A stretch of 64,000 nt of DNA from a virus. The notes beneath the pieces were generated by a model. It was not told where the DNA came from. It was given only the letters and a program-made list of their open reading frames with translations, and ran no database searches. The translations under genes and the position numbers were made by a program. Of the stretch, positions 1 to 64,000 are shown piece after piece. The stretch's first letter is position 1; every line of letters begins with the position of its first letter. The stretch spans positions 1 to 64,000 of IMG/VR virus record IMGVR_UViG_3300044591_000410, one strand, 5' to 3'.

Positions 1-123
1 CTGAATATAATTACACATTTTAAACACCAACTAACAGACTCCTTGTGAAAAATCTATAGGTTGGTTAGTCACTATTGTAACTTTTAATTTTTAAATTAAC
101 ACTAACTCTAAGGAGTATATAAA
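1..123 (+). other. Intergenic lead-in to the capsid gene
   Basis: In one frame a stop lies at 21-23, so this may hold the last codons of an upstream gene (a scaffold protein would be expected between portal and capsid), but too little is present to call it. The rest is AT-rich and non-coding. ACTAAC (about 30-35) and GTTAGT (about 64-69) form the outer arms of a weak interrupted inverted repeat. A clear SD (aaggag, about 110-115) serves the capsid start at 124. Confidence 0.5.
42..64 (+). promoter_or_regulatory. Possible phage RNA polymerase promoter upstream of the capsid gene
   Basis: CTATAGG at 54-60 matches the -5 to +2 core of T7-type promoters, placing +1 at about 59, where T7 has its strong phi-10 promoter in front of the capsid gene. 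The rest of the 23-bp frame matches T7 poorly. The better candidate is at 36916. Position is suggestive; sequence support is weak. Confidence 0.25.
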
Positions 124-1335
124 ATGCCTTTAACCCCAGCAGGAAATAATAATTTAGGCGCAACTGACATGGTATACCGTACAGCAGTTGCTGACGGTAC
201 TACAGGTGGTGCGGCTGGTGCTAACAAACTCTGGCTTCCAATTTGGAGCGGAGAAGTTATTCACGCATACGATCACTATAACATGTTTGAAGGCTTAGTC
301 ACCCAGAAGACTATTGCCAGCGGCACTACTGCCGAGTTCCCAGTCACTGGTACAATTAACCTAAAGGCTGCTTGGAACGCTGGTGAAGAACTTTCTGGTG
401 GCACAGCTACTTCAACCACCTTTGCCATCAAGCTTGACAAGCGCCCAATGGCCGCTCACTTTGAAATTGACAATGTTGACCAGCTTCTAACTCAGTGGGA
501 ATTCCGCGCTGAACTTGCTCGTCAGGCAGGTCTAACTTTAGCCAATACCCGCGATAAGCAGATTGCTGCCTATATCGCCCGTGCTGGCGCTGAAAGCCTC
601 TTAACTAATGATCCACGAACTGGCATTGCTTTACCAACCCAGTCACTGTTCAGCAATGATTCTTTCAATAACCTTGGTCTTAGCTCAGCTTCAGCTTCTG
701 ACAGAACTAACGCTGCTCTTCTACTACTCAAGGCAATTGAAGACTTCATGGTTCACCTACAGGAAATTAATGCACCAACCGAAGGTGTTTACTGCGTTGT
801 AACTCCACGCGCATTCCAAGACATTCGTGCTCTTGGCGTAGCTCGTTCCTACAACGAACTCTACGGCGTAATGACTTCAGGTAATGGTAACGGTCCTGCT
901 CGTCCAATGTTCGGTGGCGTTGCTGAGGCTGGTGGCCTTGGCGCTCCTCTCACTATGGGCATGCACAATGTCTCTGATGCTCTAGAGTATCAGGGCTGCA
1001 TGATTATCAAGAGCAACCACCTACCAGTTGTTGACTATGCCGCAGCTCCTATTGGTGAAGCCCGTTATAACCTTCAGGGTGCAGCCGCTAAGGTAAAGGC
1101 TCTTATCTTCCAGAAGGATTGCGTTGCCTCACTCAGCCTACAGGGTCTAAAGGTAGACACTGTTGATGATGTTCGTCGCAACACCACCTTCACCGTTGCT
1201 AGCATGTTCAAGGGTACTGGCGTACTCCGTCCAGAACTCTGCGCTGTTGTCTGTGGTGAAACTGACACCGATGATAGACCAAAACTAAGAACAGCCCTCG
1301 GCAATATGGCCGCAGAGTATGTTGTCACTGCCTAA
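124..1335 (+). CDS. Major capsid protein (T7 gp10-like, HK97 fold)
   Basis: A 403-residue protein forming the icosahedral shell. Length and order fit T7-type capsid proteins: portal at the far end of the window, tail tubular protein A next downstream. N-terminal features include a Gly/Thr-rich arm (residues 1-35), a segment ending LWSGEVIHAYD-like around 36-50, and an E-loop/P-domain-like middle with regular amphipathic stretches. The start is fixed by an SD about 8 nt upstream. No Ig-like decoration domain or frameshifted long form is obvious, although T7 makes one. A terminator follows at 1432, as T7 Tphi follows gene 10. The call rests on family resemblance and synteny. Confidence 0.85.
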   Translation: MPLTPAGNNNLGATDMVYRTAVADGTTGGAAGANKLWLPIWSGEVIHAYDHYNMFEGLVTQKTIASGTTAEFPVTGTINLKAAWNAGEELSGGTATSTTFAIKLDKRPMAAHFEIDNVDQLLTQWEFRAELARQAGLTLANTRDKQIAAYIARAGAESLLTNDPRTGIALPTQSLFSNDSFNNLGLSSASASDRTNAALLLLKAIEDFMVHLQEINAPTEGVYCVVTPRAFQDIRALGVARSYNELYGVMTSGNGNGPARPMFGGVAEAGGLGAPLTMGMHNVSDALEYQGCMIIKSNHLPVVDYAAAPIGEARYNLQGAAAKVKALIFQKDCVASLSLQGLKVDTVDDVRRNTTFTVASMFKGTGVLRPELCAVVCGETDTDDRPKLRTALGNMAAEYVVTA

Positions 1336-1377
1336 TTGAATTAATATCCCAACCCATCAAGAAAGGAGGTAAACAAG

Positions 1378-1442
1378 TTGTCTTTGTTTGTTTTACAATC
1401 TTGAGGGGAGGTGATCTAATTATCTACGCGGTAGCCCCTTAA
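1378..1442 (+). other. Two tiny coupled ORFs running into the terminator loop
   Basis: A perfect SD (aaaggaggt, about 1362-1370) sits 7 nt before a TTG at 1378 that opens an 8-codon ORF ending TGA at 1402-1404. A second TTG at 1401 overlaps that stop (TTGA) and opens a 13-codon ORF ending TAA at 1440-1442, inside the loop of the terminator at 1432. It contains a second strong anti-SD match (ggaggtgatc, 1407-1416) with an in-frame ATT at 1419. The layout resembles an attenuator leader; translation is not shown. Confidence 0.3.
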
Positions 1443-1468
1443 CTGGGGCTATCGTGTTTTCTTTTTTT
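1432..1468 (+). terminator. Intrinsic terminator after the capsid gene
   Basis: TAGCCCC (1432-1438) pairs with GGGGCTA (1445-1451) around a 6-nt loop, followed by a T-rich run (tttt c ttttttt, about 1456-1467). This is the most classical terminator in the window and sits where T7 has Tphi. It should attenuate capsid-promoter transcripts before the tail genes. Confidence 0.8.
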
Positions 1469-1484
1469 CCAAAGGAGGCTATTA

Positions 1485-2153
1485 ATGGGAATGATTACTA
1501 AATTACAAGCTGTTAATAACATGCTTTTGGCTGCTGGTGAATCCCTAGTAGCCGACCTAGATAACGAGTCTGGTATTGATACTGAAATTGCTTTGACAAT
1601 CCTAGAAAATACCAGCCTAGACTATCAGCTTAGAGGTCTAGTTAATAATAAATACATCCGTAAAATAAACCCCAACGCATCTAGCAAGATTATTCTACCT
1701 ATGCCAGACGCTGATGAAGAGGGTATTATTTCTATTGAACTTAAGTCCCAGCATTTTAATGATGATGGTATCTTAATTCAAACCCGTCTATATAATTCAT
1801 CTCCACCAAGAATGTGGAATGTTACAGATGATACTGACATCTTCAAAAAAGATAAAGATTATTACTGGGAAATTATTCAGAAGATCAAGTGGGAGAATCT
1901 AGACACCCCAGCGCAACGGGCTATTATGACAACAGCAATGCGTCACTATCAGATTGTTACACAGGGTGACGAAGCTACTGATGCTTTCCTTGCTTATCAA
2001 GAACAGATGTTTGCTGCTAAGCAAAAGGCTGCTGATATTAATGATAAGAAAAGAAATATCTTTACCAGTGGTGATATCTCCGTAAGATCAGCCATTAGCC
2101 GTGTCCCATTCTCGTCAGATCCATCAAGATTCCGTTACTGGAGAACAGTTTAA
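1485..2153 (+). CDS. Tail tubular protein A (T7 gp11-like, gatekeeper/adaptor)
   Basis: A 222-residue protein that forms the ring between portal and nozzle in T7-type tails. The N-terminus (TKLQAVNNMLLAAGESLVAD) matches the family pattern in which LxAVNxML...GE..V is followed by a short acidic stretch. A helical C-terminal half carries the QRAIMT...AYQ region. Length is close to T7 gp11 (196 aa). Start ATG 1485 has an AAAGGAGG SD; ATG 1491 is a possible alternative. It lies between capsid and tail tubular B, the canonical order. Confidence 0.82.
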   Translation: MGMITKLQAVNNMLLAAGESLVADLDNESGIDTEIALTILENTSLDYQLRGLVNNKYIRKINPNASSKIILPMPDADEEGIISIELKSQHFNDDGILIQTRLYNSSPPRMWNVTDDTDIFKKDKDYYWEIIQKIKWENLDTPAQRAIMTTAMRHYQIVTQGDEATDAFLAYQEQMFAAKQKAADINDKKRNIFTSGDISVRSAISRVPFSSDPSRFRYWRTV

Positions 2154-2164
2154 AGGAGGTCTAA

Positions 2165-5125
2165 ATGCCCCCAATTAGAAGACAAGGACCGCGTGGTTCT
2201 CTTATTTCAACTCGCTTGCCAGTATTCTCGCTTAGTGGCGGGGTTGGTAGACAAGCACCAAACAAGAGACTACCATCCGAAGCAGAGAATCTTGATAATG
2301 TTCTTCTCAGTTTAGAAAAATCTTTTGAGAAGCGTGGTGGTTTCAAGTTAATGAAGCCAGCAGGATATGATGGTAAGACCGTTTATTCTTTTACAGACGA
2401 TACTTCTAGAATTGATATATCCCGCTTTAATAACATCCCATCAGACCACAAGGTTTGGTTCTACTGGTTTGTAATAAACTCTGATAATACTTTCTTACTG
2501 GGTGTTGACTATACAGCTAGCGGTATTTCAGATAATATTCTTTATGTTCTTAAAGTAAATCCAGATAACACTTGGCAAGACATTACACCACTTCCTCAGT
2601 GGGATCCTAATGATGCTACAATTCCAAACACATATACTTCTGGTAATGTTCACTCAGAAAAGGTAGAAGCATATCGTGTTTATTATAATGCTACCTATTC
2701 GGCTAATATTGATTATGGTACAGCTAAATCTCATGGGTTGGTAACTGCCAGCACCAGAGCATATATTACCTTTGGTTCGGATAACACAGCCAATGAACCC
2801 GATAGCGTACTTCAGATAACAGCTTTAGGTACTCAACTTATTATTTTAAACAAGCTTGTAAAAGCTGGTTTTAGCTCAGACTCAGACGGCAAACTGTACA
2901 ATCTAAGTGGTATTAAGACAACCACAAACGATATAGGAGGAAGACCAGTAACCTATTACACGGCTTCCAGACTAGATCAAGTTAGAAACAACGAAGGCAC
3001 TTTATTAGGGTTTAAACCAACATCTACAACCAATGCAAACTCGGTCGCCAATATCGAAGTATCTGATTACGAGTACTACGATAGAAACTATAGATACTTA
3101 GGTCAAAGTCTTGACTCATTTGCAGACTGGAAGTCTCCTCCAGAAAAGTCAGATTGGTTTGCTGTTAACTCCAGATTCCCTGTAGGACAGTCAACCAGCG
3201 ATGATACAACCGCAAGAGAAATGTTAAGAGTTCTTTATGATAGTGAGTCACCATACTACTCCATAGTTCACGAAGGTAAAAAACTACCAGATGGCCGGGG
3301 TAAGATTTATTATTTTAAAAACTCTTATCTAACAGTAACAGAAGGGTACTATAGAGTTCTCAGTTTCTCAGAATCTATGGGTACTCAAACAGTTCAATCA
3401 GACTGGGGTACTAACGCAACCATTAATAATGTGGTTGGTTATGGCAACCCCTATTTACAAAAGATTAGAACACCCGACAAGTGCTCAGTTATAGACGCAG
3501 CAAGAATGCCTCAGGTTATCGTATTCAAGTTAAACGAAAACCCAAATAGAAGCTGGAAGATACAAGCCTTGTCATGGAAACATAGAACAACCGGGGATAT
3601 TGAATCTAATCCCGGACCCTCAATCTTCCTTGATAGTAATAAAACACCAGTTCAAGTGGAAATAAACGCAATGGCCCTATATAAGGATCGTTTATATTTT
3701 GCTGCTAAGGATGTAATCTTTAGTTCAAGACTAGGTGAATACTCAGATCTATGGCTAGGAGATCCTTCTACTGGCGTTAATGATGCGGATCCTATTGATA
3801 TTCGCGCCTCCTCTAATGTTTATTCAGAAGTAGAGTCATTAACCCCATTCCAAGACTTCTTGTTTATTATTACCAAGAGCAGTTCACAGTATAAACTGAT
3901 GGGTACTAGCGGTTCTTCCGATCTTACCCCACTAACAGCAGCTGTGTCACCTATGACATTCTACTCAACTGCCAAGCTTGTAAGCCCCTTGTTAATGTCC
4001 TCTCAGCTTTACTTCTTTGATAAGAAGCGGCTGTACCTATTGATTGGTCAGCAGGGCGCTAATGTCTCTCAGGCGGTCGAGACAAGCTTTGTATGCCCCG
4101 GATACCTCCCCGAGAACTATGGCGCTACAGCCGTTGCTCAGGCTCAGGATACGATCATGTTCGTAGACCGGGATAACAAGAACACTATTTATATGTATAC
4201 CAACCGCTGGTCTGGTGACAGAGTAATTCAATCAGCCTTCTTCAGATATGTCTTAGATACTACAACTGAGGTATTATCTATGAAGGTGGTTGATAACTAC
4301 CTATATGCAGTCACTAAGCGACCACGGAAAACCTACACCAGTAATCCAGAGTATTATTATTTCTTAGAAAAGCATCTATTAAGAAGTGAAGACCCTTATA
4401 TTCCACGGATTGATAGGTTGTTTGAAGTAAAGATAATTAAGAATACTAACCCAGTTACTGGTTCATGGAATGGTAATGCAACCTATAACCCACTACGGGC
4501 CGAAACAACTTTTAGACTTCCTTATATGTTAAATAACACAGACATAGAAAAGGTTGTCGTAGTGTTAACAAGCTCTGACTGGGGTGATGACCAAAGTTTA
4601 GTCCTAAAGCCAGACTCAATTACCAACAATACAACTTATAAGTATTGTGACATTGTTGTATCTGGTGAATTATCTGCCGTGTTTGGTGAAAACTATACAG
4701 GTGTTATTGAAGGCTTTGCTAAAGCTGGCAGATATATTTCAATAGGCGAAAAGTTCCTGATGAAAGCTGAGTTGTCTCCGCTATTTATCAGAGATGAAAG
4801 TAATAATATTGTTGACGGTGTGTTGAATATCCGTACTGGTTTGTTCCGTCACTTTGACACAGGCAATTATGATATTGTCGTGGCAAGAAACAAGCGACCA
4901 GCATATAGATCGTCGTTTACCAACCAAAGACTAGATGAGTCGGTCTTCGTAGACCCACTACCACTAGAAATTAAGACAAGCTCTGGTGAGTTTGTTGCCA
5001 AGATATTTGGTTATAACGACGATATCACTATCTCTATTGAATCTGATTACCCAACACCATGTAATATTACAAACATGGAATTCAAGGGTAAGTTCAAGCA
5101 GAAGTATTCAACATTTGAGAATTAA
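2165..5125 (+). CDS. Tail tubular protein B (T7 gp12-like nozzle)
   Basis: A 986-residue beta-rich protein expected to form the hexameric tail nozzle. The N-terminus (GGVGRQAPNKRLPSEAENLDN) matches the family start, in which GV..Q.P..R......N is followed by a sentence on fibre-like beta structure. Length compares with 794 aa in T7; the extra length suggests insertions in the fibre dock or platform. It has a perfect SD (aaaggaggt) and starts 11 nt after tail tubular A. A terminator-like hairpin separates it from the fibre gene. Confidence 0.83.
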   Translation: MPPIRRQGPRGSLISTRLPVFSLSGGVGRQAPNKRLPSEAENLDNVLLSLEKSFEKRGGFKLMKPAGYDGKTVYSFTDDTSRIDISRFNNIPSDHKVWFYWFVINSDNTFLLGVDYTASGISDNILYVLKVNPDNTWQDITPLPQWDPNDATIPNTYTSGNVHSEKVEAYRVYYNATYSANIDYGTAKSHGLVTASTRAYITFGSDNTANEPDSVLQITALGTQLIILNKLVKAGFSSDSDGKLYNLSGIKTTTNDIGGRPVTYYTASRLDQVRNNEGTLLGFKPTSTTNANSVANIEVSDYEYYDRNYRYLGQSLDSFADWKSPPEKSDWFAVNSRFPVGQSTSDDTTAREMLRVLYDSESPYYSIVHEGKKLPDGRGKIYYFKNSYLTVTEGYYRVLSFSESMGTQTVQSDWGTNATINNVVGYGNPYLQKIRTPDKCSVIDAARMPQVIVFKLNENPNRSWKIQALSWKHRTTGDIESNPGPSIFLDSNKTPVQVEINAMALYKDRLYFAAKDVIFSSRLGEYSDLWLGDPSTGVNDADPIDIRASSNVYSEVESLTPFQDFLFIITKSSSQYKLMGTSGSSDLTPLTAAVSPMTFYSTAKLVSPLLMSSQLYFFDKKRLYLLIGQQGANVSQAVETSFVCPGYLPENYGATAVAQAQDTIMFVDRDNKNTIYMYTNRWSGDRVIQSAFFRYVLDTTTEVLSMKVVDNYLYAVTKRPRKTYTSNPEYYYFLEKHLLRSEDPYIPRIDRLFEVKIIKNTNPVTGSWNGNATYNPLRAETTFRLPYMLNNTDIEKVVVVLTSSDWGDDQSLVLKPDSITNNTTYKYCDIVVSGELSAVFGENYTGVIEGFAKAGRYISIGEKFLMKAELSPLFIRDESNNIVDGVLNIRTGLFRHFDTGNYDIVVARNKRPAYRSSFTNQRLDESVFVDPLPLEIKTSSGEFVAKIFGYNDDITISIESDYPTPCNITNMEFKGKFKQKYSTFEN

Positions 5126-5143
5126 AAAGAATCCGTTCTCCTG

Positions 5144-5177
5144 CCCCCACATTCTCTTAACAGGGGTGTGGGGGTTT
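5144..5177 (+). terminator. Hairpin terminator between nozzle and fibre genes
   Basis: CCCCCACA (5144-5151) pairs perfectly with TGTGGGGG (5167-5174), followed by TTT. The 15-nt loop and short T run make it weaker than the 1432 terminator. It fills the 72-nt gap before the fibre gene. Confidence 0.6.
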
Positions 5178-5197
5178 ACCTTTAGAAAGGGAGCATA

Positions 5198-8100
5198 ATG
5201 GCTACATACGATAACTTAGACCTAGTAAGAACTAGTATTGAATACCGTGATATTACTAATACAACCAATCCAAATTATAACTTTGGTACTAGAACATTCT
5301 CTTTTGCAGATATTGAACTATTAGAAGGTATTCCTGCACAAGACCAGTTAGAGATTGAAAGAATCTTCCCAGTTAATACCCTAGGTAGCAGTAAGTATGA
5401 AGGCGTTCAACTAACGATTGCAGACCGTCGCCTTATGTTTAAACTACCAAAGCAGTGGTTTACTGTAGATGTAATTAATAAAACAATTACTATTAAAGAT
5501 ATTGCTAATACCGCTAGTAATGATTATATACCAGCTCCCGCTGCAAGCACAGGACCATACTATGATATTAATCTAGGTACATCTAGAACATTTAAGTTAC
5601 TAGCTGCTACGACTCCACCCAGTGCAAACCAAACAATCATTATTCCCGGCCTAGCTGTTAATGATGATATCATTATCAGAAGAAGAACAGTCTCAACTGA
5701 AAAGGTTGTGAACTTTGCTCCCGGTTCTCGCCTAACAAGTGGTCAGTTAAACCTTCAGGTATCCCAACTCGTTAACCTTGTTCAGGAACTTATGTGGAAG
5801 GTAGACCAAGAGTTTATCCTCAAGTTCGATGAATCAGCAGTCGATGGACCGTTCCTTGGTAACAAGGATCTAGACATGGGTTCATTCTCCATTATCAACA
5901 TGGGTATGCCCGGTGTTGATGGTGATGCTTTCCCTCCAAATGCTGAAGCGGAACCTGAAGATATTGACCGAGTTGGTCGTATGGCTGTTAATAAGTACTT
6001 CTTACAGAATGTGTATACTGATTATGTATCTGACACTGTTGTTGCTAACTGGGATGCTGGTGGTCGTTCTGGTGCTTTAGTGACCAGACTAGCTGGCTTT
6101 GATACTTCATTAGCCGCTAAACAGCCACTAAATACCAATCTAACAACCCTTCAAGGTACTACTAATGCCTCTGGTTTAGTAAGCTTAGGTAACTCCAGCA
6201 ATCTAGCCCTAGTAACTGCTATTGGTGCTTTAGCGTCTGGCAATACTGGCTTTATTAAGAAGTCAGGAGCATCTACTGTAACTTTAGATACCAATACTTA
6301 CCTAACAGGTAATCAGTCTATTAGTTTAAGTGGTGCTGTGGCTGGTTCAGGTACAACCAGTATTAGCACGACTCTTGCTACAAACGCAGTAGGCACTTCT
6401 AATATTAATAACCTTGCAGTTACTAATGATAAGATTGCTGATAGCACCATTACAAATGCAAAGCTAGCCAATAGCACCATTTCTAGTGTTGCTCTTGGTA
6501 GTAACCTATTTACTTTAACCCGAGGTAGCTACCTTACTGGTAATAATTATAACGGATCAGCGGCTCAGACTTTTGCTGTAGACGCAGACACGGCTAACAC
6601 AGCTAATAAGGTTGTAGCCAGAGATGCTAGCGGTAACTTTGCTGCTAATACTATCACAGCTGCCCTATCTGGTAATGCAACTACAGCAACTGCTTTACAG
6701 AATGCCAGAACAATTGGCCTTAGTGATGGTGCTATTGGTACAGCTACTTCGTTTAACGGTAGCGCTAATATTACAATTCCAGTTACAGCCCTTGATGCCA
6801 ACAAGATAACCAGCGGTACATTGTCGGTTGATAGGCTTGGTGCTACTTCTATTACAGATGCAAAATTAGCTCAAATAACTACAGCTGGAAAGATTGCATT
6901 AAGCGCGTTACCAACAAATATTCCAGATACAAACTTAACTCAAATAACTACATCTGGTAAGATTGCATTAACCGCGTTACCAACAGGTATTACAGATACA
7001 AACCTATCAACAACAGGTATTGTTGCTGATACTTATGCAAACAGTGGTTTAAACATTCCACAACTTGGAGTTTCAGCTGCTGGTCGTATTACAAGTATTT
7101 CTAATAGAGATTTAGCTAATAGCGTTGTTAGCACTATTCAAGCAAATGCACCATACATTTCTAGTGGTGTATTTACTGCTGGAGAAAAACGAATAACAAA
7201 TCTGGCAGCACCTACTGTAGCTTTGGATGCTGTAAATAAAAACTATGTTGATACAAATTTCTTAAAACTAGCAGTTGGAAATGTTTGGGATTCACTAGAT
7301 CGGCGTATAACAAACATTAGTTTACCAATAAACGCAAAAGACGCAGCTACTAAAGAATTTGTAGAAGGGTTGCAATTATTTGGTACAGCTCAAACAGATC
7401 CTCAGCTTTTTGAATTTAACAGCCTATCCGGTACAGCGGACGGTTCTCATACACGATATGAACTTAGTATTGATACCCTTACAACAACAAATCAATCAAT
7501 GCTTATTGTGTATGATAACATTAATAATATTTATGGTCCCGGTACTAATACAGCGGCCAGCTATAAGTTCTTCTTAAATATTGTAGGTGCAAACAAGACT
7601 TTAAAAGTTTGGGTTCCAACAGCTAGCTCACAACCAACTTCTATTAAAGTTAGAAACTTTGGTGTTAGTCGCATTACCCAAACAAATCTAGCTACTGCTA
7701 CTGCGGTAGGTTTATCTGGTTTCCCTGTAGATGGTGGTTTAACAGTATCTAATGGATTTGTGTCTGCTAATAAATCAGACTCTATTTCTTTAAGCAGCAG
7801 TAACTCACTAGCTACAAGTACAGCTGTTAAAACAGCTTATGACTCTGCAACCTCAGCTCAAAACGCAGCTAATGCTGCACAGACAACGGCAAACACAGCT
7901 GTTACAAACGCAGCTGCGGCTCAAGTAACAGCAGATACAGCTGTTGCAAATGCAGCTGCGGCTCAGGGAACAGCCAACGCAGCCCTACCACTAACTGGTG
8001 GTACTGTTACAGGCGCTCTTAATGTTAATGGTGCAGTTGTGTTGGGAGATGCTAATACAGATACCCTAACAATTACAGGCACTGCTATTACAACACCAAA

Positions 8101-10168
8101 CGGTCTAAACTTTGATAGCAATACTTTAGTTGTAGATGCTACAAACAATAGAGTGGGTATTGGCACAGCAAGTCCTTTAAGCTCTTTACACATAAAAACA
8201 GCTAGTCCGGGTGGTGCCACTGGTTTAAGAATTGAAAATGGTGGTACTTATCTTGCAATTGAACAGCAAAACAGCTCGTATACACATTTCTATACATCAG
8301 CTCCTAAATATTATTTTGATAAAACTGTTGAGTTAGGTGATGGAATTCTTAGTAGCTATTCTACTACTGATTTACAACTAAAAACAAACGCTACCACTAG
8401 AATTCGTGCTTTTAACTCTACTGGTAATATTCTTATCGGGACGGGTACAGCAGACCCATCTGTTAAGCTATATGTAGATGGTGAAATTAAAGCAAAGACC
8501 AGCCTAATCCTAAATGGTTCAACTAGCGGTACTTCTACCATAGTTGCCCAAGCAACTGCTGGTACAACTACATTTACCTTACCAACTACAACAGGTACTT
8601 TAATTGGTAGTAATGATACTAGTACTGTAAGTAACACTATGTTGGCAGGTAGCATTGCAGATAGCAAGCTAAGCACAATCGCTACTCCTAATAAGGTATC
8701 TATTGCTGCTCTTGATATTGACGGTGGTACAGATATTGGAGCAGGTTTAGAAGATGCTGATCTCATCATCGTAGACGATGGTGGAGCTGGTGCAAATAGA
8801 AAAGCAGCTGTTACTAGAATTGCTCCATATGTATTCTCCAAAGTAAGCGGAGATATATCAATTGCCGCAAACGGCACTGCTACTATTGCTACTAACTCAG
8901 TAGCTCTTGGTACTGATACCACAGGTAACTATGTAGCTACAATTGCTGGTACAACTAATCAAGTAACTGTAACTGGCTCTGGCTCAGAATCAGCAGGAGT
9001 TACCCTAAGCTTACCACAAGACATTCATACCACAGCTAATCCAACATTTGCTGGAGCTACCTTAGGTACTACTCAGGTTGGTGTTACTGCGGATAATGAA
9101 ATTGATACTAGTGCTGGTAACCTAATACTAGACTCAACTGGTGGCACTGTTCAGGTAGACGATAACCTTTTAGTTACTGGTAATATTACTTTAAAATCTA
9201 ATTCTACCAATAAACTTGAAGTATTAAACAACGCTGGAGATGAGGGTTTCGTTTTAGAAAGAGTAATAACAGACGGTACAGGTACAGCCAACAGTGGTGA
9301 CCTAGTAATCCGACTAACTCAGCCATCAAGTGAAACTGAAAACAGAAGAGCCTATCTGTTATCTGGAAATGAAATACCCGGTGCTACTAATCAAATAGCC
9401 ACAAAACAAGATATTGATAGTATTGACTTAAGTAACTATGTTACAAGCTCCAGTTTTAACAATAGTTTATCTAACTATATGTTAACAACTGGCAGTTTAG
9501 CTACAGGAAATCAACAAGTTATTGGTACTTCTGATACAAATTCCTTTAAAATTAAGACCAATAATTCGGATAGGGTTACTATAGAAAGTAATGGTAATGT
9601 AACATTAGCAAATAATCTAACTGTTACTGGTACTACTACTTTAACTGGTGGAGTTGTTGCGCCGTTAACTGGTGATTATACATCTGTTTTTGATGATGCG
9701 TCTCTTACAACATATCTTACAAAAGGTCAAATACTTTGTGGAGAACTTGGTGATGTTTATTATAAATATAATCTTGGACGAATATCTATTGGTACTACTA
9801 CTATAAATGATGTTGCTCCCCGCTTAATAAATACAGAGGGAATTCCACATTGGTTTAATTTTTGGACTGGCACTGACGGTGGTACTAGAACTCTAAATTT
9901 AGTTATTCCAGCAAATGCTATTATTTATGTAGTTGGATATAGTGGAAGTGCAACTTTTGGCTCTAGTTTAACAAGCCGAGGATCGTTATCTGCAAAAACA
10001 TTTGCACAACCCACAGCTGAGACTGGTACTGCTACTCCAGCATCTAGTCCTTCGCTAGTAGGAACAATTCCTACACCATTCCCTGTTTCGACATCCGATC
10101 AAACTTTTACTTTAGCTACAGCAGGCGCATCTAAAAGCGGTATTATTGGTTTGTTGCGTGTTAAATAA
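5198..10168 (+). CDS. Tail fibre protein with T7 gp17-type N-terminal anchor
   Basis: A 1656-residue fibre. Residues about 1-210 match the T7 gp17 attachment domain: the stretch IIIRRRTVSTEKVVNFAPGS followed by L.SGQLNLQVSQLVNLVQEL parallels T7 gp17 ELRRVTSTTDRLVDFTDGS then LRAYDLNVAQIQ. The shaft is low-complexity and Thr/Ala/Asn/Ser-rich, with repeated units such as TNAKLANSTI and KIALSALPT, and an Ala-rich coiled-coil-like repeat near 7850-7985 (NAA/ADTAVANAAAAQ). The C-terminus (about 1480-1656) looks like a separate globular tip with no obvious intramolecular chaperone. It is much longer than T7 gp17 (553 aa). Confidence 0.82.
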   Translation: MATYDNLDLVRTSIEYRDITNTTNPNYNFGTRTFSFADIELLEGIPAQDQLEIERIFPVNTLGSSKYEGVQLTIADRRLMFKLPKQWFTVDVINKTITIKDIANTASNDYIPAPAASTGPYYDINLGTSRTFKLLAATTPPSANQTIIIPGLAVNDDIIIRRRTVSTEKVVNFAPGSRLTSGQLNLQVSQLVNLVQELMWKVDQEFILKFDESAVDGPFLGNKDLDMGSFSIINMGMPGVDGDAFPPNAEAEPEDIDRVGRMAVNKYFLQNVYTDYVSDTVVANWDAGGRSGALVTRLAGFDTSLAAKQPLNTNLTTLQGTTNASGLVSLGNSSNLALVTAIGALASGNTGFIKKSGASTVTLDTNTYLTGNQSISLSGAVAGSGTTSISTTLATNAVGTSNINNLAVTNDKIADSTITNAKLANSTISSVALGSNLFTLTRGSYLTGNNYNGSAAQTFAVDADTANTANKVVARDASGNFAANTITAALSGNATTATALQNARTIGLSDGAIGTATSFNGSANITIPVTALDANKITSGTLSVDRLGATSITDAKLAQITTAGKIALSALPTNIPDTNLTQITTSGKIALTALPTGITDTNLSTTGIVADTYANSGLNIPQLGVSAAGRITSISNRDLANSVVSTIQANAPYISSGVFTAGEKRITNLAAPTVALDAVNKNYVDTNFLKLAVGNVWDSLDRRITNISLPINAKDAATKEFVEGLQLFGTAQTDPQLFEFNSLSGTADGSHTRYELSIDTLTTTNQSMLIVYDNINNIYGPGTNTAASYKFFLNIVGANKTLKVWVPTASSQPTSIKVRNFGVSRITQTNLATATAVGLSGFPVDGGLTVSNGFVSANKSDSISLSSSNSLATSTAVKTAYDSATSAQNAANAAQTTANTAVTNAAAAQVTADTAVANAAAAQGTANAALPLTGGTVTGALNVNGAVVLGDANTDTLTITGTAITTPNGLNFDSNTLVVDATNNRVGIGTASPLSSLHIKTASPGGATGLRIENGGTYLAIEQQNSSYTHFYTSAPKYYFDKTVELGDGILSSYSTTDLQLKTNATTRIRAFNSTGNILIGTGTADPSVKLYVDGEIKAKTSLILNGSTSGTSTIVAQATAGTTTFTLPTTTGTLIGSNDTSTVSNTMLAGSIADSKLSTIATPNKVSIAALDIDGGTDIGAGLEDADLIIVDDGGAGANRKAAVTRIAPYVFSKVSGDISIAANGTATIATNSVALGTDTTGNYVATIAGTTNQVTVTGSGSESAGVTLSLPQDIHTTANPTFAGATLGTTQVGVTADNEIDTSAGNLILDSTGGTVQVDDNLLVTGNITLKSNSTNKLEVLNNAGDEGFVLERVITDGTGTANSGDLVIRLTQPSSETENRRAYLLSGNEIPGATNQIATKQDIDSIDLSNYVTSSSFNNSLSNYMLTTGSLATGNQQVIGTSDTNSFKIKTNNSDRVTIESNGNVTLANNLTVTGTTTLTGGVVAPLTGDYTSVFDDASLTTYLTKGQILCGELGDVYYKYNLGRISIGTTTINDVAPRLINTEGIPHWFNFWTGTDGGTRTLNLVIPANAIIYVVGYSGSATFGSSLTSRGSLSAKTFAQPTAETGTATPASSPSLVGTIPTPFPVSTSDQTFTLATAGASKSGIIGLLRVK

Positions 10169-10185
10169 TTTAAGGAGCTACCCCA

Positions 10186-10452
10186 ATGCCCGGTAATAGA
10201 GATAGAAATAAAACAACTGCTGGCGTAACAAGAGAACAGGTAGAAGACTTAATTGATTCTATCTGGGCTTTTGATATTAGAAACCCAAATGAAAATGATC
10301 TGTTAATCTATAGACAAAATACAGGATACTTTGTAAATGAAACCGTTGGTGATATTACAATCTCATATGGAAACCTAGACGGAGGTGTTTCATCTTCTAC
10401 CTATCAGGCTGTGTTTAACATCAGCGGCGGAACTTCTTTAAGTGTCTTTTAA
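10186..10452 (+). CDS. Small fibre-cluster protein, unknown
   Basis: An 88-residue protein between the main fibre and the next fibre-like gene. The basic N-terminus (MPGNRDRNKTTAGVTREQVEDLI) continues with ENDLLIYRQNTGYFVNETVG, resembling the linker strings found in phage fibre and baseplate repeats. It is probably a minor fibre component or adaptor. SD ggag at 10174. Only position and composition support a structural role. Confidence 0.5.
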   Translation: MPGNRDRNKTTAGVTREQVEDLIDSIWAFDIRNPNENDLLIYRQNTGYFVNETVGDITISYGNLDGGVSSSTYQAVFNISGGTSLSVF

Positions 10453-10465
10453 TTAGGAGGTAGCA

Positions 10466-10762
10466 ATGGCTATTCAAATTCAGTTAAGAAGAGACACAGA
10501 AACTAACTGGAATACAAACGATCCCATCTTAGCTTCCGGTGAAATAGGTATTGCTACCAACTTTACACCAGCTAAGTTTAAAATCGGTAATGACACCTCA
10601 AGCTGGACTGAGTTACCATATGTTGTTGAAAATGGAAACAGCCTAGCAACCCTTACCGATGTACTGATAACAAATATTCAAGTAGGTGATTTACTTATGT
10701 ACCAGAATGGTCGTTGGGAAAACATAAGAAAAACAGTAGTGGTAGATGGTGGAAACTTTTAA
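10466..10762 (+). CDS. Short protein with major-tropism-determinant-type N-terminal domain
   Basis: A 98-residue protein starting MAIQIQLRRDTETNW, then a GEIGIATN...FKIGNDTSSWTELPY pattern. This fits the small Mtd N-terminal-type domain in many phage fibres, which typically reads QxRRdT..NW...P.L..GE.g...t..fKiGdG...W..LPY. The tail after residue 60 ends with VGDLLMYQNGRWENI, echoing the previous gene. It is probably a fibre adaptor or minor fibre. SD aggaggt is directly upstream. Confidence 0.65.
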   Translation: MAIQIQLRRDTETNWNTNDPILASGEIGIATNFTPAKFKIGNDTSSWTELPYVVENGNSLATLTDVLITNIQVGDLLMYQNGRWENIRKTVVVDGGNF

Positions 10763-10772
10763 GGAGTAATAA

Positions 10773-11873
10773 ATGTCAAATACAATTAGAATTAAAAGAA
10801 GAACAGCTGGTGGTGCTGGTGCTCCAGCTAGCTTACAAAATGCTGAATTAGCATTTAATGAAGTAACCAATGTTTTATACTATGGTAAAGGAACCGGAGT
10901 AGGTAATGCAGCTACTTCTATTATTCCAGTTGGTGGCGACGGTTATGTTGTTGACCTAACTAGCAATCAGTCAATTTCTGGGGTTAAGACCTTTACTGAT
11001 AACCTTATTGTCAACGGATCAACCAGCGGTAAAACTCTTAAGCTAGGACCAAACACAAGTATCCAGCTTTGGAACGGTGCAGCTGAAACAGGTTCTTTAG
11101 GCCATACTGGTTTAAGTTTAGGTAGCTCTACCTCGTCCAATATTGCTGGTAGCTTTACCCATACTGGATCAGTTAATATGTCTAGCGCTACACAAGTGAC
11201 TGTACCAAACATCACTGTTTCCACTTCGACAGGACAGGCAGTAAACGCTACCTCTTTAACAGGTTATATCAGCTCACAGATAACCGCAGGCTCTATTGGA
11301 ACTGTAAGCAGTGTTACTACAGCTTTCCCAACTAGCGTCTTTGTAAACCCAACAAATCCTATTACTTCTTCTGGTACACTGAGTACCTCTTTCCAGACTC
11401 AAAGCGCTAATACTGTATTTGCTGGACCAGCCACAGGAAGTAACACACCCGGCTTTAGACAGTTAGTAGCTGCCGACATCCCATCACTATCGTCTACTTA
11501 TCTACCCCTTGCTGGCGGTTCTCTATCTGGTAACCTAACAGTTGGTGGAGATCTGACCGTAAATGGTACAGTAACTACTATTAATTCTACAACCATTTCT
11601 GTAGATGATAAGACTATTGAAATCGGGGCTGTGACTTCCCCAACTGATACCACGGCAGAAGGTGGTGGTATTATCCTTAAGGGATCAACAGATAAGTCAA
11701 TGCTGTGGTATAGTGGTATAGGTTGGGCTTTTAATGACAGCCTTAGTCTTCCAGTAAACAAAACATTGAAGATTTCTGATGGTGCTACCAATAGAGAAAT
11801 CTTTGGCAGTTGGGATGTAACGGCTTCGGCTTTTGCTGTAGACTATCTATTGATTGATGGAGGAACCTATTAA
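10773..11873 (+). CDS. Fibre-like protein with Mtd-type N-terminus
   Basis: A 366-residue Ser/Thr/Gly-rich protein. The N-terminus (MSNTIRIKRRTAGGAGAPAS) and the AELAFNEVTNVLYYGKG segment fit the same RxKRR...AELA.n...LYyG domain as its neighbours. The shaft has NLTVGGDLTVNG-type beta repeats common in phage fibres. The C-terminal 30 residues end in a tyrosine with no chaperone. The stop TAA shares its last base with the ATG of the next gene (TAATG), so translation is probably coupled. Confidence 0.7.
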   Translation: MSNTIRIKRRTAGGAGAPASLQNAELAFNEVTNVLYYGKGTGVGNAATSIIPVGGDGYVVDLTSNQSISGVKTFTDNLIVNGSTSGKTLKLGPNTSIQLWNGAAETGSLGHTGLSLGSSTSSNIAGSFTHTGSVNMSSATQVTVPNITVSTSTGQAVNATSLTGYISSQITAGSIGTVSSVTTAFPTSVFVNPTNPITSSGTLSTSFQTQSANTVFAGPATGSNTPGFRQLVAADIPSLSSTYLPLAGGSLSGNLTVGGDLTVNGTVTTINSTTISVDDKTIEIGAVTSPTDTTAEGGGIILKGSTDKSMLWYSGIGWAFNDSLSLPVNKTLKISDGATNREIFGSWDVTASAFAVDYLLIDGGTY

Positions 11874-14113
11874 TGGCTAGCATCATCAAACCAAAGCGTG
11901 GTTCTGTTGCTCCAACTACCGCTAATTTGGTTGATGGTGAAATTGCTATTAATACCGCCGATAAGAAAATCTACACTAATATCGGGGGAACGGTACATGA
12001 GCTTTCACCTTCAACTGCTACGACTCCAGCTGGGACTAATACACAGGTCCAGTTTAACAACAATGGAGACTTTGGAGCTAGTTCTAACTTTACCTTTAGT
12101 TCAAACTCAGTTTCAATTAAAAATGCTTTAAGCATAACTAAACTAACAACAGGGCTTGCTGGTGTGTTTATATCTGCTGGCGAAACAACAACTACAGTGC
12201 AGGTTGTTAATAATAATTTAGAGTTTGTAACTAATCAAAGTCCCGGCAAAACAATTAAAATAAAAACAGCTAACGGCACAAACCTACTATCTTTAACTTT
12301 AGACCCAACAAATAATAAGTTAGAGTTATTAAATGAAAACGATGCTCTCACCACCTCTTTTATAGTAGACGGCACTATTACAGCAACAGTTCAAATGGAT
12401 GCTCCTTATTTCAAAGGTTATTTACTAGGAGCTACCCAACAAGAATGTAGAAATGACACAGGTTCTACTATTTCTAAAGGTACACCTGTTTATGTGGTTG
12501 GCTATTCAGGTAACCGAGTATTGATTGCTCCTGCTGAAGCTAATAACTCAGCTAAGATGCCAGCTGTTGGTCTGCTAGAAACTGATATAGCTGCTTCTCA
12601 CAACGGTCACTATACAATCCTAGGTGTAGCTAAGAACCTTAATACTAACGGTTATGCCATTAATGAAACTTTATATGTAGGAGCTACTGGTGGTTTAACC
12701 AATGTTAGACCAACCGGAGCCACTACATTAATTCAGAACATTGGTAAGGTTGTAAATGTTGGAAATAATGGTGAGATCCTAGTAATGGGTCCGGGTCGTA
12801 GTAACGATGTTCCTAACACCATTACTGCCAGAACTGGACTGTACACCAACGATGCCAATGGTATTCGTCTTTACGATTTAGACTCATCTAACTACTTAAG
12901 ACTAAGACCAGCAGACACCTTAGCCAGTGATATTAATTTTATTCTTCCTGCTGATGTCGGCACAGCTAAACAAGTTTTAGGTATCCAGTCAGTAGTTGGT
13001 AAGTCTGCAACCTTAGATTGGCAGTCTCCTGCTTATCTTAGTGATACTCAATCGTTTACCGCTAAGCAAACATTTACAAGTGGTATTGATGTCACTGGTA
13101 CTATTGCTGGTCCCGGTTCTGGTTCTTTAACAATTAGCAACGGTGCTGGTGATGTTGTTATTACATCGCCAATTACAACTATTGGTAACGGCGCTACTGA
13201 TTTTACTATTGATGCTGCTTCAGGTACAGTCGATGGCTCTGCGTTTGAATGGCAAACGGGTGATTTATCTACAGGTACTTTAGTAACAGCCGGTAATATT
13301 ACACTTCAGAATGCTGAAAAAATCCAAAACACAACAAATGGCCGGGTAGATATTGCTCCAGCCCCTTCAGCAAGCAGCTTTGGTCTATCCATTGATATGA
13401 CAAGCAAAGGTACAGGAGCCAGACTAACAACCGTAACAGGTACATCAGGCACTACACTAAGTACTGGTGTTTTAGAATCCTTGGTTGAATTCCAAAGTCC
13501 TAAGCTTACCCTGACAACAACAACACCAAGCACTTCTGTTGGTGGTTGTCTTGAATACGACGGTAAAGTTACTTATGCTAACACGGCTTCTGGTCGTGGT
13601 TTAATGGTAACTGAGCAAACAAGTATTCTAACATCTTCAAGAAATATTAACAGTGCTACTGGTAACCAGAATATATTTGGCGCTCCACAGGATGTTATTA
13701 CATTGGCTGCTAATACTACTTACATGATCCGTGGTTACCTATTCTTAAGTATGGGTACAACAACAGCTAGACATATAGCATTAAGGTTTACTGAAAGTGT
13801 TTCTGTAAATCATCCTACAATTCATTTCTCCACAATAGGAATGCCTTCTACTGGCGGTGCTGCGTTAAGAGCACAAGATATGGCTTATTTTGTAACAACA
13901 GGTGGTGGTAATATGACACAAAGCACTATTACTAATGCTAACTACAACGCTTGGATTACTGGGTTAATAACAACTGTAGACTCAGTTACTATTACCCCAC
14001 AGATTGCATTCAGTGCTGCACCGGGTAATACCTGTTCTGTGAATATGGGTACTTATATTTCGTTTATTCCCTGTGGTTCTAATACTATGGCCGCTGTTGG
14101 TCCTTGGAGTTAA
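11873..14113 (+). CDS. Fibre protein with probable receptor-binding C-terminal domain
   Basis: A 746-residue fibre-type protein. It opens with MASIIKPKRGSVAP and the DGEIAINTADKKIYTNIGGT pattern, the third Mtd-type N-terminus in a row. Residues about 185-310 form a distinct block (GSTISKGTPVYVVGYSGNRV onward) resembling capsid-stabilising or fibre beta domains. The last 150 residues, with AANTTYMIRGYLFLSMGTTT and AFSAAPGNTC, look like a jelly-roll receptor-binding tip. It is the last fibre gene before the lysis cluster. Confidence 0.72.
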   Translation: MASIIKPKRGSVAPTTANLVDGEIAINTADKKIYTNIGGTVHELSPSTATTPAGTNTQVQFNNNGDFGASSNFTFSSNSVSIKNALSITKLTTGLAGVFISAGETTTTVQVVNNNLEFVTNQSPGKTIKIKTANGTNLLSLTLDPTNNKLELLNENDALTTSFIVDGTITATVQMDAPYFKGYLLGATQQECRNDTGSTISKGTPVYVVGYSGNRVLIAPAEANNSAKMPAVGLLETDIAASHNGHYTILGVAKNLNTNGYAINETLYVGATGGLTNVRPTGATTLIQNIGKVVNVGNNGEILVMGPGRSNDVPNTITARTGLYTNDANGIRLYDLDSSNYLRLRPADTLASDINFILPADVGTAKQVLGIQSVVGKSATLDWQSPAYLSDTQSFTAKQTFTSGIDVTGTIAGPGSGSLTISNGAGDVVITSPITTIGNGATDFTIDAASGTVDGSAFEWQTGDLSTGTLVTAGNITLQNAEKIQNTTNGRVDIAPAPSASSFGLSIDMTSKGTGARLTTVTGTSGTTLSTGVLESLVEFQSPKLTLTTTTPSTSVGGCLEYDGKVTYANTASGRGLMVTEQTSILTSSRNINSATGNQNIFGAPQDVITLAANTTYMIRGYLFLSMGTTTARHIALRFTESVSVNHPTIHFSTIGMPSTGGAALRAQDMAYFVTTGGGNMTQSTITNANYNAWITGLITTVDSVTITPQIAFSAAPGNTCSVNMGTYISFIPCGSNTMAAVGPWS

Positions 14114-14116
14114 TAC

Positions 14117-14467
14117 ATGAAAAACGACATCTTTGATACTACGGAGTCTATGCTAACCAGATATGGTATAGACATTGGTTTGTTATTATCTGGTTTCTTT
14201 GGTGCATTGCTCCTAGTATCACGGAAGTCGGGGCAAAAGCTTGGCACATCTTTAGCAGCTCTCATGGCTGGTACTGCGTGTGCTAACTACTTGACACCCA
14301 TTGTTTTAAACTACATGCCTGAAACAGTTCGGTTAAATGGCAAGTATGCCATAGCCTTTGCTATGGGCTTCCTAGGTCTTAAAGGTCTTGAGTTTATTAT
14401 TGATACTTATATAATCGCTAAAAAACAAGAGACACATAAAAAGACCAGAAAGAAGAGGAAACACTGA
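14117..14467 (+). CDS. Small membrane protein, holin candidate
   Basis: A 116-residue protein with three hydrophobic segments (about 20-37, 45-66, 80-103) and a very basic C-terminal tail (KKQETHKKTRKKRKH). This topology fits class I-type phage holins, and it lies just after the fibre genes, where T7 has its holin gene 17.5. The TGA stop overlaps the next ATG (TGATG). Assignment is by topology and place; no family motif was recognised. Confidence 0.5.
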   Translation: MKNDIFDTTESMLTRYGIDIGLLLSGFFGALLLVSRKSGQKLGTSLAALMAGTACANYLTPIVLNYMPETVRLNGKYAIAFAMGFLGLKGLEFIIDTYIIAKKQETHKKTRKKRKH

Positions 14468-14901
14468 TGGTTCCTGAACTATTGTCAATGCTAGGTGGTG
14501 GAGTTGTTGGATTTATCTTTCGGTTTATGGCTGAGAAAAGACAAGACCAGAAAGAGATGTTTAATAGATTATTACAATTAAACAATGTCCAGCAAGAGAA
14601 TTATGACAAAGCTGCTAAGCGAGTTCCCATAGATGTTGGCAAGGGAATCCGTCAGTTAATCGTCCTAACTGTATTGTTTGCAGCTCTTTGCGCTCCCTTT
14701 GTCTTACCCTTCTTTGGTCTACCTACCTTCGTAGAAGTAGATAAAGTAGAGTCAGATAAGTTGTTTGGCCTAATAGGTGGATCTACTAGTAAGGTCTTTG
14801 TAGAACTCAATGGGTATCTCTATTCATCTGAGCTAAGACAGATACTAGTGAGCATCGTAGGTTTCTACTTCGGATCATCCGCTGCAAGTAATAAGAACTG
14901 A
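14467..14901 (+). CDS. Membrane protein of the lysis/packaging cluster
   Basis: A 144-residue protein with an N-terminal Gly-rich hydrophobic helix (LLSMLGGGVVGFIFRF), a charged helical stretch (25-55), a strong membrane segment (about 64-85, LIVLTVLFAALCAPFVLPFF), and a weakly hydrophobic C-terminus ending GFYFGSSAAS. Proteins of this shape recur beside terminase genes of T7-like aquatic phages, sometimes labelled holin. It may act with the preceding gene. Function is inferred from position only. Confidence 0.5.
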   Translation: MVPELLSMLGGGVVGFIFRFMAEKRQDQKEMFNRLLQLNNVQQENYDKAAKRVPIDVGKGIRQLIVLTVLFAALCAPFVLPFFGLPTFVEVDKVESDKLFGLIGGSTSKVFVELNGYLYSSELRQILVSIVGFYFGSSAASNKN

Positions 14902-14908
14902 GGTAACT

Positions 14909-15142
14909 ATGGTTAAACTATATTTATTATTAATATCTTTGTTATCTATAGGATGTGCTAGTGACCCTAAGATCATCCCAGATGTTACTGGTGACAGTGT
15001 ACTTATGATGAAACTCAAGCATGATATAACCAACAACTCTGTAGACTGTAGCTATGGCTGGTTATTCTGGTATGTACCAATTGCCCTCGTTTTACTAATG
15101 TGGGCGTATAAAACCTTTATGAAAAAGGAAAAGAATGGCTAA
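14909..15142 (+). CDS. Lipoprotein with C-terminal membrane segment, u-spanin-like
   Basis: A 77-residue protein. It begins with a lipoprotein signal: hydrophobic residues 4-14 and a lipobox LSIGC with Cys16. A strong transmembrane helix lies near the C-terminus (about 49-68, WLFWYVPIALVLLMWAYKTF), then KKEKNG. An N-terminal outer-membrane lipid anchor plus a C-terminal inner-membrane helix is the layout of unimolecular spanins (T1 gp11 type). The connecting ectodomain is only about 33 residues, much shorter than known u-spanins. No separate Rz/Rz1 pair was found. The topology implies a Gram-negative host. Confidence 0.5.
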   Translation: MVKLYLLLISLLSIGCASDPKIIPDVTGDSVLMMKLKHDITNNSVDCSYGWLFWYVPIALVLLMWAYKTFMKKEKNG

Positions 15143-15743
15143 AAAATCAGAACAGATGCAAAGAGATGCTTGGCTTGCTAAACAATCTAAAGCACAACAG
15201 AAAAGAGATACTAGGTCTGCTAAAAAAGCAGAAATAAACGAAGCTAAGGCTGAGTCAAATAGAGTAGCTGCTGAAGCTAGAGCACTAAGAGAACAACAAC
15301 GAGCAGAAGCTAAAAGACTAAGAGAAGAAGAATGGGCTGCTAAAAACCCACAGAAAGCTGCTGCTCAAGCCGCTAAGCAAGAAGCAGCTAATAAAGCAGC
15401 TGCCCAAGCAACTCTTAGAAGAAAAGCCGAAGAAGAGTATCGTAGATTGGAAACAGAAAAGCTAATAGAAAAATCTAAAGGCTGGAGATACGCTTATGAC
15501 AAGGCTCAGTTATGGTTGCCTGAATCAGCTAGTAGACCCGGTAAGATTGATTGGAGCAGAGGAACTAAAGGTACTGGGTTTGGTACATCTGGTGGTTGGC
15601 AAGCATTTGATAAACAAACAGGACAAACAAAACAAGGGTTTAACCCAGCTGGTTATAGCGCTGGTTTAACTAAAAGAAAAGCTCTAGACTATAAGAATAA
15701 CGAATGGTGGGCTTTTAAATCTAAGTATCCCGGTTCAATGTAA
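15135..15743 (+). CDS. Lys/Ala/Glu-rich helical protein, unknown
   Basis: A 202-residue protein. Residues 1-115 are a continuous charged helix rich in K, A, E, Q and R, likely a coiled coil. The C-terminal third is different, with many aromatic residues (GWRYAYDKAQLWLPESASRPG and NNEWWAFKSKYPG). The start overlaps the upstream stop by 8 nt. It lies between lysis candidates and terminase, where T7-like phages often carry small poorly known virion or packaging factors. No function is recognised. Confidence 0.6.
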   Translation: MAKKSEQMQRDAWLAKQSKAQQKRDTRSAKKAEINEAKAESNRVAAEARALREQQRAEAKRLREEEWAAKNPQKAAAQAAKQEAANKAAAQATLRRKAEEEYRRLETEKLIEKSKGWRYAYDKAQLWLPESASRPGKIDWSRGTKGTGFGTSGGWQAFDKQTGQTKQGFNPAGYSAGLTKRKALDYKNNEWWAFKSKYPGSM

Positions 15744-15754
15744 AAAAGGTAAAA

Positions 15755-15946
15755 ATGAAAAAAATGAAACCAAAGGGTAAGGCTGGTAAGGCCGCTGTAG
15801 AGCGGCTTGGTCGTACCTATAAGACTGGTGGCTTTGGCAAGATTGCTAGTAAAGCCGCCAAGAAGTATGGTTCAAAAGCCGCTGGCGAACGAGTAGCCGG
15901 GGCTGTGTATTGGGGAATGGTAAAGAAAAAGAAAGGTTCAAAATGA
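15755..15946 (+). CDS. Small basic protein, unknown
   Basis: A 63-residue, very basic protein (MKKMKPKGKAGKAAVERLGR, ending VKKKKGSK) with a central KIASKAAKKYGSKAAGERV helix. Composition suggests nucleic-acid binding or a minor virion protein. The stop overlaps the next start (ATGA). Confidence 0.5.
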   Translation: MKKMKPKGKAGKAAVERLGRTYKTGGFGKIASKAAKKYGSKAAGERVAGAVYWGMVKKKKGSK

Positions 15947-16029
15947 AGAACATGAAATCAAAGAAGATGATGTCTAAGGAAATGCCTGTTAAGAAGAAGA
16001 AGGTTGCAAAGAAGAAGGGAATGAAGTAA
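15943..16029 (+). CDS. 28-residue Lys/Met-rich peptide
   Basis: The ATG at 15943 overlaps the TGA of the upstream gene. The peptide is almost entirely Lys and Met with a KKKKVAKKKG core. It resembles the preceding gene's C-terminus and may be a duplicated tail or a DNA-binding micro-protein. It is too short for a family call. Confidence 0.35.
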   Translation: MKNMKSKKMMSKEMPVKKKKVAKKKGMK

Positions 16030-16030
16030 T

Positions 16031-16141
16031 ATGGAATCATTTATTGGTTCAATCTGGTTTGCCTGCTTTACATTTGTAGGTGGCTATGTCCTTGGTAATG
16101 TCTTTGGCATTGCTGAGCTTGGAAAGGTATTCAAGAAGTGA
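16031..16141 (+). CDS. 36-residue single-pass membrane peptide
   Basis: It encodes MESFIGSIWFACFTFVGGYV followed by LGNVFGIAELGKVFKK: one hydrophobic helix (about 5-22) and a basic end. Its TGA overlaps the GTG of TerS (GTGA), supporting a translated, coupled gene. Function unknown. Confidence 0.45.
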   Translation: MESFIGSIWFACFTFVGGYVLGNVFGIAELGKVFKK

Positions 16142-16368
16142 ATACTCCCGAGCTTATCAACGCCCTCAACCGGGAACTGTTGATGAAGCTCATGGATGAT
16201 CTAAATGATCCCATGAAGTGCAGCCCCGGTCTGTATACGGTTATCCGAGGGATCATTAACGATAACCGGGAAGTCTTAGATTCCATCTCCCACAAGGAGC
16301 TGGATACCGTGGAAGAAGCCTTGAAGACCAAGGCTCCCTTCCGATTCAAGTCAGCCGCCATAGGTTGA
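16138..16368 (+). CDS. Terminase small subunit (T7 gp18-like)
   Basis: A 76-residue protein. The segment LLMKLMDDLNDPMKCSPGLY with TVIRGIINDNRE aligns with T7 gp18 (RMLADLSDDERRSPQLYNAI then NKLLDRHK), including the conserved SP.LY core. T7 gp18 is 89 aa. It starts at GTG 16138, coupled to the upstream membrane peptide, and ends before a terminator and TerL. TerS recognises concatemer DNA and regulates the motor. Confidence 0.72.
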   Translation: MNTPELINALNRELLMKLMDDLNDPMKCSPGLYTVIRGIINDNREVLDSISHKELDTVEEALKTKAPFRFKSAAIG

Positions 16369-16402
16369 CTGGCTCCTGTCAAGGGAGTTTCGCTACCAGA
16401 GG

Positions 16403-16436
16403 GGCTAGGATGGCTTAAGTGTCATCCTAGCCTTTT
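16403..16436 (+). terminator. Intrinsic terminator between TerS and TerL
   Basis: GGCTAGGATG (16403-16412) pairs perfectly with CATCCTAGCC (16423-16432), a 10-bp stem with a 10-nt loop, followed by TTTT. Confidence 0.72.
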
Positions 16437-16449
16437 AAGGCGGTCTGGG

Positions 16450-16494
16450 TAGCCCCCGGACCAAGGAAGCCCTAGGATTGGCTCTTAGGGGCTA
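16450..16494 (+). repeat. Inverted repeat with the TAGCCCC/GGGGCTA stem upstream of TerL
   Basis: TAGCCCC (16450-16456) can pair with GGGGCTA (16488-16494), enclosing CCTA/TAGG arms at about 16471-16489. The same 7-nt stem recurs at 1432 and, with arms swapped, at 53030. It could be a second terminator or a processing site just before the TerL SD. Confidence 0.4.
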
Positions 16495-16507
16495 GAAAGA
16501 GGTGACC

Positions 16508-18190
16508 ATGCAAGTACCAAAAGAAATGTTAGAGGACTTTAGGAACCATTTATGGGCGTGCTTTAAGTATTTAGGACTAGGGGAACCTACCCCTGTCCAG
16601 TATATTATTGCCCAGAGACTACAGGAGGGCCGTCAGGACTTCCAGTTACAGGCAGGCCGAGGCTTCGGTAAGTCTGTAATAGCCTCCTGCTTCGTCAGTT
16701 GGCTGTTGCTAAAGAATCCCAACAGAACTATTCTGGTTACCTCAGCTACCGCAGATAGAGCTGCTAAGTTTATTTCTCAGACCCGTAATATCCTACGGCT
16801 AGTTCCCTATTGCAAGCATATGGAACCCCAAGACTTTGATAAAGACAATGCTTTTGGTTTTAATTTACATAACCGGAGTATCTTTAGTCAGGACTTGAAT
16901 CTAACGGCCAGAGGTATTACAGGTCAGATCACGGGTTTACACGCTGATGATATCATTGCGGATGACCTAGAGATCCCCGAAAACTCAGATAGCCCCGCAT
17001 CACGGGAAAAACTGTATAACAAGGTTCAGGAGTTTGAGCAGGTTCGTAATAAAATCCCTGATGGCAGGGTAATATTCCTAGGTACTCCTCAAACAAAGGA
17101 TAGTATTTATATTAAATTAAAAGAAAACTATACTATTCTTAAGTTCCCCAGCGAGATGCCCGATGTTAATATACCCGATGAGTGTGAGGATGTTGATGAA
17201 TACATCCTAAGTCTAGGCGTAGACGCTGGTGAACCCACACAGCCCGAGCGGTTCTCCAAGGAAGTACTCAAAAAGGTAGAAGCTAAGATTGGCCCTACCC
17301 TTTATGCTTTGAACTACAAGCTTATTACTTCTTTGGCTGACAACAAAAAGTACCCACTCAGGCTTCAGGATCTAATAGTCATGGATACTTCTCCTGACTT
17401 GTTTCCTGAAAAGGTTGTTTGGGCTAATGCTGTGCCAAATAAACGAGTCAATAGCTACGGAATGAAAGACGATCTTGTTTATGAACCTATGTGGGTATCT
17501 AACAACTTTGTTGAGTACACTCAAAGTGCTATGTTCATTGATCCTTCAGGTCGTGGTGCAGACGAAACAGCAATTTGTGTAGCATCTACGGTAAATGGTT
17601 ACATTGTTATCCATGAAATCTTTGGATTACCCGGTGGCTATGACTCAGTAACCTTGGAAAAGATTGCTAAGGTTTGTCAACAATATGATATTAACCTTAT
17701 AAGATACGAAAGTAACTTCGGTGATGGTATGTTTGGACAGTTACTAAGGCCCGTTATTGCAGAAATGTGTGGAGCCGTAGCTGTTGAAGAATATAGAGTA
17801 ACCGGAGCAAAAGAACGGCGTATTCTTAATATCCTAGAACCAGTAATAGCCCAGCACAAACTGGTATTTAATACTAAAGCTATCAAAGACCAAGAGACAC
17901 AAAAGCAAATAACAAGACTAACCGAGCGTCGTGGGGCTTTGAAACACGATGACCGGGTAGACTGCATTGCTGCTGCTGTGTCATACTGGAGCGATAGCAT
18001 TGGTATGAATCCTGATACTATTATTGAAAAAAACAAACAAAGAGAACATCAGGATACCGTTAAAGAATGGCTAAGCAATAAACGAGTTATGGGTTTATTA
18101 GGAGAACGAGTGAGTGGTGCTGTTTTATTTAATGGTAAACCTATAAAAGAAAACAAGTATAAAACTATTTTCAAAAGGAATAATATATGA
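16508..18190 (+). CDS. Terminase large subunit (T7 gp19-like packaging ATPase/nuclease)
   Basis: A 560-residue motor that translocates DNA into the prohead and cuts it. Walker A is GRGFGKS (residues 50-56), Walker B is DDIIADD (near 145-151), and the C-terminal RuvC-like nuclease starts FIDPSGRGADET with the first acidic residue at D345. HDDRVDC near residue 480 gives the later acidic site. Length is close to T7 gp19 (586 aa). I use ATG 16508, 5 nt after an SD (GAGG), rather than GTG 16502, which overlaps that SD. The stop overlaps the next start (ATGA). Confidence 0.92.
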   Translation: MQVPKEMLEDFRNHLWACFKYLGLGEPTPVQYIIAQRLQEGRQDFQLQAGRGFGKSVIASCFVSWLLLKNPNRTILVTSATADRAAKFISQTRNILRLVPYCKHMEPQDFDKDNAFGFNLHNRSIFSQDLNLTARGITGQITGLHADDIIADDLEIPENSDSPASREKLYNKVQEFEQVRNKIPDGRVIFLGTPQTKDSIYIKLKENYTILKFPSEMPDVNIPDECEDVDEYILSLGVDAGEPTQPERFSKEVLKKVEAKIGPTLYALNYKLITSLADNKKYPLRLQDLIVMDTSPDLFPEKVVWANAVPNKRVNSYGMKDDLVYEPMWVSNNFVEYTQSAMFIDPSGRGADETAICVASTVNGYIVIHEIFGLPGGYDSVTLEKIAKVCQQYDINLIRYESNFGDGMFGQLLRPVIAEMCGAVAVEEYRVTGAKERRILNILEPVIAQHKLVFNTKAIKDQETQKQITRLTERRGALKHDDRVDCIAAAVSYWSDSIGMNPDTIIEKNKQREHQDTVKEWLSNKRVMGLLGERVSGAVLFNGKPIKENKYKTIFKRNNI

Positions 18191-18696
18191 TAACTGTTGT
18201 AACTGGCATTGGTCCCAGAGTTGGTACTTCTTTTGTTATGAACGAAGCACGGAAAGCTGGACTACCCATTGCTGGTCACAAGTTTCTTCCTGAATGGACA
18301 GTCCCTAAGCATAACCCAGAAGGTTATTGGGATTTAGATCCATTTGAATTCATAGACATGTATTATTCAGGTCAGCTGAACAATAAAGTAGTTAAAGCGT
18401 GGGGACCACTTCTTGCCCAAATAAGTCCGGGTGCTGTTTTTGGTATAGTGCTTCTTGAAAGAAAAGACAAGAAAGCCCAGCTAGCCAGCATTAACAAAGT
18501 AATGCAGGATGAAAAGCACACAGAAAAAGGCAAAGAGTTTTCTCACTATACAGCCGAACAAATTCTAGAGGAACATATAAACGCCATTAACATGGTTAAA
18601 ATTAACACAGTCCTCAAAGTTTATACAGAAGATTTAAACACAGAAATAGATAAAGTAATTAAATTTCTAGAAAGAGGATTTACATGCCAGTACTAA
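18187..18696 (+). CDS. Sulfotransferase-like P-loop protein
   Basis: A 169-residue protein. The N-terminus TVVTGIGPRVGTSFVMNEAR resembles the PAPS-binding loop of sulfotransferases (TG.pRSGTS). A central strand FGIVLLERKDKKAQLASINKV resembles the 3'-phosphate-binding R...S region, and GYWDLDPFE follows the N-terminal third as in small phage sulfotransferase-like proteins. It may modify host or virion surfaces; the substrate cannot be told. It overlaps TerL and the next gene, an odd place for an enzyme. A generic P-loop kinase is the alternative. Confidence 0.5.
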   Translation: MITVVTGIGPRVGTSFVMNEARKAGLPIAGHKFLPEWTVPKHNPEGYWDLDPFEFIDMYYSGQLNNKVVKAWGPLLAQISPGAVFGIVLLERKDKKAQLASINKVMQDEKHTEKGKEFSHYTAEQILEEHINAINMVKINTVLKVYTEDLNTEIDKVIKFLERGFTCQY

Positions 18697-19364
18697 TAAT
18701 GGGCGGTCTTGCTCTTGCTAGCGGTGTCATGGGTGCTATTGGTCAGTCAGGCCAAGCTAAAGCTCAGGCAATGCAGCAGCAAATGCAGCAGGATCAAGCT
18801 AACTTTCAAAATCAACTTAAAGTAGACTCAGACAATAGAGCGGTTTTACGCCAGCGTCTGGGTCAAGAAATGACAAATCTTTCCATCGCTAAGTCCGCAG
18901 GTAAGCAGATGGGTTTACAGCAGTTTTATGCAAGGGAGGCTTTGAACAATGCCCGTAGTCAACTGTCTAAAAACACTCAAGAAGTTAATGCTCAGTTCAT
19001 GTCAGCTTTATCTTCTAGAGGCATTTCCACAAAGTCAGGAACAGCTAGAGCGTTACTGCGCCAGAATATCGAAGCAACTGAAGCGAACTCGCTTGCACTA
19101 CGACTCAACGGCCAAAGACAAATGAAGGATATTGAAACCAATTTCCAAAATGCTTTGGCACAGCGGCGCAATGATTACATTGAATCACAGGCATTTATTC
19201 CAACAACTGGTGGTATTGTAGACGCTAGTAGTTCTGCATTAACTAATGGTTTAATCCAAGCTGGTCTTGGCACTGCTAGTGCTGGTTTTAGCGCTGGGTT
19301 CCAATATGGCGGTAAGGGTGGTGTTGGTTTCGGAAGCGGCGGCTGGAAATTCTTTGGAGGATAA
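18684..19364 (+). CDS. Internal virion protein (T7 gp14-like position)
   Basis: A 226-residue protein with an N-terminal hydrophobic Gly/Ala segment (3-20, LIMGGLALASGVMGAIGQSG), a long Gln-rich helix with QAMQQQMQQDQANFQNQL, a middle ending SSRGISTKSGTARALLRQN, and a Gly-rich C-terminus. This is the typical shape of T7 gp14-type ejection proteins, which form the outer-membrane part of the DNA channel. It overlaps the upstream gene by 13 nt and is followed by larger ejection-type proteins. Confidence 0.68.
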   Translation: MPVLIMGGLALASGVMGAIGQSGQAKAQAMQQQMQQDQANFQNQLKVDSDNRAVLRQRLGQEMTNLSIAKSAGKQMGLQQFYAREALNNARSQLSKNTQEVNAQFMSALSSRGISTKSGTARALLRQNIEATEANSLALRLNGQRQMKDIETNFQNALAQRRNDYIESQAFIPTTGGIVDASSSALTNGLIQAGLGTASAGFSAGFQYGGKGGVGFGSGGWKFFGG

Positions 19365-19365
19365 A

Positions 19366-20394
19366 ATGGATAATATGTTATCCCAATTACAAAAGATTGC
19401 TGTTGAAAAAGTGGGAACAAATAATACTTTTGACACAAGCAGTAAAATAACCAGTGAACAAGAAACAAATAGCCTTAATGAAATCTTTGATACAGCTAAA
19501 GAAATGTATCCACAAGATTTTAAAAAAGCTTCTGAATATGTTTTAAAAACAGTGCAACCAAACAAAATGAGTACTAATGGTATTAAAAACTATTGGACAA
19601 TGTTTGATACAAAGTTTCCAGATTATGCTGATAGTATTAAAACTCAAATCTTAACAAGTATTAATCAAAACCTAGACAATAAAACCAATGATTCTGAAAA
19701 AGAATTTTACTTGCGAGATATTATTACCACGCTACCTAGTTGGGCAGCTGATAATTTTTACCCAAAACTAGCACAAGTTTCTATGAATGTTGCTAATTCT
19801 AATATGTCTAAAGCTACTCAACTCTATAAATCAGAGCTTGATAAAAGAATGGATTCAATTAGATATTCTAATTTAGATCCAGAAGTAGCTAACTCAGTGC
19901 ATGTAGACGATATTCTAAAACTAGAAACCCTTAACATGCTAAACTCAGCTAGAGTTGTAAATGGAAGAGTTGCTGTAATAACTGAAGATGGTACAATTGT
20001 TTTAGCAAATGAACTTAAAGACCGTACTGAAGTATTTGGTAAAACAAATACAGGCTCTCCTTCTGTTCACGAACAAGTAGAAATAGAAAAACTAAGTAGA
20101 GATATAATAACTAAAGCAGTTAATACTAGCTTGTCAAAAACAAGAGAAGAAGTTACAAAACAAAACAATTCTATTTCTTTTGAAACAAGAATGAATCTTG
20201 AAAAAGGAATGTTTACAATTGACGAATGGGATACTGCCTTTTCAACTATAAACACAACTAATATAGAAAGTGCAATAACAGCAGGTCTTCGCGGTGAAAT
20301 CAATGCAGGTAGAGTTAAAACAAATAGAGACTTGCAAGAAACACTTTTTACTGTGTTAAAGAAATATAAAGATATCCTAGGAGGCAACCAATGA
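19366..20394 (+). CDS. Putative internal virion protein, unknown family
   Basis: A 342-residue, mostly helical, polar protein. I start at ATG 19366, with GGAGG 5 nt upstream and a TAA ending the previous gene at 19362-19364. An upstream in-frame start exists but lies inside the previous gene. No lysozyme, peptidase or ATPase motif is visible. Its place between gp14-like and gp15-like proteins suggests an ejection-complex part. The stop overlaps the next ATG (ATGA). Confidence 0.6.
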   Translation: MDNMLSQLQKIAVEKVGTNNTFDTSSKITSEQETNSLNEIFDTAKEMYPQDFKKASEYVLKTVQPNKMSTNGIKNYWTMFDTKFPDYADSIKTQILTSINQNLDNKTNDSEKEFYLRDIITTLPSWAADNFYPKLAQVSMNVANSNMSKATQLYKSELDKRMDSIRYSNLDPEVANSVHVDDILKLETLNMLNSARVVNGRVAVITEDGTIVLANELKDRTEVFGKTNTGSPSVHEQVEIEKLSRDIITKAVNTSLSKTREEVTKQNNSISFETRMNLEKGMFTIDEWDTAFSTINTTNIESAITAGLRGEINAGRVKTNRDLQETLFTVLKKYKDILGGNQ

Positions 20395-23300
20395 ATCCCC
20401 TACCACAAATAACCAAACAAACAGACCTAAGAGGCCCACAGGTTTTTGAGCAGCCTAAACAACCTCAATTTACCTACACTGAAAGAGTTCCTATTACTCC
20501 CACATATCAGTTTAACTATGATATTGGTATAGATTGGGCTTCTTTAGGAAGCGCTGTTTATAACGCTGGTGCAAATATTTTTAACAGTGTTGCCAAATAT
20601 CAACTAGAACAGGAAGTAAAAAAATACACAGAAGATGAATTGCCTTTTGATATGGCACAAAAAAAGGATATTGAGTATTCCTCTAATCCAGAAGAAAACC
20701 AATATAGATTGCGACAAAGACAACAACAGCTTAAAAGCATGGCTATTGAAAGAATGCAAGCCATTGGATATAATGTTTCCGAGATTGATGATATATTAAA
20801 TGGCAGGGTTAATGTAACAGATATAAAAGGAAGAAACCAAGTAGGAGATGACTTTGTTTTAAGATATCTGACAAAACTACAACTAGATGGAATAAGTACT
20901 AGTGCTGCTTTAAGAAAACAAGAAAGAACACAGTTTGCAAACTCTTTTGCAAATGCTCAACAGCTTATTTCAAACCCTCCTACAACATTATCAGTAGAAG
21001 AGGCTAAAGCTAGATATGATAGTGTATACTTTGGATTAAGAGATAGTCTTACTGTTAATGGTATTGATTCTAGAATCTTAGATAGAAAAGCAGATCCAAA
21101 AGAAATTTACAACTATTCTCAAGAACAACAAGACATTATTTCTTCGGCTTTAGCTGTAAATCAGCAACTTATAGAAGCTAGACAAAAATCAATTAATAGT
21201 TTATATGACTATGAAGTATCAAAAGTAGAAACAGATAGTGCTAAAACTGTTGAAAAAGCTTTTGAAAACCTAACATCAGGCATAACACAAGGAACACTTC
21301 CTTATAGTTTACAAGGTTTAAAGGATTTTGAAAAAGCTTTATCTGGTTTTTCAACAACACTTGATGAAGTTACTCGTTTAGAAGAACAAAGAAAAAAGCA
21401 ACTCAATAGTTCGGTATCCGCTATACTTCCCGATATTAATGATAGAGCAAAACAAAGAGATAAACAATATACTGATACTACTTATTTCTGGGCAAACAAT
21501 ACAAATAAACTACGACAACTAGAATTAAATATAGTTGAACTAGACTCACAAATAGGTAAACTTGCTCCTACTGACTTTGAAAAAGCAGACCAACTATTTC
21601 AAAAAAGAACCCAGTTAAACGAGCAAAAAACAAAAACACTAGAAGAACTAACCGAAGTTCCTACAGGCTATCTTACTGAAGAACAAAGAAAAGTACAAGA
21701 GCAACTCAAGGCTGTTATAGAAAAAAAAAGACAGGAAGGTTCTGAGACAAGGCTTGAAGAAATCCTTGGTCAAGAAGTTTCCTCTCAGTTACAAGGTGCT
21801 TCAGATAAAGTAACAACATTCTTAAGATTTAGAGAATATGTATTAGCTAACCGTCAGAGCTTTACAAAGAGTTCTTTCAAAGCTGAAGCAGAAAAACTAG
21901 GTTTAACAGAAACATTTGGAGACTTGGTAAAACAATACTCTCAAGACTTTCCAGAAAAACTTGGAGATAAGCTAGCAGATTCGTTGGCTTTATTACGAAG
22001 CGATGTTGAGCAGAATCTTGTTAAAACATTGATTAATACTTATCAAGGTATTTCTGAAACTGGCACAGAACTTAGTAAACAAGTTGCACTTCAAGTAGCT
22101 GGTAGATTAGCTTCTTCAAAAGCTACCACAACAAGCGGTCAAACAGGTATTGCAAACGGTGTTACTAGTGGGTTAGATAAAGTAAATACACAAGAACTAT
22201 TATTTGGTGCTATAGCCGGAAGACCTATTGAAGATCCTTCAAAAGTATCCACACATTCTAGAACAGAGTTTACTAATGGAGGTAGGGATCCTTCTTCATT
22301 AGGCTGGGTACAATTACCTGTAGTTGATGAAGCAACTTTAAAAGAAAGTGCTCAGCTATTAAGCCAAGACTCTGCAAAAAAAGCATTAGTTGAAACAGTA
22401 CTAGCAAATCCTTCTGCTTTAAATGCAGGTGGATTAGATAAGCATATTGAAGCTGTAAGAACCCTACAAAGAAAATACGAACAGGGTAGTAGTTCTTATT
22501 TAACAGCAGAACAATACATTCTTGATCTTACTATATTAAAAAGTTTGTTACCTCCACCCGGTCAACTTAGAGTTGGTAGAGAAAGAACAACACAAACAGT
22601 TTTACAGGAATGGAAAAAAGCCAGAGAAGATTACAATACTACTGTCAATATCCTACAAGGTATCGGGTTACAGGCAGAACCGGACAATGAGCAGGTTAAA
22701 AAACTAACAACTGTTCGGGATCTTATGATTGCTTTTGCTACAAAGAGTGAGTTTGAGGACTTACCTGTTGGTTCAACCTCAGCTGGAGCTGCTTTTGAAA
22801 CTTATGCTGAGGCTTTAAATGCAGATTATTTTTTTGACTCAACACAAGCAAACGCTCTTTCTGCAATGCAAATGGATGTATTGACACCTATTGGAATTGC
22901 TATAGCGACAGCAGGACCAAACGCTACAGCTGAAGAAATAGTTAATAACGCCTTCCTTGTTGCCTCCAACTATGGCTGGACAATGGCTGGAAGAAGACCA
23001 CTTAAAAAACTTCAATTTTCAGACGAAGAAATAGTTTCAACTCCTACAAGAGATTTAACAGGATCAACCCAACCGGGAGAAGTTTTTTCTTATTTAGATA
23101 GACAAGAAAATACAGTAGGCCCAGTAACAAGTGTTTATTCTTATTTAGGTGGTTTAAAAGCAAGGCAACCAAAACCAGGTTTATTTACTAAAGATGGTAT
23201 GCCTATGGTTTCTAAAGAATTGTTTGAACTATCAGATGCTTTAAAAGTTGTATCAGACTTTTCATATTCGGATGGTTTAACAGACGAAGTTTTAAGAAAC

Positions 23301-24008
23301 GATAAAACTAACTTCCCCGTTTTAGAAGCTTTATTTAATGGTCAGTTTGACAACCCCGTTATTTCAAGTTGGGTTTCAGCTATTAAGAGTGAAGATATTA
23401 TAAAATCTAGACAAGCTTTTATAAACCGTGTAAAAAAAGAGGGGGGCTTAACAGGTGTTCATTTGGCAGAGTGGGGTTTAAATCTATATCAACAAGATAT
23501 AATAAACCTACCACCAACAGAACAAGCAGCATTGCTTGTATGGCGACCTTTTATATCTTACACAGGCTCTTGGGAATTAGATGATCCTAACACAGTGGAT
23601 GTTTCCAAAACACCTTTTAGAGATCTTGTAGACACTAATGGAACCGTCGTTGGCTATAGTGCATCCCCAACAGACGGAGCGTTTGTAAACTTACGACATC
23701 CTGTATTAAATAAACTAAACAGAACAATAGTATTACCACAAAGAGATAACACTATTTACGGCCCATATAGTAATAACCGTTTACATGCCGTTGATGGTTC
23801 TCGTTTATTTCAAGATGTTATAGAACACGGTTTAGAAAGAAATATTCTTATTTCAGAAAGACCTAATAGCATATACTTTCAAAGATTACAAGACAAAACT
23901 AACTTTGGAAGAACTGCGCCACCCAATCCTAATTTATTCTATGAGTATATAAAAAAAGGTATAGTTACTCCTGAAGAAGTATATACAGGTTTATACATTA
24001 ACCGATAA
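20391..24008 (+). CDS. Large internal virion protein (T7 gp15-like position)
   Basis: A 1205-residue helical protein. A Pro/Gln-rich N-terminus (1-40) leads into GIDWASLGSAVYNAGANIFN, then long charged helices with many Gln, Lys and Glu. T7 gp15 (747 aa) forms the periplasmic tube of the ejectosome; the N-terminal pattern and genomic slot match, though length is greater. No transglycosylase or peptidase motif was found. AGA arginine codons are very common. An SD (ggag) precedes the next gene. Confidence 0.65.
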   Translation: MNPLPQITKQTDLRGPQVFEQPKQPQFTYTERVPITPTYQFNYDIGIDWASLGSAVYNAGANIFNSVAKYQLEQEVKKYTEDELPFDMAQKKDIEYSSNPEENQYRLRQRQQQLKSMAIERMQAIGYNVSEIDDILNGRVNVTDIKGRNQVGDDFVLRYLTKLQLDGISTSAALRKQERTQFANSFANAQQLISNPPTTLSVEEAKARYDSVYFGLRDSLTVNGIDSRILDRKADPKEIYNYSQEQQDIISSALAVNQQLIEARQKSINSLYDYEVSKVETDSAKTVEKAFENLTSGITQGTLPYSLQGLKDFEKALSGFSTTLDEVTRLEEQRKKQLNSSVSAILPDINDRAKQRDKQYTDTTYFWANNTNKLRQLELNIVELDSQIGKLAPTDFEKADQLFQKRTQLNEQKTKTLEELTEVPTGYLTEEQRKVQEQLKAVIEKKRQEGSETRLEEILGQEVSSQLQGASDKVTTFLRFREYVLANRQSFTKSSFKAEAEKLGLTETFGDLVKQYSQDFPEKLGDKLADSLALLRSDVEQNLVKTLINTYQGISETGTELSKQVALQVAGRLASSKATTTSGQTGIANGVTSGLDKVNTQELLFGAIAGRPIEDPSKVSTHSRTEFTNGGRDPSSLGWVQLPVVDEATLKESAQLLSQDSAKKALVETVLANPSALNAGGLDKHIEAVRTLQRKYEQGSSSYLTAEQYILDLTILKSLLPPPGQLRVGRERTTQTVLQEWKKAREDYNTTVNILQGIGLQAEPDNEQVKKLTTVRDLMIAFATKSEFEDLPVGSTSAGAAFETYAEALNADYFFDSTQANALSAMQMDVLTPIGIAIATAGPNATAEEIVNNAFLVASNYGWTMAGRRPLKKLQFSDEEIVSTPTRDLTGSTQPGEVFSYLDRQENTVGPVTSVYSYLGGLKARQPKPGLFTKDGMPMVSKELFELSDALKVVSDFSYSDGLTDEVLRNDKTNFPVLEALFNGQFDNPVISSWVSAIKSEDIIKSRQAFINRVKKEGGLTGVHLAEWGLNLYQQDIINLPPTEQAALLVWRPFISYTGSWELDDPNTVDVSKTPFRDLVDTNGTVVGYSASPTDGAFVNLRHPVLNKLNRTIVLPQRDNTIYGPYSNNRLHAVDGSRLFQDVIEHGLERNILISERPNSIYFQRLQDKTNFGRTAPPNPNLFYEYIKKGIVTPEEVYTGLYINR

Positions 24009-24018
24009 AGGAGATTAA

Positions 24019-27000
24019 ATGACTCAGTATTCAACCCTTGGACAATCAAATTCGTTTTATTCAAATTTTGGATATTTTCAACCCCTTGAAGAAACTGATT
24101 ATCAAAATGTAATTAATAAATCCATTAATGATAATATCAATGTTTCTCTAGCTGGTGAGCTACAACCAAATATATTCTCAACTGGAGATTATTCATTAAA
24201 GCTTACCAAGGGTGGTCCTGTAAATCCAACAGCTGTAGATTTAGCAAACTCTGTTTTATTGGACAAAACCCAAGAATGGATGGGAGGTATATTCGGAAGA
24301 CAGCCTGCTGTTATTGACGCAGCCTATTATGGGTTGTTTGGAGAAAAAGCATCTGGCTGGAAGTATGTGCCTTTTGTAGATAGCTGGAGTAAAGTAGAAC
24401 AAGAAAGAAGAAGAGTAGACGAGCAGTTTGTTGCTAACAAGCAAAAAGAAATTGATACTCTTCTTTCAGAACGATATAAAGAACAAGCACCGCTTGTAGT
24501 AGAAGCCTTACAGCGAAACCTAGGTGTCAACTGGAAAGAAACTTTTGCTAAAGGTGCTAACAATAAAAACGCATATGCTGAACAGGTTTATCGCTTTCTA
24601 TTAGACGAGACTAGAAAGACAACAAATAAGAATGCTTTGTATTCTTCTTTACTAAACTTAAAGAGTAATGATAAACCTATTTGGAACTGGACCTATGCAA
24701 ATATCCTAAGCGATTATGATGTACTTGCTTCCACAGCTTTAACACTTGGTGTTGAATCTCTTTTAACAGGGTCTGCTGTTACTTTAAGCGCAGCTGCTAG
24801 CTCTGCTACAGCTTCAGCCGCTAGAGCTACAGGTATTAGACTAGGTGCAACACAAGGTTCTGAAGGCGTTATTAGACTGGCCCAGACAATAGGAAAAACC
24901 ACAGGCTCACCTAATTGGTGGTCATTATTCAAGTCTGACTATACACTAAGCACCAGACTTCCAGCGGCAACAAGAAACGCACAAAGAGTTCTTACTCAAG
25001 CTTTACAATCAGGTAAAATAACCCAAGATCAAATTAAGGTATTGCAAAGACTAAGACCTGATCTCTTTACAACAGCTGCAACAGGAGAAACAATAATTGC
25101 AAACCCTTTCTCAATTGCCACAAACGCTAGAAAGTATCTACAGTTTAGAGGACTAGAAATAGCAGGTACAGGACAGAAAGTTGCAATTAACTCAGTTAAC
25201 CGATCAAAATTAGTAGATGCGCTGAGTAAAGTAGCGTTAACAACAGACGATATTCTATTGGTGGGTAAATCATCAAGCCACCTCAATTACTTGTTTAAGG
25301 TTGGTAAGTCTGGGGCTGTTCAAGGGGCTTTAGATGGCGCTACTAATGCTGTGTTTATGGGTAAAGAAAGAGCAGACCAAATGTTGATGGCAGAAAACAT
25401 TGACATTCCTTCCTATAACCTTAGTGAAGTTATTAGTAGTGCTGCCTTATTTGGAGCATTTGGTTTCACTCTAGGTATTGGATTTGGCGCTATTACAAGT
25501 CCAGTTCGTACCGGACTTTCAGCCTTAACTGCCATAGATGGTAGAGCTTCTCTAGGTACACCAAACGCAAAACGAGGTCTTCTCCAGTATGTCGGCCCAG
25601 ACCGAATGACAGAAAGCGAGTTTAACTTACGAAATGCTCTTGCTTCTGTTGTAGGTAAACAGGCTGCATTAGCTGCTGAAGTAAACGCTAACTCAAGAGT
25701 CGCTATTGTTAGAGATATTGTAAAGCTATTAACAGGATCTGAAGAAATAGGTGTAAGATTAGTTGATCCTAAATTCTTGGAAGCAAACAACTTAACCATT
25801 GAAGAAGTTTCTGGTTTAATTACTTTTATTACCCAAGAACTTATTGGTAAGTCAAGCAAGTCTAGTCAGATTGGAAGTATTCCTGCCGGATTAATGGATG
25901 ATATTATTGCAGCATATGCTCAATGGAAAAGAGCAAATCCAACTGCCGCAGTAAATGCGTTTGAAATTAAAGCTGTTGCTGGAGAAGACTTCCTAAAGAG
26001 ACTTACAGAACACGGCGTTAATACCAACAATTCTGGTAAACCATCAGTACTTAAGACACAAACAATTGATGAAATTAACCAAGAAGTTTCGTTCCTAGAA
26101 ACAGTAGAAGCTGTTGAAAAACTAGGAGCATCTGTGGTTGATGGTAAGATTAAAGTTCTTAAAAGAAGAAAACAAATACTAGAAGCTAAAGAACTCAGAA
26201 GAAAAGAACTTCCAGATCTAAAGAAACAACTAGAAGAACTAAACACAAAAGACAAGACTCCTGAAGTTGAAGCGGATATTAAGAAACTAGAAGAGAAGAT
26301 TAAAAGATATGAAAGACAGGCAGGAGAACCACTAAAGGATAATAATCCAAACGCTGTTATTATTCGTTCTTCGTCTACAAGTGTTAGAACTTTACAAATT
26401 AATGGATTTGATATTTCTACTAGCCGTAGTGGTCTATTGTTATCTATGTGGTTAGACACTGTTAATAAGATTCACGCTTTAGCTGGACAAAACACAGCAG
26501 AAGCTAGAAAAGCAGTTAACCAACTAAGACAAGAAGCAAAAGAACTAGAAGAACAGATTGATTCTTTATACAGAAAACCAGAAGAAAAATCAAGAGAAGA
26601 GATCAGAAAGAACTGGTTTGATGAGCAGTTTGCTACTATAAAGAACGATCCTACAAAGCTTGCTCAGTTTAGACAAGCCCTAGGAGCAGCCCTATCTCAG
26701 TCTTCCGCTACCACGGGGTCTAGAGCCGTTAGTATGAACTGGCTGTCTCAACTTCGTTTTGAGTCAGGTTTAGGAGAACTTTATACCCGTCTAGCTAGCT
26801 ATGGTACAGGTACAGCTGATCTTATGTATAGTGTTTCTGATGTACTATTCCACACTATGGAGATGCTTGATTCAAGCCAGTTGTTTAGCTATGCAAGCCT
26901 TGCTGATATGGGTAGCTCCCTTAGCGTCAAGGAAGCCGTAGATCGCGGCTATCGCCTTGCTATGGGCGTTAACAGTATTACCGAACAGCTCCGTCGAATG

Positions 27001-30000
27001 GATCCTAGAAAGGCAGCTCTCATTGAACAACGAGTTGTGAGGGATATCCGGGAAGGTGCTACACAGTTATCAGACACTGTAGGACTAAACGAAGCTGAGA
27101 TAAACCTAGCAAACGACTTGATTACCAATACCAGAAAGTTCTTTACTTTCTTTGGAGATCAAGCTAAAAAACTAGGAAAAGACTTTGAAGATAGCTTTAC
27201 TTATGTTCCTCAAATGCTAACAAGAAAACTTGACTCAACCCAGCAAGCTAAACTAGCACAGTTGGGATATGAAGCAGCTGTTAGAAAGATAATGAAAGAA
27301 GGTAGCATTCCTTGGTCTGAACTAGAAAGACTAGGCCAGATTGAAAGAGGAACAGACGGTTCTATTATTAATATCCCAGAAACAAGTTTATTCTATAAAA
27401 CAGACGATGCTGGTAAAGCATTGCCGCTTTCTGAGATGGTAGCTCAAATGCCTAAAACAATGGATGAACTTCGTCTTTTAGAAGCTCAGAGAAGAAAGCT
27501 TAATAATGAACTGGCTGAGTTACCAGAAGATCTCCGTCAGATACTAGAAGCACCTAACACAGCACGGGTTAATAAAGAAAAGCTTAAGAGAGCACTAGAC
27601 GAACAAAAGAACAGAGTTAAAAAACTGTTTGACAGAGCTGTGGGTGTAAACGGTGGTTTTAATATCTTTGATATTAATGCTCTTGCTAAGAGCTTATATA
27701 CAATGAAGAAGTATGCCACTGAACTTGGCGAGTTAGATTATGTAGCTTATGCCGATGATCTATTAAAGAAACTAGATGATAATGGTTTGGCTATAAATGA
27801 AAAGCCCACTTCACCTAGAGATCATATAATTAATGGTCAAGATGATTTAATTAAAGCAGGATCTAAAGTAGAAGACTTAGAGTTAAAGGTAGTTGATACT
27901 TTTGCCCCTGAAATTACACTAACTCGTACCGCTCCAGATGGTACTAAAACTGTTGAAAAACTTAGTGAAGGTTTTGTAGTAAAGCAATGGGTTGATAAAA
28001 CCAAAGCTCCCGGACTGGACTTTGAAAACCCAGCAATGAGTTTACAAACTGTATTATTAAACCGAGCTGGTTCTGTGGCAGAAAAACAAGCAGCAGCTAA
28101 TGCTGGATTCCAGTATACTATTTCCAATATTGTTTCTCGTTTAGAAGATATGACTGGAACATCTGCTGGTGATAGTGTTAGAATTGGTTTTAATATTGAA
28201 GATTTAAGAACAGGTTTTATTACAGAAGAACATATCTTTAATTGGATGCGTTCTGAAAAATTTAAATCTGAACTAAACCAAATAAGACAACTTACAAAAA
28301 ACACGGGACTAAACGATGTTGAACTTGGTTTACTATTAATTAATAAGTATGTAGGAGAAGCTAAAGAATATCAGTTAAAGAGTATTAAACAATTAGCTGA
28401 ACAACGAGCAACAACCTTATTAGAAAACAGTCCTTATGCGAAATCACTACAACTAGAAAAAACACGCATAAACCAAGAATTGTTACAAATAGAAGAAGCT
28501 ATAAAGCTAACTTCTAGTGCTGATGAACAAAAACTTACCAACCTTACTAAACAAAAAATAAAGTTATTAGTAGAAAAAGAAAACTTATCTAAAGAACTAA
28601 AAGAAATGGAACAGGCTATTTCTTTAAAAGTATCTTCACAAATTGAAAGAACTTTAGCTAATGTTTCTGAAGATATTAATACTTTATTCTTAAAATCTAG
28701 AAGAGCTGGTAAACCTTTAGATAATTTAGATACTCTAACAGTATTTGATAAGAGACTTAATAAAGTTCTAGCGGATGCTTTAAATATAGAAAATCCTAAT
28801 TTTGTTTCGTGGAAACCAGTAGATAGTGAAGCTTTAAGCAGCCAAGTTAAAACCAGAGTTGTTACAGATTTAGAACAAACAACTAAACTATACCAACAGA
28901 AAACAAACTTAGTTCTTGAAAGAATAAAACTACAAAAAGAAATAAGCAACACCACACCGCCTAGTTTGATAGACGCAATTGAAAAGGCATACAAAGCAGC
29001 TGGTGTTGATGATATTGAAAAAGCTGTTAAAACTTTTGCTAAAAATAATGATAGAATTTCTAAGCTTGTAAAGACAATTAAGCAAAAGAAAAAACAATTA
29101 TCAGCTCTTGCAGACGATACCTCTGAAGAAGCTGGTGTATTGACTAATGACATCGCTAAACTAGAAGAAACTCTAGAAAAATCTTTAAACAAAGTTAGAA
29201 AAACTGTTATGTCAGAAAGAGCTAAAGTAGCCACAGAAGTAAAAAAGAAGGCTATTAAACAGCTTGAAAAAGACAAAGCAAAAGCACAGGAAAGACTTAC
29301 TAAAGTTGAAGAAGCTATAGGTGACTTAAGTAATCAGATTAAAGCACTAGACAAGAAATCTGAAGTAAGTGTGTACGGTACATTGTTTAATAAACTTAGT
29401 GGTGAAGAACAAGAAGCTTTATTAGAGTATATTAAACTAACTAAGGGTACAGCAGTTGGTCTAGAGTCTTTAGTATTTACAGAACAACTAGGTAAAGAAC
29501 TAGAAAACTTATTTGAATTTGGTGGCCCAGAAGCTTTAGCTAAATGGGGAATATCTCCAGAAAACTTTGTAGATAATAAACTTAATGCCGCTGGTCGTTT
29601 AGAATACTTACAATACTTAGCAAAAGAAATGCCCGGTGAAAAGGGCGCTGAACTTAAAGCTAGTCGTGCTAAGTTTATTGAAGAATCTACAAGCATGGAA
29701 AAACCTAAGATAAACTTAGAAACAGATCCTAAGGCTGTAATTGAAAGAGCTAAGTTAAGAAATAAAGCAATTCAAGAAGCAAGAGAATTAGAAAACAAAA
29801 TTGTACAAAGTATTGAAGATCTTGATGCAGACTATGAATTAGCTGCTGCATTAGATAAAGTAAAAGAAGCTTTAGAACTAGCTTCTACAAACACATCCTT
29901 AACAGAAGCCGTTAAAGTAAGTATCAGCACTGAACTTGATAATGCCAAAGCTGTTATACAAATACTTAGTGATTTAGATCCACGGTTTGAAACAGCTTTA

Positions 30001-33000
30001 GGATATGTAAAAAAACAGCTAGACTCAATTGATTTTACAAATGCAAGTAAAACAGGTGATCTGCTTGTAAAAGTAAATAAAGCAATACAAGCTTTAAGTG
30101 TAGAAGATTACCCAATTAAAGAAGCTTTAAGAACTTTCCAAAGCTCAGAACTTAAAAGACTACAAGAAGAGTATGGTGTTAATATAGCTAACTATATTGA
30201 AACAGCGGATAAGATTAGTGATTTGCAAGACTCCTTGTATAATGAGTTAGCTAACATTGAACTTGGACCTGAAGCTTTAATTAACCCAGCAGATCCTAAT
30301 AGCATGACTTATAGACAACTGTTTGATATGCTATATAACCTTAAGCATAACCAATCAAATGCTAGAAAAGCTATTAGAGATCATCTAGGTTCACTGCCGT
30401 TTGATACAGCAGACAAAGCAGATAAACTAAAAGCACTGTTTACTAAACTAGACGAACTGGAAGCAGTTGAACAAGGTTTAATTAAAGCTAACCTAGAAGG
30501 CCATTCTTTAAAGTTTGGTGAAGCAGTTTCTAACTGGGTAGATGAAACAAGAACAGCATTTGATGTATTTAAAACAGGCGTTAATAAAACCGAAAGTACT
30601 CGTTTCTTTAACCTAATGAAAGAAGGTTTAAATACAGGGTACTTAATTAGCAGAGTAAGAGGAGAAGACGGTAAGTATTTATACCGTGTTCTAGATCTTT
30701 ACCACCTTACCGATCAACGGTATGGAAGCATTGTTCCGACCGAAGTACATGCTGACTTTGACAAGATTGTCAGTATTATTCAAGTGCGGAAACAAACAAG
30801 ATCTAACTTAACTTTTGATAAAGTCCTACAACGAAAGAAGAAACTACTTAGCGAAAACGAAGCTATTTACGGACCAACTTTTGAATATCTTGAATCATTT
30901 AAAACCATTGTTGATGGTGCTTCTGTATTTGATATTAACTATGGTGCTTTCTTTAATGGGCCAGAGTTAATACGAAAAGAAGTAGAAAGCCTAAGAAAAA
31001 CAATACAAGATTCTTTAGAGGTTGTAAACACTGGTCGCAAAGAAGTTATTGCAGCTATTAATGATATTCAAAAAGCAGGACGAAGCGAAGCGAAGGTTGC
31101 TAACCTTTCTCCTGAACTACGAAGTTTAATGGCAGAAGCTCTAAAACGACAAAGAGAATATCAAGAAACTATTAGTAAACTTCTTAAAGAAGGCTTTGTT
31201 GGAACAAACCCACAACAAGCAAAAGCTTTACAATCTGTCTTTGATAGAATTCAAAAGCTTAGCAAGTTAAGTATAGAGCTTTACGAAGGTAAGATTCCTA
31301 CTTCTTATGAAGTTCAAAAAGCTGTAGCAAAAGCACCAGAACTAAAAGCCTTTAAGAACCGAGCCACAGCTAATAGACGGCGACTCTTAAAGAAAGAACT
31401 AGAAGAGAATGCAGATATTCTTGACTCTGAAATTAATACAGCAAATGAAGTTAAAGAACTAAACCGTCTTGGTAAACTTAGTAAGAGTATCAAACGAGAA
31501 ATGCGTAGGGTTGAAAACGGAGAATCTTCTGAGTTGTTTATTAAAACACCAGAAGGATATGTGATTCCAGACCCCAATCTTACAATGGATAGATTGGTAA
31601 CCCTTCTTAACCTTAGCGACACCAGACCTGAATACGCTGTGATTAGAGAAACAGCTAATGATTTCTTGCGACATGTTATTTATAAGAGACTGGTTAAGCA
31701 AAACAAATTGGCTGGCAGAGAGGTTAATTTCCGGTATGCAGACGCAATTGGAAGAGATGTAGACCAAATCGAAGATATAGTTGGTACTGTCTTTGCATCT
31801 TTCTTAGATTTTGAAAGAAAGATTGCAGTAAATGAACCTATCTTAATAAGCGCTGGTTTATCGGTTAAAACCAAAGATTTATTAGAAAACGCTCAAAGAT
31901 TGTTTGATACTTACAAAGCATCAAAAGATAGAGCAGAACAGCAAGAGTTATTACGACAGATCTATAAGATAGAGGGAGATCTGGATACAGTCTTACTACA
32001 AAGAAAACTTAAACGGGATGATACTGGAAAAGTTATTCGCAAGAAGGACGGAACCCCAGTTATTGAAACCAGCTTTGTTAAGTATGAGCCAGTTGATAAG
32101 AAAATCAAAACCAACTATCTCGTATCTGCTGCCATTAAAAAATATGTAGCGCAGTCCTTTAAGAAAAATACAAATGTTGAAAGATATGAAAAAGCTCTTT
32201 CTGAAGGTCTTGTTGAAAACAATGTTGGGTTGCGTTCATCCAACGGAGACTATATTGACCCAACCAGAGCAGAAGAACAGTTTGAAATAAACCAACTTCT
32301 ATCTATGTTTGCATTTGATAGAGACTCGTTTAATCAGTACTTACTGAGAACAGGTAAACTAAACACGCTAGGGGTAATGCCAAATAACCTTACAAATATT
32401 GGAGTTATCCAAAGAGGTTATTCATTCTTTATAGAAGAACTTCTTCGTGTTACTAGTTTAGATGTACCTGAAGTTACTATAGGTAACAAGAAATATCAAA
32501 TACTAACAAAACCAGAGGAACGAACTTTGCTTGGACGAAGAGAAGTATCTCGTCTAAATACGAATGAGTTCCTGCGATATATGGTAGACAGAATGGCGCT
32601 AGAGTACCGAACCTTAGCTAAGGATTCTACAGTACCCTCTATAATTGGTAACCTGTCTTTAGAATACTCTGATAAACAACTTAAAGAAATATTCTCAAGA
32701 GAACTTATTAAAGAGTATCTGCGAGTTGTTAGAAAGGATATAAGAAAAGTTGTTGGTGATACCTTTATTGACCTAGACGAAGTTCCTGCTGGTCGTTTGT
32801 TAAATCGGTTAGAAGAAGAAAGAAGAAGTATTCTAAAGAACTTTAGTGATGAAGTTCGTAAGAACAGCTCAAGCAAAGATTGGGTAGATGTTACAAAGCC
32901 TCGTTTAGAAGCAGCTAAGAACAAGAAACTAGCTGCTCTAGATGCTCAGATTGCTAGTGCTGAAAAAAAGATTGGAAGACTTCCAGCTTTAATTCGGACA

Positions 33001-36000
33001 CTAGAAGAAGAACTATTTGAAGAATCCTTAAAACCAACAATTAAGAATTATAAAACAATTCCAATTGACAGAGACATTACTGGAGTTGTAACAAAAACAA
33101 ATAGAGGTGGTGCTAAGTCAACAAGGTCATTAACAGATCTTATAGGTAAGTACTTAAACGGAACTTACTCTGAAAGTATTTTTGTACGCGATATACAGTT
33201 TGCTGCAAGACAATCTGATTTATTAAAAGCATTCAATAATTATGTAAAGAGAAATTATGATGTTGATACATTTGAAGAATATGTAATTAAAAAAGCTAAA
33301 GATAATACAGATGAATATGCAGATGGTTTAACTAAAGGTATTGAACTACGGCAAGAAGCACCATACGCTATTGAAAAGATTGATGAAGCCGAACAAGTAA
33401 TGCTCGGTATTATTTCAGAAAACTTCAAAGGCCAAACCGAAAAAGTATACTTAGGATTAGCTGAAACAGATAAAGATACTGCTCTACTGTTCCTAACTAC
33501 TGAACTAGCAGAACTTCAGAAGAACCTGACAAAGATGGGTGCATCTCAAGAAAAGCTGGAAAAGGTTACTAAGGTCCAGATTAAAGCACTTAGCGAACTG
33601 CTGACGCAATACTCTGATAGTCCTCTAGCTGCTAAGGCAGAATACAATGCTTTCCCCTTATTAAATGAACTGCGAAAAGTTTCTAATGAGGCAGTAACCA
33701 ATGTATCTGAAGGAAGCCCAGCTTACCTAATAGCATCTAAGCTATCTATTGAAGATGTAAACGCATACAAACGAGTAGCTGGTTCTCTTCTATTAAATGA
33801 AAATGTTAAAGATGCTTCTAAGATATTACCTGAACAAAGCATAATTAATATTCTAAATGATCTAGAATCATTTGGTTTTATTCAGAAACTTTCTACTTCT
33901 CCATTTAAAACTATTGAAGATTTAGTAGCACAAAACGGAAGCGTAGCTTCAATGTTTGAACTAACTACTCAGTCTTTAAATAACAGTCTTAATAAAGTTC
34001 TAGACTTTAGCCCAGAAAGTTTAATTCTTGGAAATGCTGTTAGATCTTCTACTGCCCAGCACAGAATTATGGGAACACTACGCAGTGCTACACTAAAGAA
34101 AAAACTAGCTAGCGTAGCTCCTGATTCAGATGAAGCAAGAAGAATAACAGATGAGATAAACAATTTCCTAAGCTCTGTTGAAAAAACAGAAGCAGAAGAA
34201 ATATTCCAAGCAATGGATAGATTGTTCCTTTTACAGCGAATGCAAAAAAACATTGGCAAGCTAAAGCCAGAAGATGTTGTGTCAGTTGAAGCAAGCGCTG
34301 GCGTTTCTAAAGAAGATATCATTTCATTCTTGAAACGAAAAGAAGCAGAAAATGTTTTAGAAATTGATGCTTTAAGTGCTAAGATTAGTACTTATAAAGC
34401 AAATAATTCAACTAAGATTATTCCAAAAGTTATGGAAAAAGAAGTTGGTAAGCTTCCAGATGTGAGTGTAGAACCTTGGAAGAATGGTAAGCTTGTTTCT
34501 GTAGCAGATCAAATTATGGATGCTCTAAAAGGTAATACTAAACATTATACTGGAAAGCATGCAGGAGCTACCAAGACAGGGCTACAAGAAGATATGGAAG
34601 CATGGGCTGCTGGTATGAACGGTGAGCCTTATACCCCCACAACCAGTGGAACTGTGCCTATACTAGAGTCGGCTAGAGCCAAGTCTTATGACGGTAGTGG
34701 TAAACCATACTTTAATAACGACGATCTGGTTGATCCTCAAAACGCTGAACTGGCAAGTTATCTGTCTAATGACTTAGGCGCTATAACTCAGAAGTACGCC
34801 AAAACAGCGGGAGCTAGTCTATCAGCTGATGTAGCATTGAGGGATAAGATTAAGCAGAAGTATGGTATTGATCTACCAAAGAACTTTGGTTGGTCTGATT
34901 GGATGGATGTTCTTCGGGATTATGTGGAAGGATTAAAACGAAATCCTTTAGTAGACTTTGAAGGAAGAGCAATTAAGATGAGCGATAAAGAAATTAATCA
35001 TCTTAAAGAAATTATTGATGGCATGTCCAGAATTCGCAGAGAGTTTACTGGTGAGGTTGATTCAACAGAGCTTCCGCCTCACGGTATTAGACAAGCAGCT
35101 AAGATGGGCAAGAATGCTTTACTGTCTACCGTTGGTCCTTTCATGGGTACTGCGGTACTGCTGACCGAACTACCTTTCAGTTTGTTCCGAAAGAACGGTT
35201 CTCTAAAGTCCTTCTTAAAGGGATTAGAAGTGTTATCTACTGGAAGCAGCCGAAGGAGATTGGAGCATACTGCATTTGCTTTTGAAAAATTAAACCGAGG
35301 TTTCCACTCTAAGTTTGGTGGAGAAGAATTAATTAATAATGAGATTACTTGGTTTAATAGACTGAAAGAAAACTTTAGAAACATGTTCTCCCCAGACGAA
35401 AGAATGTTACGAGAGTCTGGGGCTGGTAGACTATGGGATCATTTGGATAACTTCTTACAACACAAAGCAGCACTAAGCATGGAGCTGGGTGGCCTACCTC
35501 ACTTTGTGGAAAGAGTTTTAGCTGTAGCTTTAGAAAAAGAAAAGACTAATATATTTGGTCTACGGTCTAAGATTAGAAATGCCTTATCCCTTATGAACAC
35601 TCCTGAATTCAGGGCAGTAGCAGAACAGGCTGCTAGAGGTGATAAGAAAGCTCAGGCTGAAATTGTAAAACGATTTACTGGTATAGCCAGAGAGTCTGGA
35701 GTACCTATTGAAACTCTGTCTTACATTCGTATGGCTAAGATTGATACTCCTGAAGAAATGGATAGAATTATCAGAATCATGGAAGTAGGTTCAGATGGTA
35801 ATGGATCATTTGATGGTAATGTTGCAATTTCTAAACTGTACAAACAGTCTAACTCTAGAGTTGCAAAGAACATTGAAATGCCAATGTTTGAAGAATCAGC
35901 AGCTAAGCTGGCTTACTTCTTAGAACTATCCGCCAGAGAAGCATCTCCCGAACCATTTGGTTTGGGTAAGATTACTTATAAGTTTGAAAAGAATTCTTTG

Positions 36001-36822
36001 GGTGCTCAGCTACTATTCCTAGGTAGCTACCCCTTAGCTGCATTTAATACTTATAGTATTCGTAATGGCACAAGCAAGACCGCAGCAGCAATGATTGCAC
36101 TATCGCTGGGTGTCTTTGGATTTGAAATCTTTGCTAAGAGAATGAGAGATACTATGCGGGGTAAGAGAAACATGGAATCCAACTACGATGAGTATAGGGT
36201 TTCTCCGCTGGCTTACTTCCTGAGGGATGCCTCATATGCTCAGCTTGGTGGTCACCTAGATGCTGCCCTTGGCCCTATGTTTGTCATGGCAGGCAAGTCT
36301 ATGGCTCCACCCGGTACAAGTAAGGATTTCAAGTATCAGGCTCCAGAGTTCGGGGTAATGCCTCAGGCAGCTTATGTCAATGACCTAGCCCGTCAGACAT
36401 ACCAAGCTGTTAATGGGGTAGTAACTAAGGGCGATGGAAAGGAAGCGATAGACCTAGCTGGCCGGGTTGCTATAGATATGTCGGTAGGTAAAGGTGTAGT
36501 GGATACTGCTGGTATGATGCTTAACCTTATGGAAGCTACTAAGGCAGCAGCCATAAATCAACAACTACATCAGTATGGTCCAGTGCATACACCTACGGAA
36601 GAGGCATTCCATGATTATTTAATGCAGGGATTAATCTCTCATTATGTTTATGGAAGTACTAATATTCCAGAATTTAAGATGCCACCCGAACCTATGGTTA
36701 AACAGCCCAAACCTACAATTAAACCAGTCAAGGTAGGTTCTCAATTTAAGAAATTAAATATAGTAGACCAACTAAAGGGATCTACTGGAGTTTCTTCCGC
36801 TTTGGCAGAATCTTTAGAATAA
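24019..36822 (+). CDS. Giant internal virion/ejection protein (T7 gp16-like position)
   Basis: At 4267 residues it is about three times T7 gp16 (1318 aa) and fills 12.8 kb. Visible parts: hydrophobic Ala/Gly segments near 236-272 and 470-495; a very long charged helical/coiled-coil middle (about 700-3600) with many KLEEKIKRYER-like runs; hydrophobic C-terminal segments near 3696-3722 (STVGPFMGTAVLLTELPF) and 3994-4040 (LLFLGSYPLAAFNTYSIRNG then AAAMIALSLGVFGF), as in gp16-type proteins that insert in the inner membrane. I find no SLT catalytic motif and none of the N4-type vRNAP motifs. It probably acts in DNA ejection; embedded enzymes cannot be excluded. It is the last late gene before the non-coding gap. 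Confidence 0.72.
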   Translation: MTQYSTLGQSNSFYSNFGYFQPLEETDYQNVINKSINDNINVSLAGELQPNIFSTGDYSLKLTKGGPVNPTAVDLANSVLLDKTQEWMGGIFGRQPAVIDAAYYGLFGEKASGWKYVPFVDSWSKVEQERRRVDEQFVANKQKEIDTLLSERYKEQAPLVVEALQRNLGVNWKETFAKGANNKNAYAEQVYRFLLDETRKTTNKNALYSSLLNLKSNDKPIWNWTYANILSDYDVLASTALTLGVESLLTGSAVTLSAAASSATASAARATGIRLGATQGSEGVIRLAQTIGKTTGSPNWWSLFKSDYTLSTRLPAATRNAQRVLTQALQSGKITQDQIKVLQRLRPDLFTTAATGETIIANPFSIATNARKYLQFRGLEIAGTGQKVAINSVNRSKLVDALSKVALTTDDILLVGKSSSHLNYLFKVGKSGAVQGALDGATNAVFMGKERADQMLMAENIDIPSYNLSEVISSAALFGAFGFTLGIGFGAITSPVRTGLSALTAIDGRASLGTPNAKRGLLQYVGPDRMTESEFNLRNALASVVGKQAALAAEVNANSRVAIVRDIVKLLTGSEEIGVRLVDPKFLEANNLTIEEVSGLITFITQELIGKSSKSSQIGSIPAGLMDDIIAAYAQWKRANPTAAVNAFEIKAVAGEDFLKRLTEHGVNTNNSGKPSVLKTQTIDEINQEVSFLETVEAVEKLGASVVDGKIKVLKRRKQILEAKELRRKELPDLKKQLEELNTKDKTPEVEADIKKLEEKIKRYERQAGEPLKDNNPNAVIIRSSSTSVRTLQINGFDISTSRSGLLLSMWLDTVNKIHALAGQNTAEARKAVNQLRQEAKELEEQIDSLYRKPEEKSREEIRKNWFDEQFATIKNDPTKLAQFRQALGAALSQSSATTGSRAVSMNWLSQLRFESGLGELYTRLASYGTGTADLMYSVSDVLFHTMEMLDSSQLFSYASLADMGSSLSVKEAVDRGYRLAMGVNSITEQLRRMDPRKAALIEQRVVRDIREGATQLSDTVGLNEAEINLANDLITNTRKFFTFFGDQAKKLGKDFEDSFTYVPQMLTRKLDSTQQAKLAQLGYEAAVRKIMKEGSIPWSELERLGQIERGTDGSIINIPETSLFYKTDDAGKALPLSEMVAQMPKTMDELRLLEAQRRKLNNELAELPEDLRQILEAPNTARVNKEKLKRALDEQKNRVKKLFDRAVGVNGGFNIFDINALAKSLYTMKKYATELGELDYVAYADDLLKKLDDNGLAINEKPTSPRDHIINGQDDLIKAGSKVEDLELKVVDTFAPEITLTRTAPDGTKTVEKLSEGFVVKQWVDKTKAPGLDFENPAMSLQTVLLNRAGSVAEKQAAANAGFQYTISNIVSRLEDMTGTSAGDSVRIGFNIEDLRTGFITEEHIFNWMRSEKFKSELNQIRQLTKNTGLNDVELGLLLINKYVGEAKEYQLKSIKQLAEQRATTLLENSPYAKSLQLEKTRINQELLQIEEAIKLTSSADEQKLTNLTKQKIKLLVEKENLSKELKEMEQAISLKVSSQIERTLANVSEDINTLFLKSRRAGKPLDNLDTLTVFDKRLNKVLADALNIENPNFVSWKPVDSEALSSQVKTRVVTDLEQTTKLYQQKTNLVLERIKLQKEISNTTPPSLIDAIEKAYKAAGVDDIEKAVKTFAKNNDRISKLVKTIKQKKKQLSALADDTSEEAGVLTNDIAKLEETLEKSLNKVRKTVMSERAKVATEVKKKAIKQLEKDKAKAQERLTKVEEAIGDLSNQIKALDKKSEVSVYGTLFNKLSGEEQEALLEYIKLTKGTAVGLESLVFTEQLGKELENLFEFGGPEALAKWGISPENFVDNKLNAAGRLEYLQYLAKEMPGEKGAELKASRAKFIEESTSMEKPKINLETDPKAVIERAKLRNKAIQEARELENKIVQSIEDLDADYELAAALDKVKEALELASTNTSLTEAVKVSISTELDNAKAVIQILSDLDPRFETALGYVKKQLDSIDFTNASKTGDLLVKVNKAIQALSVEDYPIKEALRTFQSSELKRLQEEYGVNIANYIETADKISDLQDSLYNELANIELGPEALINPADPNSMTYRQLFDMLYNLKHNQSNARKAIRDHLGSLPFDTADKADKLKALFTKLDELEAVEQGLIKANLEGHSLKFGEAVSNWVDETRTAFDVFKTGVNKTESTRFFNLMKEGLNTGYLISRVRGEDGKYLYRVLDLYHLTDQRYGSIVPTEVHADFDKIVSIIQVRKQTRSNLTFDKVLQRKKKLLSENEAIYGPTFEYLESFKTIVDGASVFDINYGAFFNGPELIRKEVESLRKTIQDSLEVVNTGRKEVIAAINDIQKAGRSEAKVANLSPELRSLMAEALKRQREYQETISKLLKEGFVGTNPQQAKALQSVFDRIQKLSKLSIELYEGKIPTSYEVQKAVAKAPELKAFKNRATANRRRLLKKELEENADILDSEINTANEVKELNRLGKLSKSIKREMRRVENGESSELFIKTPEGYVIPDPNLTMDRLVTLLNLSDTRPEYAVIRETANDFLRHVIYKRLVKQNKLAGREVNFRYADAIGRDVDQIEDIVGTVFASFLDFERKIAVNEPILISAGLSVKTKDLLENAQRLFDTYKASKDRAEQQELLRQIYKIEGDLDTVLLQRKLKRDDTGKVIRKKDGTPVIETSFVKYEPVDKKIKTNYLVSAAIKKYVAQSFKKNTNVERYEKALSEGLVENNVGLRSSNGDYIDPTRAEEQFEINQLLSMFAFDRDSFNQYLLRTGKLNTLGVMPNNLTNIGVIQRGYSFFIEELLRVTSLDVPEVTIGNKKYQILTKPEERTLLGRREVSRLNTNEFLRYMVDRMALEYRTLAKDSTVPSIIGNLSLEYSDKQLKEIFSRELIKEYLRVVRKDIRKVVGDTFIDLDEVPAGRLLNRLEEERRSILKNFSDEVRKNSSSKDWVDVTKPRLEAAKNKKLAALDAQIASAEKKIGRLPALIRTLEEELFEESLKPTIKNYKTIPIDRDITGVVTKTNRGGAKSTRSLTDLIGKYLNGTYSESIFVRDIQFAARQSDLLKAFNNYVKRNYDVDTFEEYVIKKAKDNTDEYADGLTKGIELRQEAPYAIEKIDEAEQVMLGIISENFKGQTEKVYLGLAETDKDTALLFLTTELAELQKNLTKMGASQEKLEKVTKVQIKALSELLTQYSDSPLAAKAEYNAFPLLNELRKVSNEAVTNVSEGSPAYLIASKLSIEDVNAYKRVAGSLLLNENVKDASKILPEQSIINILNDLESFGFIQKLSTSPFKTIEDLVAQNGSVASMFELTTQSLNNSLNKVLDFSPESLILGNAVRSSTAQHRIMGTLRSATLKKKLASVAPDSDEARRITDEINNFLSSVEKTEAEEIFQAMDRLFLLQRMQKNIGKLKPEDVVSVEASAGVSKEDIISFLKRKEAENVLEIDALSAKISTYKANNSTKIIPKVMEKEVGKLPDVSVEPWKNGKLVSVADQIMDALKGNTKHYTGKHAGATKTGLQEDMEAWAAGMNGEPYTPTTSGTVPILESARAKSYDGSGKPYFNNDDLVDPQNAELASYLSNDLGAITQKYAKTAGASLSADVALRDKIKQKYGIDLPKNFGWSDWMDVLRDYVEGLKRNPLVDFEGRAIKMSDKEINHLKEIIDGMSRIRREFTGEVDSTELPPHGIRQAAKMGKNALLSTVGPFMGTAVLLTELPFSLFRKNGSLKSFLKGLEVLSTGSSRRRLEHTAFAFEKLNRGFHSKFGGEELINNEITWFNRLKENFRNMFSPDERMLRESGAGRLWDHLDNFLQHKAALSMELGGLPHFVERVLAVALEKEKTNIFGLRSKIRNALSLMNTPEFRAVAEQAARGDKKAQAEIVKRFTGIARESGVPIETLSYIRMAKIDTPEEMDRIIRIMEVGSDGNGSFDGNVAISKLYKQSNSRVAKNIEMPMFEESAAKLAYFLELSAREASPEPFGLGKITYKFEKNSLGAQLLFLGSYPLAAFNTYSIRNGTSKTAAAMIALSLGVFGFEIFAKRMRDTMRGKRNMESNYDEYRVSPLAYFLRDASYAQLGGHLDAALGPMFVMAGKSMAPPGTSKDFKYQAPEFGVMPQAAYVNDLARQTYQAVNGVVTKGDGKEAIDLAGRVAIDMSVGKGVVDTAGMMLNLMEATKAAAINQQLHQYGPVHTPTEEAFHDYLMQGLISHYVYGSTNIPEFKMPPEPMVKQPKPTIKPVKVGSQFKKLNIVDQLKGSTGVSSALAESLE

Positions 36823-36835
36823 CCAATAGTTGGAG

Positions 36836-36891
36836 CTATGGAAGAACAACCCAAGGGGTATACTAGGTATATCCCTTGGGTTGTACCATAG
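36836..36891 (+). terminator. Very long hairpin after the giant virion gene
   Basis: ACAACCCAAGGG (36846-36857) pairs with CCCTTGGGTTGT (36873-36884), and pairing continues inward (GTATAC/GTATAT with one G-U) to a 3-nt loop TAG at 36864-36866: about 18 bp. An outer CTATGG/CCATAG helix (36836-36841, 36886-36891) extends it. No T run follows, so it may be a factor-independent stop for phage polymerase, an RNase III site, or an end-of-genome structure. Confidence 0.65.
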
Positions 36892-36915
36892 TTGTCCTAT
36901 AGATTTAATATATTA

Positions 36916-36938
36916 TAATATTATATACTATAGGGGAA
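36916..36938 (+). promoter_or_regulatory. T7-like RNA polymerase promoter candidate
   Basis: Aligned without gaps to the 23-bp T7 promoter (-17 to +6), 16 positions agree: TAATA at -17 to -13, A at -10, A at -6, CTATAG at -5 to +1, GG at +2/+3 and A at +6. The divergent bases lie in the specificity region (-12 to -7), as expected for a relative. It lies just past the last late gene, like T7 phi-OR beside the right genome end, and points toward the early cassette. The RNA polymerase at 47960 is the likely user. Confidence 0.55.
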
Positions 36939-36999
36939 TAGCTTAGGAGTAGTATAGGAGTCCCCTAAGGGGGAATCCCTACTCAACCAAGCTATCCCC
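36933..36999. repeat. Nested 67-bp imperfect dyad
   Basis: GGGGAATAGCTT (36933-36944) pairs with AAGCTATCCCC (36989-36999) with one bulged A; inside it GAGTAG (36947-36952) with CTACTC (36979-36984), then GGA/TCC (36957-36959, 36976-36978), then CCCC/GGGG around a TAA loop (36962-36972). All arms are nested, giving a long cruciform or RNA stem that starts at the predicted promoter +1. Confidence 0.6.
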
Positions 37000-37318
37000 T
37001 AGGAATCTACCCCGGTAATTGCGGGGTTGGTCCCTAGTGGATATCCTTGGTATCTGTCATTATGGCGGTAGAAATCGACTTAGGGGTCGTGGATTTACAA
37101 CGGGGTATTTGACATAGTGTGGCCGCGCACACCCCCCGCCACCCCCCGTCGATGTCCCCTAGGGGCATATGCCGGGTCAATCCGAAGCAATCCGAACAAT
37201 TTGCCTAGGATTCCCATGCTCCGAGTTCATGGGGTATATCTATTGGAATCAGAGGAGTTTCCCATCAGCGTGATGGTATCCCCTGCTTCTTTCCTAGTGT
37301 TCTCGAAAGGAACAAGCG

Positions 37319-37585
37319 ATGTCCAACAAGGATATGGCTGCGGCACTCGCCGCTATCGTCGCCCTGCTCTCGCAGCAGGGCATCACCGTCCCCACCACCA
37401 AGCCCGTGAAGGCGCGCAAGGCCAAGGCGAAGGCCGAGCCGAAGGCCAAGCGCAAGAAGGGCGCAACCCCCGCTCAACGCGCTCATTACAACTCCATGAA
37501 GACCAGCCACCCTTGCCCGTTCCGTCCCGGAATGGTCGAGCGTGAAGCCTACCGCGCAGCGAAGGCTGCGGGGCTGATTGGCTGA
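37319..37585 (+). CDS. Early-cassette basic protein, unknown
   Basis: An 88-residue protein in GC-rich DNA. The N-terminus is a short hydrophobic helix (MSNKDMAAALAAIVALLSQQ), followed by a Lys/Ala/Pro-rich basic linker (28-50) and a C-terminal piece with SHPCPFRPGMVEREAYRAAK. The last part resembles the PC...CYRAAKKGI region of the protein at 38859, suggesting a shared small domain. SD gaaagga upstream of ATG 37319. It is followed by two hairpin terminators. As the first gene after the genome-end region it is probably immediate-early; function unknown. Confidence 0.6.
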   Translation: MSNKDMAAALAAIVALLSQQGITVPTTKPVKARKAKAKAEPKAKRKKGATPAQRAHYNSMKTSHPCPFRPGMVEREAYRAAKAAGLIG

Positions 37586-37601
37586 TCGGGCGACAACTTT
37601 G

Positions 37602-37628
37602 GAGTACCCACCCTACGGGGTGGGACTC
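37602..37628 (+). terminator. Stable UACG-loop hairpin after the first early gene
   Basis: GAGT (37602-37605) with ACTC (37625-37628), a bulged A, then CCCACCC/GGGTGGG closing a TACG tetraloop with a C-G pair. There is no T run. The same architecture, including bulge and loop, recurs at 39582. Confidence 0.5.
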
Positions 37629-37651
37629 TCCTAGGCTGTTGCCAAGGCTGT

Positions 37652-37681
37652 GCCACAGCAGAACTGTGGCTGTTTCTTTCT
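37652..37681 (+). terminator. Intrinsic terminator
   Basis: GCCACAG (37652-37658) and CTGTGGC (37664-37670) form a 7-bp stem with a 5-nt loop followed by a T-rich stretch tgtttctttct. Just downstream lies the SD of the 38-residue peptide at 37696. Confidence 0.65.
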
Positions 37682-37695
37682 GAAAGGTTTCAAAC

Positions 37696-37812
37696 ATGGG
37701 AATCATTCTTGGTACTTTGGCTTTGTTGGGTCTTGCAAGTTTCTTGGCATTTGCAGTCATGTGGGACACCATGACCCCGAGCGACCGCCGCAAGGCGGGA
37801 TTCAAGGACTAA
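37696..37812 (+). CDS. 38-residue single-pass membrane peptide
   Basis: It has one hydrophobic helix (MGIILGTLALLGLASFLAFA, residues 1-22) followed by a charged tail (DTMTPSDRRKAGFKD). SD gaaaggt lies 9 nt before the ATG. It is flanked by hairpins on both sides, so it is a separate small unit of the early cassette. Membrane-acting early peptides in phages often target host functions, but nothing specific is visible. Confidence 0.5.
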   Translation: MGIILGTLALLGLASFLAFAVMWDTMTPSDRRKAGFKD

Positions 37813-37818
37813 CATTTC

Positions 37819-37896
37819 ACTCAAGGTAAACCTAACGGTTTGCCTTGGGTTTCTAGGTAGCACTTTGCTACCAGCAGCGTCACGGCTGAACCGTGA
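37819..37896 (+). promoter_or_regulatory. Three consecutive hairpins in the leader of the Csx16-like gene
   Basis: Hairpin 1: 37819-37832 with 37837-37850, about 14 bp including G-U pairs, loop TAAC. Hairpin 2: GGTAGCA (37856-37862) with TGCTACC (37866-37872), loop CTT. Hairpin 3: TCACGG (37880-37885) with CCGTGA (37891-37896), loop CTGAA. They fill the gap between the membrane peptide and the SD at about 37909. Hairpin 1 may be a terminator; the others could be processing sites or a regulatory leader. Confidence 0.5.
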
Positions 37897-37921
37897 TATT
37901 CCTTACAGAAAGGAGACATCC

Positions 37922-38299
37922 ATGAAGGATGTCATCATCGTGACCCGCCATGCGGGTCTAGTCATTGTCCTCGCAGAGGACTACGGAATTGCGGGGCCAG
38001 TCTTGGCCCACGTTACTGCCGCAGATGTACGCGGCAAGGCCGTCGTTGGAGTGCTTCCGCTGCATTTGGCTGCGGAAGCGAAGTCGGTGACCGAGGTTAC
38101 CCTGAATCTCCCCCCCGAACTGCGGGGGCAAGAACTCACCATTGAGCAGGTGCGGCAGCATATGAAGGGACTCCGCACCTATGTGGTGCGAAGCCTTGAA
38201 GCCTTCAACCTCAACAACGAAGAGGAGTGGAGGTCGGGGTATGGTGGAAGCATGGGGTGGGGCTCGATCCCCGACCCCATCGGGAGGAAGTCGAAGTGA
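37922..38299 (+). CDS. Csx16-like protein (type III CRISPR-associated family), candidate anti-CRISPR
   Basis: A 125-residue protein. Residues 1-95 follow the Csx16 (Cas_VVA1548) family: an N-terminal VTRHAG, a middle VVGVLPLHLAAE matching the family GTLPvhLAAevC core, and LNLPPELRGQELT matching the L.L.lP...RGrELsa signature. From the literature as I recall, Csx16 is found beside type III CRISPR systems and is linked to handling cyclic oligoadenylate second messengers (ring-nuclease-type). A phage copy would suit blocking that signalling. The C-terminal 30 residues are an extra Gly/Trp-rich tail. ATG 37922 has a strong SD (aaaggag). The stop overlaps the next GTG. Family call fairly sure; role inferred. 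Confidence 0.75.
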   Translation: MKDVIIVTRHAGLVIVLAEDYGIAGPVLAHVTAADVRGKAVVGVLPLHLAAEAKSVTEVTLNLPPELRGQELTIEQVRQHMKGLRTYVVRSLEAFNLNNEEEWRSGYGGSMGWGSIPDPIGRKSK

Positions 38300-38610
38300 A
38301 GAAGCATCAGCCTTGGGGCAAGGACATCGTTATCATCAAGGTTTACGACCTTGATGCCGTGCTCCTCTTCGACCGTGCTGTAATCGAAGAGGTAGCAAGG
38401 GAAGAGGCGGAGAAGATCGCCTCGACCCTGTTCCCCGGATACAAGGTGCAATGGTGTACCCCGTCCGGAAAGACCCTTGGTCAGGTGACTGCCGCACCTG
38501 CACCGCAACACAAGTTGCCTGTTTGCCCTTTCTGTGGGCAACTCCTTGTCACCATGCGTGACGAGGTTGGAGCAAAGTGCGCCATGTGTTTCAGTTGGAT
38601 CCACGGATGA
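38296..38610 (+). CDS. Zinc-ribbon-like early protein coupled to the Csx16-like gene
   Basis: A 104-residue protein starting at GTG 38296, overlapping the Csx16-like stop (GTGA), with GGAGG 7 nt upstream. Residues 1-55 form an alpha/beta segment with DIVIIKVYDLDAVLLFDRAV. The C-terminus carries CPFCG and CAMC, a four-cysteine zinc ribbon (about 77-98). Coupling suggests a related function, perhaps a partner of the Csx16-like protein; no known family is recognised. Confidence 0.6.
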   Translation: MKKHQPWGKDIVIIKVYDLDAVLLFDRAVIEEVAREEAEKIASTLFPGYKVQWCTPSGKTLGQVTAAPAPQHKLPVCPFCGQLLVTMRDEVGAKCAMCFSWIHG

Positions 38611-38636
38611 TAGCGATTCGTGGACGCAGCACCTCT

Positions 38637-38656
38637 CGCGCGTAAACATACGCGCG
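38637..38656. repeat. CGCGCGT/ACGCGCG inverted repeat
   Basis: CGCGCGT (38637-38643) and ACGCGCG (38650-38656) around the loop AAACAT, 26 nt after the zinc-ribbon gene. A related half element recurs at 38708-38715 with its own GCATAC/GTATGC arms. It could be a terminator stem or a protein-binding dyad beside the repeats at 38667 and 38735. Confidence 0.4.
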
Positions 38657-38666
38657 TTGGTATATG

Positions 38667-38687
38667 GGCTTGATTTGTCCTAGTGGA
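38667..38687 (+). promoter_or_regulatory. 21-bp direct repeat, copy 1 (candidate promoter/operator)
   Basis: The 21-bp element beginning GGCTTGATTTGTCC and ending TAGTGGA is repeated perfectly at 38735-38755, 68 bp downstream. A shorter relative (TCCCTAGTGGA) lies at 37030-37041 in the main gap. TATGG precedes both copies. Perfect repetition in a non-coding gap of the cassette suggests a promoter or operator, possibly for the second RNA polymerase. Confidence 0.5.
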
Positions 38688-38734
38688 CAACGGCCCACGG
38701 CCTCTGCATACGCGCATATGTGTATGCTTATGGC

Positions 38735-38755
38735 GGCTTGATTTGTCCTAGTGGA
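38735..38755 (+). promoter_or_regulatory. 21-bp direct repeat, copy 2
   Basis: Identical to 38667-38687. The downstream bases differ (gatgctc versus caacggc), so the conserved unit is sharply bounded, as for a recognition site. It is followed after 8 nt by the hairpin at 38764. Confidence 0.5.
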
Positions 38756-38763
38756 GATGCTCA

Positions 38764-38796
38764 CCCCTGCATAGGCGAAGGCTTATGTGGGGGTTT
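38764..38796 (+). terminator. Hairpin with TTT after the repeats
   Basis: CCCC (38764-38767) with GGGG, and CATAGGC (38770-38776) with GCTTATG (38781-38787, one G-U), loop GAAG, then TTT at 38794-38796. If the repeats are promoters, this would act as an attenuator before the next gene. Confidence 0.4.
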
Positions 38797-38858
38797 CACC
38801 ATGCATCAGCGTAGGTGTATGGTTGTTTGGTTTCTTTCTTTATGAAAGGAAGGGGCAA

Positions 38859-39566
38859 ATGAACATCAGCCCCGATATCGTCCAGCAGATCCTCCTCTCC
38901 CTCTTGCAGAGTCAGGCTGCTTCTGCCACCACCACCGTGGCTCCCGCTCCTGTGGCTACGGCCTCCCCTTCGTGGGTTGACGCAGTCACCGCTGCCTTTC
39001 CTGCCATCGTTGGCAGCAACGGCAAGCGCGGGTCGATGAACATCGCGAAGAATCCTTGCTTCACGGCATCGACAAAGGAAGTTCACGAAGGTGTGAACAA
39101 CGAGATCGCCAACGGCAAGCCGGGGATTTGGTGCGCCGAGGCTTGCTACCGTGCTGCCAAGAAGGGCATTGCGGTCAGCGAGTACCTCAAGGCCAAGACT
39201 CCGGCTCCTGCCAAGGCTGCAACCCCTTCTCCTACCGTTACGGTGGCGACCATTCCGCCTGAACTGGCGGCAATGGCCGAGCAGATGGGCTTCACCTTGG
39301 TTCCCAAGGCTGATGCTTCCGTGGCTCCCCCTGTCAAGCGCATGAAGGGGCAGGCCCGTTTGACCTGCCTTCAGACTGCGTTGGCTGCGGCCAAGGCGGG
39401 CGAGCGCGGCGCTGCCAAGGTGGAGTTGGTGCAGGTCGGACTCCTCAAGGAGTCTGACAAGATGCGTCTTGGCAAGATGATCCCGCTGATCGAAGCGGAG
39501 ATTGCCAAGATGACCACGGTCAGCAAGGCTCCTCACGCGGGAGTCCCCAACCTGACGGTGGCCTGA
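38859..39566 (+). CDS. Early-cassette Ala/Pro-rich protein, unknown
   Basis: A 235-residue protein in GC-rich DNA. An N-terminal helix (MNISPDIVQQILLSLLQSQA) is followed by an Ala/Pro/Thr linker (21-37), a cysteine-containing domain (about 38-110; NPCFTASTKEVHEG, WCAEACYRAAKKG), a second Ala/Pro linker, and a basic helical C-terminus (about 155-235). I chose ATG 38859 because SD gaaaggaagg lies 8 nt upstream; the longer frame lacks one. The middle domain shares PC...YRAAK with the 37319 protein. No known function. Confidence 0.55.
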   Translation: MNISPDIVQQILLSLLQSQAASATTTVAPAPVATASPSWVDAVTAAFPAIVGSNGKRGSMNIAKNPCFTASTKEVHEGVNNEIANGKPGIWCAEACYRAAKKGIAVSEYLKAKTPAPAKAATPSPTVTVATIPPELAAMAEQMGFTLVPKADASVAPPVKRMKGQARLTCLQTALAAAKAGERGAAKVELVQVGLLKESDKMRLGKMIPLIEAEIAKMTTVSKAPHAGVPNLTVA

Positions 39567-39581
39567 ACATCCCGAGTTTCG

Positions 39582-39608
39582 GAGTATCCCTTCTACGGAA
39601 GGGAACTC
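39582..39608 (+). terminator. UACG-loop hairpin after the 38859 gene
   Basis: GAGT (39582-39585) with ACTC (39605-39608), bulged A, then TCCCTTC/GAAGGGA closing TACG. The outer GAGTTT/AAACTT arms (39574-39579, 39613-39618) may extend it. It has the same architecture as 37602-37628 with a different stem sequence, so the fold is conserved, not the bases. Confidence 0.5.
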
Positions 39609-39622
39609 TCCCAAACTTGGGG

Positions 39623-39648
39623 TACTAGTAACATACGGGTTACTAGTA
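39623..39648. promoter_or_regulatory. Perfect 10-bp palindrome upstream of the second RNA polymerase
   Basis: TACTAGTAAC (39623-39632) and GTTACTAGTA (39639-39648) around ATACGG. It lies 34 nt before the start of the RNA polymerase gene and is followed by AT-rich DNA and a good SD (gaaaggag). It could be an operator for a dimeric regulator or a transcript hairpin. Confidence 0.5.
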
Positions 39649-39681
39649 TAAGTTAGCATCTTCACTAGAAAGGAGAATCAC

Positions 39682-41715
39682 ATGAATCAGAAACTGCTTG
39701 AGCAGCAGTTTGTGGGTTGTGTGAACAACGCAGAAGTTGTGATTGCTGGTTTCGCAGAAGCCCTTGGTAACTTGCGGTTTAGCCGCAAGCCTGCATGGTT
39801 CAAGTTCGTGCAGCAGAATACCAACTGGGTGGCGAACGCTACGGTGTATGCCGTCGTTCGCAATGTTTCGGAACGAGCAACCACCGAAGTTCACGCTGTC
39901 ATTGCAGACCTTGCGTTTGCAATCCAGCGGGACTGGCAGGTGGATCGTAACGATGCGTTGACTTGGGCATGGAACATCGTTCACTTGGCTGAACAAGCCG
40001 GGTGGGTGACCTTGTACAAGACTTCGGAAATGACCCTCGTCAAGATGACCTCACGCTTTGCGTTTCAGCTGTATGAGAACAATGCGTGGGGCATGGCGGG
40101 TTGTTTCCGTCCACCGATGGTGGAACGACCACGGCCACACCGTGACAGTCGCCCCGGAGGATACCACAACCCACAGATGCGGCGTGGTATTAGCCACGGA
40201 TCATGGAAGGAACTTGCGAGTGCGCCTCGCATGATTCTCACCATGAATCGCATGATGTTCACGAAGTGGCATATCTCGCAAGAGATGTTGTCCATTGCGA
40301 AGGAAGTCTTTGCACTTCCTGAAGTGATCGTGGATCATCGTCGTGATCGGTATGGACACGACACCACGCTGGCAATGGCCGAGCAGTTCAGCGGTGTGGA
40401 GTTCTACAATCCCACCTACGCTGATGTTAGCGGTCGCATTTATTATGAGTGTGACTTGCTGTCACCGCAGGGCAATGACCTTGCGCGTGGTTTGCTGCAT
40501 GGAACAGACCATGCCCTTACTGATAAGGGTTGGTTCTGGCTTGCGGTGCATGTGGCAAACTCTTTCAGCGGCATCGGTGGCGTTGGTAAACTTGACAAGA
40601 CTCCTTACAAGGATCGTGTCAAGTGGACACACAAGAACTCCGATACGCTCTGCCTCGTTGCCGAAGACCCCATGCGTTACATGCATGTGTGGTTCAACGG
40701 CATCGGGAAGGGAGCGGGATCATTCCAAGCACTTGCTGCGCTGCTTGCTTGGCGACGAGCCAAGGACACCGGACGATGCTGTTTGCATGTGAGGTTGGAT
40801 CAGACAACCTCCAACTACGGCATCAAGGGTGGGCTGCTGCGAGATCAGCAACTGTGCGAGTTGACCAACATGGTTCCCTCGTCCGAGGTGCAGGATATGC
40901 ACAGCGTGACGGCTACAAACCTTATGGGTTTGTTGGCTGATTCCGATTATTCGGATTTCACAACCATGATTGCTGGGACACCGGACAAGCCTAACCGCAA
41001 GTTCGTCAAGTCACCCAGCATGGTCAGCGGCTACGGTGGTACGACCCGTGGCATTGCACAGTCGTTGTTTGGAAAGCGTGAGTGGGCTTTCCACGACAAC
41101 AAGTGGAAGAAGGTTGCCGAAGAAGGCAGCATCCCCGACCTTGTGTCTGGTGACGATCCTCGCCATCAGTTCAAGGTGGCAATGGATATTGCTTCCATGT
41201 GTAAGGAAGCAGTAGAAATCACCGCTCCCGGTGCGTTCAAGGTCATGCGTTATCTCAAGGAGGTTGTCAAGGTTGCCCGTGAGAAGAAGATGGAGAACAT
41301 TATGTGGTATTCTCCATCAGGCAAACTCATTGTGCTTCATCCTCGTAAGCGGGGTGAGCAGATGATCGTGGCATCATCCGAGTTTGGTGGTGCTTCACTC
41401 AAGTGGCATCCTTGGACTGATGAAACCAACTGGCGTAAGATGGCTACGGCCATCTCTCCACGATGGATTCAACCCATCGACGCTTCCCTTCTTCACATTG
41501 CAGGCAGTATGTTCCGGCATGAGTTTGCCGGGGTGCATGACTGCATCCAATGTCACCCCAATCAGATGGGGAAGTTTCTTGTGTACATGAGGAAGGCAAT
41601 GTACATGATTATGGAATCCAATCCTCTTGTCAAGTTCTGTGAGCAGTTCGGCATTACTGTTGAGCAGGGCGATTGGGATACCAAGGATTGCCTCAAGGCT
41701 AATCCTTGGCACTAA
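39682..41715 (+). CDS. Second, divergent single-subunit DNA-dependent RNA polymerase
   Basis: A 677-residue protein with all T7-type catalytic positions: DVSGR (D248-R252) followed by CDLLSPQGNDLARGLL, motif A aspartate D373 (RLDQTTSNYGIKGG), motif B R439, K443, Y451-G (spacing identical to T7 R627, K631, Y639), and motif C HD at H619-D620 (GVHDC, preceded by SPRWIQPIDASLLH). The N-terminal part before DxxGR is about 247 residues against 420 in T7, so promoter-recognition elements differ. It is GC-rich and uses CGN arginine codons. A separate canonical enzyme is at 47960. It probably transcribes a gene subset, such as the early cassette. Confidence 0.82.
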   Translation: MNQKLLEQQFVGCVNNAEVVIAGFAEALGNLRFSRKPAWFKFVQQNTNWVANATVYAVVRNVSERATTEVHAVIADLAFAIQRDWQVDRNDALTWAWNIVHLAEQAGWVTLYKTSEMTLVKMTSRFAFQLYENNAWGMAGCFRPPMVERPRPHRDSRPGGYHNPQMRRGISHGSWKELASAPRMILTMNRMMFTKWHISQEMLSIAKEVFALPEVIVDHRRDRYGHDTTLAMAEQFSGVEFYNPTYADVSGRIYYECDLLSPQGNDLARGLLHGTDHALTDKGWFWLAVHVANSFSGIGGVGKLDKTPYKDRVKWTHKNSDTLCLVAEDPMRYMHVWFNGIGKGAGSFQALAALLAWRRAKDTGRCCLHVRLDQTTSNYGIKGGLLRDQQLCELTNMVPSSEVQDMHSVTATNLMGLLADSDYSDFTTMIAGTPDKPNRKFVKSPSMVSGYGGTTRGIAQSLFGKREWAFHDNKWKKVAEEGSIPDLVSGDDPRHQFKVAMDIASMCKEAVEITAPGAFKVMRYLKEVVKVAREKKMENIMWYSPSGKLIVLHPRKRGEQMIVASSEFGGASLKWHPWTDETNWRKMATAISPRWIQPIDASLLHIAGSMFRHEFAGVHDCIQCHPNQMGKFLVYMRKAMYMIMESNPLVKFCEQFGITVEQGDWDTKDCLKANPWH

Positions 41716-41736
41716 TATGCTAGGAAAGGTTTGATA

Positions 41737-41976
41737 ATGACGCAGACGATGAAGCAGATCAAGCAGTTGATTTACTTTCATGCTCCCGATAAGGAGACTT
41801 TGGATAGGATGTTGGCGTTTCTTGATGCCAACGATAACTTGATTGCGGCACAGGATCGGCTTATTGATGCTTATAAGGATAACATCAAGAAGCAAAAGGA
41901 AATCATCGAAGCACAGAAAAATCTGTGTGAGATGCAGACGACGCAGATTCGGGTTCTCTCTGAAAGGAACGCATGA
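41737..41976 (+). CDS. Coiled-coil mini-protein, unknown
   Basis: A 79-residue protein, mostly one amphipathic helix (residues 25-75: RMLAFLDANDNLIAAQDRLI and KKQKEIIEAQKNLCEMQTTQ). I start at ATG 41737 after SD aggaaagg; a TTG at 41731 is in frame but less likely. It is first in a chain of overlapping small genes; the stop overlaps the next ATG. Confidence 0.55.
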   Translation: MTQTMKQIKQLIYFHAPDKETLDRMLAFLDANDNLIAAQDRLIDAYKDNIKKQKEIIEAQKNLCEMQTTQIRVLSERNA

Positions 41977-42203
41977 ACAGCATATTTGTCATTGTAGACA
42001 AGCAGGGTAATAAGACCGTGGTTGATAAGGATCATACGGTCTTTATCGTTAGAGAGTCCGCCTTTATTGATGCGGAATCTAATGATGAACCCATTAGTGA
42101 CATTCCTTGGTGTGTAGAATATAACCTTGACACTCTTTTGTTTTTGGGTTATAAAGCGTCTGAGTATCACATCTTTGAAGGAGATTTGAATGTTTGTAAG
42201 TAA
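41973..42203 (+). CDS. Mini-protein, unknown
   Basis: A 76-residue acidic alpha/beta protein starting with MNSIFVIVDKQGNKTVVDKD. The ATGA overlaps both neighbours. No family recognised. The DNA here is of intermediate composition between the GC-rich cassette and the AT-rich late genes. Confidence 0.5.
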   Translation: MNSIFVIVDKQGNKTVVDKDHTVFIVRESAFIDAESNDEPISDIPWCVEYNLDTLLFLGYKASEYHIFEGDLNVCK

Positions 42204-42450
42204 TAATAAAACAGGCGTTACCATTACTTTTGCCAATGGGTGGGAAATCTCTGCCCAATGGGGGCAAGGTACTTATAGTGATGGGTATTATGAAGGTGGT
42301 AGCCGTTGCCCCAACGCGGAAATTGCCATCTTTGATAACGACGATAACTTTGTTCGTTATGCACATCATAAGGATGATGTGATTGGTTATGTAGACCCTA
42401 ATGACTTTGTTCTGATGTGCGTTTGGGCAATGTCCCAAGAGAGACACTAA
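42190..42450 (+). CDS. Conserved phage small protein (NGW...QWG type)
   Basis: An 86-residue protein. TGVTITFANGWEISAQWGQG, a later AEIAIFDNDDNFV and DVIGYVDPNDFV follow a small protein family common in phages (GvTItFeNGwtvSvqwG...aEvAiwd...vvGy...dev). Its role is not known to me. SD ggag 6 nt upstream. Confidence 0.6.
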   Translation: MFVSNNKTGVTITFANGWEISAQWGQGTYSDGYYEGGSRCPNAEIAIFDNDDNFVRYAHHKDDVIGYVDPNDFVLMCVWAMSQERH

Positions 42451-42617
42451 TGAATAAAGATGGTTTTGTTACCGTTGTGGTTCTTAATGACGGTGAGACT
42501 TATACCGACATTACTGGGTGTTCTATTATGGTTGTCCCTGCTGAACAGTATTATAAAGCTGTTTCTGAAGGCGGGGATGCTAGGGATTTTGAACCTGTTG
42601 TAAAGGTAAATCTGTGA
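42450..42617 (+). CDS. Mini-protein, unknown
   Basis: A 55-residue protein (MNKDGFVTVVVLNDGETYTD...). I start at ATG 42450, whose first base is the last base of the previous stop. The TGA overlaps the next GTG. Beta-rich; no family recognised. Confidence 0.45.
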   Translation: MNKDGFVTVVVLNDGETYTDITGCSIMVVPAEQYYKAVSEGGDARDFEPVVKVNL

Positions 42618-42691
42618 TTGCCGCAGTAATTCTCTTGGCTTATGCCATCGTCGTTTGTGTTACCATTCACTCTCTTTGGAAGGACTATTAA
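42614..42691 (+). CDS. 25-residue membrane micro-protein
   Basis: It starts at GTG 42614 (GTGA overlap) and consists almost entirely of one hydrophobic helix (IAAVILLAYAIVVCVTIHSL). The TAATG join with the next gene supports real coupling. Function unknown. Confidence 0.4.
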   Translation: MIAAVILLAYAIVVCVTIHSLWKDY

Positions 42692-42837
42692 TGGAAAAGA
42701 TTATGGAACATTTCAATGCCCTTATGATGGCTGTTGAAGAACGGCATGAAGAGGAAGGGGATATGACGCATATCCTTACTATGATGTACGCTCTTGGTGA
42801 TCGTATTATGGAAGCCGATGATGCTAACGCTGACTAA
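42691..42837 (+). CDS. Acidic helical mini-protein, unknown
   Basis: A 48-residue, Met- and Glu-rich helix (MEKIMEHFNALMMAVEERHE). It overlaps the start of the kinase-like gene by about 17 nt. No family recognised. Confidence 0.45.
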   Translation: MEKIMEHFNALMMAVEERHEEEGDMTHILTMMYALGDRIMEADDANAD

Positions 42838-43579
42838 ACCTTTTATTTTTGACGGTTCCCTTTATCTTTATGATGAAGTGTTCTTTGATGAGGAACTAAA
42901 TCAAGAGGTAGCATTCTATGAGAATCTGCCTTATAATATTCGTACTCAATGTAGTGCGGGTAGTTGCGCTCTTTTTATCTGGAACAACGCAGAACCTAAT
43001 AACGACCATCAGTACGGTATTAAAATCTTTGACTATGGTATTGAAGAAAAGTGCAAGCAAGAGGCTTATAACTCTTTCCTTCGTCAAAAGGCTGCGGCTA
43101 GGGAAAGTCTTGCTCCTCCTGCTCACTTTATGATAAAGGTTTACCGTAATGGTAGGATGTGCTGGGGTTATACTACCAGCGTAGCCGAAGATACTACTTA
43201 TGTGTTCTTCCCCGAAGAAGAAGCCGATAATATGTATCAAGATTACGAAGCATCCTTTAATCTCGATAAGGAATATGCCATTACCAGTCTTTCTAATGTC
43301 CTCAAGTGTTACAATCTTACGGATATTCAAGACGATGCTAATGATCTAATGGATAAACTCAAAGAATCTGACCCCATGTCTTTTGAAGCATGGCTTTGTT
43401 ACAATGAGTATAACATTGTAGATGTATACCCACTTAAATGTAAGTTGGAAATGGTTGAATTGGTTATTAACGGTGATGTAGTGTATCTTGGCGGCGACTT
43501 GCATGGCGGTAACATTGGTTACTATAAGGGTAACCTTGTTTGTGTAGACTTTTCACACCACTCACAAGAAGGAGATTAA
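42821..43579 (+). CDS. Small protein-kinase-like protein
   Basis: A 252-residue protein with the order of a kinase core: YGIKIF with K68 (ATP-binding lysine), E81 in a following helix ending LAPP, a hinge-like region, then GGDLHGGNIGYYKGNLVCVDF giving D226, N231 (catalytic loop DLHxxN) and D243-F244 (metal-binding DF). This is the minimal pattern of kinase-like phosphotransferases such as APH/ABC1-type. T7 encodes a host-modifying kinase (gp0.7) in its early region, a functional analogy only. Start ATG 42821 fits SD ggaag; ATG 42818 is possible. The N-lobe is short and no clear Gly-rich loop is seen. Confidence 0.6.
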   Translation: MLTLTKPFIFDGSLYLYDEVFFDEELNQEVAFYENLPYNIRTQCSAGSCALFIWNNAEPNNDHQYGIKIFDYGIEEKCKQEAYNSFLRQKAAARESLAPPAHFMIKVYRNGRMCWGYTTSVAEDTTYVFFPEEEADNMYQDYEASFNLDKEYAITSLSNVLKCYNLTDIQDDANDLMDKLKESDPMSFEAWLCYNEYNIVDVYPLKCKLEMVELVINGDVVYLGGDLHGGNIGYYKGNLVCVDFSHHSQEGD

Positions 43580-43581
43580 TA

Positions 43582-43737
43582 ATGAAGTATAATAAGAACG
43601 AACTCACGCCTTTCCACCAGCGTATTGCAAGAGCCTATATCAAGGATCTTATTGCAGATCCTAATACCTGTGATATCCTTCGCAAGAAGTTGAAGGCTAA
43701 GGTTACTAAGAAGAAGGCTAAGAAGGTGCGTGTTTAA
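43582..43737 (+). CDS. Basic mini-protein, unknown
   Basis: A 51-residue protein with a helical N-terminus (KNELTPFHQRIARAYIKDLI) and a lysine-rich tail (KLKAKVTKKKAKKVRV). It may bind nucleic acid. ATG 43582 with SD aaggag, directly after the kinase-like gene. Confidence 0.5.
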   Translation: MKYNKNELTPFHQRIARAYIKDLIADPNTCDILRKKLKAKVTKKKAKKVRV

Positions 43738-43746
43738 GGAGAACCT

Positions 43747-43938
43747 GTGAATAACTGGATCATTAAGGTATTCTTTTCAGCGGATTTTGAAATCGTGTGG
43801 CATAGCGTCTATTGTAAGGACGAGTATATCGACTCGTTCTGCAATTATAACGACGCTGTTTCTTTCGTGTTGTATAACTCCCGCACTAACCCTGATGGCC
43901 GAATGGTCGGGGCTACTGATAGAGTCCCACATGGTTGA
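43747..43938 (+). CDS. Mini-protein, unknown
   Basis: A 63-residue protein starting at GTG 43747 with SD aaggag 6 nt upstream (MNNWIIKVFFSADFEIVWHS...). It overlaps the next gene by 8 nt. No family recognised. Confidence 0.45.
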   Translation: MNNWIIKVFFSADFEIVWHSVYCKDEYIDSFCNYNDAVSFVLYNSRTNPDGRMVGATDRVPHG

Positions 43939-44101
43939 GATTGTTCCCCTCCCTAAGGGACAGAGTAAGTTAATTATTAATAAACTAGTATCCCTTATAG
44001 TAGAAACCAAGGATCTAGATGCATGGATGCTTGGTTATTCTGCATCGTTCTGCTTCCCATATCTAACTAAAGATGAACAACAACTCCTCGACAACGCTTA
44101 G
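43931..44101 (+). CDS. Mini-protein, unknown
   Basis: A 56-residue protein (MVEIVPLPKGQSKLIINKLV...). ATG 43931 lacks a strong SD, so coupling to the upstream frame is likely. In-frame ATG 43895 would lengthen it by 12 residues. Confidence 0.4.
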   Translation: MVEIVPLPKGQSKLIINKLVSLIVETKDLDAWMLGYSASFCFPYLTKDEQQLLDNA

Positions 44102-44315
44102 TGATTACATTTCATTCCTTCGTGAACTGCGTGTTCTTATTCATTGTGAAATGGATCAAGATCCCGCTATTTCTCCCCGGCAATATGCCGACATTTGGAC
44201 AGCCGTAGATCTTGCATATGATCTTCTTCTTCAAGATAAGTTTTATGTGACTGCTGAAGAAGAACAGATTATTGAAGATTGCTTCTGTCGCTTTTATGGA
44301 GTAGGTAATGGATAA
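44073..44315 (+). CDS. Helical mini-protein, unknown
   Basis: An 80-residue acidic helical protein (LSDYISFLRELRVLIHCEMD...). It overlaps its upstream neighbour by 29 nt and the next by 8 nt. No motif recognised. Confidence 0.45.
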   Translation: MNNNSSTTLSDYISFLRELRVLIHCEMDQDPAISPRQYADIWTAVDLAYDLLLQDKFYVTAEEEQIIEDCFCRFYGVGNG

Positions 44316-44424
44316 GTATACCAAAGAAGATCTTAATATGATCTATAGACTCATGTGTTTGAATAAGTTCTGCGAGGCAATGGATATGCTTTGTGCTTTG
44401 ATGCATAAACATAACATCAAGTAA
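44308..44424 (+). CDS. 38-residue Met/Cys-rich peptide
   Basis: It encodes MDKYTKEDLNMIYRLMCLNK then FCEAMDMLCALMHKHNIK. It is helical with three cysteines. The ATG lies inside the end of the previous gene; SD ggagtagg. It ends 7 nt before tRNA-Lys. Confidence 0.4.
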   Translation: MDKYTKEDLNMIYRLMCLNKFCEAMDMLCALMHKHNIK

Positions 44425-44431
44425 TACCTTT

Positions 44432-44504
44432 GCCCCTATAGCTCAGTTGGTAGAGCAGTAGACTTTTAATCTATCGGTCGTAGGTTCGATCCCTACTGGG
44501 GGCA
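44432..44504 (+). tRNA. tRNA-Lys (anticodon TTT)
   Basis: 73 nt, full cloverleaf: acceptor GCCCCTA/TGGGGGC, D arm GCTC/GAGC with GTTGGTA loop, anticodon stem GTAGA/TCTAT with loop CTTTTAA, T arm GTAGG/CCTAC with TTCGATC, discriminator A. No encoded CCA. It decodes AAA, frequent in the late genes. Confidence 0.9.
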
Positions 44505-44509
44505 TTCAC

Positions 44510-44583
44510 AGAAGGGTGGCTGAAATAGATAGAGCGCATGCCTTATAAGCGTGAATATGTGGGTGCAACTCCCGCCCCTTCTA
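44510..44583 (+). tRNA. tRNA-Ile (anticodon TAT)
   Basis: 74 nt: acceptor AGAAGGG/CCCTTCT, a weak 3-bp D stem (GCT/AGC), anticodon stem CATGC/GCGTG with loop CTTATAA (anticodon TAT, reading AUA), T stem GTGGG/CCCGC with an unusual TGCAACT loop lacking the usual TTC start. It lies 5 nt after tRNA-Lys. The noncanonical T loop and short D stem suggest a divergent but folded tRNA. Confidence 0.75.
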
Positions 44584-44594
44584 TTAAGTGCCAT

Positions 44595-44668
44595 ATTCCC
44601 GTAGCTCAACTGGATAGAGCGTGGCACTTCTAATGCTAAGGTTAGTGGTTCAAGTCCACTCGGGAATG
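44595..44668 (+). tRNA. tRNA-Arg (anticodon TCT)
   Basis: 74 nt: acceptor ATTCCCG/CGGGAAT, D arm GCTC/GAGC, anticodon stem TGGCA/TGCTA with loop CTTCTAA (TCT, reading AGA), T arm AGTGG/CCACT with TTCAAGT, discriminator G. AGA is the dominant arginine codon in the ejection-protein genes. Confidence 0.9.
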
Positions 44669-44683
44669 TTCTAAAGGAGATCC

Positions 44684-45007
44684 ATGAATAATATTAACAC
44701 TACAGCAAGAGATGACTTTGAGTTCTATATAAATGATAGATGTCTCATAGCCCATATTCATTATGGTATTGATGGCCGTGATTATGGTGACGATGCACCC
44801 TGTGATTACGACTACGAGATATTGTGGGTAAGTGAATGGTTTGAAGATGGTTCGGCTGTTATTTATGACGGCAATAACCCAAGTGAACAGATGTGTGGTC
44901 TGTTGTTAACGCTTGGTGGAATGTTTGTTATGCAGTATGGTCATGTATTTAATCAATTGAAAGGTAATGAACCGGATGGAACCCCAGACAACTACGATGA
45001 GTTTTAA
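44684..45007 (+). CDS. Acidic protein, unknown
   Basis: A 107-residue protein rich in Asp and Tyr (DGRDYGDDAPCDYDYEILWV). SD aaggag 8 nt before the ATG, directly after tRNA-Arg. It is acidic enough to suggest a DNA-mimic or protein-binding role, but no family is recognised. Confidence 0.5.
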   Translation: MNNINTTARDDFEFYINDRCLIAHIHYGIDGRDYGDDAPCDYDYEILWVSEWFEDGSAVIYDGNNPSEQMCGLLLTLGGMFVMQYGHVFNQLKGNEPDGTPDNYDEF

Positions 45008-45260
45008 AGATATGGTTGATATTGTTACTACTAAGGTGTATGTTATAAGCCTTGCGTCAGGTGCTAGTGTAGGATACCCTATTCCAAACTTCTCTGGCAT
45101 CGCTCGTTTTGAAAACAGTTACAATGGTATCAAGACTGTGATTGATGAACTTACTAAGTTGTACTATAAGGAGTATGAGAATGATGGCATTACTCCCAAT
45201 CCTCCTAAGTTCACCGTTGAAATCAAGTCTATTGTTCTTGGCGACACTCTTTACAAGTAA
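44967..45260 (+). CDS. Small protein, unknown
   Basis: A 97-residue protein if started at ATG 44967. ATG 44976 and 44997 are in frame, and the true start is uncertain because all overlap the previous gene. The core (VYVISLASGASVGYPIPNFS...) is alpha/beta without a known motif. Confidence 0.45.
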   Translation: MNRMEPQTTTMSFKDMVDIVTTKVYVISLASGASVGYPIPNFSGIARFENSYNGIKTVIDELTKLYYKEYENDGITPNPPKFTVEIKSIVLGDTLYK

Positions 45261-45269
45261 AGGAAAATT

Positions 45270-45533
45270 ATGGAAAACATGTATCTTATGATGGTTAGTC
45301 TGTTTGTTATGGTTGTTTGTGCGTTTGCTTTTAATATCCTCTCTCACCGTAAGCTTACTAAAGCTATGCGTAATATTGAACAAGATGTAAGAGAAAATAA
45401 TAATCAATGGGCTGACAACAACTACTACATTAAGAATTTGGAAGAACAGATTCACCGCGATATGCGTTGGCTTCAGGAATCCATTGATACTCTTGTTGAG
45501 CAAGGTATGAAGAAGAAGGTTAGCAAGAAGTGA
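45270..45533 (+). CDS. Membrane-anchored coiled-coil protein
   Basis: An 87-residue protein: one N-terminal membrane helix (MYLMMVSLFVMVVCAFAFNI) followed by a charged helix (residues 28-80, MRNIEQDVRENNNQW...) ending KKKVSKK. The shape resembles the inner-membrane (Rz-like) half of a two-component spanin, but it lies far from the lysis candidates and no partner lipoprotein is nearby. Confidence 0.5.
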   Translation: MENMYLMMVSLFVMVVCAFAFNILSHRKLTKAMRNIEQDVRENNNQWADNNYYIKNLEEQIHRDMRWLQESIDTLVEQGMKKKVSKK

Positions 45534-45664
45534 ACCCAGAACGGTTTAAGAAAGATAAAGAAAAGCGGGATAAACGGAATGAATACCCCAAGCGAAACAA
45601 ACTCAAACCCTACAAACGAGCAGAAACAAGAAACAAAGACAGAGCAGGTAGAGTCGAAGAGTAA
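45530..45664 (+). CDS. 44-residue highly charged peptide
   Basis: It starts at GTG 45530, overlapping the previous stop (GTGA), a join used repeatedly in this genome. It encodes MNPERFKKDKEKRDKRNEYP and a Lys/Arg-rich continuation. It overlaps the 45579 frame, so one of the two may be spurious. Confidence 0.4.
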   Translation: MNPERFKKDKEKRDKRNEYPKRNKLKPYKRAETRNKDRAGRVEE

Positions 45665-45734
45665 ATGCGGTTGCGGATACCGTATGGTTGACTGTTTGGG
45701 TTGTGATAATATTAAGCCACTAAGGAGAAACTAA
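45579..45734 (+). CDS. 51-residue peptide with a cysteine-rich end
   Basis: An acidic, Thr/Glu/Asn-rich N-terminal half, then KCGCGYRMVDCLGCDN with four cysteines in a C-x-C...C-x2-C layout that could bind zinc. Its TAA overlaps the ATG of the DUF932 gene (TAATG). It overlaps the 45530 frame by 86 nt; the SD is weak. Confidence 0.4.
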   Translation: MNTPSETNSNPTNEQKQETKTEQVESKSKCGCGYRMVDCLGCDNIKPLRRN

Positions 45735-46732
45735 TGGCACACATGATTGAGTCTGAAGATTCGGCAATGTTCTATAAGGAAGCAGCATGGCACGGCATTG
45801 GTACTGTTGTTGAGACTGCGCCTAGTCCTAGCGAAGCACTTAAGATTGCTGGTCTTGATTGGTCGGTTCTTCGTAGCGGATCTATTAGCGCCACTTATGG
45901 TGATGATAGTGAGACTACGACTAAGGACTTCACTGCTTTGGTTCGCTCCGATACTGGGCGTATCCTGAGTGTTCAGTCCCCTGATTATAAGATTGTTCAG
46001 AATGAAGAAATGTTTGACCTTGCCTATTCTCTTGGAGAAGATGTTAAGGTTGAGTCTGCGTTCTCTATGGGCAACGGCACCCGGGTTGTGTGTCTCCTTC
46101 GGGGAGAAACCTTTGCCCCTGCCAATAGCAAGGAAGATCTTATCAGCAAGTATATGTGCCTTGTGAACTCTCACAATGGTACGCTTGCTTTGTCAGCCTT
46201 GCCCACTAGTATCCGTGTTGTTTGTAATAACACCCTGAGTATGGCTTTGTCTGCTGGACAGAAGAAGATGTACCGTGTTGTTCATTCTGGCAATATGAAC
46301 GCTAAGAAGGAAGCAATGCAGAAAGCTCTTACTAACTATAAGAATACTGGTAAGATGTTTGAAGAGCATGTTAATGTTCTCTCATCCCGCACTTTGAATG
46401 TGCAGGATATCCAGCGGTTCTGGCTTGAGCTTTATGGCCGGGTTGAAACCCCGGTTGTTGGTAATCCCAAGACTGAAGATGAGTATGATAATTATATCAA
46501 GGCTCAGACCACTATTGCTAAGTGGTCGGATATCTTCGATGCAGAGCGTCGGCGCATCAATGCCCCGGCATCTATGTGGGTTGCTGTTAATGCGGCAACT
46601 AACTGGATGCAGCACCGCATCCCTAGCCGTGGTAAGATTCCCACGACTGAGAGTCGTAACTTCAATAACATCGTCGGTTCTACTTCAGACACGGTGTCTG
46701 ATGCTGTCCGATTCGCAATGTCTTATGTTTAA
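45734..46732 (+). CDS. DUF932 phage/plasmid-like protein (TIGR03299 type)
   Basis: A 332-residue protein. The N-terminal AAWHGIGTVVETAPSPSEAL, then LSVQSPDYKIVQNEEMFDLA, and a central RVVCNNTLSMAL match the DUF932/TIGR03299 family of phages and plasmids (W.g.G..v, lg.vg..Y.ivqn.eaf, RvVC.NTL..a). Biochemical role is not established. Strong SD (aaggag). It is the longest gene in the mini-protein region and codes in the intermediate-GC style. Confidence 0.75.
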   Translation: MAHMIESEDSAMFYKEAAWHGIGTVVETAPSPSEALKIAGLDWSVLRSGSISATYGDDSETTTKDFTALVRSDTGRILSVQSPDYKIVQNEEMFDLAYSLGEDVKVESAFSMGNGTRVVCLLRGETFAPANSKEDLISKYMCLVNSHNGTLALSALPTSIRVVCNNTLSMALSAGQKKMYRVVHSGNMNAKKEAMQKALTNYKNTGKMFEEHVNVLSSRTLNVQDIQRFWLELYGRVETPVVGNPKTEDEYDNYIKAQTTIAKWSDIFDAERRRINAPASMWVAVNAATNWMQHRIPSRGKIPTTESRNFNNIVGSTSDTVSDAVRFAMSYV

Positions 46733-46742
46733 ATAAGTAAGG

Positions 46743-46811
46743 GGAGCGGTAGCCCAAATAGAGGCGGGTAGACAATACCGTTCAGTGTGGGTTTAAATCC
46801 CACCCGCTCCT
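46743..46811 (+). ncRNA. Atypical tRNA-like element
   Basis: 69 nt. It has a 7-bp acceptor-like stem (GGAGCGG/CCGCTCC), a 3-bp D-like stem (GCC/GGC) and a perfect T-like arm (GTGGG/CCCAC) with loop TTTAAAT. The anticodon arm (GGTA-GACAA-TACC) leaves a 5-nt loop and offers no U33, so no anticodon can be assigned; the conserved T-loop C is missing too. Flanking TAAGGGG/CCCCTTA (46738-46744, 46812-46818) can extend the acceptor stem. It is either a degenerate tRNA or a tRNA-shaped structural RNA. Confidence 0.5.
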
Positions 46812-46831
46812 CCCCTTATTAAAGGAAAACT

Positions 46832-47263
46832 ATGGATAAACTGATTGCTGAAAAGTGGGTTGCTGCTCTTCGTAGCGGCGAGTATAAGCAGGGTAAAGGT
46901 GTGCTGCATAACCAAGACAGTAACACTTACTGCTGTCTTGGTGTTCTTTGTGATCTTTTTGTAAAGGAAAAGAATATTAAGGACACTTATTGTCAGCAGC
47001 GTATGCTTAGCGATACCTCAATTGTTACAGTCTTTGGTGATTCTACTGGCACTTTGCCAAGCGATGTTCGTCATTGGTCATTGATTGGTGACGATAATGG
47101 GCGGTTTAATTATGACCAGCCTATTCCAAGCAGTAAAGGTACTGCATACTTTAGGGATGAAGATATTTGCCTGCTTACTAGTATGAATGACGGTGAGTAC
47201 GGTCACGACTTTACCTTTGAAGAAATTGCAACTATTATTGAAGAACAATGGAGACAACTGTGA
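46832..47263 (+). CDS. Conserved phage protein (ALRSG...YCCLGVLCDL type)
   Basis: A 143-residue protein. EKWVAALRSGEYKQGKGVLH and YCCLGVLCDLF mark a small protein family widespread in phages of many hosts. The C-terminal half has LTSMNDGEYGHDFTFEEIAT. Function is not known to me. SD aaagga. The last bases overlap the next GTG start. Confidence 0.6.
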   Translation: MDKLIAEKWVAALRSGEYKQGKGVLHNQDSNTYCCLGVLCDLFVKEKNIKDTYCQQRMLSDTSIVTVFGDSTGTLPSDVRHWSLIGDDNGRFNYDQPIPSSKGTAYFRDEDICLLTSMNDGEYGHDFTFEEIATIIEEQWRQL

Positions 47264-47496
47264 ACTTTGGTATTGACCCTAACAACAGAGATCGTTGCGT
47301 TATTCAAGCTCCTTGTGATCTTGCATATATGCAGAAGCAGCGGGATCTTCTTTGGAAGATCTACTCTGATTCCCTGCTCTCTAGTGATGAAGATCTTGCT
47401 TATCTTCGTACCACTATTGGTTTTCTAGATCACTTTATTCACGGTATATACTTTGTAGCCGCTGAATACCATACTGCTAACAGGAGTATTTATTAA
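47260..47496 (+). CDS. Small protein, unknown
   Basis: A 78-residue protein from GTG 47260 (GGAG 6 nt upstream; GTGA overlap with the previous stop). ATG 47248 is in frame but sits on that SD. The segment DLAYMQKQRDLLWKIYSDSL is helical. No family recognised. Confidence 0.45.
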   Translation: MNFGIDPNNRDRCVIQAPCDLAYMQKQRDLLWKIYSDSLLSSDEDLAYLRTTIGFLDHFIHGIYFVAAEYHTANRSIY

Positions 47497-47841
47497 ATGC
47501 TTATTAAGTCAAATGAAAAGTTTGTTAAGAAGTTTAAAATTCCCTTTGTTTATTACGATCTTTGTATATCTTTTAAGTTGAACAACGAACAAGATCTTAA
47601 TGACCCTGTTGATTGGATCATGGGAGAAGATTGTACCTACGGTAAAAATAAGAAGCGCGCTAGTGCTTTCAAGAAGCTTAAACTTCTTGAACCCAGCACT
47701 GGATATAATCTTATGACTTACGAAAGAGATCTTACTTTCTTTGGATGTACAAAAGAACAGATGCAGTATCTTATCAACGCTTATAAGAATAGTCCATTCC
47801 GTATTACTTATCTTGAATGTCAGATTGAAGATTGTTGTTAA
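47497..47841 (+). CDS. Small basic protein, unknown
   Basis: A 114-residue protein (MLIKSNEKFVKKFKIPFVYY...) ending in a cysteine pair (EDCC). No motif. It starts immediately after the previous TAA with no clear SD, so translation is probably coupled. Confidence 0.45.
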   Translation: MLIKSNEKFVKKFKIPFVYYDLCISFKLNNEQDLNDPVDWIMGEDCTYGKNKKRASAFKKLKLLEPSTGYNLMTYERDLTFFGCTKEQMQYLINAYKNSPFRITYLECQIEDCC

Positions 47842-47852
47842 TAGAGGCTGTA

Positions 47853-47948
47853 ATGGAAACACTGTTTATTGTTGCTATTTACTTGCTAGGTATTATTACT
47901 GGTCAATGTATTACTGGCATTGCCATGCTGTGGGGAAATAAAAAATAA
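47853..47948 (+). CDS. 31-residue membrane micro-protein
   Basis: It encodes METLFIVAIYLLGIITGQCI then TGIAMLWGNKK: one hydrophobic helix plus a short basic end. It is the last mini-gene before the RNA polymerase; SD agagg. Confidence 0.4.
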   Translation: METLFIVAIYLLGIITGQCITGIAMLWGNKK

Positions 47949-47959
47949 AAGGAGACACT

Positions 47960-50440
47960 ATGCCAAAGATGTGGGACAGACTAACTAAAGAAGAGCAGGA
48001 AAGAAAAAAGAACCTGCAAGTTATTGCTGAAGAACATATGTTGGCTGTGTCTGAAAATAAGTATTGGGAAGAATATGCTAGAGCACCCGACGAGGGTTAT
48101 CCTGAACAGTCACTGCTTGATGTGTGTGTCATTCATCTTACGCCAATCTACCAGCAATGGATAGATAATGTAGCAGAGAATCGTAAGACCCCGGAATGGG
48201 CTTACCCTTTGTTTGCTGTTGGTGCTGCTAAGATGGCAGACATTACTATAAGAGCTTTGATTCTTGAGTGGTTTAACTCGTCATTCTGGGATCGTAAGCA
48301 TGAAGGGGATCTGTTCCCCATGCCTACGGCTCAGCATATTAGCCATGTTATTTCAGACATGGTTATTGATATTGTTTCGTATCAGCAGGCCAAGCAACAG
48401 TTCAAAGAAGACTGGCTAAAGCAGTCGCACTATCAAAAGAATTGGACTGTTAAACGCTGCAAGGCTTTTGCTGGTAAGATGAACACACTTACTAAGAAGC
48501 AGTTCAGTCGTAAACAACGGGAAGATTTTGGCCATCACATGCTGCGTATTGCAGAGATGTCCGACATTGTTAAGATTTATAACCACCGTAAGTTTACTGG
48601 TAAGCGTTGGATTGAGCGGGTTCTTGTTGGGTTTACGGATAACATTCTTGCTGAACTCAATAAGAGACACAACGATATGGTAACTAAAGCAGCAATGCTT
48701 TATCGTCCCATGATTGTTCCTCCTGTTGAACACACGGAAACATCTAGTGGTGGTAACCTGTTGCCTTATATCCGTAAGCCTGTTGTTCAGCGGTTCAAGG
48801 ATGTTATGTGGGATGAGAATGTAACTCAGAAGAATTCAACGCCTTCTCCTATGGTTATTCGTGGGCTGAATGCATTGATGCATACTGAGTGGACAATCAA
48901 CGACCGTGTTCTTGAGGTGATGGAAAACTTGTTTGTCTCTAATACAAGACAAGCCAATCTCCCCGCTTATGACTTCTCTGCCTTTGACTTTGGAGAACCC
49001 TATCCAAACGAAGGCACTAAGGAAGAGCAGGCCAAGTGGTGTCAGCGCAAAGAAGAATCCTACAGTAACTGGTTCAAAGAAGAACGAGCCAGAGGTCGCA
49101 TGCTTGTTAGACTACAGCTTGCAAAGGATTTGAAGAAGAATGGTTTCTTCTATCATATCTTTACCTGTGACTTTAGAGGACGGGCAAATGCTGCTTGTGA
49201 TCTTCTATCGCCTCAGGCAAGTGACTTTGATAGAGGTCTTATCCAGTTTGCTGCGGCCCAACCGCAGTCAATCAAGGGCAAGTATTGGCTTAAGGTTCAC
49301 CTTGCCAATCTCTTTGACCAAGATAAGGATACCTTTGATAACCGGGTCAAGTGGGTAGATGATAACATGGAGATGTTTGAGGCTATCAATAATGACCCGT
49401 ACGATACCCGTAGTCTTTGGTTGTCGGATAAGAAGAAAAAGAATCCTAGCTTCCAAAGACTTGCTGCTATCTTCGACCTTTGCCGTAAGGATAGTATGAC
49501 TCAGGTTCCTGTTCAAATGGATGGTACTTGTAACGGTATCCAACATTGGGCAGCACTTATGAAAGATCCTGTTCTTGCCGAGATGGTTAATCTTATCAAG
49601 GTTGACAAGCCAAACGATTGCTACGGTTATGTGGCTGATCTTATGACCGACAGTATGAAGAAGACTGTTGAAGATGAGAACGCAGATGCCGATAGTAAAC
49701 AGTGGGCTTCTACTTTCTTGGAACACTGGGGAGGTAAGATCTCCCGTGCTGTTCCCAAGAGAGCGGTTATGACCGATCCCTATGGTGTTACCTTTTATGG
49801 TATTCGCCGTTACTGCAAGACCGAAGGACATCTTGACTGGGTTCCTAAGGAAAAGATAGCGGGTGCTGTTATGGAACTTGCTACCTTTATTGACAAGGCT
49901 TTGAAAGATACCTTGGTCGAGGCAAACAAGGGTAAGGTGTGGCTAAAGAATGTAGCAGACATATGCTCAGAACTTGGTCACAGCATGGAGTGGACTACCC
50001 CGTGTGGTTTCAAGGTTGTCCACCAGTATTACGAGATACTAACTAGACGATCAATAGCTAAGTTGTTCAATATGAAAGAGCTTCACTTTGGATCCCCTGA
50101 TAAGGATACGATTGATAACAGCTCTGTTAACTTGGCTATCTCTCCTAATTATATTCACTCATTGGATGCCAGTCATATGTGGTGTACTATCAATGCAATG
50201 CTAGACGCAGGCATTGACCAGTTCTCCATGATCCATGACTCGTATGGTTGCTCTGCTCCATATACTTCACTGATGCGTGAGTATACCAAAGAAGAGTTTA
50301 TGATGATGCATCAGGACAACCTGCTGCTTAAGCTTAAGAAAGAAATAGAAGCTAAGCTTAAGATTGAATTGCCAGACTGTCCTATTACTAACAACCTAGA
50401 TATTGGGTCAGTGCTTGAGGCTGATTACCTGTTTCAGTAA
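47960..50440 (+). CDS. T7-type single-subunit DNA-dependent RNA polymerase
   Basis: An 826-residue polymerase that should transcribe middle and late phage genes. Key parts: DFRGR (D404-R408) followed by CDLLSPQASDFDRGL, motif A D521 (QMDGTCNGIQHW), motif B RAVPKRAVMTDPYG, motif C H759-D760 (MIHDSYG) and the C-terminal LEADYLF foot with terminal aromatic, as in T7 (FA). Length is near T7 gp1 (883). SD ggag 5 nt upstream. It lies between the mini-genes and the replication genes, as in T7. The T7-like promoter sequence at 36916 fits its expected specificity. Confidence 0.95.
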   Translation: MPKMWDRLTKEEQERKKNLQVIAEEHMLAVSENKYWEEYARAPDEGYPEQSLLDVCVIHLTPIYQQWIDNVAENRKTPEWAYPLFAVGAAKMADITIRALILEWFNSSFWDRKHEGDLFPMPTAQHISHVISDMVIDIVSYQQAKQQFKEDWLKQSHYQKNWTVKRCKAFAGKMNTLTKKQFSRKQREDFGHHMLRIAEMSDIVKIYNHRKFTGKRWIERVLVGFTDNILAELNKRHNDMVTKAAMLYRPMIVPPVEHTETSSGGNLLPYIRKPVVQRFKDVMWDENVTQKNSTPSPMVIRGLNALMHTEWTINDRVLEVMENLFVSNTRQANLPAYDFSAFDFGEPYPNEGTKEEQAKWCQRKEESYSNWFKEERARGRMLVRLQLAKDLKKNGFFYHIFTCDFRGRANAACDLLSPQASDFDRGLIQFAAAQPQSIKGKYWLKVHLANLFDQDKDTFDNRVKWVDDNMEMFEAINNDPYDTRSLWLSDKKKKNPSFQRLAAIFDLCRKDSMTQVPVQMDGTCNGIQHWAALMKDPVLAEMVNLIKVDKPNDCYGYVADLMTDSMKKTVEDENADADSKQWASTFLEHWGGKISRAVPKRAVMTDPYGVTFYGIRRYCKTEGHLDWVPKEKIAGAVMELATFIDKALKDTLVEANKGKVWLKNVADICSELGHSMEWTTPCGFKVVHQYYEILTRRSIAKLFNMKELHFGSPDKDTIDNSSVNLAISPNYIHSLDASHMWCTINAMLDAGIDQFSMIHDSYGCSAPYTSLMREYTKEEFMMMHQDNLLLKLKKEIEAKLKIELPDCPITNNLDIGSVLEADYLFQ

Positions 50441-50448
50441 GGAGGCCA

Positions 50449-50703
50449 ATGGCTAAACGAAAGAAGATAGATCCAATAGCTATTAGATGTGAAGGTGATA
50501 TTGAAGCAGCAGTTGAACTGTTCTGCCGCATGGCTACACAGCGCGGTAAGAAAGAACTTGCTTTGATGTTTCCTACAGAATATTTAAGTCAGATCTTTTT
50601 GAAGATTGCGTACAACGAATGGATGAAGCGTGGGTACGAAAAACAAAAAGACTTCATGCTAACACTAATGGTTGAAAAAGGAGATGACAATGAAGAAGCC
50701 TAG
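50449..50703 (+). CDS. Small protein, unknown
   Basis: An 84-residue protein with a basic N-terminus (MAKRKKIDPIAIRCEGDIEA) and a helical remainder. Good SD (aaggagg) after the RNA polymerase stop. It overlaps the next gene by 14 nt. No family recognised. Confidence 0.5.
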   Translation: MAKRKKIDPIAIRCEGDIEAAVELFCRMATQRGKKELALMFPTEYLSQIFLKIAYNEWMKRGYEKQKDFMLTLMVEKGDDNEEA

Positions 50704-50914
50704 CATTTTTAAGAAGGCCAAGCCAAGCAAGATTCTTAACGGTAAGGAATACAAGCTTAACCAAGGACGGAAGTTTAATGCTATTCAGGAAGCACACATT
50801 AAGGGTGAACTTGATGTACATGCTCCAATTGAAGAACTAGGAATGTCTATCGCCCAGCATTGGCGAGAGGACTTTAGAAGGAGACTGCATGTCAAGAGTA
50901 CTCGTAATCGGTGA
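50690..50914 (+). CDS. Basic small protein, unknown
   Basis: A 74-residue protein from ATG 50690 (GGAG 6 nt upstream). N-terminus MKKPSIFKKAKPSKILNGKE, very basic, then a region ending EELGMSIAQHWREDFRRRL. It may bind DNA. It overlaps the phosphoesterase gene by 26 nt. Confidence 0.5.
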   Translation: MKKPSIFKKAKPSKILNGKEYKLNQGRKFNAIQEAHIKGELDVHAPIEELGMSIAQHWREDFRRRLHVKSTRNR

Positions 50915-51548
50915 TACACATTTTCCAGCTGTACACCCCGGATATCTCGACTTTGTTAAAGGCGTTAAAAAGAAGTATCGTTGCGATACGATTATTCATA
51001 TTGGTGATGTCATTGACCACCATACGATTTCCTTCCACAAGAAGCATCCCGATAACACGGGTGCTGTGGAAGAGTACAATCAAACCGTGCAACATATAAA
51101 GGAATGGTACAAGTCTTTTCCCAAGATGAAGATCTGCATCGGCAACCATGACGATAGAGTGGCACGGCTTAACGCTGATGCTGGTATTCCATCGTTCTAT
51201 ATCAAGCCGTGGAATGACTTGTACAACACTCCTAAGTGGGAGTGGGACTCGGGCTATGTCATTGATGGTGTGTTCTATACCCACGGTACTGGGGCTAGTT
51301 CATCTTATCCTGCGTTCAACGCAGCTAAGTCTAGATCTACCTCGGTTGTAATGGGCCACCACCACAGCGTGGCAGGAGTTCATTGGATTGTCGGCCCCAA
51401 TACTGCATACTTTGGAATGGATGTAGGCTGCGGCGTAGACCGCCACCATATGTCCATGCAGTATGGAGCCAACTATATTAAGAAGCCCGTCATTTCTTGT
51501 GGTGTTGTAATTGACGGACATCCTTATCTGGAGCTTATGAATATATGA
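50889..51548 (+). CDS. Metallophosphoesterase (calcineurin-like)
   Basis: A 219-residue enzyme with the full metallophosphoesterase motif set: GDTH (G8-H11), GDVID (about 38-42), GNHD (about 80-83), a middle THG, and GHHH near 154. These bind two metals. Phage homologues include lambda-type protein phosphatases and nucleic-acid phosphodiesterases; the substrate cannot be told. SD aaggag. The stop overlaps the next ATG (ATGA). Confidence 0.85.
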   Translation: MSRVLVIGDTHFPAVHPGYLDFVKGVKKKYRCDTIIHIGDVIDHHTISFHKKHPDNTGAVEEYNQTVQHIKEWYKSFPKMKICIGNHDDRVARLNADAGIPSFYIKPWNDLYNTPKWEWDSGYVIDGVFYTHGTGASSSYPAFNAAKSRSTSVVMGHHHSVAGVHWIVGPNTAYFGMDVGCGVDRHHMSMQYGANYIKKPVISCGVVIDGHPYLELMNI

Positions 51549-51838
51549 TATTTGAAAACTTTAGTATGTGTGGCTTTGGTTCTAAAAGAAGCCATATTAA
51601 ATTCCAAGAATCAATGTTTAGAATTGTACACGAAGGTCTTGTGATTCGTGTATGGCGAGCTGAAAAAGAACTGAAAGACTTTTACAACTCCGAAGATATT
51701 GCTAGGGTTGTTAGTCGCTGTATTAATTACTCTAGTGTAGATATCATCAAAGCAATTTGCAAACTGCCCAATATCACCGCTGTTGAAGTACTTGACTCTG
51801 AGACAGCCAACGGTATTGTTTACTACAATGATTGGTAA
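51545..51838 (+). CDS. Small protein, unknown
   Basis: A 97-residue protein (MIFENFSMCGFGSKRSHIKF...). Alpha/beta, no motif recognised. ATGA overlap with the phosphoesterase gene; followed by a hairpin. Confidence 0.5.
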   Translation: MIFENFSMCGFGSKRSHIKFQESMFRIVHEGLVIRVWRAEKELKDFYNSEDIARVVSRCINYSSVDIIKAICKLPNITAVEVLDSETANGIVYYNDW

Positions 51839-51841
51839 ATC

Positions 51842-51861
51842 TAGCCCTATAGCTGGGGCTA
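51842..51861 (+). terminator. TAGCCC/GGGCTA hairpin
   Basis: TAGCCC (51842-51847) pairs with GGGCTA (51856-51861), with an 8-nt loop. No T run follows. It shares the GGGGCTA arm with the hairpins at 1432, 16450 and 53030, so it may be a phage-specific stop or processing signal. Confidence 0.4.
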
Positions 51862-51894
51862 CTGATAAGGTCAGTAAGAAAGGAGGAATCAATA

Positions 51895-52086
51895 ATGGAA
51901 ACTGAAACAACCGCAACAGAGACAATGCAAATGCCAAAGCAGTCAATTGCTGCTGATAGCGTAATCGCCTATCTCAATGTCATTGCAACCGCTCTCAATC
52001 AAATTACTCTTGATCTGAATAACCAGATCGCTAACATCAACGCTGCTATTAACAAGGAGAATGATACTAATGAATCAGCCAGCTAA
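51895..52086 (+). CDS. Small helical protein, unknown
   Basis: A 63-residue Thr/Asn/Ile-rich protein with a likely coiled coil (SVIAYLNVIATALNQITLDL). Strong SD (aaaggagg). It overlaps the SSB start by 17 nt, so it may be co-translated with it. Confidence 0.5.
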   Translation: METETTATETMQMPKQSIAADSVIAYLNVIATALNQITLDLNNQIANINAAINKENDTNESAS

Positions 52087-52618
52087 ACTCAAGAAGCTCC
52101 CCCAGTTTGTTACTGAAACCCTTGAGTGCAAGTGGTCTAACCTACTCAAGCCGGATACGGCGTTTGGTGAAGCTTCTGCCAATCACAACATCACTGTTGT
52201 TATGGATCAGAAACTAAAGGCTAAACTTCAGGATGTTTTGAAGAAGTCTGGAGCCAAGAAGATCAATGGAATCTACGAGAAGGAAGGCGTGACCTATCTT
52301 AAGACTAAGAGCCGTCTTCATGTCGAAGCGGGTAAGTTCCCGTGTGTAGATGCCAATGCTCAGGAAACTGACATCGTTGCCTTTGGTGGTGACAAGGTAA
52401 AGCTTAAGCTTGCTCCTGCTATCGTTGCTAGAGACAAGTCACTTAGCTTCTACCTTAATGGTGTTCAGATTATTGAGCGCAATGAAAACAACAACTCAGT
52501 CGGTTCGTCTGGTTTTAGCGCAGTTGACGGTGGCTTTACTAGCCCCAAGGCTGCGGCTGCTACTAAGCCAGCCGCTGTAGTTGTTGAAGAAACTGAAGAC
52601 GAAGAACTACCGTTCTAA
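52070..52618 (+). CDS. Single-stranded DNA-binding protein (T7 gp2.5-like)
   Basis: A 182-residue protein. A beta-rich OB-type core with LPQFVTETLECKWSNLLKPD and a YLKTKSRLHVE strand is followed by a Ser/Ala linker and a strongly acidic tail (VEETEDEELPF) ending in phenylalanine, the hallmark of T7 gp2.5, whose tail contacts polymerase and helicase. I start at ATG 52070: the SD (52056-52059) is only 1 nt from ATG 52061. It lies directly before RusA. Size and tail fit well; the core is inferred. Confidence 0.8.
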   Translation: MNQPAKLKKLPQFVTETLECKWSNLLKPDTAFGEASANHNITVVMDQKLKAKLQDVLKKSGAKKINGIYEKEGVTYLKTKSRLHVEAGKFPCVDANAQETDIVAFGGDKVKLKLAPAIVARDKSLSFYLNGVQIIERNENNNSVGSSGFSAVDGGFTSPKAAAATKPAAVVVEETEDEELPF

Positions 52619-52631
52619 CTAGGAGGCAGCA

Positions 52632-53024
52632 ATGGAATGGAGATTCGATATATCTCCCGTTGCTGCTTCTAGACCCCGCGTTGGTAAGTGGGGTGCTTAC
52701 TATACAGGGGCTTACAAAGACTTTAGAGAAAAAGCATCGGAGATAGTTTACTCAGTAATCGGTACAGAAAGAGAACTGATAACTACTCCGATTGCTATTT
52801 CTTTAGAGTTATATGTCAAACGCCCCAAGTCAACCGAAAAGAAATATCCACGGGCAGACATCGACAACTACACTAAAGCAGTGTTTGATGTTATGAACGG
52901 GAAGTTATGGGAAGACGATGAACAAATCATAGCTATGCATGTGACAAAAGAATGGGCTGAAAAAGGCTCTGAAGGTTACTTCATACTAGGAGTTAGTGAG
53001 CAACGGGACAAGAAAAAGAAGTAG
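52632..53024 (+). CDS. RusA-family Holliday junction resolvase
   Basis: A 130-residue endonuclease. SRPRVGKWG near the start, then YPRADIDNYTKAVFDVMNGK followed by LWEDDEQI is the RusA signature (P..D.DNl.K..lDal...v..DDsQi), including the catalytic aspartates. It probably resolves branched replication and recombination DNA, the job T7 gp3 endonuclease I does. SD taggagg. A hairpin terminator follows. Confidence 0.88.
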   Translation: MEWRFDISPVAASRPRVGKWGAYYTGAYKDFREKASEIVYSVIGTERELITTPIAISLELYVKRPKSTEKKYPRADIDNYTKAVFDVMNGKLWEDDEQIIAMHVTKEWAEKGSEGYFILGVSEQRDKKKK

Positions 53025-53029
53025 ACTGG

Positions 53030-53047
53030 GGGGCTAGCAATAGCCCC
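53030..53047 (+). terminator. GGGGCTA/TAGCCCC hairpin with GCAA loop
   Basis: GGGGCTA (53030-53036), loop GCAA, TAGCCCC (53041-53047), then ttagttatt. A GNRA-type loop and 7-bp GC-rich stem; weak T run. It uses the 1432 stem with arms exchanged. Confidence 0.55.
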
Positions 53048-53068
53048 TTAGTTATTAAGGAGGCTTAG

Positions 53069-53710
53069 ATGTTTATAGAATATATTGAACACATGGGTGA
53101 TGATGCTGCTGTTGCAGACGCAGCCCGTGTATCTTTTGGCAAGCGAGTTACTAAGTTTGAAGAGAAGGATGCTAAGCTAATCCAGTATCTTGCAAAGCAT
53201 AATCACTGGTCACCCTTTGCCCACTGCTTTATCAAGTTCCGTGTAATGGCCCCCATCTTTGTTGCTCGTCAACTGATGAAGCATCAAGTGGGGTTTTCAT
53301 GGAATGAAGTTTCTCGTCGTTACATCACAGATATGCCCAGCCTTTGGAACCCTATAGGCTTTCGTAAAGCGCCTGAAGGATCTATCAAGCAAGGATCTAG
53401 TAACGAATTTGTAAGTAACTCTTACGAGTTGCTTGTTGATTTTAATGCCGTTGCTAAATCCTGTTTTTCTCTTTACAATAAAATGATTGCTGACGGTGTT
53501 TGCCCTGAGCAGGCTAGAGCCATTCTGCCACAGGGTACTATGACCGAGTGGATCTGGACTGGTTCTCTGTATGCTTGGGCTAGGATGGCTACGCTGCGCC
53601 TCGATAGCCACTCTCAGGCTGAGACTCAGGAGATTGCTGAAGGTGTGGATCTAGTGGCTAGGCAATTGTTCCCGCATAGTTGGAAGGCACTGATGAAGTA
53701 TGACGGATAA
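53069..53710 (+). CDS. thyX: Flavin-dependent thymidylate synthase ThyX
   Basis: A 213-residue enzyme making dTMP from dUMP with FAD and methylene-THF. FVARQLMKHQVGFSWNEVSR (then RY) is the ThyX signature region; the usual RHR triad reads KHQ, a variant I recall from other phage ThyX proteins, while S, NE, SRRY and the later LRLDSHSQAETQ helix are kept. Length is near the family's usual 200-250 aa. SD aaggagg. It overlaps the next gene by 11 nt and works beside dUTPase, dNMP kinase and RNR. Confidence 0.88.
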   Translation: MFIEYIEHMGDDAAVADAARVSFGKRVTKFEEKDAKLIQYLAKHNHWSPFAHCFIKFRVMAPIFVARQLMKHQVGFSWNEVSRRYITDMPSLWNPIGFRKAPEGSIKQGSSNEFVSNSYELLVDFNAVAKSCFSLYNKMIADGVCPEQARAILPQGTMTEWIWTGSLYAWARMATLRLDSHSQAETQEIAEGVDLVARQLFPHSWKALMKYDG

Positions 53711-54056
53711 ATGGGAACACTTGGCATTCAAGATTGCAGAAACAATTGACAGAGATAAAGCGCATGTGTCTTTGATTGTTAGAAAGAACCAGCTTGTTGC
53801 TATTGGTACTAACAATTGGAAGACCCACCCAAAGACAGTAGAGTATGGATATATGTATCCTTACTTGCACTCTGAGTTGGATGCGTTCAGAAAGATAAAG
53901 ACCCCGTTGGATAAACTGGTTCTGTTTAACTTCAGGATAAGTAAGACAGGTAAGCTTGGAATGTCCCGGCCCTGCAAGTTCTGTATGCCGTGGTGTTCTC
54001 AAGTGTTTGATCGTATTGTTTACTCAAATGAAAACGGAGAATATCAGTATGGCTAA
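53700..54056 (+). CDS. Cytidine/dCMP deaminase-like zinc protein
   Basis: A 118-residue protein. HSELDA (H57-x-E59) and RPCKFC (C92, C95) form the H-x-E...P-C-x2-C zinc motif of the cytidine deaminase superfamily, in the usual order and spacing for a minimal domain. Substrate unknown; dCMP deamination to dUMP would feed ThyX next door. SD weak, so the start may be coupled. Confidence 0.65.
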   Translation: MTDKWEHLAFKIAETIDRDKAHVSLIVRKNQLVAIGTNNWKTHPKTVEYGYMYPYLHSELDAFRKIKTPLDKLVLFNFRISKTGKLGMSRPCKFCMPWCSQVFDRIVYSNENGEYQYG

Positions 54057-54186
54057 GAAGAAAAGTATTACTCATGGTGCTGGCAAAGGCGATGCCTATA
54101 GACCAGTAGACATGAAGAAGTATCGTGAGAACTACGATAAGATCTTTGGCAAGAAAAAGAAGGGAACTAAGGGTGACAGTAAGTGA
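54049..54186 (+). CDS. Small basic conserved phage protein
   Basis: A 45-residue protein (MAKKKSITHGAGKGDAYRPV...) with a KYRENYDKIFGKKKKG end. The GKGD.yRPvd...f..NyD.iFg pattern recurs in small proteins of many phages. I start at ATG 54049, with CGGAGA 9 nt upstream. Role unknown. Confidence 0.6.
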   Translation: MAKKKSITHGAGKGDAYRPVDMKKYRENYDKIFGKKKKGTKGDSK

Positions 54187-54358
54187 ATTTGAAGCGCTTA
54201 TATATGAGTACGCTGATATCAGTTTTAAGATCGGGCGCATGGAAACGGATGGTAACGCTACTCAAAAGGCTTACGATAAACTGACTGATAAACGCGACGA
54301 GATAAGAAGCACAATCATCCAACTATTCAAAGGAAAGCATGTCAACATTCATCGGTAA
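54173..54358 (+). CDS. Small helical protein, unknown
   Basis: A 61-residue protein from GTG 54173 (VTVSEFEALIYEYADISFKI...). Helical throughout. It overlaps the primase-helicase start by 20 nt. The GTG is chosen because the in-frame ATG at 54125 lies deep in the previous gene. Confidence 0.45.
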   Translation: MTVSEFEALIYEYADISFKIGRMETDGNATQKAYDKLTDKRDEIRSTIIQLFKGKHVNIHR

Positions 54359-56057
54359 ACATCCTTGCCCAAAGTGCAAGGCAAATGGTAACGATAAACA
54401 TAATGATAACTTGGCAGAGTATGAAAAGAATTACTACTGCTTCAAGTGTCAACACTTTATTCCCAAGGAAGGACACACTATGCAAGAAGAACCTATTGTT
54501 AAAAAAGATTGGAAGCCTATACTTGGGTCAGTTGTAGAGCTTGCTCATCGCCGTGTAGAAGAAAAAGCTTGTCGCATGTATGGCTATCAGACAGCTGTTA
54601 TCAATGGTAAGACTGTAGAGATTGCTAACTATTACAGAGATGGGGTACTAGCAGGGCAGCATCTCCGTGGCCCTAACAAGCAGTTTGCTTGGAAGGGTGA
54701 AGCTAAGAATGTAGAACTGTTTGGTCAGCATCTGTGGAAGGGTAACAACAAGCGTCTTATTATTACCGAGGGCGAGATTGACTGCATGACAGTTGCTCAA
54801 CTTATGGGATATACTTGGGCCGTTGTCTCCCTGCCTAATGGCGCTGCTTCGGCAGTCAAGTCTATCAAAGACAACCTAGAGTTTGTTAACTCTTATAATG
54901 AAATCGTGCTATGCTTTGACATGGATGATCCCGGTCAGAAAGCAGCACTAGAGGTAGCTGAGATTCTACCGCCCGGTAAGTGCAAGATTGCTAAGCTTCC
55001 TTTCAAGGACGCTAACGAGTGTCTTGCCAACAACCAAGGCAAGGCTGTGGTGACTGCCCTATGGGAAGCACAGCCATATTCTCCCGATGAGATTCTTCAT
55101 GTCTCTCAAATCATCAACACAATGGAAGAACTGGATGCCGTCAGGGTTTATCCTTTCCCATTCGATGCTTTGTCTGAGTATCTTATCGGCCAACGGTCGG
55201 GAGAGATTACACTGTGGGCCAGCGGTACTGGCTCAGGTAAGTCTACTATTCTTCGTGAACTTATGATGCACCACTTGGACGAAGGCCGTTCTGTTGGTGC
55301 TATCATGTTGGAAGAATCCCCGCAAGAAACAATGGATGATATGATCTCGTTGATTATTAACAAGCCAGTACGAGCTATCCGTGCATCTCGCATGATGAAC
55401 GAACTCCGTGTTAAGCTTGGTAAAAATCCCATACATATGAGTATCATTGACAACCTATCAGACACAGAGTATGGTCAGGCAAAGGAACATCTCGGTAAGA
55501 CAAGTTTCTATATTTACGACCATCTCGGTAACAACGCCATGTCCAATCTACTTGCTAGAATGGAATACATGGCAGTGTCTCTTAAGGTAGATGTCATTGT
55601 CCTAGACCATATCACTGCTGCGGCAGCGGGTCTTATGGGCATGTCAGACAAGGATGTTGATGGTGGTAATTCGGAGCGAATCATTATCGACAACCTTATG
55701 AAAGAACTCAGAGCATTGGCTGTCCGAACAGGTGTACACATTGACATTGTGTCACAGCTCAAGAAGACAGACAAAGCTTATGAGGAGGGTGATCGTATTA
55801 CGCTACAAGATCTGCGTGGTTCAGGCGCACTTGCTAGCGTACCTAATACAGTTGTAGCTTTGGAACGCGATAGGCAAAACAGTGATGACCGTATTGCCAA
55901 TACCACTATGGTTCGTGTTCTCAAGAATAGACTGACTGGTAGAGCAGGTGTTGCGACCGCGCTCTATTACGATCACAATACAGGTAGACTCACCGAGATT
56001 GGGTTTGCCACTAACGATGACGGTGAAGTAGTGTTTGAACCAACCACGGAGGTATGA
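54339..56057 (+). CDS. DNA primase-helicase (T7 gp4-like)
   Basis: A 572-residue fused primase and hexameric helicase. The zinc-binding domain has C10, C13, C34 and C37 (HPCPKC...YYCFKC), followed by TOPRIM (LIITEGEIDCMTVAQL and LCFDMDDPGQKAA), then helicase Walker A GTGSGKS (296-302) and Walker B VIVLDHITA. Length matches T7 gp4A (566). An internal ATG at 54480 (Met48) with a strong SD could make a helicase-only form, as T7 gp4B does. It ends before the DNA polymerase SD. Confidence 0.94.
   Translation: MSTFIGKHPCPKCKANGNDKHNDNLAEYEKNYYCFKCQHFIPKEGHTMQEEPIVKKDWKPILGSVVELAHRRVEEKACRMYGYQTAVINGKTVEIANYYRDGVLAGQHLRGPNKQFAWKGEAKNVELFGQHLWKGNNKRLIITEGEIDCMTVAQLMGYTWAVVSLPNGAASAVKSIKDNLEFVNSYNEIVLCFDMDDPGQKAALEVAEILPPGKCKIAKLPFKDANECLANNQGKAVVTALWEAQPYSPDEILHVSQIINTMEELDAVRVYPFPFDALSEYLIGQRSGEITLWASGTGSGKSTILRELMMHHLDEGRSVGAIMLEESPQETMDDMISLIINKPVRAIRASRMMNELRVKLGKNPIHMSIIDNLSDTEYGQAKEHLGKTSFYIYDHLGNNAMSNLLARMEYMAVSLKVDVIVLDHITAAAAGLMGMSDKDVDGGNSERIIIDNLMKELRALAVRTGVHIDIVSQLKKTDKAYEEGDRITLQDLRGSGALASVPNTVVALERDRQNSDDRIANTTMVRVLKNRLTGRAGVATALYYDHNTGRLTEIGFATNDDGEVVFEPTTEV
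54463..54482 (+). promoter_or_regulatory. Internal ribosome binding site for a short helicase form
   Basis: AAGGAAGGA (54465-54473) lies 6 nt before in-frame ATG 54480, just after the zinc-binding domain. T7 gene 4 has the same arrangement at Met64, giving the zinc-less gp4B. Confidence 0.6.
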
Positions 56058-56058
56058 T

Positions 56059-57765
56059 ATGATTAGACTAGTGATTGATATTGAAGCAGACGGCTTGGGA
56101 GAAGTTACTCTTACAAACAAGGGGCCAACCAAGGAAGTCTCAACTATCTGGTGCGCTGTCGTTATGAACGCAGACACTCAGGAAGTCAAGACATTCACTC
56201 AGTCTAACATGCACACACTGGTTGATTATCTAAACACTGCTGATCTAATCATCGGCCATAACATTCTATCCTTTGATATCCCCGTAATCAGAAGACTTCT
56301 TGGCAACCTTAAGCGACCAAAGCATGGGTTCTTCGATACACTAGTGGTATCTAGGATAATGTATCCAGACCGTAATAACCACCCCTTAGGCGGCAACTCT
56401 CTAGAGTGCTGGGGAAAGTATCTAGGCAATCACAAGATTGACTATACTGGAGGCTGGTCTGAGTTTTCAGATGAGATGCTTGAGTATTGTATTCAAGATG
56501 TAAAACTTGGCTGCAATATCTTCCGGCATCAATCTAAGTTTGCCAAAGAGAATCTAAAGGTATTCCAGTTTGAACACATGGTATCCGAGATTCTTGCACA
56601 GCAAACCGAGCGAGGTTTTGGTTACGATATTGTCAATGGGGAAAAACTATATGTCTCTCTACTACAGGAGAAAGCTGAGCTGGAGGATAGGATGAGGGCT
56701 ATATTCCCCGACAAGATTCATTACCGCAAGTCTGAGAAGACAGGTAAGGATCTCAAACCAAAGATCGAAACCTTCAACCCCGGTTCTCGTAAGCAGATTG
56801 CAGAGCGTCTATCAGAAAAGTATGGATGGGTTCCACCCGAAACTGACAAGGGTAATCCCAAGGTAGACGAGTCTGTGCTAGCTGCTCTAGATTATCCAGA
56901 AGCAAAAGAACTGGTCAAGTACTTTGATCTAGTCAAGCTTATGGGTATGGTAGAAGATTGGAACAGCAGGGCATCAAGTTCCCGTGACAGTAACATTCAC
57001 GGTTATGTAAATGCTCAGGGTGCAGCTACAGGTAGATGCACCCACAGCGAACCCAACATTGCACAGGTGAGTGGCGACCACCGTGCCAGAGAACTGTGGA
57101 TTCCATACGAAGGCTATGTACAGCTAGGTTCTGACCTATCTGGTCTTGAACTCCGAATGCTTGCACACTTCATGCACAAGTATGACAATGGCAAATATGC
57201 CGATGTTCTCCTTAACGGTGACATTCATACTTATAATCAGAAGGCAGCAGGCATTGAGTCAAGAGCACTTGCTAAGTCTTTTATCTATGCATATCTCTAT
57301 GGAGCGGGTGATAAAAAGATTTCTCTAGTACTTAATTGCAGCGTGAATCAGGCCGCTAGGCTACGGGACAAGTTCCAAAAGGAGATTCCTGCGCTTGCCA
57401 AAGTACAAGAGGAAGTGAGATATCATGCACTAAAGCACAACGCAGTCATCTTGCCCGATGGTCGCAAGGTTCCAGTTAGGTCAGAACATGCTGCGCTCAA
57501 TACGCTACTACAGGGTAGTGGCGCTATCGTAAGCAAGTACTGGATGGTTCTTGCTAATCACAAACTGAACAAGCTTTACCCCGGTAAGGCCCATCAGATG
57601 GCTTATGTACACGACGAACTACAGTATGCAGTTTGTCCTACAGAAGCCGACAACATTGGTAAGCTAGTCACATCCTGCGCCACAGACGCAGGGGAACGGC
57701 TGGCTATTAATATACCTATCGCAGCTGAGTATAAGATCGGTAAGAACTGGTCTGAGACTCACTGA
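56059..57765 (+). CDS. Family A DNA polymerase with 3'-5' exonuclease (T7 gp5-like)
   Basis: A 568-residue replicative polymerase. Exonuclease: DIEADG (D7, E9), IIGHNILSFD, and YCIQDV. Polymerase: motif A SDLSGLELRMLAH, motif B RALAKSFIYAYLYGAG, motif C AYVHDELQY. T7 gp5 has 704 residues; the shortfall suggests the thioredoxin-binding loop of the thumb is missing or reduced. I start at ATG 56059 (GGAGG 6 nt upstream). tRNA-Leu follows 5 nt after the stop. Confidence 0.94.
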   Translation: MIRLVIDIEADGLGEVTLTNKGPTKEVSTIWCAVVMNADTQEVKTFTQSNMHTLVDYLNTADLIIGHNILSFDIPVIRRLLGNLKRPKHGFFDTLVVSRIMYPDRNNHPLGGNSLECWGKYLGNHKIDYTGGWSEFSDEMLEYCIQDVKLGCNIFRHQSKFAKENLKVFQFEHMVSEILAQQTERGFGYDIVNGEKLYVSLLQEKAELEDRMRAIFPDKIHYRKSEKTGKDLKPKIETFNPGSRKQIAERLSEKYGWVPPETDKGNPKVDESVLAALDYPEAKELVKYFDLVKLMGMVEDWNSRASSSRDSNIHGYVNAQGAATGRCTHSEPNIAQVSGDHRARELWIPYEGYVQLGSDLSGLELRMLAHFMHKYDNGKYADVLLNGDIHTYNQKAAGIESRALAKSFIYAYLYGAGDKKISLVLNCSVNQAARLRDKFQKEIPALAKVQEEVRYHALKHNAVILPDGRKVPVRSEHAALNTLLQGSGAIVSKYWMVLANHKLNKLYPGKAHQMAYVHDELQYAVCPTEADNIGKLVTSCATDAGERLAINIPIAAEYKIGKNWSETH

Positions 57766-57770
57766 GGTAT

Positions 57771-57852
57771 GGCTCCGTGGCGGAACAGGCAGACGCAGTG
57801 GACTTAAAATCCGCCGCCTAACGGCATGGGGGTTCGATTCCCCCCGGAGCTA
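57771..57852 (+). tRNA. tRNA-Leu (anticodon TAA)
   Basis: 82 nt class II tRNA: acceptor GGCTCCG/CGGAGCT, anticodon stem GTGGA/TCCGC with loop CTTAAAA, long variable arm GCCG/CGGC, T arm GGGGG/CCCCC with TTCGATT, discriminator A. It decodes UUA. It is placed between DNA polymerase and the next gene, away from the other tRNAs. Confidence 0.9.
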
Positions 57853-57867
57853 TTGAAAGGAGCTTTT

Positions 57868-58206
57868 ATGGACAAACTAAACATTTATATTGCAGGGCCA
57901 ATGCGTGGCTATACTAATCACAACTTCGATGCTTTTATGGAGGCAGATAGAATGCTCCGCTCTAAGTGGAGTTCTATGGTTGGTGTTATCTTCAACCCAG
58001 CCCAAATGGATCTTGATGAAGGCTTTGATCCTTCTCAAGCAGTTGATACCAAAGAACATCTTAAAGGTTGTATGACTAGAGATTTGAATGCTATTCTAAA
58101 ATCGGATGCTGTTTATATGTTGACTGGGTGGGAAAAGAGCGAGGGTGCTAAGGTTGAACACGCTCTTGCCGTATACTTGGGGCTAAGGATATTCTATGAA
58201 ACATAA
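57868..58206 (+). CDS. DUF4406 / nucleoside deoxyribosyltransferase-like protein
   Basis: A 112-residue protein. IYIAGPMRGYTNHNFDAFME is the DUF4406 start (iYiaGPmtG...n...F...a..L), later GVIFNPAQMD and GAKVEHALAVYLGL. The fold is related to nucleoside 2-deoxyribosyltransferases, so it may act in nucleotide salvage. ATG 57868 has SD aaaggag. It overlaps the next gene by 11 nt. Confidence 0.75.
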   Translation: MDKLNIYIAGPMRGYTNHNFDAFMEADRMLRSKWSSMVGVIFNPAQMDLDEGFDPSQAVDTKEHLKGCMTRDLNAILKSDAVYMLTGWEKSEGAKVEHALAVYLGLRIFYET

Positions 58207-58708
58207 GGCAAGAGTTGTTTATTATAACCTAGAACGCGGAGATAAGTGGGCCAAGTTAATCTCATGGCTTGTCTATATCTTTGCAGGATCTCGTTTGAAT
58301 CATGTACATATTGAACTACCTGAAGCAAACATCAGTTACTTTGCTACTCTTTATAGAGGAGTTCGTGTTCTACCCATCGGAGCGGTTCGGGCTAAATACG
58401 GCGATCCCGTGTTTACCCAAACGGTTGTAATAAACTACAATGCTTTGCCTGATGATGTAGAAAAGAAATGGAATAAAGAAACAGTAACACATTGTTTGTT
58501 CTGGCATCTACTTGGAAGATACTTTAACATGCCAGTCCCACATACTTGTGGAAAGGTTACAGCCGATATCCTAAGAGATAGCGGGTATCCTATCCCACAG
58601 AATATAATTGAACCACACAAAATACTGAAGGAGGTAACAAATGCTAATGCTCTTTTTATCCGGCAAGGCAAGAGTTGGAAAAACAACAGCAGCCAAACTA
58701 CTAGCTGA
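58196..58708 (+). CDS. Permuted NlpC/P60-like cysteine hydrolase
   Basis: A 170-residue protein. LNHVHIEL (His36) precedes HTCGKVTADIL (Cys118), the His-before-Cys order of circularly permuted papain-like (YiiX/LRAT-type) enzymes, where a sHvgi strand comes first and a C(S/G)..v helix later. YRGVRVLPI and LLGRYFNMPVP between them fit the fold. It could be the endolysin (peptidoglycan amidase/peptidase) or act on lipids; no other lysozyme was found here. It overlaps the dNMP kinase by 68 nt. Confidence 0.55.
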   Translation: MKHKARVVYYNLERGDKWAKLISWLVYIFAGSRLNHVHIELPEANISYFATLYRGVRVLPIGAVRAKYGDPVFTQTVVINYNALPDDVEKKWNKETVTHCLFWHLLGRYFNMPVPHTCGKVTADILRDSGYPIPQNIIEPHKILKEVTNANALFIRQGKSWKNNSSQTTS

Positions 58709-59378
58709 GCTGTTATATAAACAAGGATATAAGCCTATTATACTTCCTTTTGCTGCTGCGCTTAAGTCCGAAGTTGAAGCTACTGGTCTTACTAAGGAAG
58801 CTAATCCAGAACAGTACAGACTTGTATGCCAAAAGATGGGATCAGATCGTCGCAAAGAAAACCCAGATTACTGGGTAGATAAGTTTCTTGAGTCTGCTTA
58901 CAAGATTCTTAAGGAAGAAAACAGCGAAGAAGATGTACCCGAAAGAGTTATCATTGTTGATGACTGTCGGTATCTTAACGAACTAAATCTAGCACCACGA
59001 TTCAATGCCATTAAGATATTTATATCACACGGTGATCGCCGTTTAATGGAACACGATGAGCCGTGGCGTTTGCATGAGTCAGAAGAAATGGCAAATAGAA
59101 CAGAAGATAATGACAAAGATTATAAAGAGATGTATCACTTTGTTCTACGCAACGATAAAGATGAGAAGTCTTTTAAGAAGAAAATAAGTAACTACTACAA
59201 TATCATTATGGACTGTGCATATAACATCGTGCTTGAGCCATTGTGCGAGTGTGAATTGTGCATGGCTACCCGGTATGATCGTAATGTAGATATGACTGTG
59301 TTGAATGAACAGATTATTGATACCCTGAAAGAAGCTTTCCCAGATACAGACGAGGAGTACGAAGATGATGGAGCCTAA
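58641..59378 (+). CDS. Deoxynucleoside monophosphate kinase
   Basis: A 245-residue P-loop kinase: GKARVGKT (8-15), then KLLAELLYKQGYKPIILPFA and LVCQKMGSDRRKENPDYWVD, the arrangement of T4/T5-type dNMP kinases that phosphorylate dNMPs for DNA synthesis. The C-terminus (about 170-245) is acidic and carries CECELC. Strong SD (ggaggt) within the previous gene. Confidence 0.75.
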   Translation: MLMLFLSGKARVGKTTAAKLLAELLYKQGYKPIILPFAAALKSEVEATGLTKEANPEQYRLVCQKMGSDRRKENPDYWVDKFLESAYKILKEENSEEDVPERVIIVDDCRYLNELNLAPRFNAIKIFISHGDRRLMEHDEPWRLHESEEMANRTEDNDKDYKEMYHFVLRNDKDEKSFKKKISNYYNIIMDCAYNIVLEPLCECELCMATRYDRNVDMTVLNEQIIDTLKEAFPDTDEEYEDDGA

Positions 59379-60093
59379 AGTAGCTATCTTAGACGGAGAC
59401 ATTCTAGCATACCGAGCAGCTTTCTTTGTGGAGACTGAGGGTATTGAGTACCTAGAAGAGCGGCTTAACTTTGACATTGCTTCTTGGACACCCCCCGGTG
59501 TCGAGAAGGTTTACATTGCCCTGTCATGCTCAAGGTCTGATAACTATAGGAGGGACTACTGGCCTCAGTACAAGGCCCACCGGGACATCAACAAGCACAC
59601 GCCAGAAGCCCTCCCAGAAGCCGAGCAATATGTTCGGACCCTTGGGATACCCCTGAGTGTTCCAAGGCTTGAGGCGGACGATCTGATGGGTATGATGGCC
59701 TCCTCAGGCAAGGCCATAGCCGTGACCATAGACAAGGATCTACGGTCTGTACCGGGCTGGCATTGGAACCCCGATAAGGAAGAGGCTCCGGTACTGGTAG
59801 ACGAGGCTTTGGCTGACCGGAACTTCTATACCCAGTGGTTAACCGGGGATTCTACGGACAATGTACCCGGTATATGGAAACTGGGTCCAAAGAAAGCTGC
59901 TGCCCTGCTTGACAGCACCCCACCCCAGAACTGGCCTGCCCTAGTACTGGCTACCTACGAGCAAAAGAAAGACAAAGACGGTAATAATTACAACCTAGAT
60001 TACGCTATTTCGCAGGCTATTTGCGTAAGAATCCTGCGAGATGGGGAGTATAACAAAGAAGATAAGACTATCCGCATGTACCAACCTTACTGA
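59365..60093 (+). CDS. 5'-3' exonuclease (T7 gp6/FEN-like)
   Basis: A 242-residue nuclease. ILDGDILAYRAAFF at the start, PRLEADDLMGMMA, TIDKDLRSVPG and TGDSTDNVPGIWKLGPKKAA mark the metal site and the helix-hairpin-helix DNA grip of FEN/5'-nucleases. In T7 gp6 removes primers and degrades host DNA. Local GC content is higher than in its neighbours. SD gaggag in the end of the dNMP kinase gene. Confidence 0.88.
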   Translation: MMEPKVAILDGDILAYRAAFFVETEGIEYLEERLNFDIASWTPPGVEKVYIALSCSRSDNYRRDYWPQYKAHRDINKHTPEALPEAEQYVRTLGIPLSVPRLEADDLMGMMASSGKAIAVTIDKDLRSVPGWHWNPDKEEAPVLVDEALADRNFYTQWLTGDSTDNVPGIWKLGPKKAAALLDSTPPQNWPALVLATYEQKKDKDGNNYNLDYAISQAICVRILRDGEYNKEDKTIRMYQPY

Positions 60094-60132
60094 TAGTTGG
60101 GGCTACGGATACATAAACCAAGGAGAACACTA

Positions 60133-60627
60133 ATGGATAATACATACGATTGTAACACTAATACATTTAATAATCTTACATCCCTTACAGCTAGTAGCTT
60201 TAACTATACTGAAGCTGCGGTGACTTACACCGGGGCATACCAGCCATTCTACGCTACTGGTGGATCTGCCGGGGTAGATCTGGCAACTACCAGCGACTTC
60301 GTAATAGAACCTCATGCCAAGATGAAGATACCCCTAGGTATCAAGATGTCAATCCCAGTTGGCTATGTTGGCCTACTGATTGGTCGTTCTAGCATGGGTG
60401 CTAAGGGTCTTGTACTAGCTAATGCTGTTGGTGTTATTGATTCGGATTACCGAGGTGAGATCATAGCTCTGATGCATAATACAAATAATTTCCCTGTTTC
60501 AATAATGAAGGGCGATAGAATTGCCCAGTTATTGATTATGCCCGTTGCTCAACCCAAGTTTGTAATTGCTAATGAACTTGACGATACAGCTAGAGGCACT
60601 GGTGGTTTTGGTTCAACAGGAGAATAA
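60133..60627 (+). CDS. dut: dUTP diphosphatase (dUTPase)
   Basis: A 164-residue trimeric-type dUTPase with all five motifs: SAGVDLATT, IGRSSMG, GVIDSDYRGEI, GDRIAQLLI and RGTGGFGSTG. An N-terminal extension (1-38) is rich in Asn and Thr. It hydrolyses dUTP to dUMP for ThyX and keeps uracil out of DNA. ATG 60133 with SD aaggag. An untranslated 39 nt separate it from the exonuclease. Confidence 0.93.
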   Translation: MDNTYDCNTNTFNNLTSLTASSFNYTEAAVTYTGAYQPFYATGGSAGVDLATTSDFVIEPHAKMKIPLGIKMSIPVGYVGLLIGRSSMGAKGLVLANAVGVIDSDYRGEIIALMHNTNNFPVSIMKGDRIAQLLIMPVAQPKFVIANELDDTARGTGGFGSTGE

Positions 60628-60628
60628 A

Positions 60629-62500
60629 ATGAATACATTTCAGAAGTTTATTGCTATATCAAGATACTCACGGTGGTTGCCCGAAAGCAACCGTAGAGAA
60701 ACATGGGATGAAACTGTGGATCGCTGGTGGGCCTACTTTACTGGCAAGGCTCCACAGCTAAACGAGCGTCCTGATATTCGGGATGCTATCCTAAATCTAG
60801 AAGTACTTCCTAGCATGCGTGGTTTAATGACCGCTGGTCCCGCGCTTGATAGAGATCATACTGCTCTGTATAATTGCAGCTATTTAGAAATCACAAGCTA
60901 TAAGTCTTTTGCTGAGCTTATGTATATTCTAATGTGTGGTACAGGCGTAGGCTATTCTGTGGAACGCCGCTGTGTAGAGCAGCTACCAGCTGTTCCAAAG
61001 AATATTGTAAAAGATTTCAACACCGTGTTTGTTGTTGAGGATTCCCGTGAAGGTTGGTGCGATGCCCTTAAGCATCTGATGTCCAGCCTATATGACGGCT
61101 TGCATCCCAAGTGGGATACTAGCCTAGTCCGTCCTTCAGGAAGCCGTCTAAAGACATTCGGTGGCCGTGCAAGCGGTCCTGCACCGCTGGAGGAAGTGAT
61201 GCGGTTTATCGTAGGCGTATTCTACAAGGCCCAAGGCCGTAGACTAACTCCGTTGGAATGCCACGACATCTGCTGCAAGATTGCTCAGTCTGTTATTGTT
61301 GGCGGTGTACGCCGCTCAGCAATGATCTCACTCAGTGATCTATCGGACAGAGAGATGGCTACTTGCAAGAGTGGCGCTTGGTGGGAAACAGCAGGCCATC
61401 GTGCTTTGGCTAATAACTCTGCCATCTACAACTGCAAGCCACCCCTAGGCCAGTTCTTGGAAGAATGGACTTCATTGTATAACTCACATTCAGGTGAGCG
61501 TGGTATTTGCAACCGCGAAGCAATGAATCTAATTGCCAGAAAGAGCGGTAGAGAGTGGTCCAACTACGGCACTAACCCCTGCTCAGAAATCATTCTAAAG
61601 CCAAACGAGTTCTGTAACCTATCAACAATTGTTGTCAAGGCTACAGATACCGTAGAAACACTGGCTAGAAAGATTGAACAAGCCACCATCATTGGAACAA
61701 TCCAGAGCATGTTCACCAAGTTCCCTTATCTGAATGATGAATTCAGAAAGAACTCTGAAGAAGAGCGTCTACTTGGCGTGTCCATGACTGGTATCTTTGA
61801 TAACAAACTAACTAGCGGCCAAGAAGGTTATGCTAAGCTAGCGTATGTTTTGGAAAAACTCCGAGACATTGCTACGATTACTAACCTTAAGTGGGCTGAC
61901 AAGCTTGGTATTACCCCAAGCAAGTCTATCACATGTATTAAGCCAGAAGGTACAACCTCCTGCCTAGCCGATGCATCCAGTGGTTTACATCCACGCTATG
62001 CTGATTACTACTATCGTAGAGTCCGCATTGATAAGAAAGACCCACTATATAACATGATGGCCGATAGCGGTATTCCAGTAGAAGATTGCGTAATGAATCC
62101 AGCTAGTACTGCCGTGTTTACCTTTGCTCAGAAAGCCCCACAAGGTTCTATCACCCAGAAAGAACTGACGGCTATTGAACATCTTAAACTATGGAAAGCC
62201 TATCAGGATCATTATTGCAATCACAAACCAAGTATCACTGTCAACTATACTGACAATGAGTTTATTGGAGTAGGTCAATGGGTGTGGGATAACTTTGATT
62301 CAATCTCAGGTATCTCTTTCCTACCAAAGTCAGACCATGTTTATGCTCAAGCTCCCTTTGAAGAGATTGACGCAAGAACATACAACATGCATCCCAAGCC
62401 AGATGTTGACTTTAATAAACTGTCAGATTATGAAAAAGAAGATACAACTAAGTCTTCACACACAATGGCATGTACTGCCAATGGTTGTGAGCTAGTCTAA
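60629..62500 (+). CDS. Class II (B12-dependent) ribonucleotide reductase
   Basis: A 623-residue reductase. YNCSYLEI, the NPCSEIILKPNEFCNLSTIV active site (Cys and Glu), KPEGTTSCLADASSGLHPRY and a C-terminal CTANGC pair for re-reduction match monomeric adenosylcobalamin-dependent RTPR, not class I or III; no small subunit or activase gene is present. It makes deoxynucleotides independently of oxygen but needs host B12. ATG 60629 (SD caggag). Family length is about 620-740. Confidence 0.9.
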   Translation: MNTFQKFIAISRYSRWLPESNRRETWDETVDRWWAYFTGKAPQLNERPDIRDAILNLEVLPSMRGLMTAGPALDRDHTALYNCSYLEITSYKSFAELMYILMCGTGVGYSVERRCVEQLPAVPKNIVKDFNTVFVVEDSREGWCDALKHLMSSLYDGLHPKWDTSLVRPSGSRLKTFGGRASGPAPLEEVMRFIVGVFYKAQGRRLTPLECHDICCKIAQSVIVGGVRRSAMISLSDLSDREMATCKSGAWWETAGHRALANNSAIYNCKPPLGQFLEEWTSLYNSHSGERGICNREAMNLIARKSGREWSNYGTNPCSEIILKPNEFCNLSTIVVKATDTVETLARKIEQATIIGTIQSMFTKFPYLNDEFRKNSEEERLLGVSMTGIFDNKLTSGQEGYAKLAYVLEKLRDIATITNLKWADKLGITPSKSITCIKPEGTTSCLADASSGLHPRYADYYYRRVRIDKKDPLYNMMADSGIPVEDCVMNPASTAVFTFAQKAPQGSITQKELTAIEHLKLWKAYQDHYCNHKPSITVNYTDNEFIGVGQWVWDNFDSISGISFLPKSDHVYAQAPFEEIDARTYNMHPKPDVDFNKLSDYEKEDTTKSSHTMACTANGCELV

Positions 62501-62510
62501 GGAGAACAAC

Positions 62511-62708
62511 ATGGATTCAATGCTTAATACAATTATTACGAAGATCAAGATTGGGTCGGCTCTGTCTAGCGCAGAGCTAGCCCTAGTCTTTACCGAAGTG
62601 TTTAAAAAGACAGAAGTGCTTCAGGAAGAAGTCAAGAAACTAAAGGACAAAGTAAATGACATCGAAAGAATTTCCAAGAATCGACCCAGAGTTGATAGAG
62701 AAGCTTGA
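62511..62708 (+). CDS. Coiled-coil mini-protein, unknown
   Basis: A 65-residue protein with a helix-rich core (FKKTEVLQEEVKKLKDKVND). SD aaggag. It overlaps the next gene by 53 nt. No family recognised. Confidence 0.5.
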   Translation: MDSMLNTIITKIKIGSALSSAELALVFTEVFKKTEVLQEEVKKLKDKVNDIERISKNRPRVDREA

Positions 62709-62847
62709 TAAAATTTACAAACCTCTTGACTACGATCCTGATTTATCTGTCGAAGAATTTGTCAGAGCCTCTGCTTACAGAGCTGGGCAAATATCTGTAG
62801 TAGAAAAGCTTAAACTTATTCTTAAACAACAACAGAAAGAGAGGTAA
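62656..62847 (+). CDS. Small protein, unknown
   Basis: A 63-residue protein (MTSKEFPRIDPELIEKLDKI...) ending in a helical Gln/Lys tail. It overlaps the previous gene in another frame, which lowers certainty. No motif. Confidence 0.45.
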   Translation: MTSKEFPRIDPELIEKLDKIYKPLDYDPDLSVEEFVRASAYRAGQISVVEKLKLILKQQQKER

Positions 62848-62850
62848 GTC

Positions 62851-63186
62851 ATGGGTGGATCACCAAGTATTAGCGGCGGTATGACGCAGGCTGAGTATCA
62901 GGCACAGCTTGATGAACAGCGCGCCTATAGCGAAGCTCAAGAAAAAAAGATGCGTGAGTTCTATGAAGAACAAATGATAAAGCAAGAAGAAACTGCTAGA
63001 CAAGCAGCTGAACAAGCTAAGCAAGAAGAAATTAATAGAATCGCTGAAGCCGAAGCAGCCGAAGATGCTTTACAGGAAGAAATTGCAGCCCAAACTGAGG
63101 AAGAAACAGCAGAAGAAACCACAGAGGGAGATGCTTTTGATTTCTATAGTTCGCTTTATCAAGGTTTAGAAGAACGACCAGAATAA
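62851..63186 (+). CDS. Probable head-tail/virion factor upstream of the portal (T7 gp7.3 position)
   Basis: A 111-residue protein. A Gly/Ser-rich start (MGGSPSISGGMTQAEYQAQL) is followed by one long acidic helix (Glu/Ala/Gln) and a C-terminal FDFYSSLYQGL. It sits immediately before the portal gene, where T7 has the small virion gene 7.3. Sequence similarity to gp7.3 is not evident; the role is inferred from place. Confidence 0.55.
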   Translation: MGGSPSISGGMTQAEYQAQLDEQRAYSEAQEKKMREFYEEQMIKQEETARQAAEQAKQEEINRIAEAEAAEDALQEEIAAQTEEETAEETTEGDAFDFYSSLYQGLEERPE

Positions 63187-63196
63187 GGAGTAACTT

Positions 63197-64000
63197 ATGG
63201 AACAGACAATTGCTGATAGGTTTAGAATTCTACACAGTGGTAGACAAGCTAAACTAAACCGCTCAAGAGTCTGCGCCGGACTTACTGTACCTTCAGTACT
63301 ACCTCCTGAGGGTTGGAACGAAGAGCAGACTTTGCCACAGCCATATTCGTCTGTTGCAGCAAAGGGTGTCACAGCTATGAGCAGCCGCATATTAAGCGCT
63401 TTGCTTCCGCTGAATGATACTCCATTCTTTAGATTTGCCCTTAAGTCTGGCGTAGAAGCTACTCCTGAAATAGAAAGCTACTTAGAAACTCTTTCTTATC
63501 AGGTGTTTAATAAACTAAATGGAACTAATCTAAGAGAAACAATCTATCAAGCACTACAGCATGCTGTAATTGTTGGAGATGTTCTCTTTATTATGGAAGA
63601 CAATTTTACATTTCGCATTCAACGACTAGATCAGTTTGTTGTTCAGCGAGATGTAGAAGGCAATGTAGTAGAAATAATTAATCTTGAATACCATCTTATT
63701 GACCCAGATGCAACTGAGCATCTATATGGTAGTGAGTATGGTATTGAAAAGAAAGCTGGATATCAAACTATATATTGTCGGTATTTAAAAACCGATGATG
63801 TGTGGTATGTCCGTAAAGAAACTCAAGAAGGTGATCTATTGGAAGAGGGTGAATACACCGTGCTTCCAATGGGTGTCTTAAGGTGGTATGGTATTGCCGG
63901 GGAAAACTACGGTAGATCACACTGTGAAGATATCCTAGGTGACCTACAAACTCTTGAGTCATATACTAAAGCTTTGATCGAAGGTCTAGCAGCCTCGTCC
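63197..64000 (+). CDS. Portal / head-tail connector protein (T7 gp8-like), cut by window end
   Basis: The first 268 codons are visible; the frame is open to 64000. The N-terminal part with LNRSRVCAGLTVPSVLPPEG, then SSVAAKGVTAMSSRILSALL and PFFRF, matches the T7 connector start (RA...A..TlP.l.P...S.GA.gvn.LaskL...LfP...F). ATG 63197 has SD aaggag. T7 gp8 is 536 aa, so roughly half is missing. The portal ring joins head and tail and is the docking site for terminase. Confidence 0.88.
   Translation, partial: MEQTIADRFRILHSGRQAKLNRSRVCAGLTVPSVLPPEGWNEEQTLPQPYSSVAAKGVTAMSSRILSALLPLNDTPFFRFALKSGVEATPEIESYLETLSYQVFNKLNGTNLRETIYQALQHAVIVGDVLFIMEDNFTFRIQRLDQFVVQRDVEGNVVEIINLEYHLIDPDATEHLYGSEYGIEKKAGYQTIYCRYLKTDDVWYVRKETQEGDLLEEGEYTVLPMGVLRWYGIAGENYGRSHCEDILGDLQTLESYTKALIEGLAASS

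Follow-up and report, generated by a model that had tools for sequence, protein, structure and literature searches.

A divergent Csx16-like protein of a T7-like phage: a candidate viral ring nuclease directed against type III CRISPR signaling

The ring nuclease activity of Csx16 was not confirmed until 2025, and evidence for the protein in phages had rested on two genome records among 28,114 phage genomes (Hoikkala et al. 2025, PMC12409355). According to the same study, Csx16 degrades cA4 and not cA6, remaining specific for cA4 even at tenfold more enzyme, and the tested protein cuts neither cA3 nor cA6 even at high enzyme. The occurrence of a csx16-like gene in a phage genome raises the question whether such a gene counters host immunity, belongs to a CRISPR system carried by the virus, or is passive cargo. 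We addressed this question for a 64-kb window, the whole stretch of DNA analyzed here, of a 68,158-base IMG/VR record, in which the gene had been predicted to encode an early Csx16-like factor that might disarm type III CRISPR or a related defense based on cyclic nucleotides.

A divergent Cas_VVA1548 protein encoded by a phage

The gene and its product are located as follows:
37922..38299, + strand: csx16-like open reading frame (ORF), from ATG to TGA, 125 aa
37922..38299, + strand: Csx16-like (Cas_VVA1548) protein of the ring nuclease type, with the family domain in residues 6-89 and a variable C-terminal tail in residues 90-125
37907..37921, + strand: ribosome-binding site AGAAAGGAGACATCC, preceding the csx16 ATG (read from the sequence)

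The ribosome-binding site that serves the ORF is strong (AGAAAGGAGACATCCATG / AGAAAGGAG) and shares the motif AGAAAGGAGA with the 5' side of a downstream RNA polymerase gene (39667-39676). The three motifs that the original prediction had noticed are all found, in order, in the 125-aa ORF, namely VTRHAG (residues 7-12), VVGVLPLHLAAE (residues 41-52) and LNLPPELRGQELT (residues 61-73), and the conserved TRH/SRH, GxLP and RGxEL residues are present at positions 8-10, 43-46 and 68-72. A Pfam profile search matched the protein to PF09652 (Cas_VVA1548/Csx16) at 63 bits (E=3e-17), where the gathering cut-off is 25; the match covers profile positions 2-90 of 91. The PADLOC Csx16 model gave 57 bits. 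Judged by these profile scores, the similarity to PF09652 is far past chance, and the protein is a true, if divergent, viral homolog of the Cas_VVA1548/Csx16 family, as originally claimed. Of the two profiles proposed for checking this assignment, PF09652 thus gave a clear match, whereas the score for TIGR02620, the NCBIfam equivalog model of CRISPR-locus Csx16, was 24 bits, under the cut-off of 46.35, so that the substrate or the catalysis could have shifted. No PHROGs family was found for the protein and, PF09652 being its sole Pfam hit, there was no match to DUF1874 (AcrIII-1). A sequence search of the PDB returned 142 hits, none of them a full-length match; most were DARPin or ankyrin sequences aligned with an Ala/Leu-rich HLAAEA stretch, and we rejected these as a composition artefact.

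An alignment of the window protein with 74 relatives (A5) shows no substitution at R9, H10, G43, L45, P46 or G69, and conservation of at least 90% at T8, L13, L17, H30, V41, L49, R68, L72 and V89. The AlphaFold2 model built from this alignment is a confident alpha/beta structure with a mean pLDDT of 90.6 (91-98 for residues 1-100, with a weaker tail). Its invariant residues are placed in loops where strands 4-7 and 40-43 end and after 55-61. In the model, this placement is consistent with a single ligand face, as is usual for the Rossmann fold, and in the published Csx16 model the conserved cluster is likewise found on a single face (PMC12409355). A Foldseek comparison of the model with the PDB and viral libraries, in which no Csx16 structure is known to be present, detected nothing significant; a weak match to Csx1-Crn2 with cA4 (rank 20, E=2.4) was not relied on. 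Comparison of csx16 with two viral relatives gave dN 0.28 and dS 0.76 (dN/dS ~0.37; L046) and dN 0.49 and dS 1.51 (L047), and the low dN relative to dS indicates that the protein is kept under purifying selection.

The divergence from the CRISPR-locus model would also fit a cA4 sponge, that is, a protein that binds and sequesters the signal and cleaves it slowly or never, as reported for Csx15, a related protein of the CARF superfamily with good binding but very slow cleavage of cA4 (PMC13148439). We consider a sponge improbable, given that the residues conserved in the active Csx16 family are retained in the window protein, that Csx15 is not found in phages, and that sponging is thought to be ineffective against the large amounts of cOA made in type III responses (PMC13148439). 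Cleavage of cA4 is the reading that we favor and develop below.

A GC-rich island in a T7-like phage

The phage carrying csx16 is T7-like. The window has genes of the T7 supergroup, encoding a T7-type major head protein and large terminase, tail proteins, an internal virion protein, a primase-helicase, DNA polymerase, ribonucleotide reductase and dUTPase, together with four tRNAs; the large terminase is 36-39% identical to the terminases of T7-like phages, many of them from Proteobacteria. The csx16 gene follows the structural genes and shortly precedes a gene for a single-subunit RNA polymerase, within a region of distinct composition:
37000..41800, no strand: GC-rich island of ~4.8 kb, mostly 50-62% GC against a window mean of 41% (composition profiles)
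38296..38610, + strand: translationally coupled small protein (104 aa; GTG start) whose C-terminal part has a CPFCG...CAMC zinc ribbon (ORF calls)
39682..41715, + strand: divergent single-subunit (T7/N4-type) RNA polymerase (PF00940, E=2e-30; phrog_414, E=1e-84)

Besides csx16 (60% GC, compared with 41% for the window), the island contains the RNA polymerase, the zinc-ribbon gene and an unassigned ORF at ~38814-39566. It has the look of a segment acquired by horizontal transfer, bringing csx16 and a second RNA polymerase. The two single-subunit RNA polymerases of the window (39682-41715 and 47960-50440) both belong to PHROG 414 and are just 22% identical to each other; the island enzyme is the shorter one (677 aa) and has a divergent motif A (LDQTTSNYG, compared with MDGTCNGIQH), while keeping the HD and K...YG motifs.

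The place of csx16 by the RNA polymerase in the island suggests that it is one of the early accessory genes. This position fits the original description of csx16 as an early gene, whereas a promoter scan, with 3 promoters found and 2.2 expected, gave nothing above chance, so that early expression is what we infer from position.

Several other features of the window were observed. An exact 21-nt direct repeat, GGCTTGATTTGTCCTAGTGGA, occurs at 38667-38687 and 38735-38755 and nowhere else in the window, with none expected from shuffles; it is possibly a promoter or another regulatory site. Just 5' of csx16, a small ORF (37696-37812, ~38 aa, MGIILGTLALLGLASFLAFAVMWDTMTPSDRRKAGFKD) reads like a one-helix membrane peptide. 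A single ORF of 4267 aa (24019-36822) adjoins the structural genes and possibly encodes a very large internal virion protein. Finally, the two ends of the 68,158-base record (L130), at window positions 1-1563 and in the final 1575 bases, are 89% identical over ~1.57 kb, with the major head protein gene included; either the genome is circular and its assembly combined two strains, or the head gene is duplicated.

Csx16 relatives in viruses

Besides the window, at least 87 viral contigs in IMG/VR carry Csx16 relatives, as found by an alignment-guided scan (35 loci), a broader scan (84 loci, 80 kept) and two other scans that added two contigs; pattern scans miss divergent members, viral and cellular alike, and these counts and those for cellular genomes given below are accordingly lower bounds rather than frequencies. 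The [TS]RH motif is present in all 85 viral relatives tallied (81 TRH and 4 SRH; 78 distinct sequences), GxLP in 83 and RGx[ED]L in 78, and the PF09652 cut-off was passed by 20 of the 20 viral relatives tested. A phrog_2 terminase is encoded in 37 of 73 viral records tested, and a Terminase_6C domain was detected in 14.

The possibility that these genes belong to CRISPR systems carried by the viruses was rejected: no Csm1-type cas10 was detected in the 77 virus records searched, including the 68,158-base record of the window. Next to the window csx16 itself there is no sign of a type III CRISPR locus, with no Csm1-family match on the record and no cas gene recognized among the neighbors, which bears out the earlier view that the gene is not part of a phage CRISPR system.

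Among 50,697 phage records, the only cultured virus with a match was the archaeal Methanobacterium virus Drs3, represented by two records (MH674343 and NC_062738), which are likely the two phage genomes reported previously (PMC12409355). Gene 3 of Drs3 (AXN53384, annotated as 'putative CRISPR-associated protein') resembles the window gene in encoding a virus-borne, stand-alone Cas_VVA1548 protein. It differs in coming from an archaeal virus, in being 37% identical to the window protein over residues 3-79, and in falling outside the large viral clade described below.

Plasmids, cellular genomes and a separate branch

The same kind of scan applied to 84,980 species genomes identified one locus, in a Patescibacteria MAG, where the contig is 4.7 kb long; among 380 Patescibacteria genomes, the Csx16 family was found in that one alone. 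This match (L044, 4207-4575) is the only one of its type from a cellular genome and is possibly viral DNA in the bin. The search patterns of the genome scan, applied identically, retrieved 18 viral contigs and 1 genome contig, and patterns of the CRISPR-locus type retrieved one contig from IMG/VR.

For comparison, CRISPR-locus Csx16 sequences located near cas genes were sampled from Allochromatium, Aeromonas and Photobacterium. On the TIGR02620 model, the Allochromatium CRISPR-locus protein scored 114 bits, the window protein and four viral relatives (L009, L047, L052 and L061) 17-26, a further viral relative (L035) 44, a Deinococcus plasmid copy 25, and the Drs3 protein 45. In a tree of 87 rows, the CRISPR-locus sequences fall on one side of a branch with support 99/87, and 80 viral or plasmid rows together with the MAG row (81 rows) form another clade, with support 92/95; as the tree includes three CRISPR-locus sequences and 95 columns, the separateness of the clade calls for a wider sample. 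The plasmid copies, from Deinococcus proteolyticus and Allomeiothermus silvanus, fall within the viral clade. No annotated cas gene is located near any of the three plasmid copies in the stretch shown, and one copy adjoins a conjugative coupling protein. By sequence comparison, Csx16 is widespread in viruses and plasmids, on a branch that appears separate from the sampled CRISPR-locus proteins.

The A. silvanus plasmid pMESIL02 has three Csx16-like places (L004, 3001-5016; L129, 3989-4774), one of which is a 671-aa fusion that, by eye, seemingly includes a second, degenerate Csx16-like unit; another is the copy that adjoins the conjugative coupling protein, and near neither of the two is a cas gene annotated.

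The window protein shares with CRISPR-locus Csx16 its Pfam family over residues 6-89 and the [TS]RH, GxLP and RGxEL motifs, and the tested family member is a cA4 ring nuclease (PMC12409355). Unlike CRISPR-locus Csx16, it is encoded away from cas genes, has TRH and GVLP instead of SRH and G[TS]LP, falls on a separate tree branch, and stays below the TIGR02620 cut-off (24 bits against 46).

The distribution bears on two alternatives. The first is that csx16 is passive cargo acquired from a type III locus of a host, retained by chance or because it benefits the host, with no anti-defense role; its location in a GC-rich island unlike the remaining phage would fit such an origin. Purifying selection on the gene, the presence of relatives in the at least 87 virus contigs and on non-CRISPR plasmids, in a branch apart from the sampled CRISPR-locus Csx16, and the near absence of relatives of the viral type from cellular genomes together make this explanation highly improbable in our view. 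The second is that the protein acts on another nucleotide signal, for example cA3 of CBASS or a related cyclic nucleotide, so that its target would not be type III CRISPR. The distinctness of the viral clade and the existence of broad phosphodiesterases and sponges carried by phages against CBASS are compatible with this scenario, which we nevertheless regard as unlikely because the single tested Csx16 is specific for cA4 (PMC12409355) and the motifs are conserved. An activity on cA4 directed against type III CRISPR remains our preferred interpretation.

Genes adjacent to viral csx16

In the window, the zinc-ribbon ORF starts with a GTG (38296) that overlaps the csx16 stop by 4 nt; its Lar and C4 zinc-finger matches in Pfam are all sub-threshold. 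The original prediction proposed this protein as a partner of Csx16, a suggestion that the wider comparison does not support: no relative of the 104-aa protein was detected beside other viral csx16 genes in any fetched locus, and ORFs of the zinc type are located directly 3' of viral csx16 in 6 of 73 cases, about the background rate (6.5% of background small ORFs). Accordingly, a zinc-ribbon partner was rejected as a general feature of csx16. Zinc-ribbon-like extensions are present in ~6 of 80 viral Csx16 frames (L060, L063, L064, L066, L078 and L117), at the N or the C end. They make up four or more architectures and recur, but remain a minor feature. A conserved neighbor or defense island was rejected as well: among 100 genes flanking viral csx16, the most common family, pentapeptide repeats, accounts for 3, and no cas genes were found except Csx16 itself.

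Proposed function

In summary, the protein is homologous to Csx16 and retains the conserved residues, its gene is under purifying selection and lies in a virus record in which no Csm1-type cas10 was detected, and its relatives are widely spread. On this basis we consider it probable that the product of the window gene is a stand-alone viral cA4 ring nuclease and blocks signaling by type III CRISPR. The anti-type III role suggested originally thus holds up, the protein being a homolog of Csx16, a cA4 ring nuclease (PMC12409355), with relatives in viruses that lack Csm1-type cas10. We envisage the following mechanism. The Csx16-like protein, made early in infection, would form a small Rossmann-like dimer and bind cA4 on the face that carries the loops with the invariant T8-R9-H10, G43-x-L45-P46 and R68-G69. 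By analogy with the published CRISPR-locus enzyme, it would cut cA4 to linear products, draining the cA4 alarm raised by the host Cas10, such that effectors of the CARF type would not be activated and type III CRISPR immunity would presumably fail, to the benefit of the phage.

Under this working model, the window protein would resemble AcrIII-1/Crn2 (DUF1874) as a viral cA4 ring nuclease directed against type III CRISPR, while belonging to another family with no sequence match to it. It would similarly resemble phage Csx20, Crn4b and AcrIII-2 (viral SAVED), phage-borne ring nucleases derived from CRISPR that are proposed or shown to be anti-CRISPRs (PMC12409355, PMC12830947, PMC12751052), all of which have families or folds separate from that of the window protein.

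Implications

The concept of phage ring nucleases and the presence of Csx16 in phages have already been published; the present data add the size and the apparent separateness of the viral Csx16 branch. We lean toward the broader view that a dedicated Csx16 clade is common to the viruses and plasmids of many prokaryotes and constitutes a widespread class of ring nucleases that act as type III anti-CRISPRs. This clade would be separate from the CRISPR-locus branch and is hardly ever encountered in collections of cultured phages. If so, CRISPR-locus and viral Csx16 would represent parallel 'off-switch' and 'sabotage' branches, as is the case for Crn2 and AcrIII-1. Provided that its members are active, the viral branch would give phages a further common means of countering type III immunity, indicate that the hosts of these viruses are under type III pressure, and offer many natural variants with which to map Csx16 catalysis.
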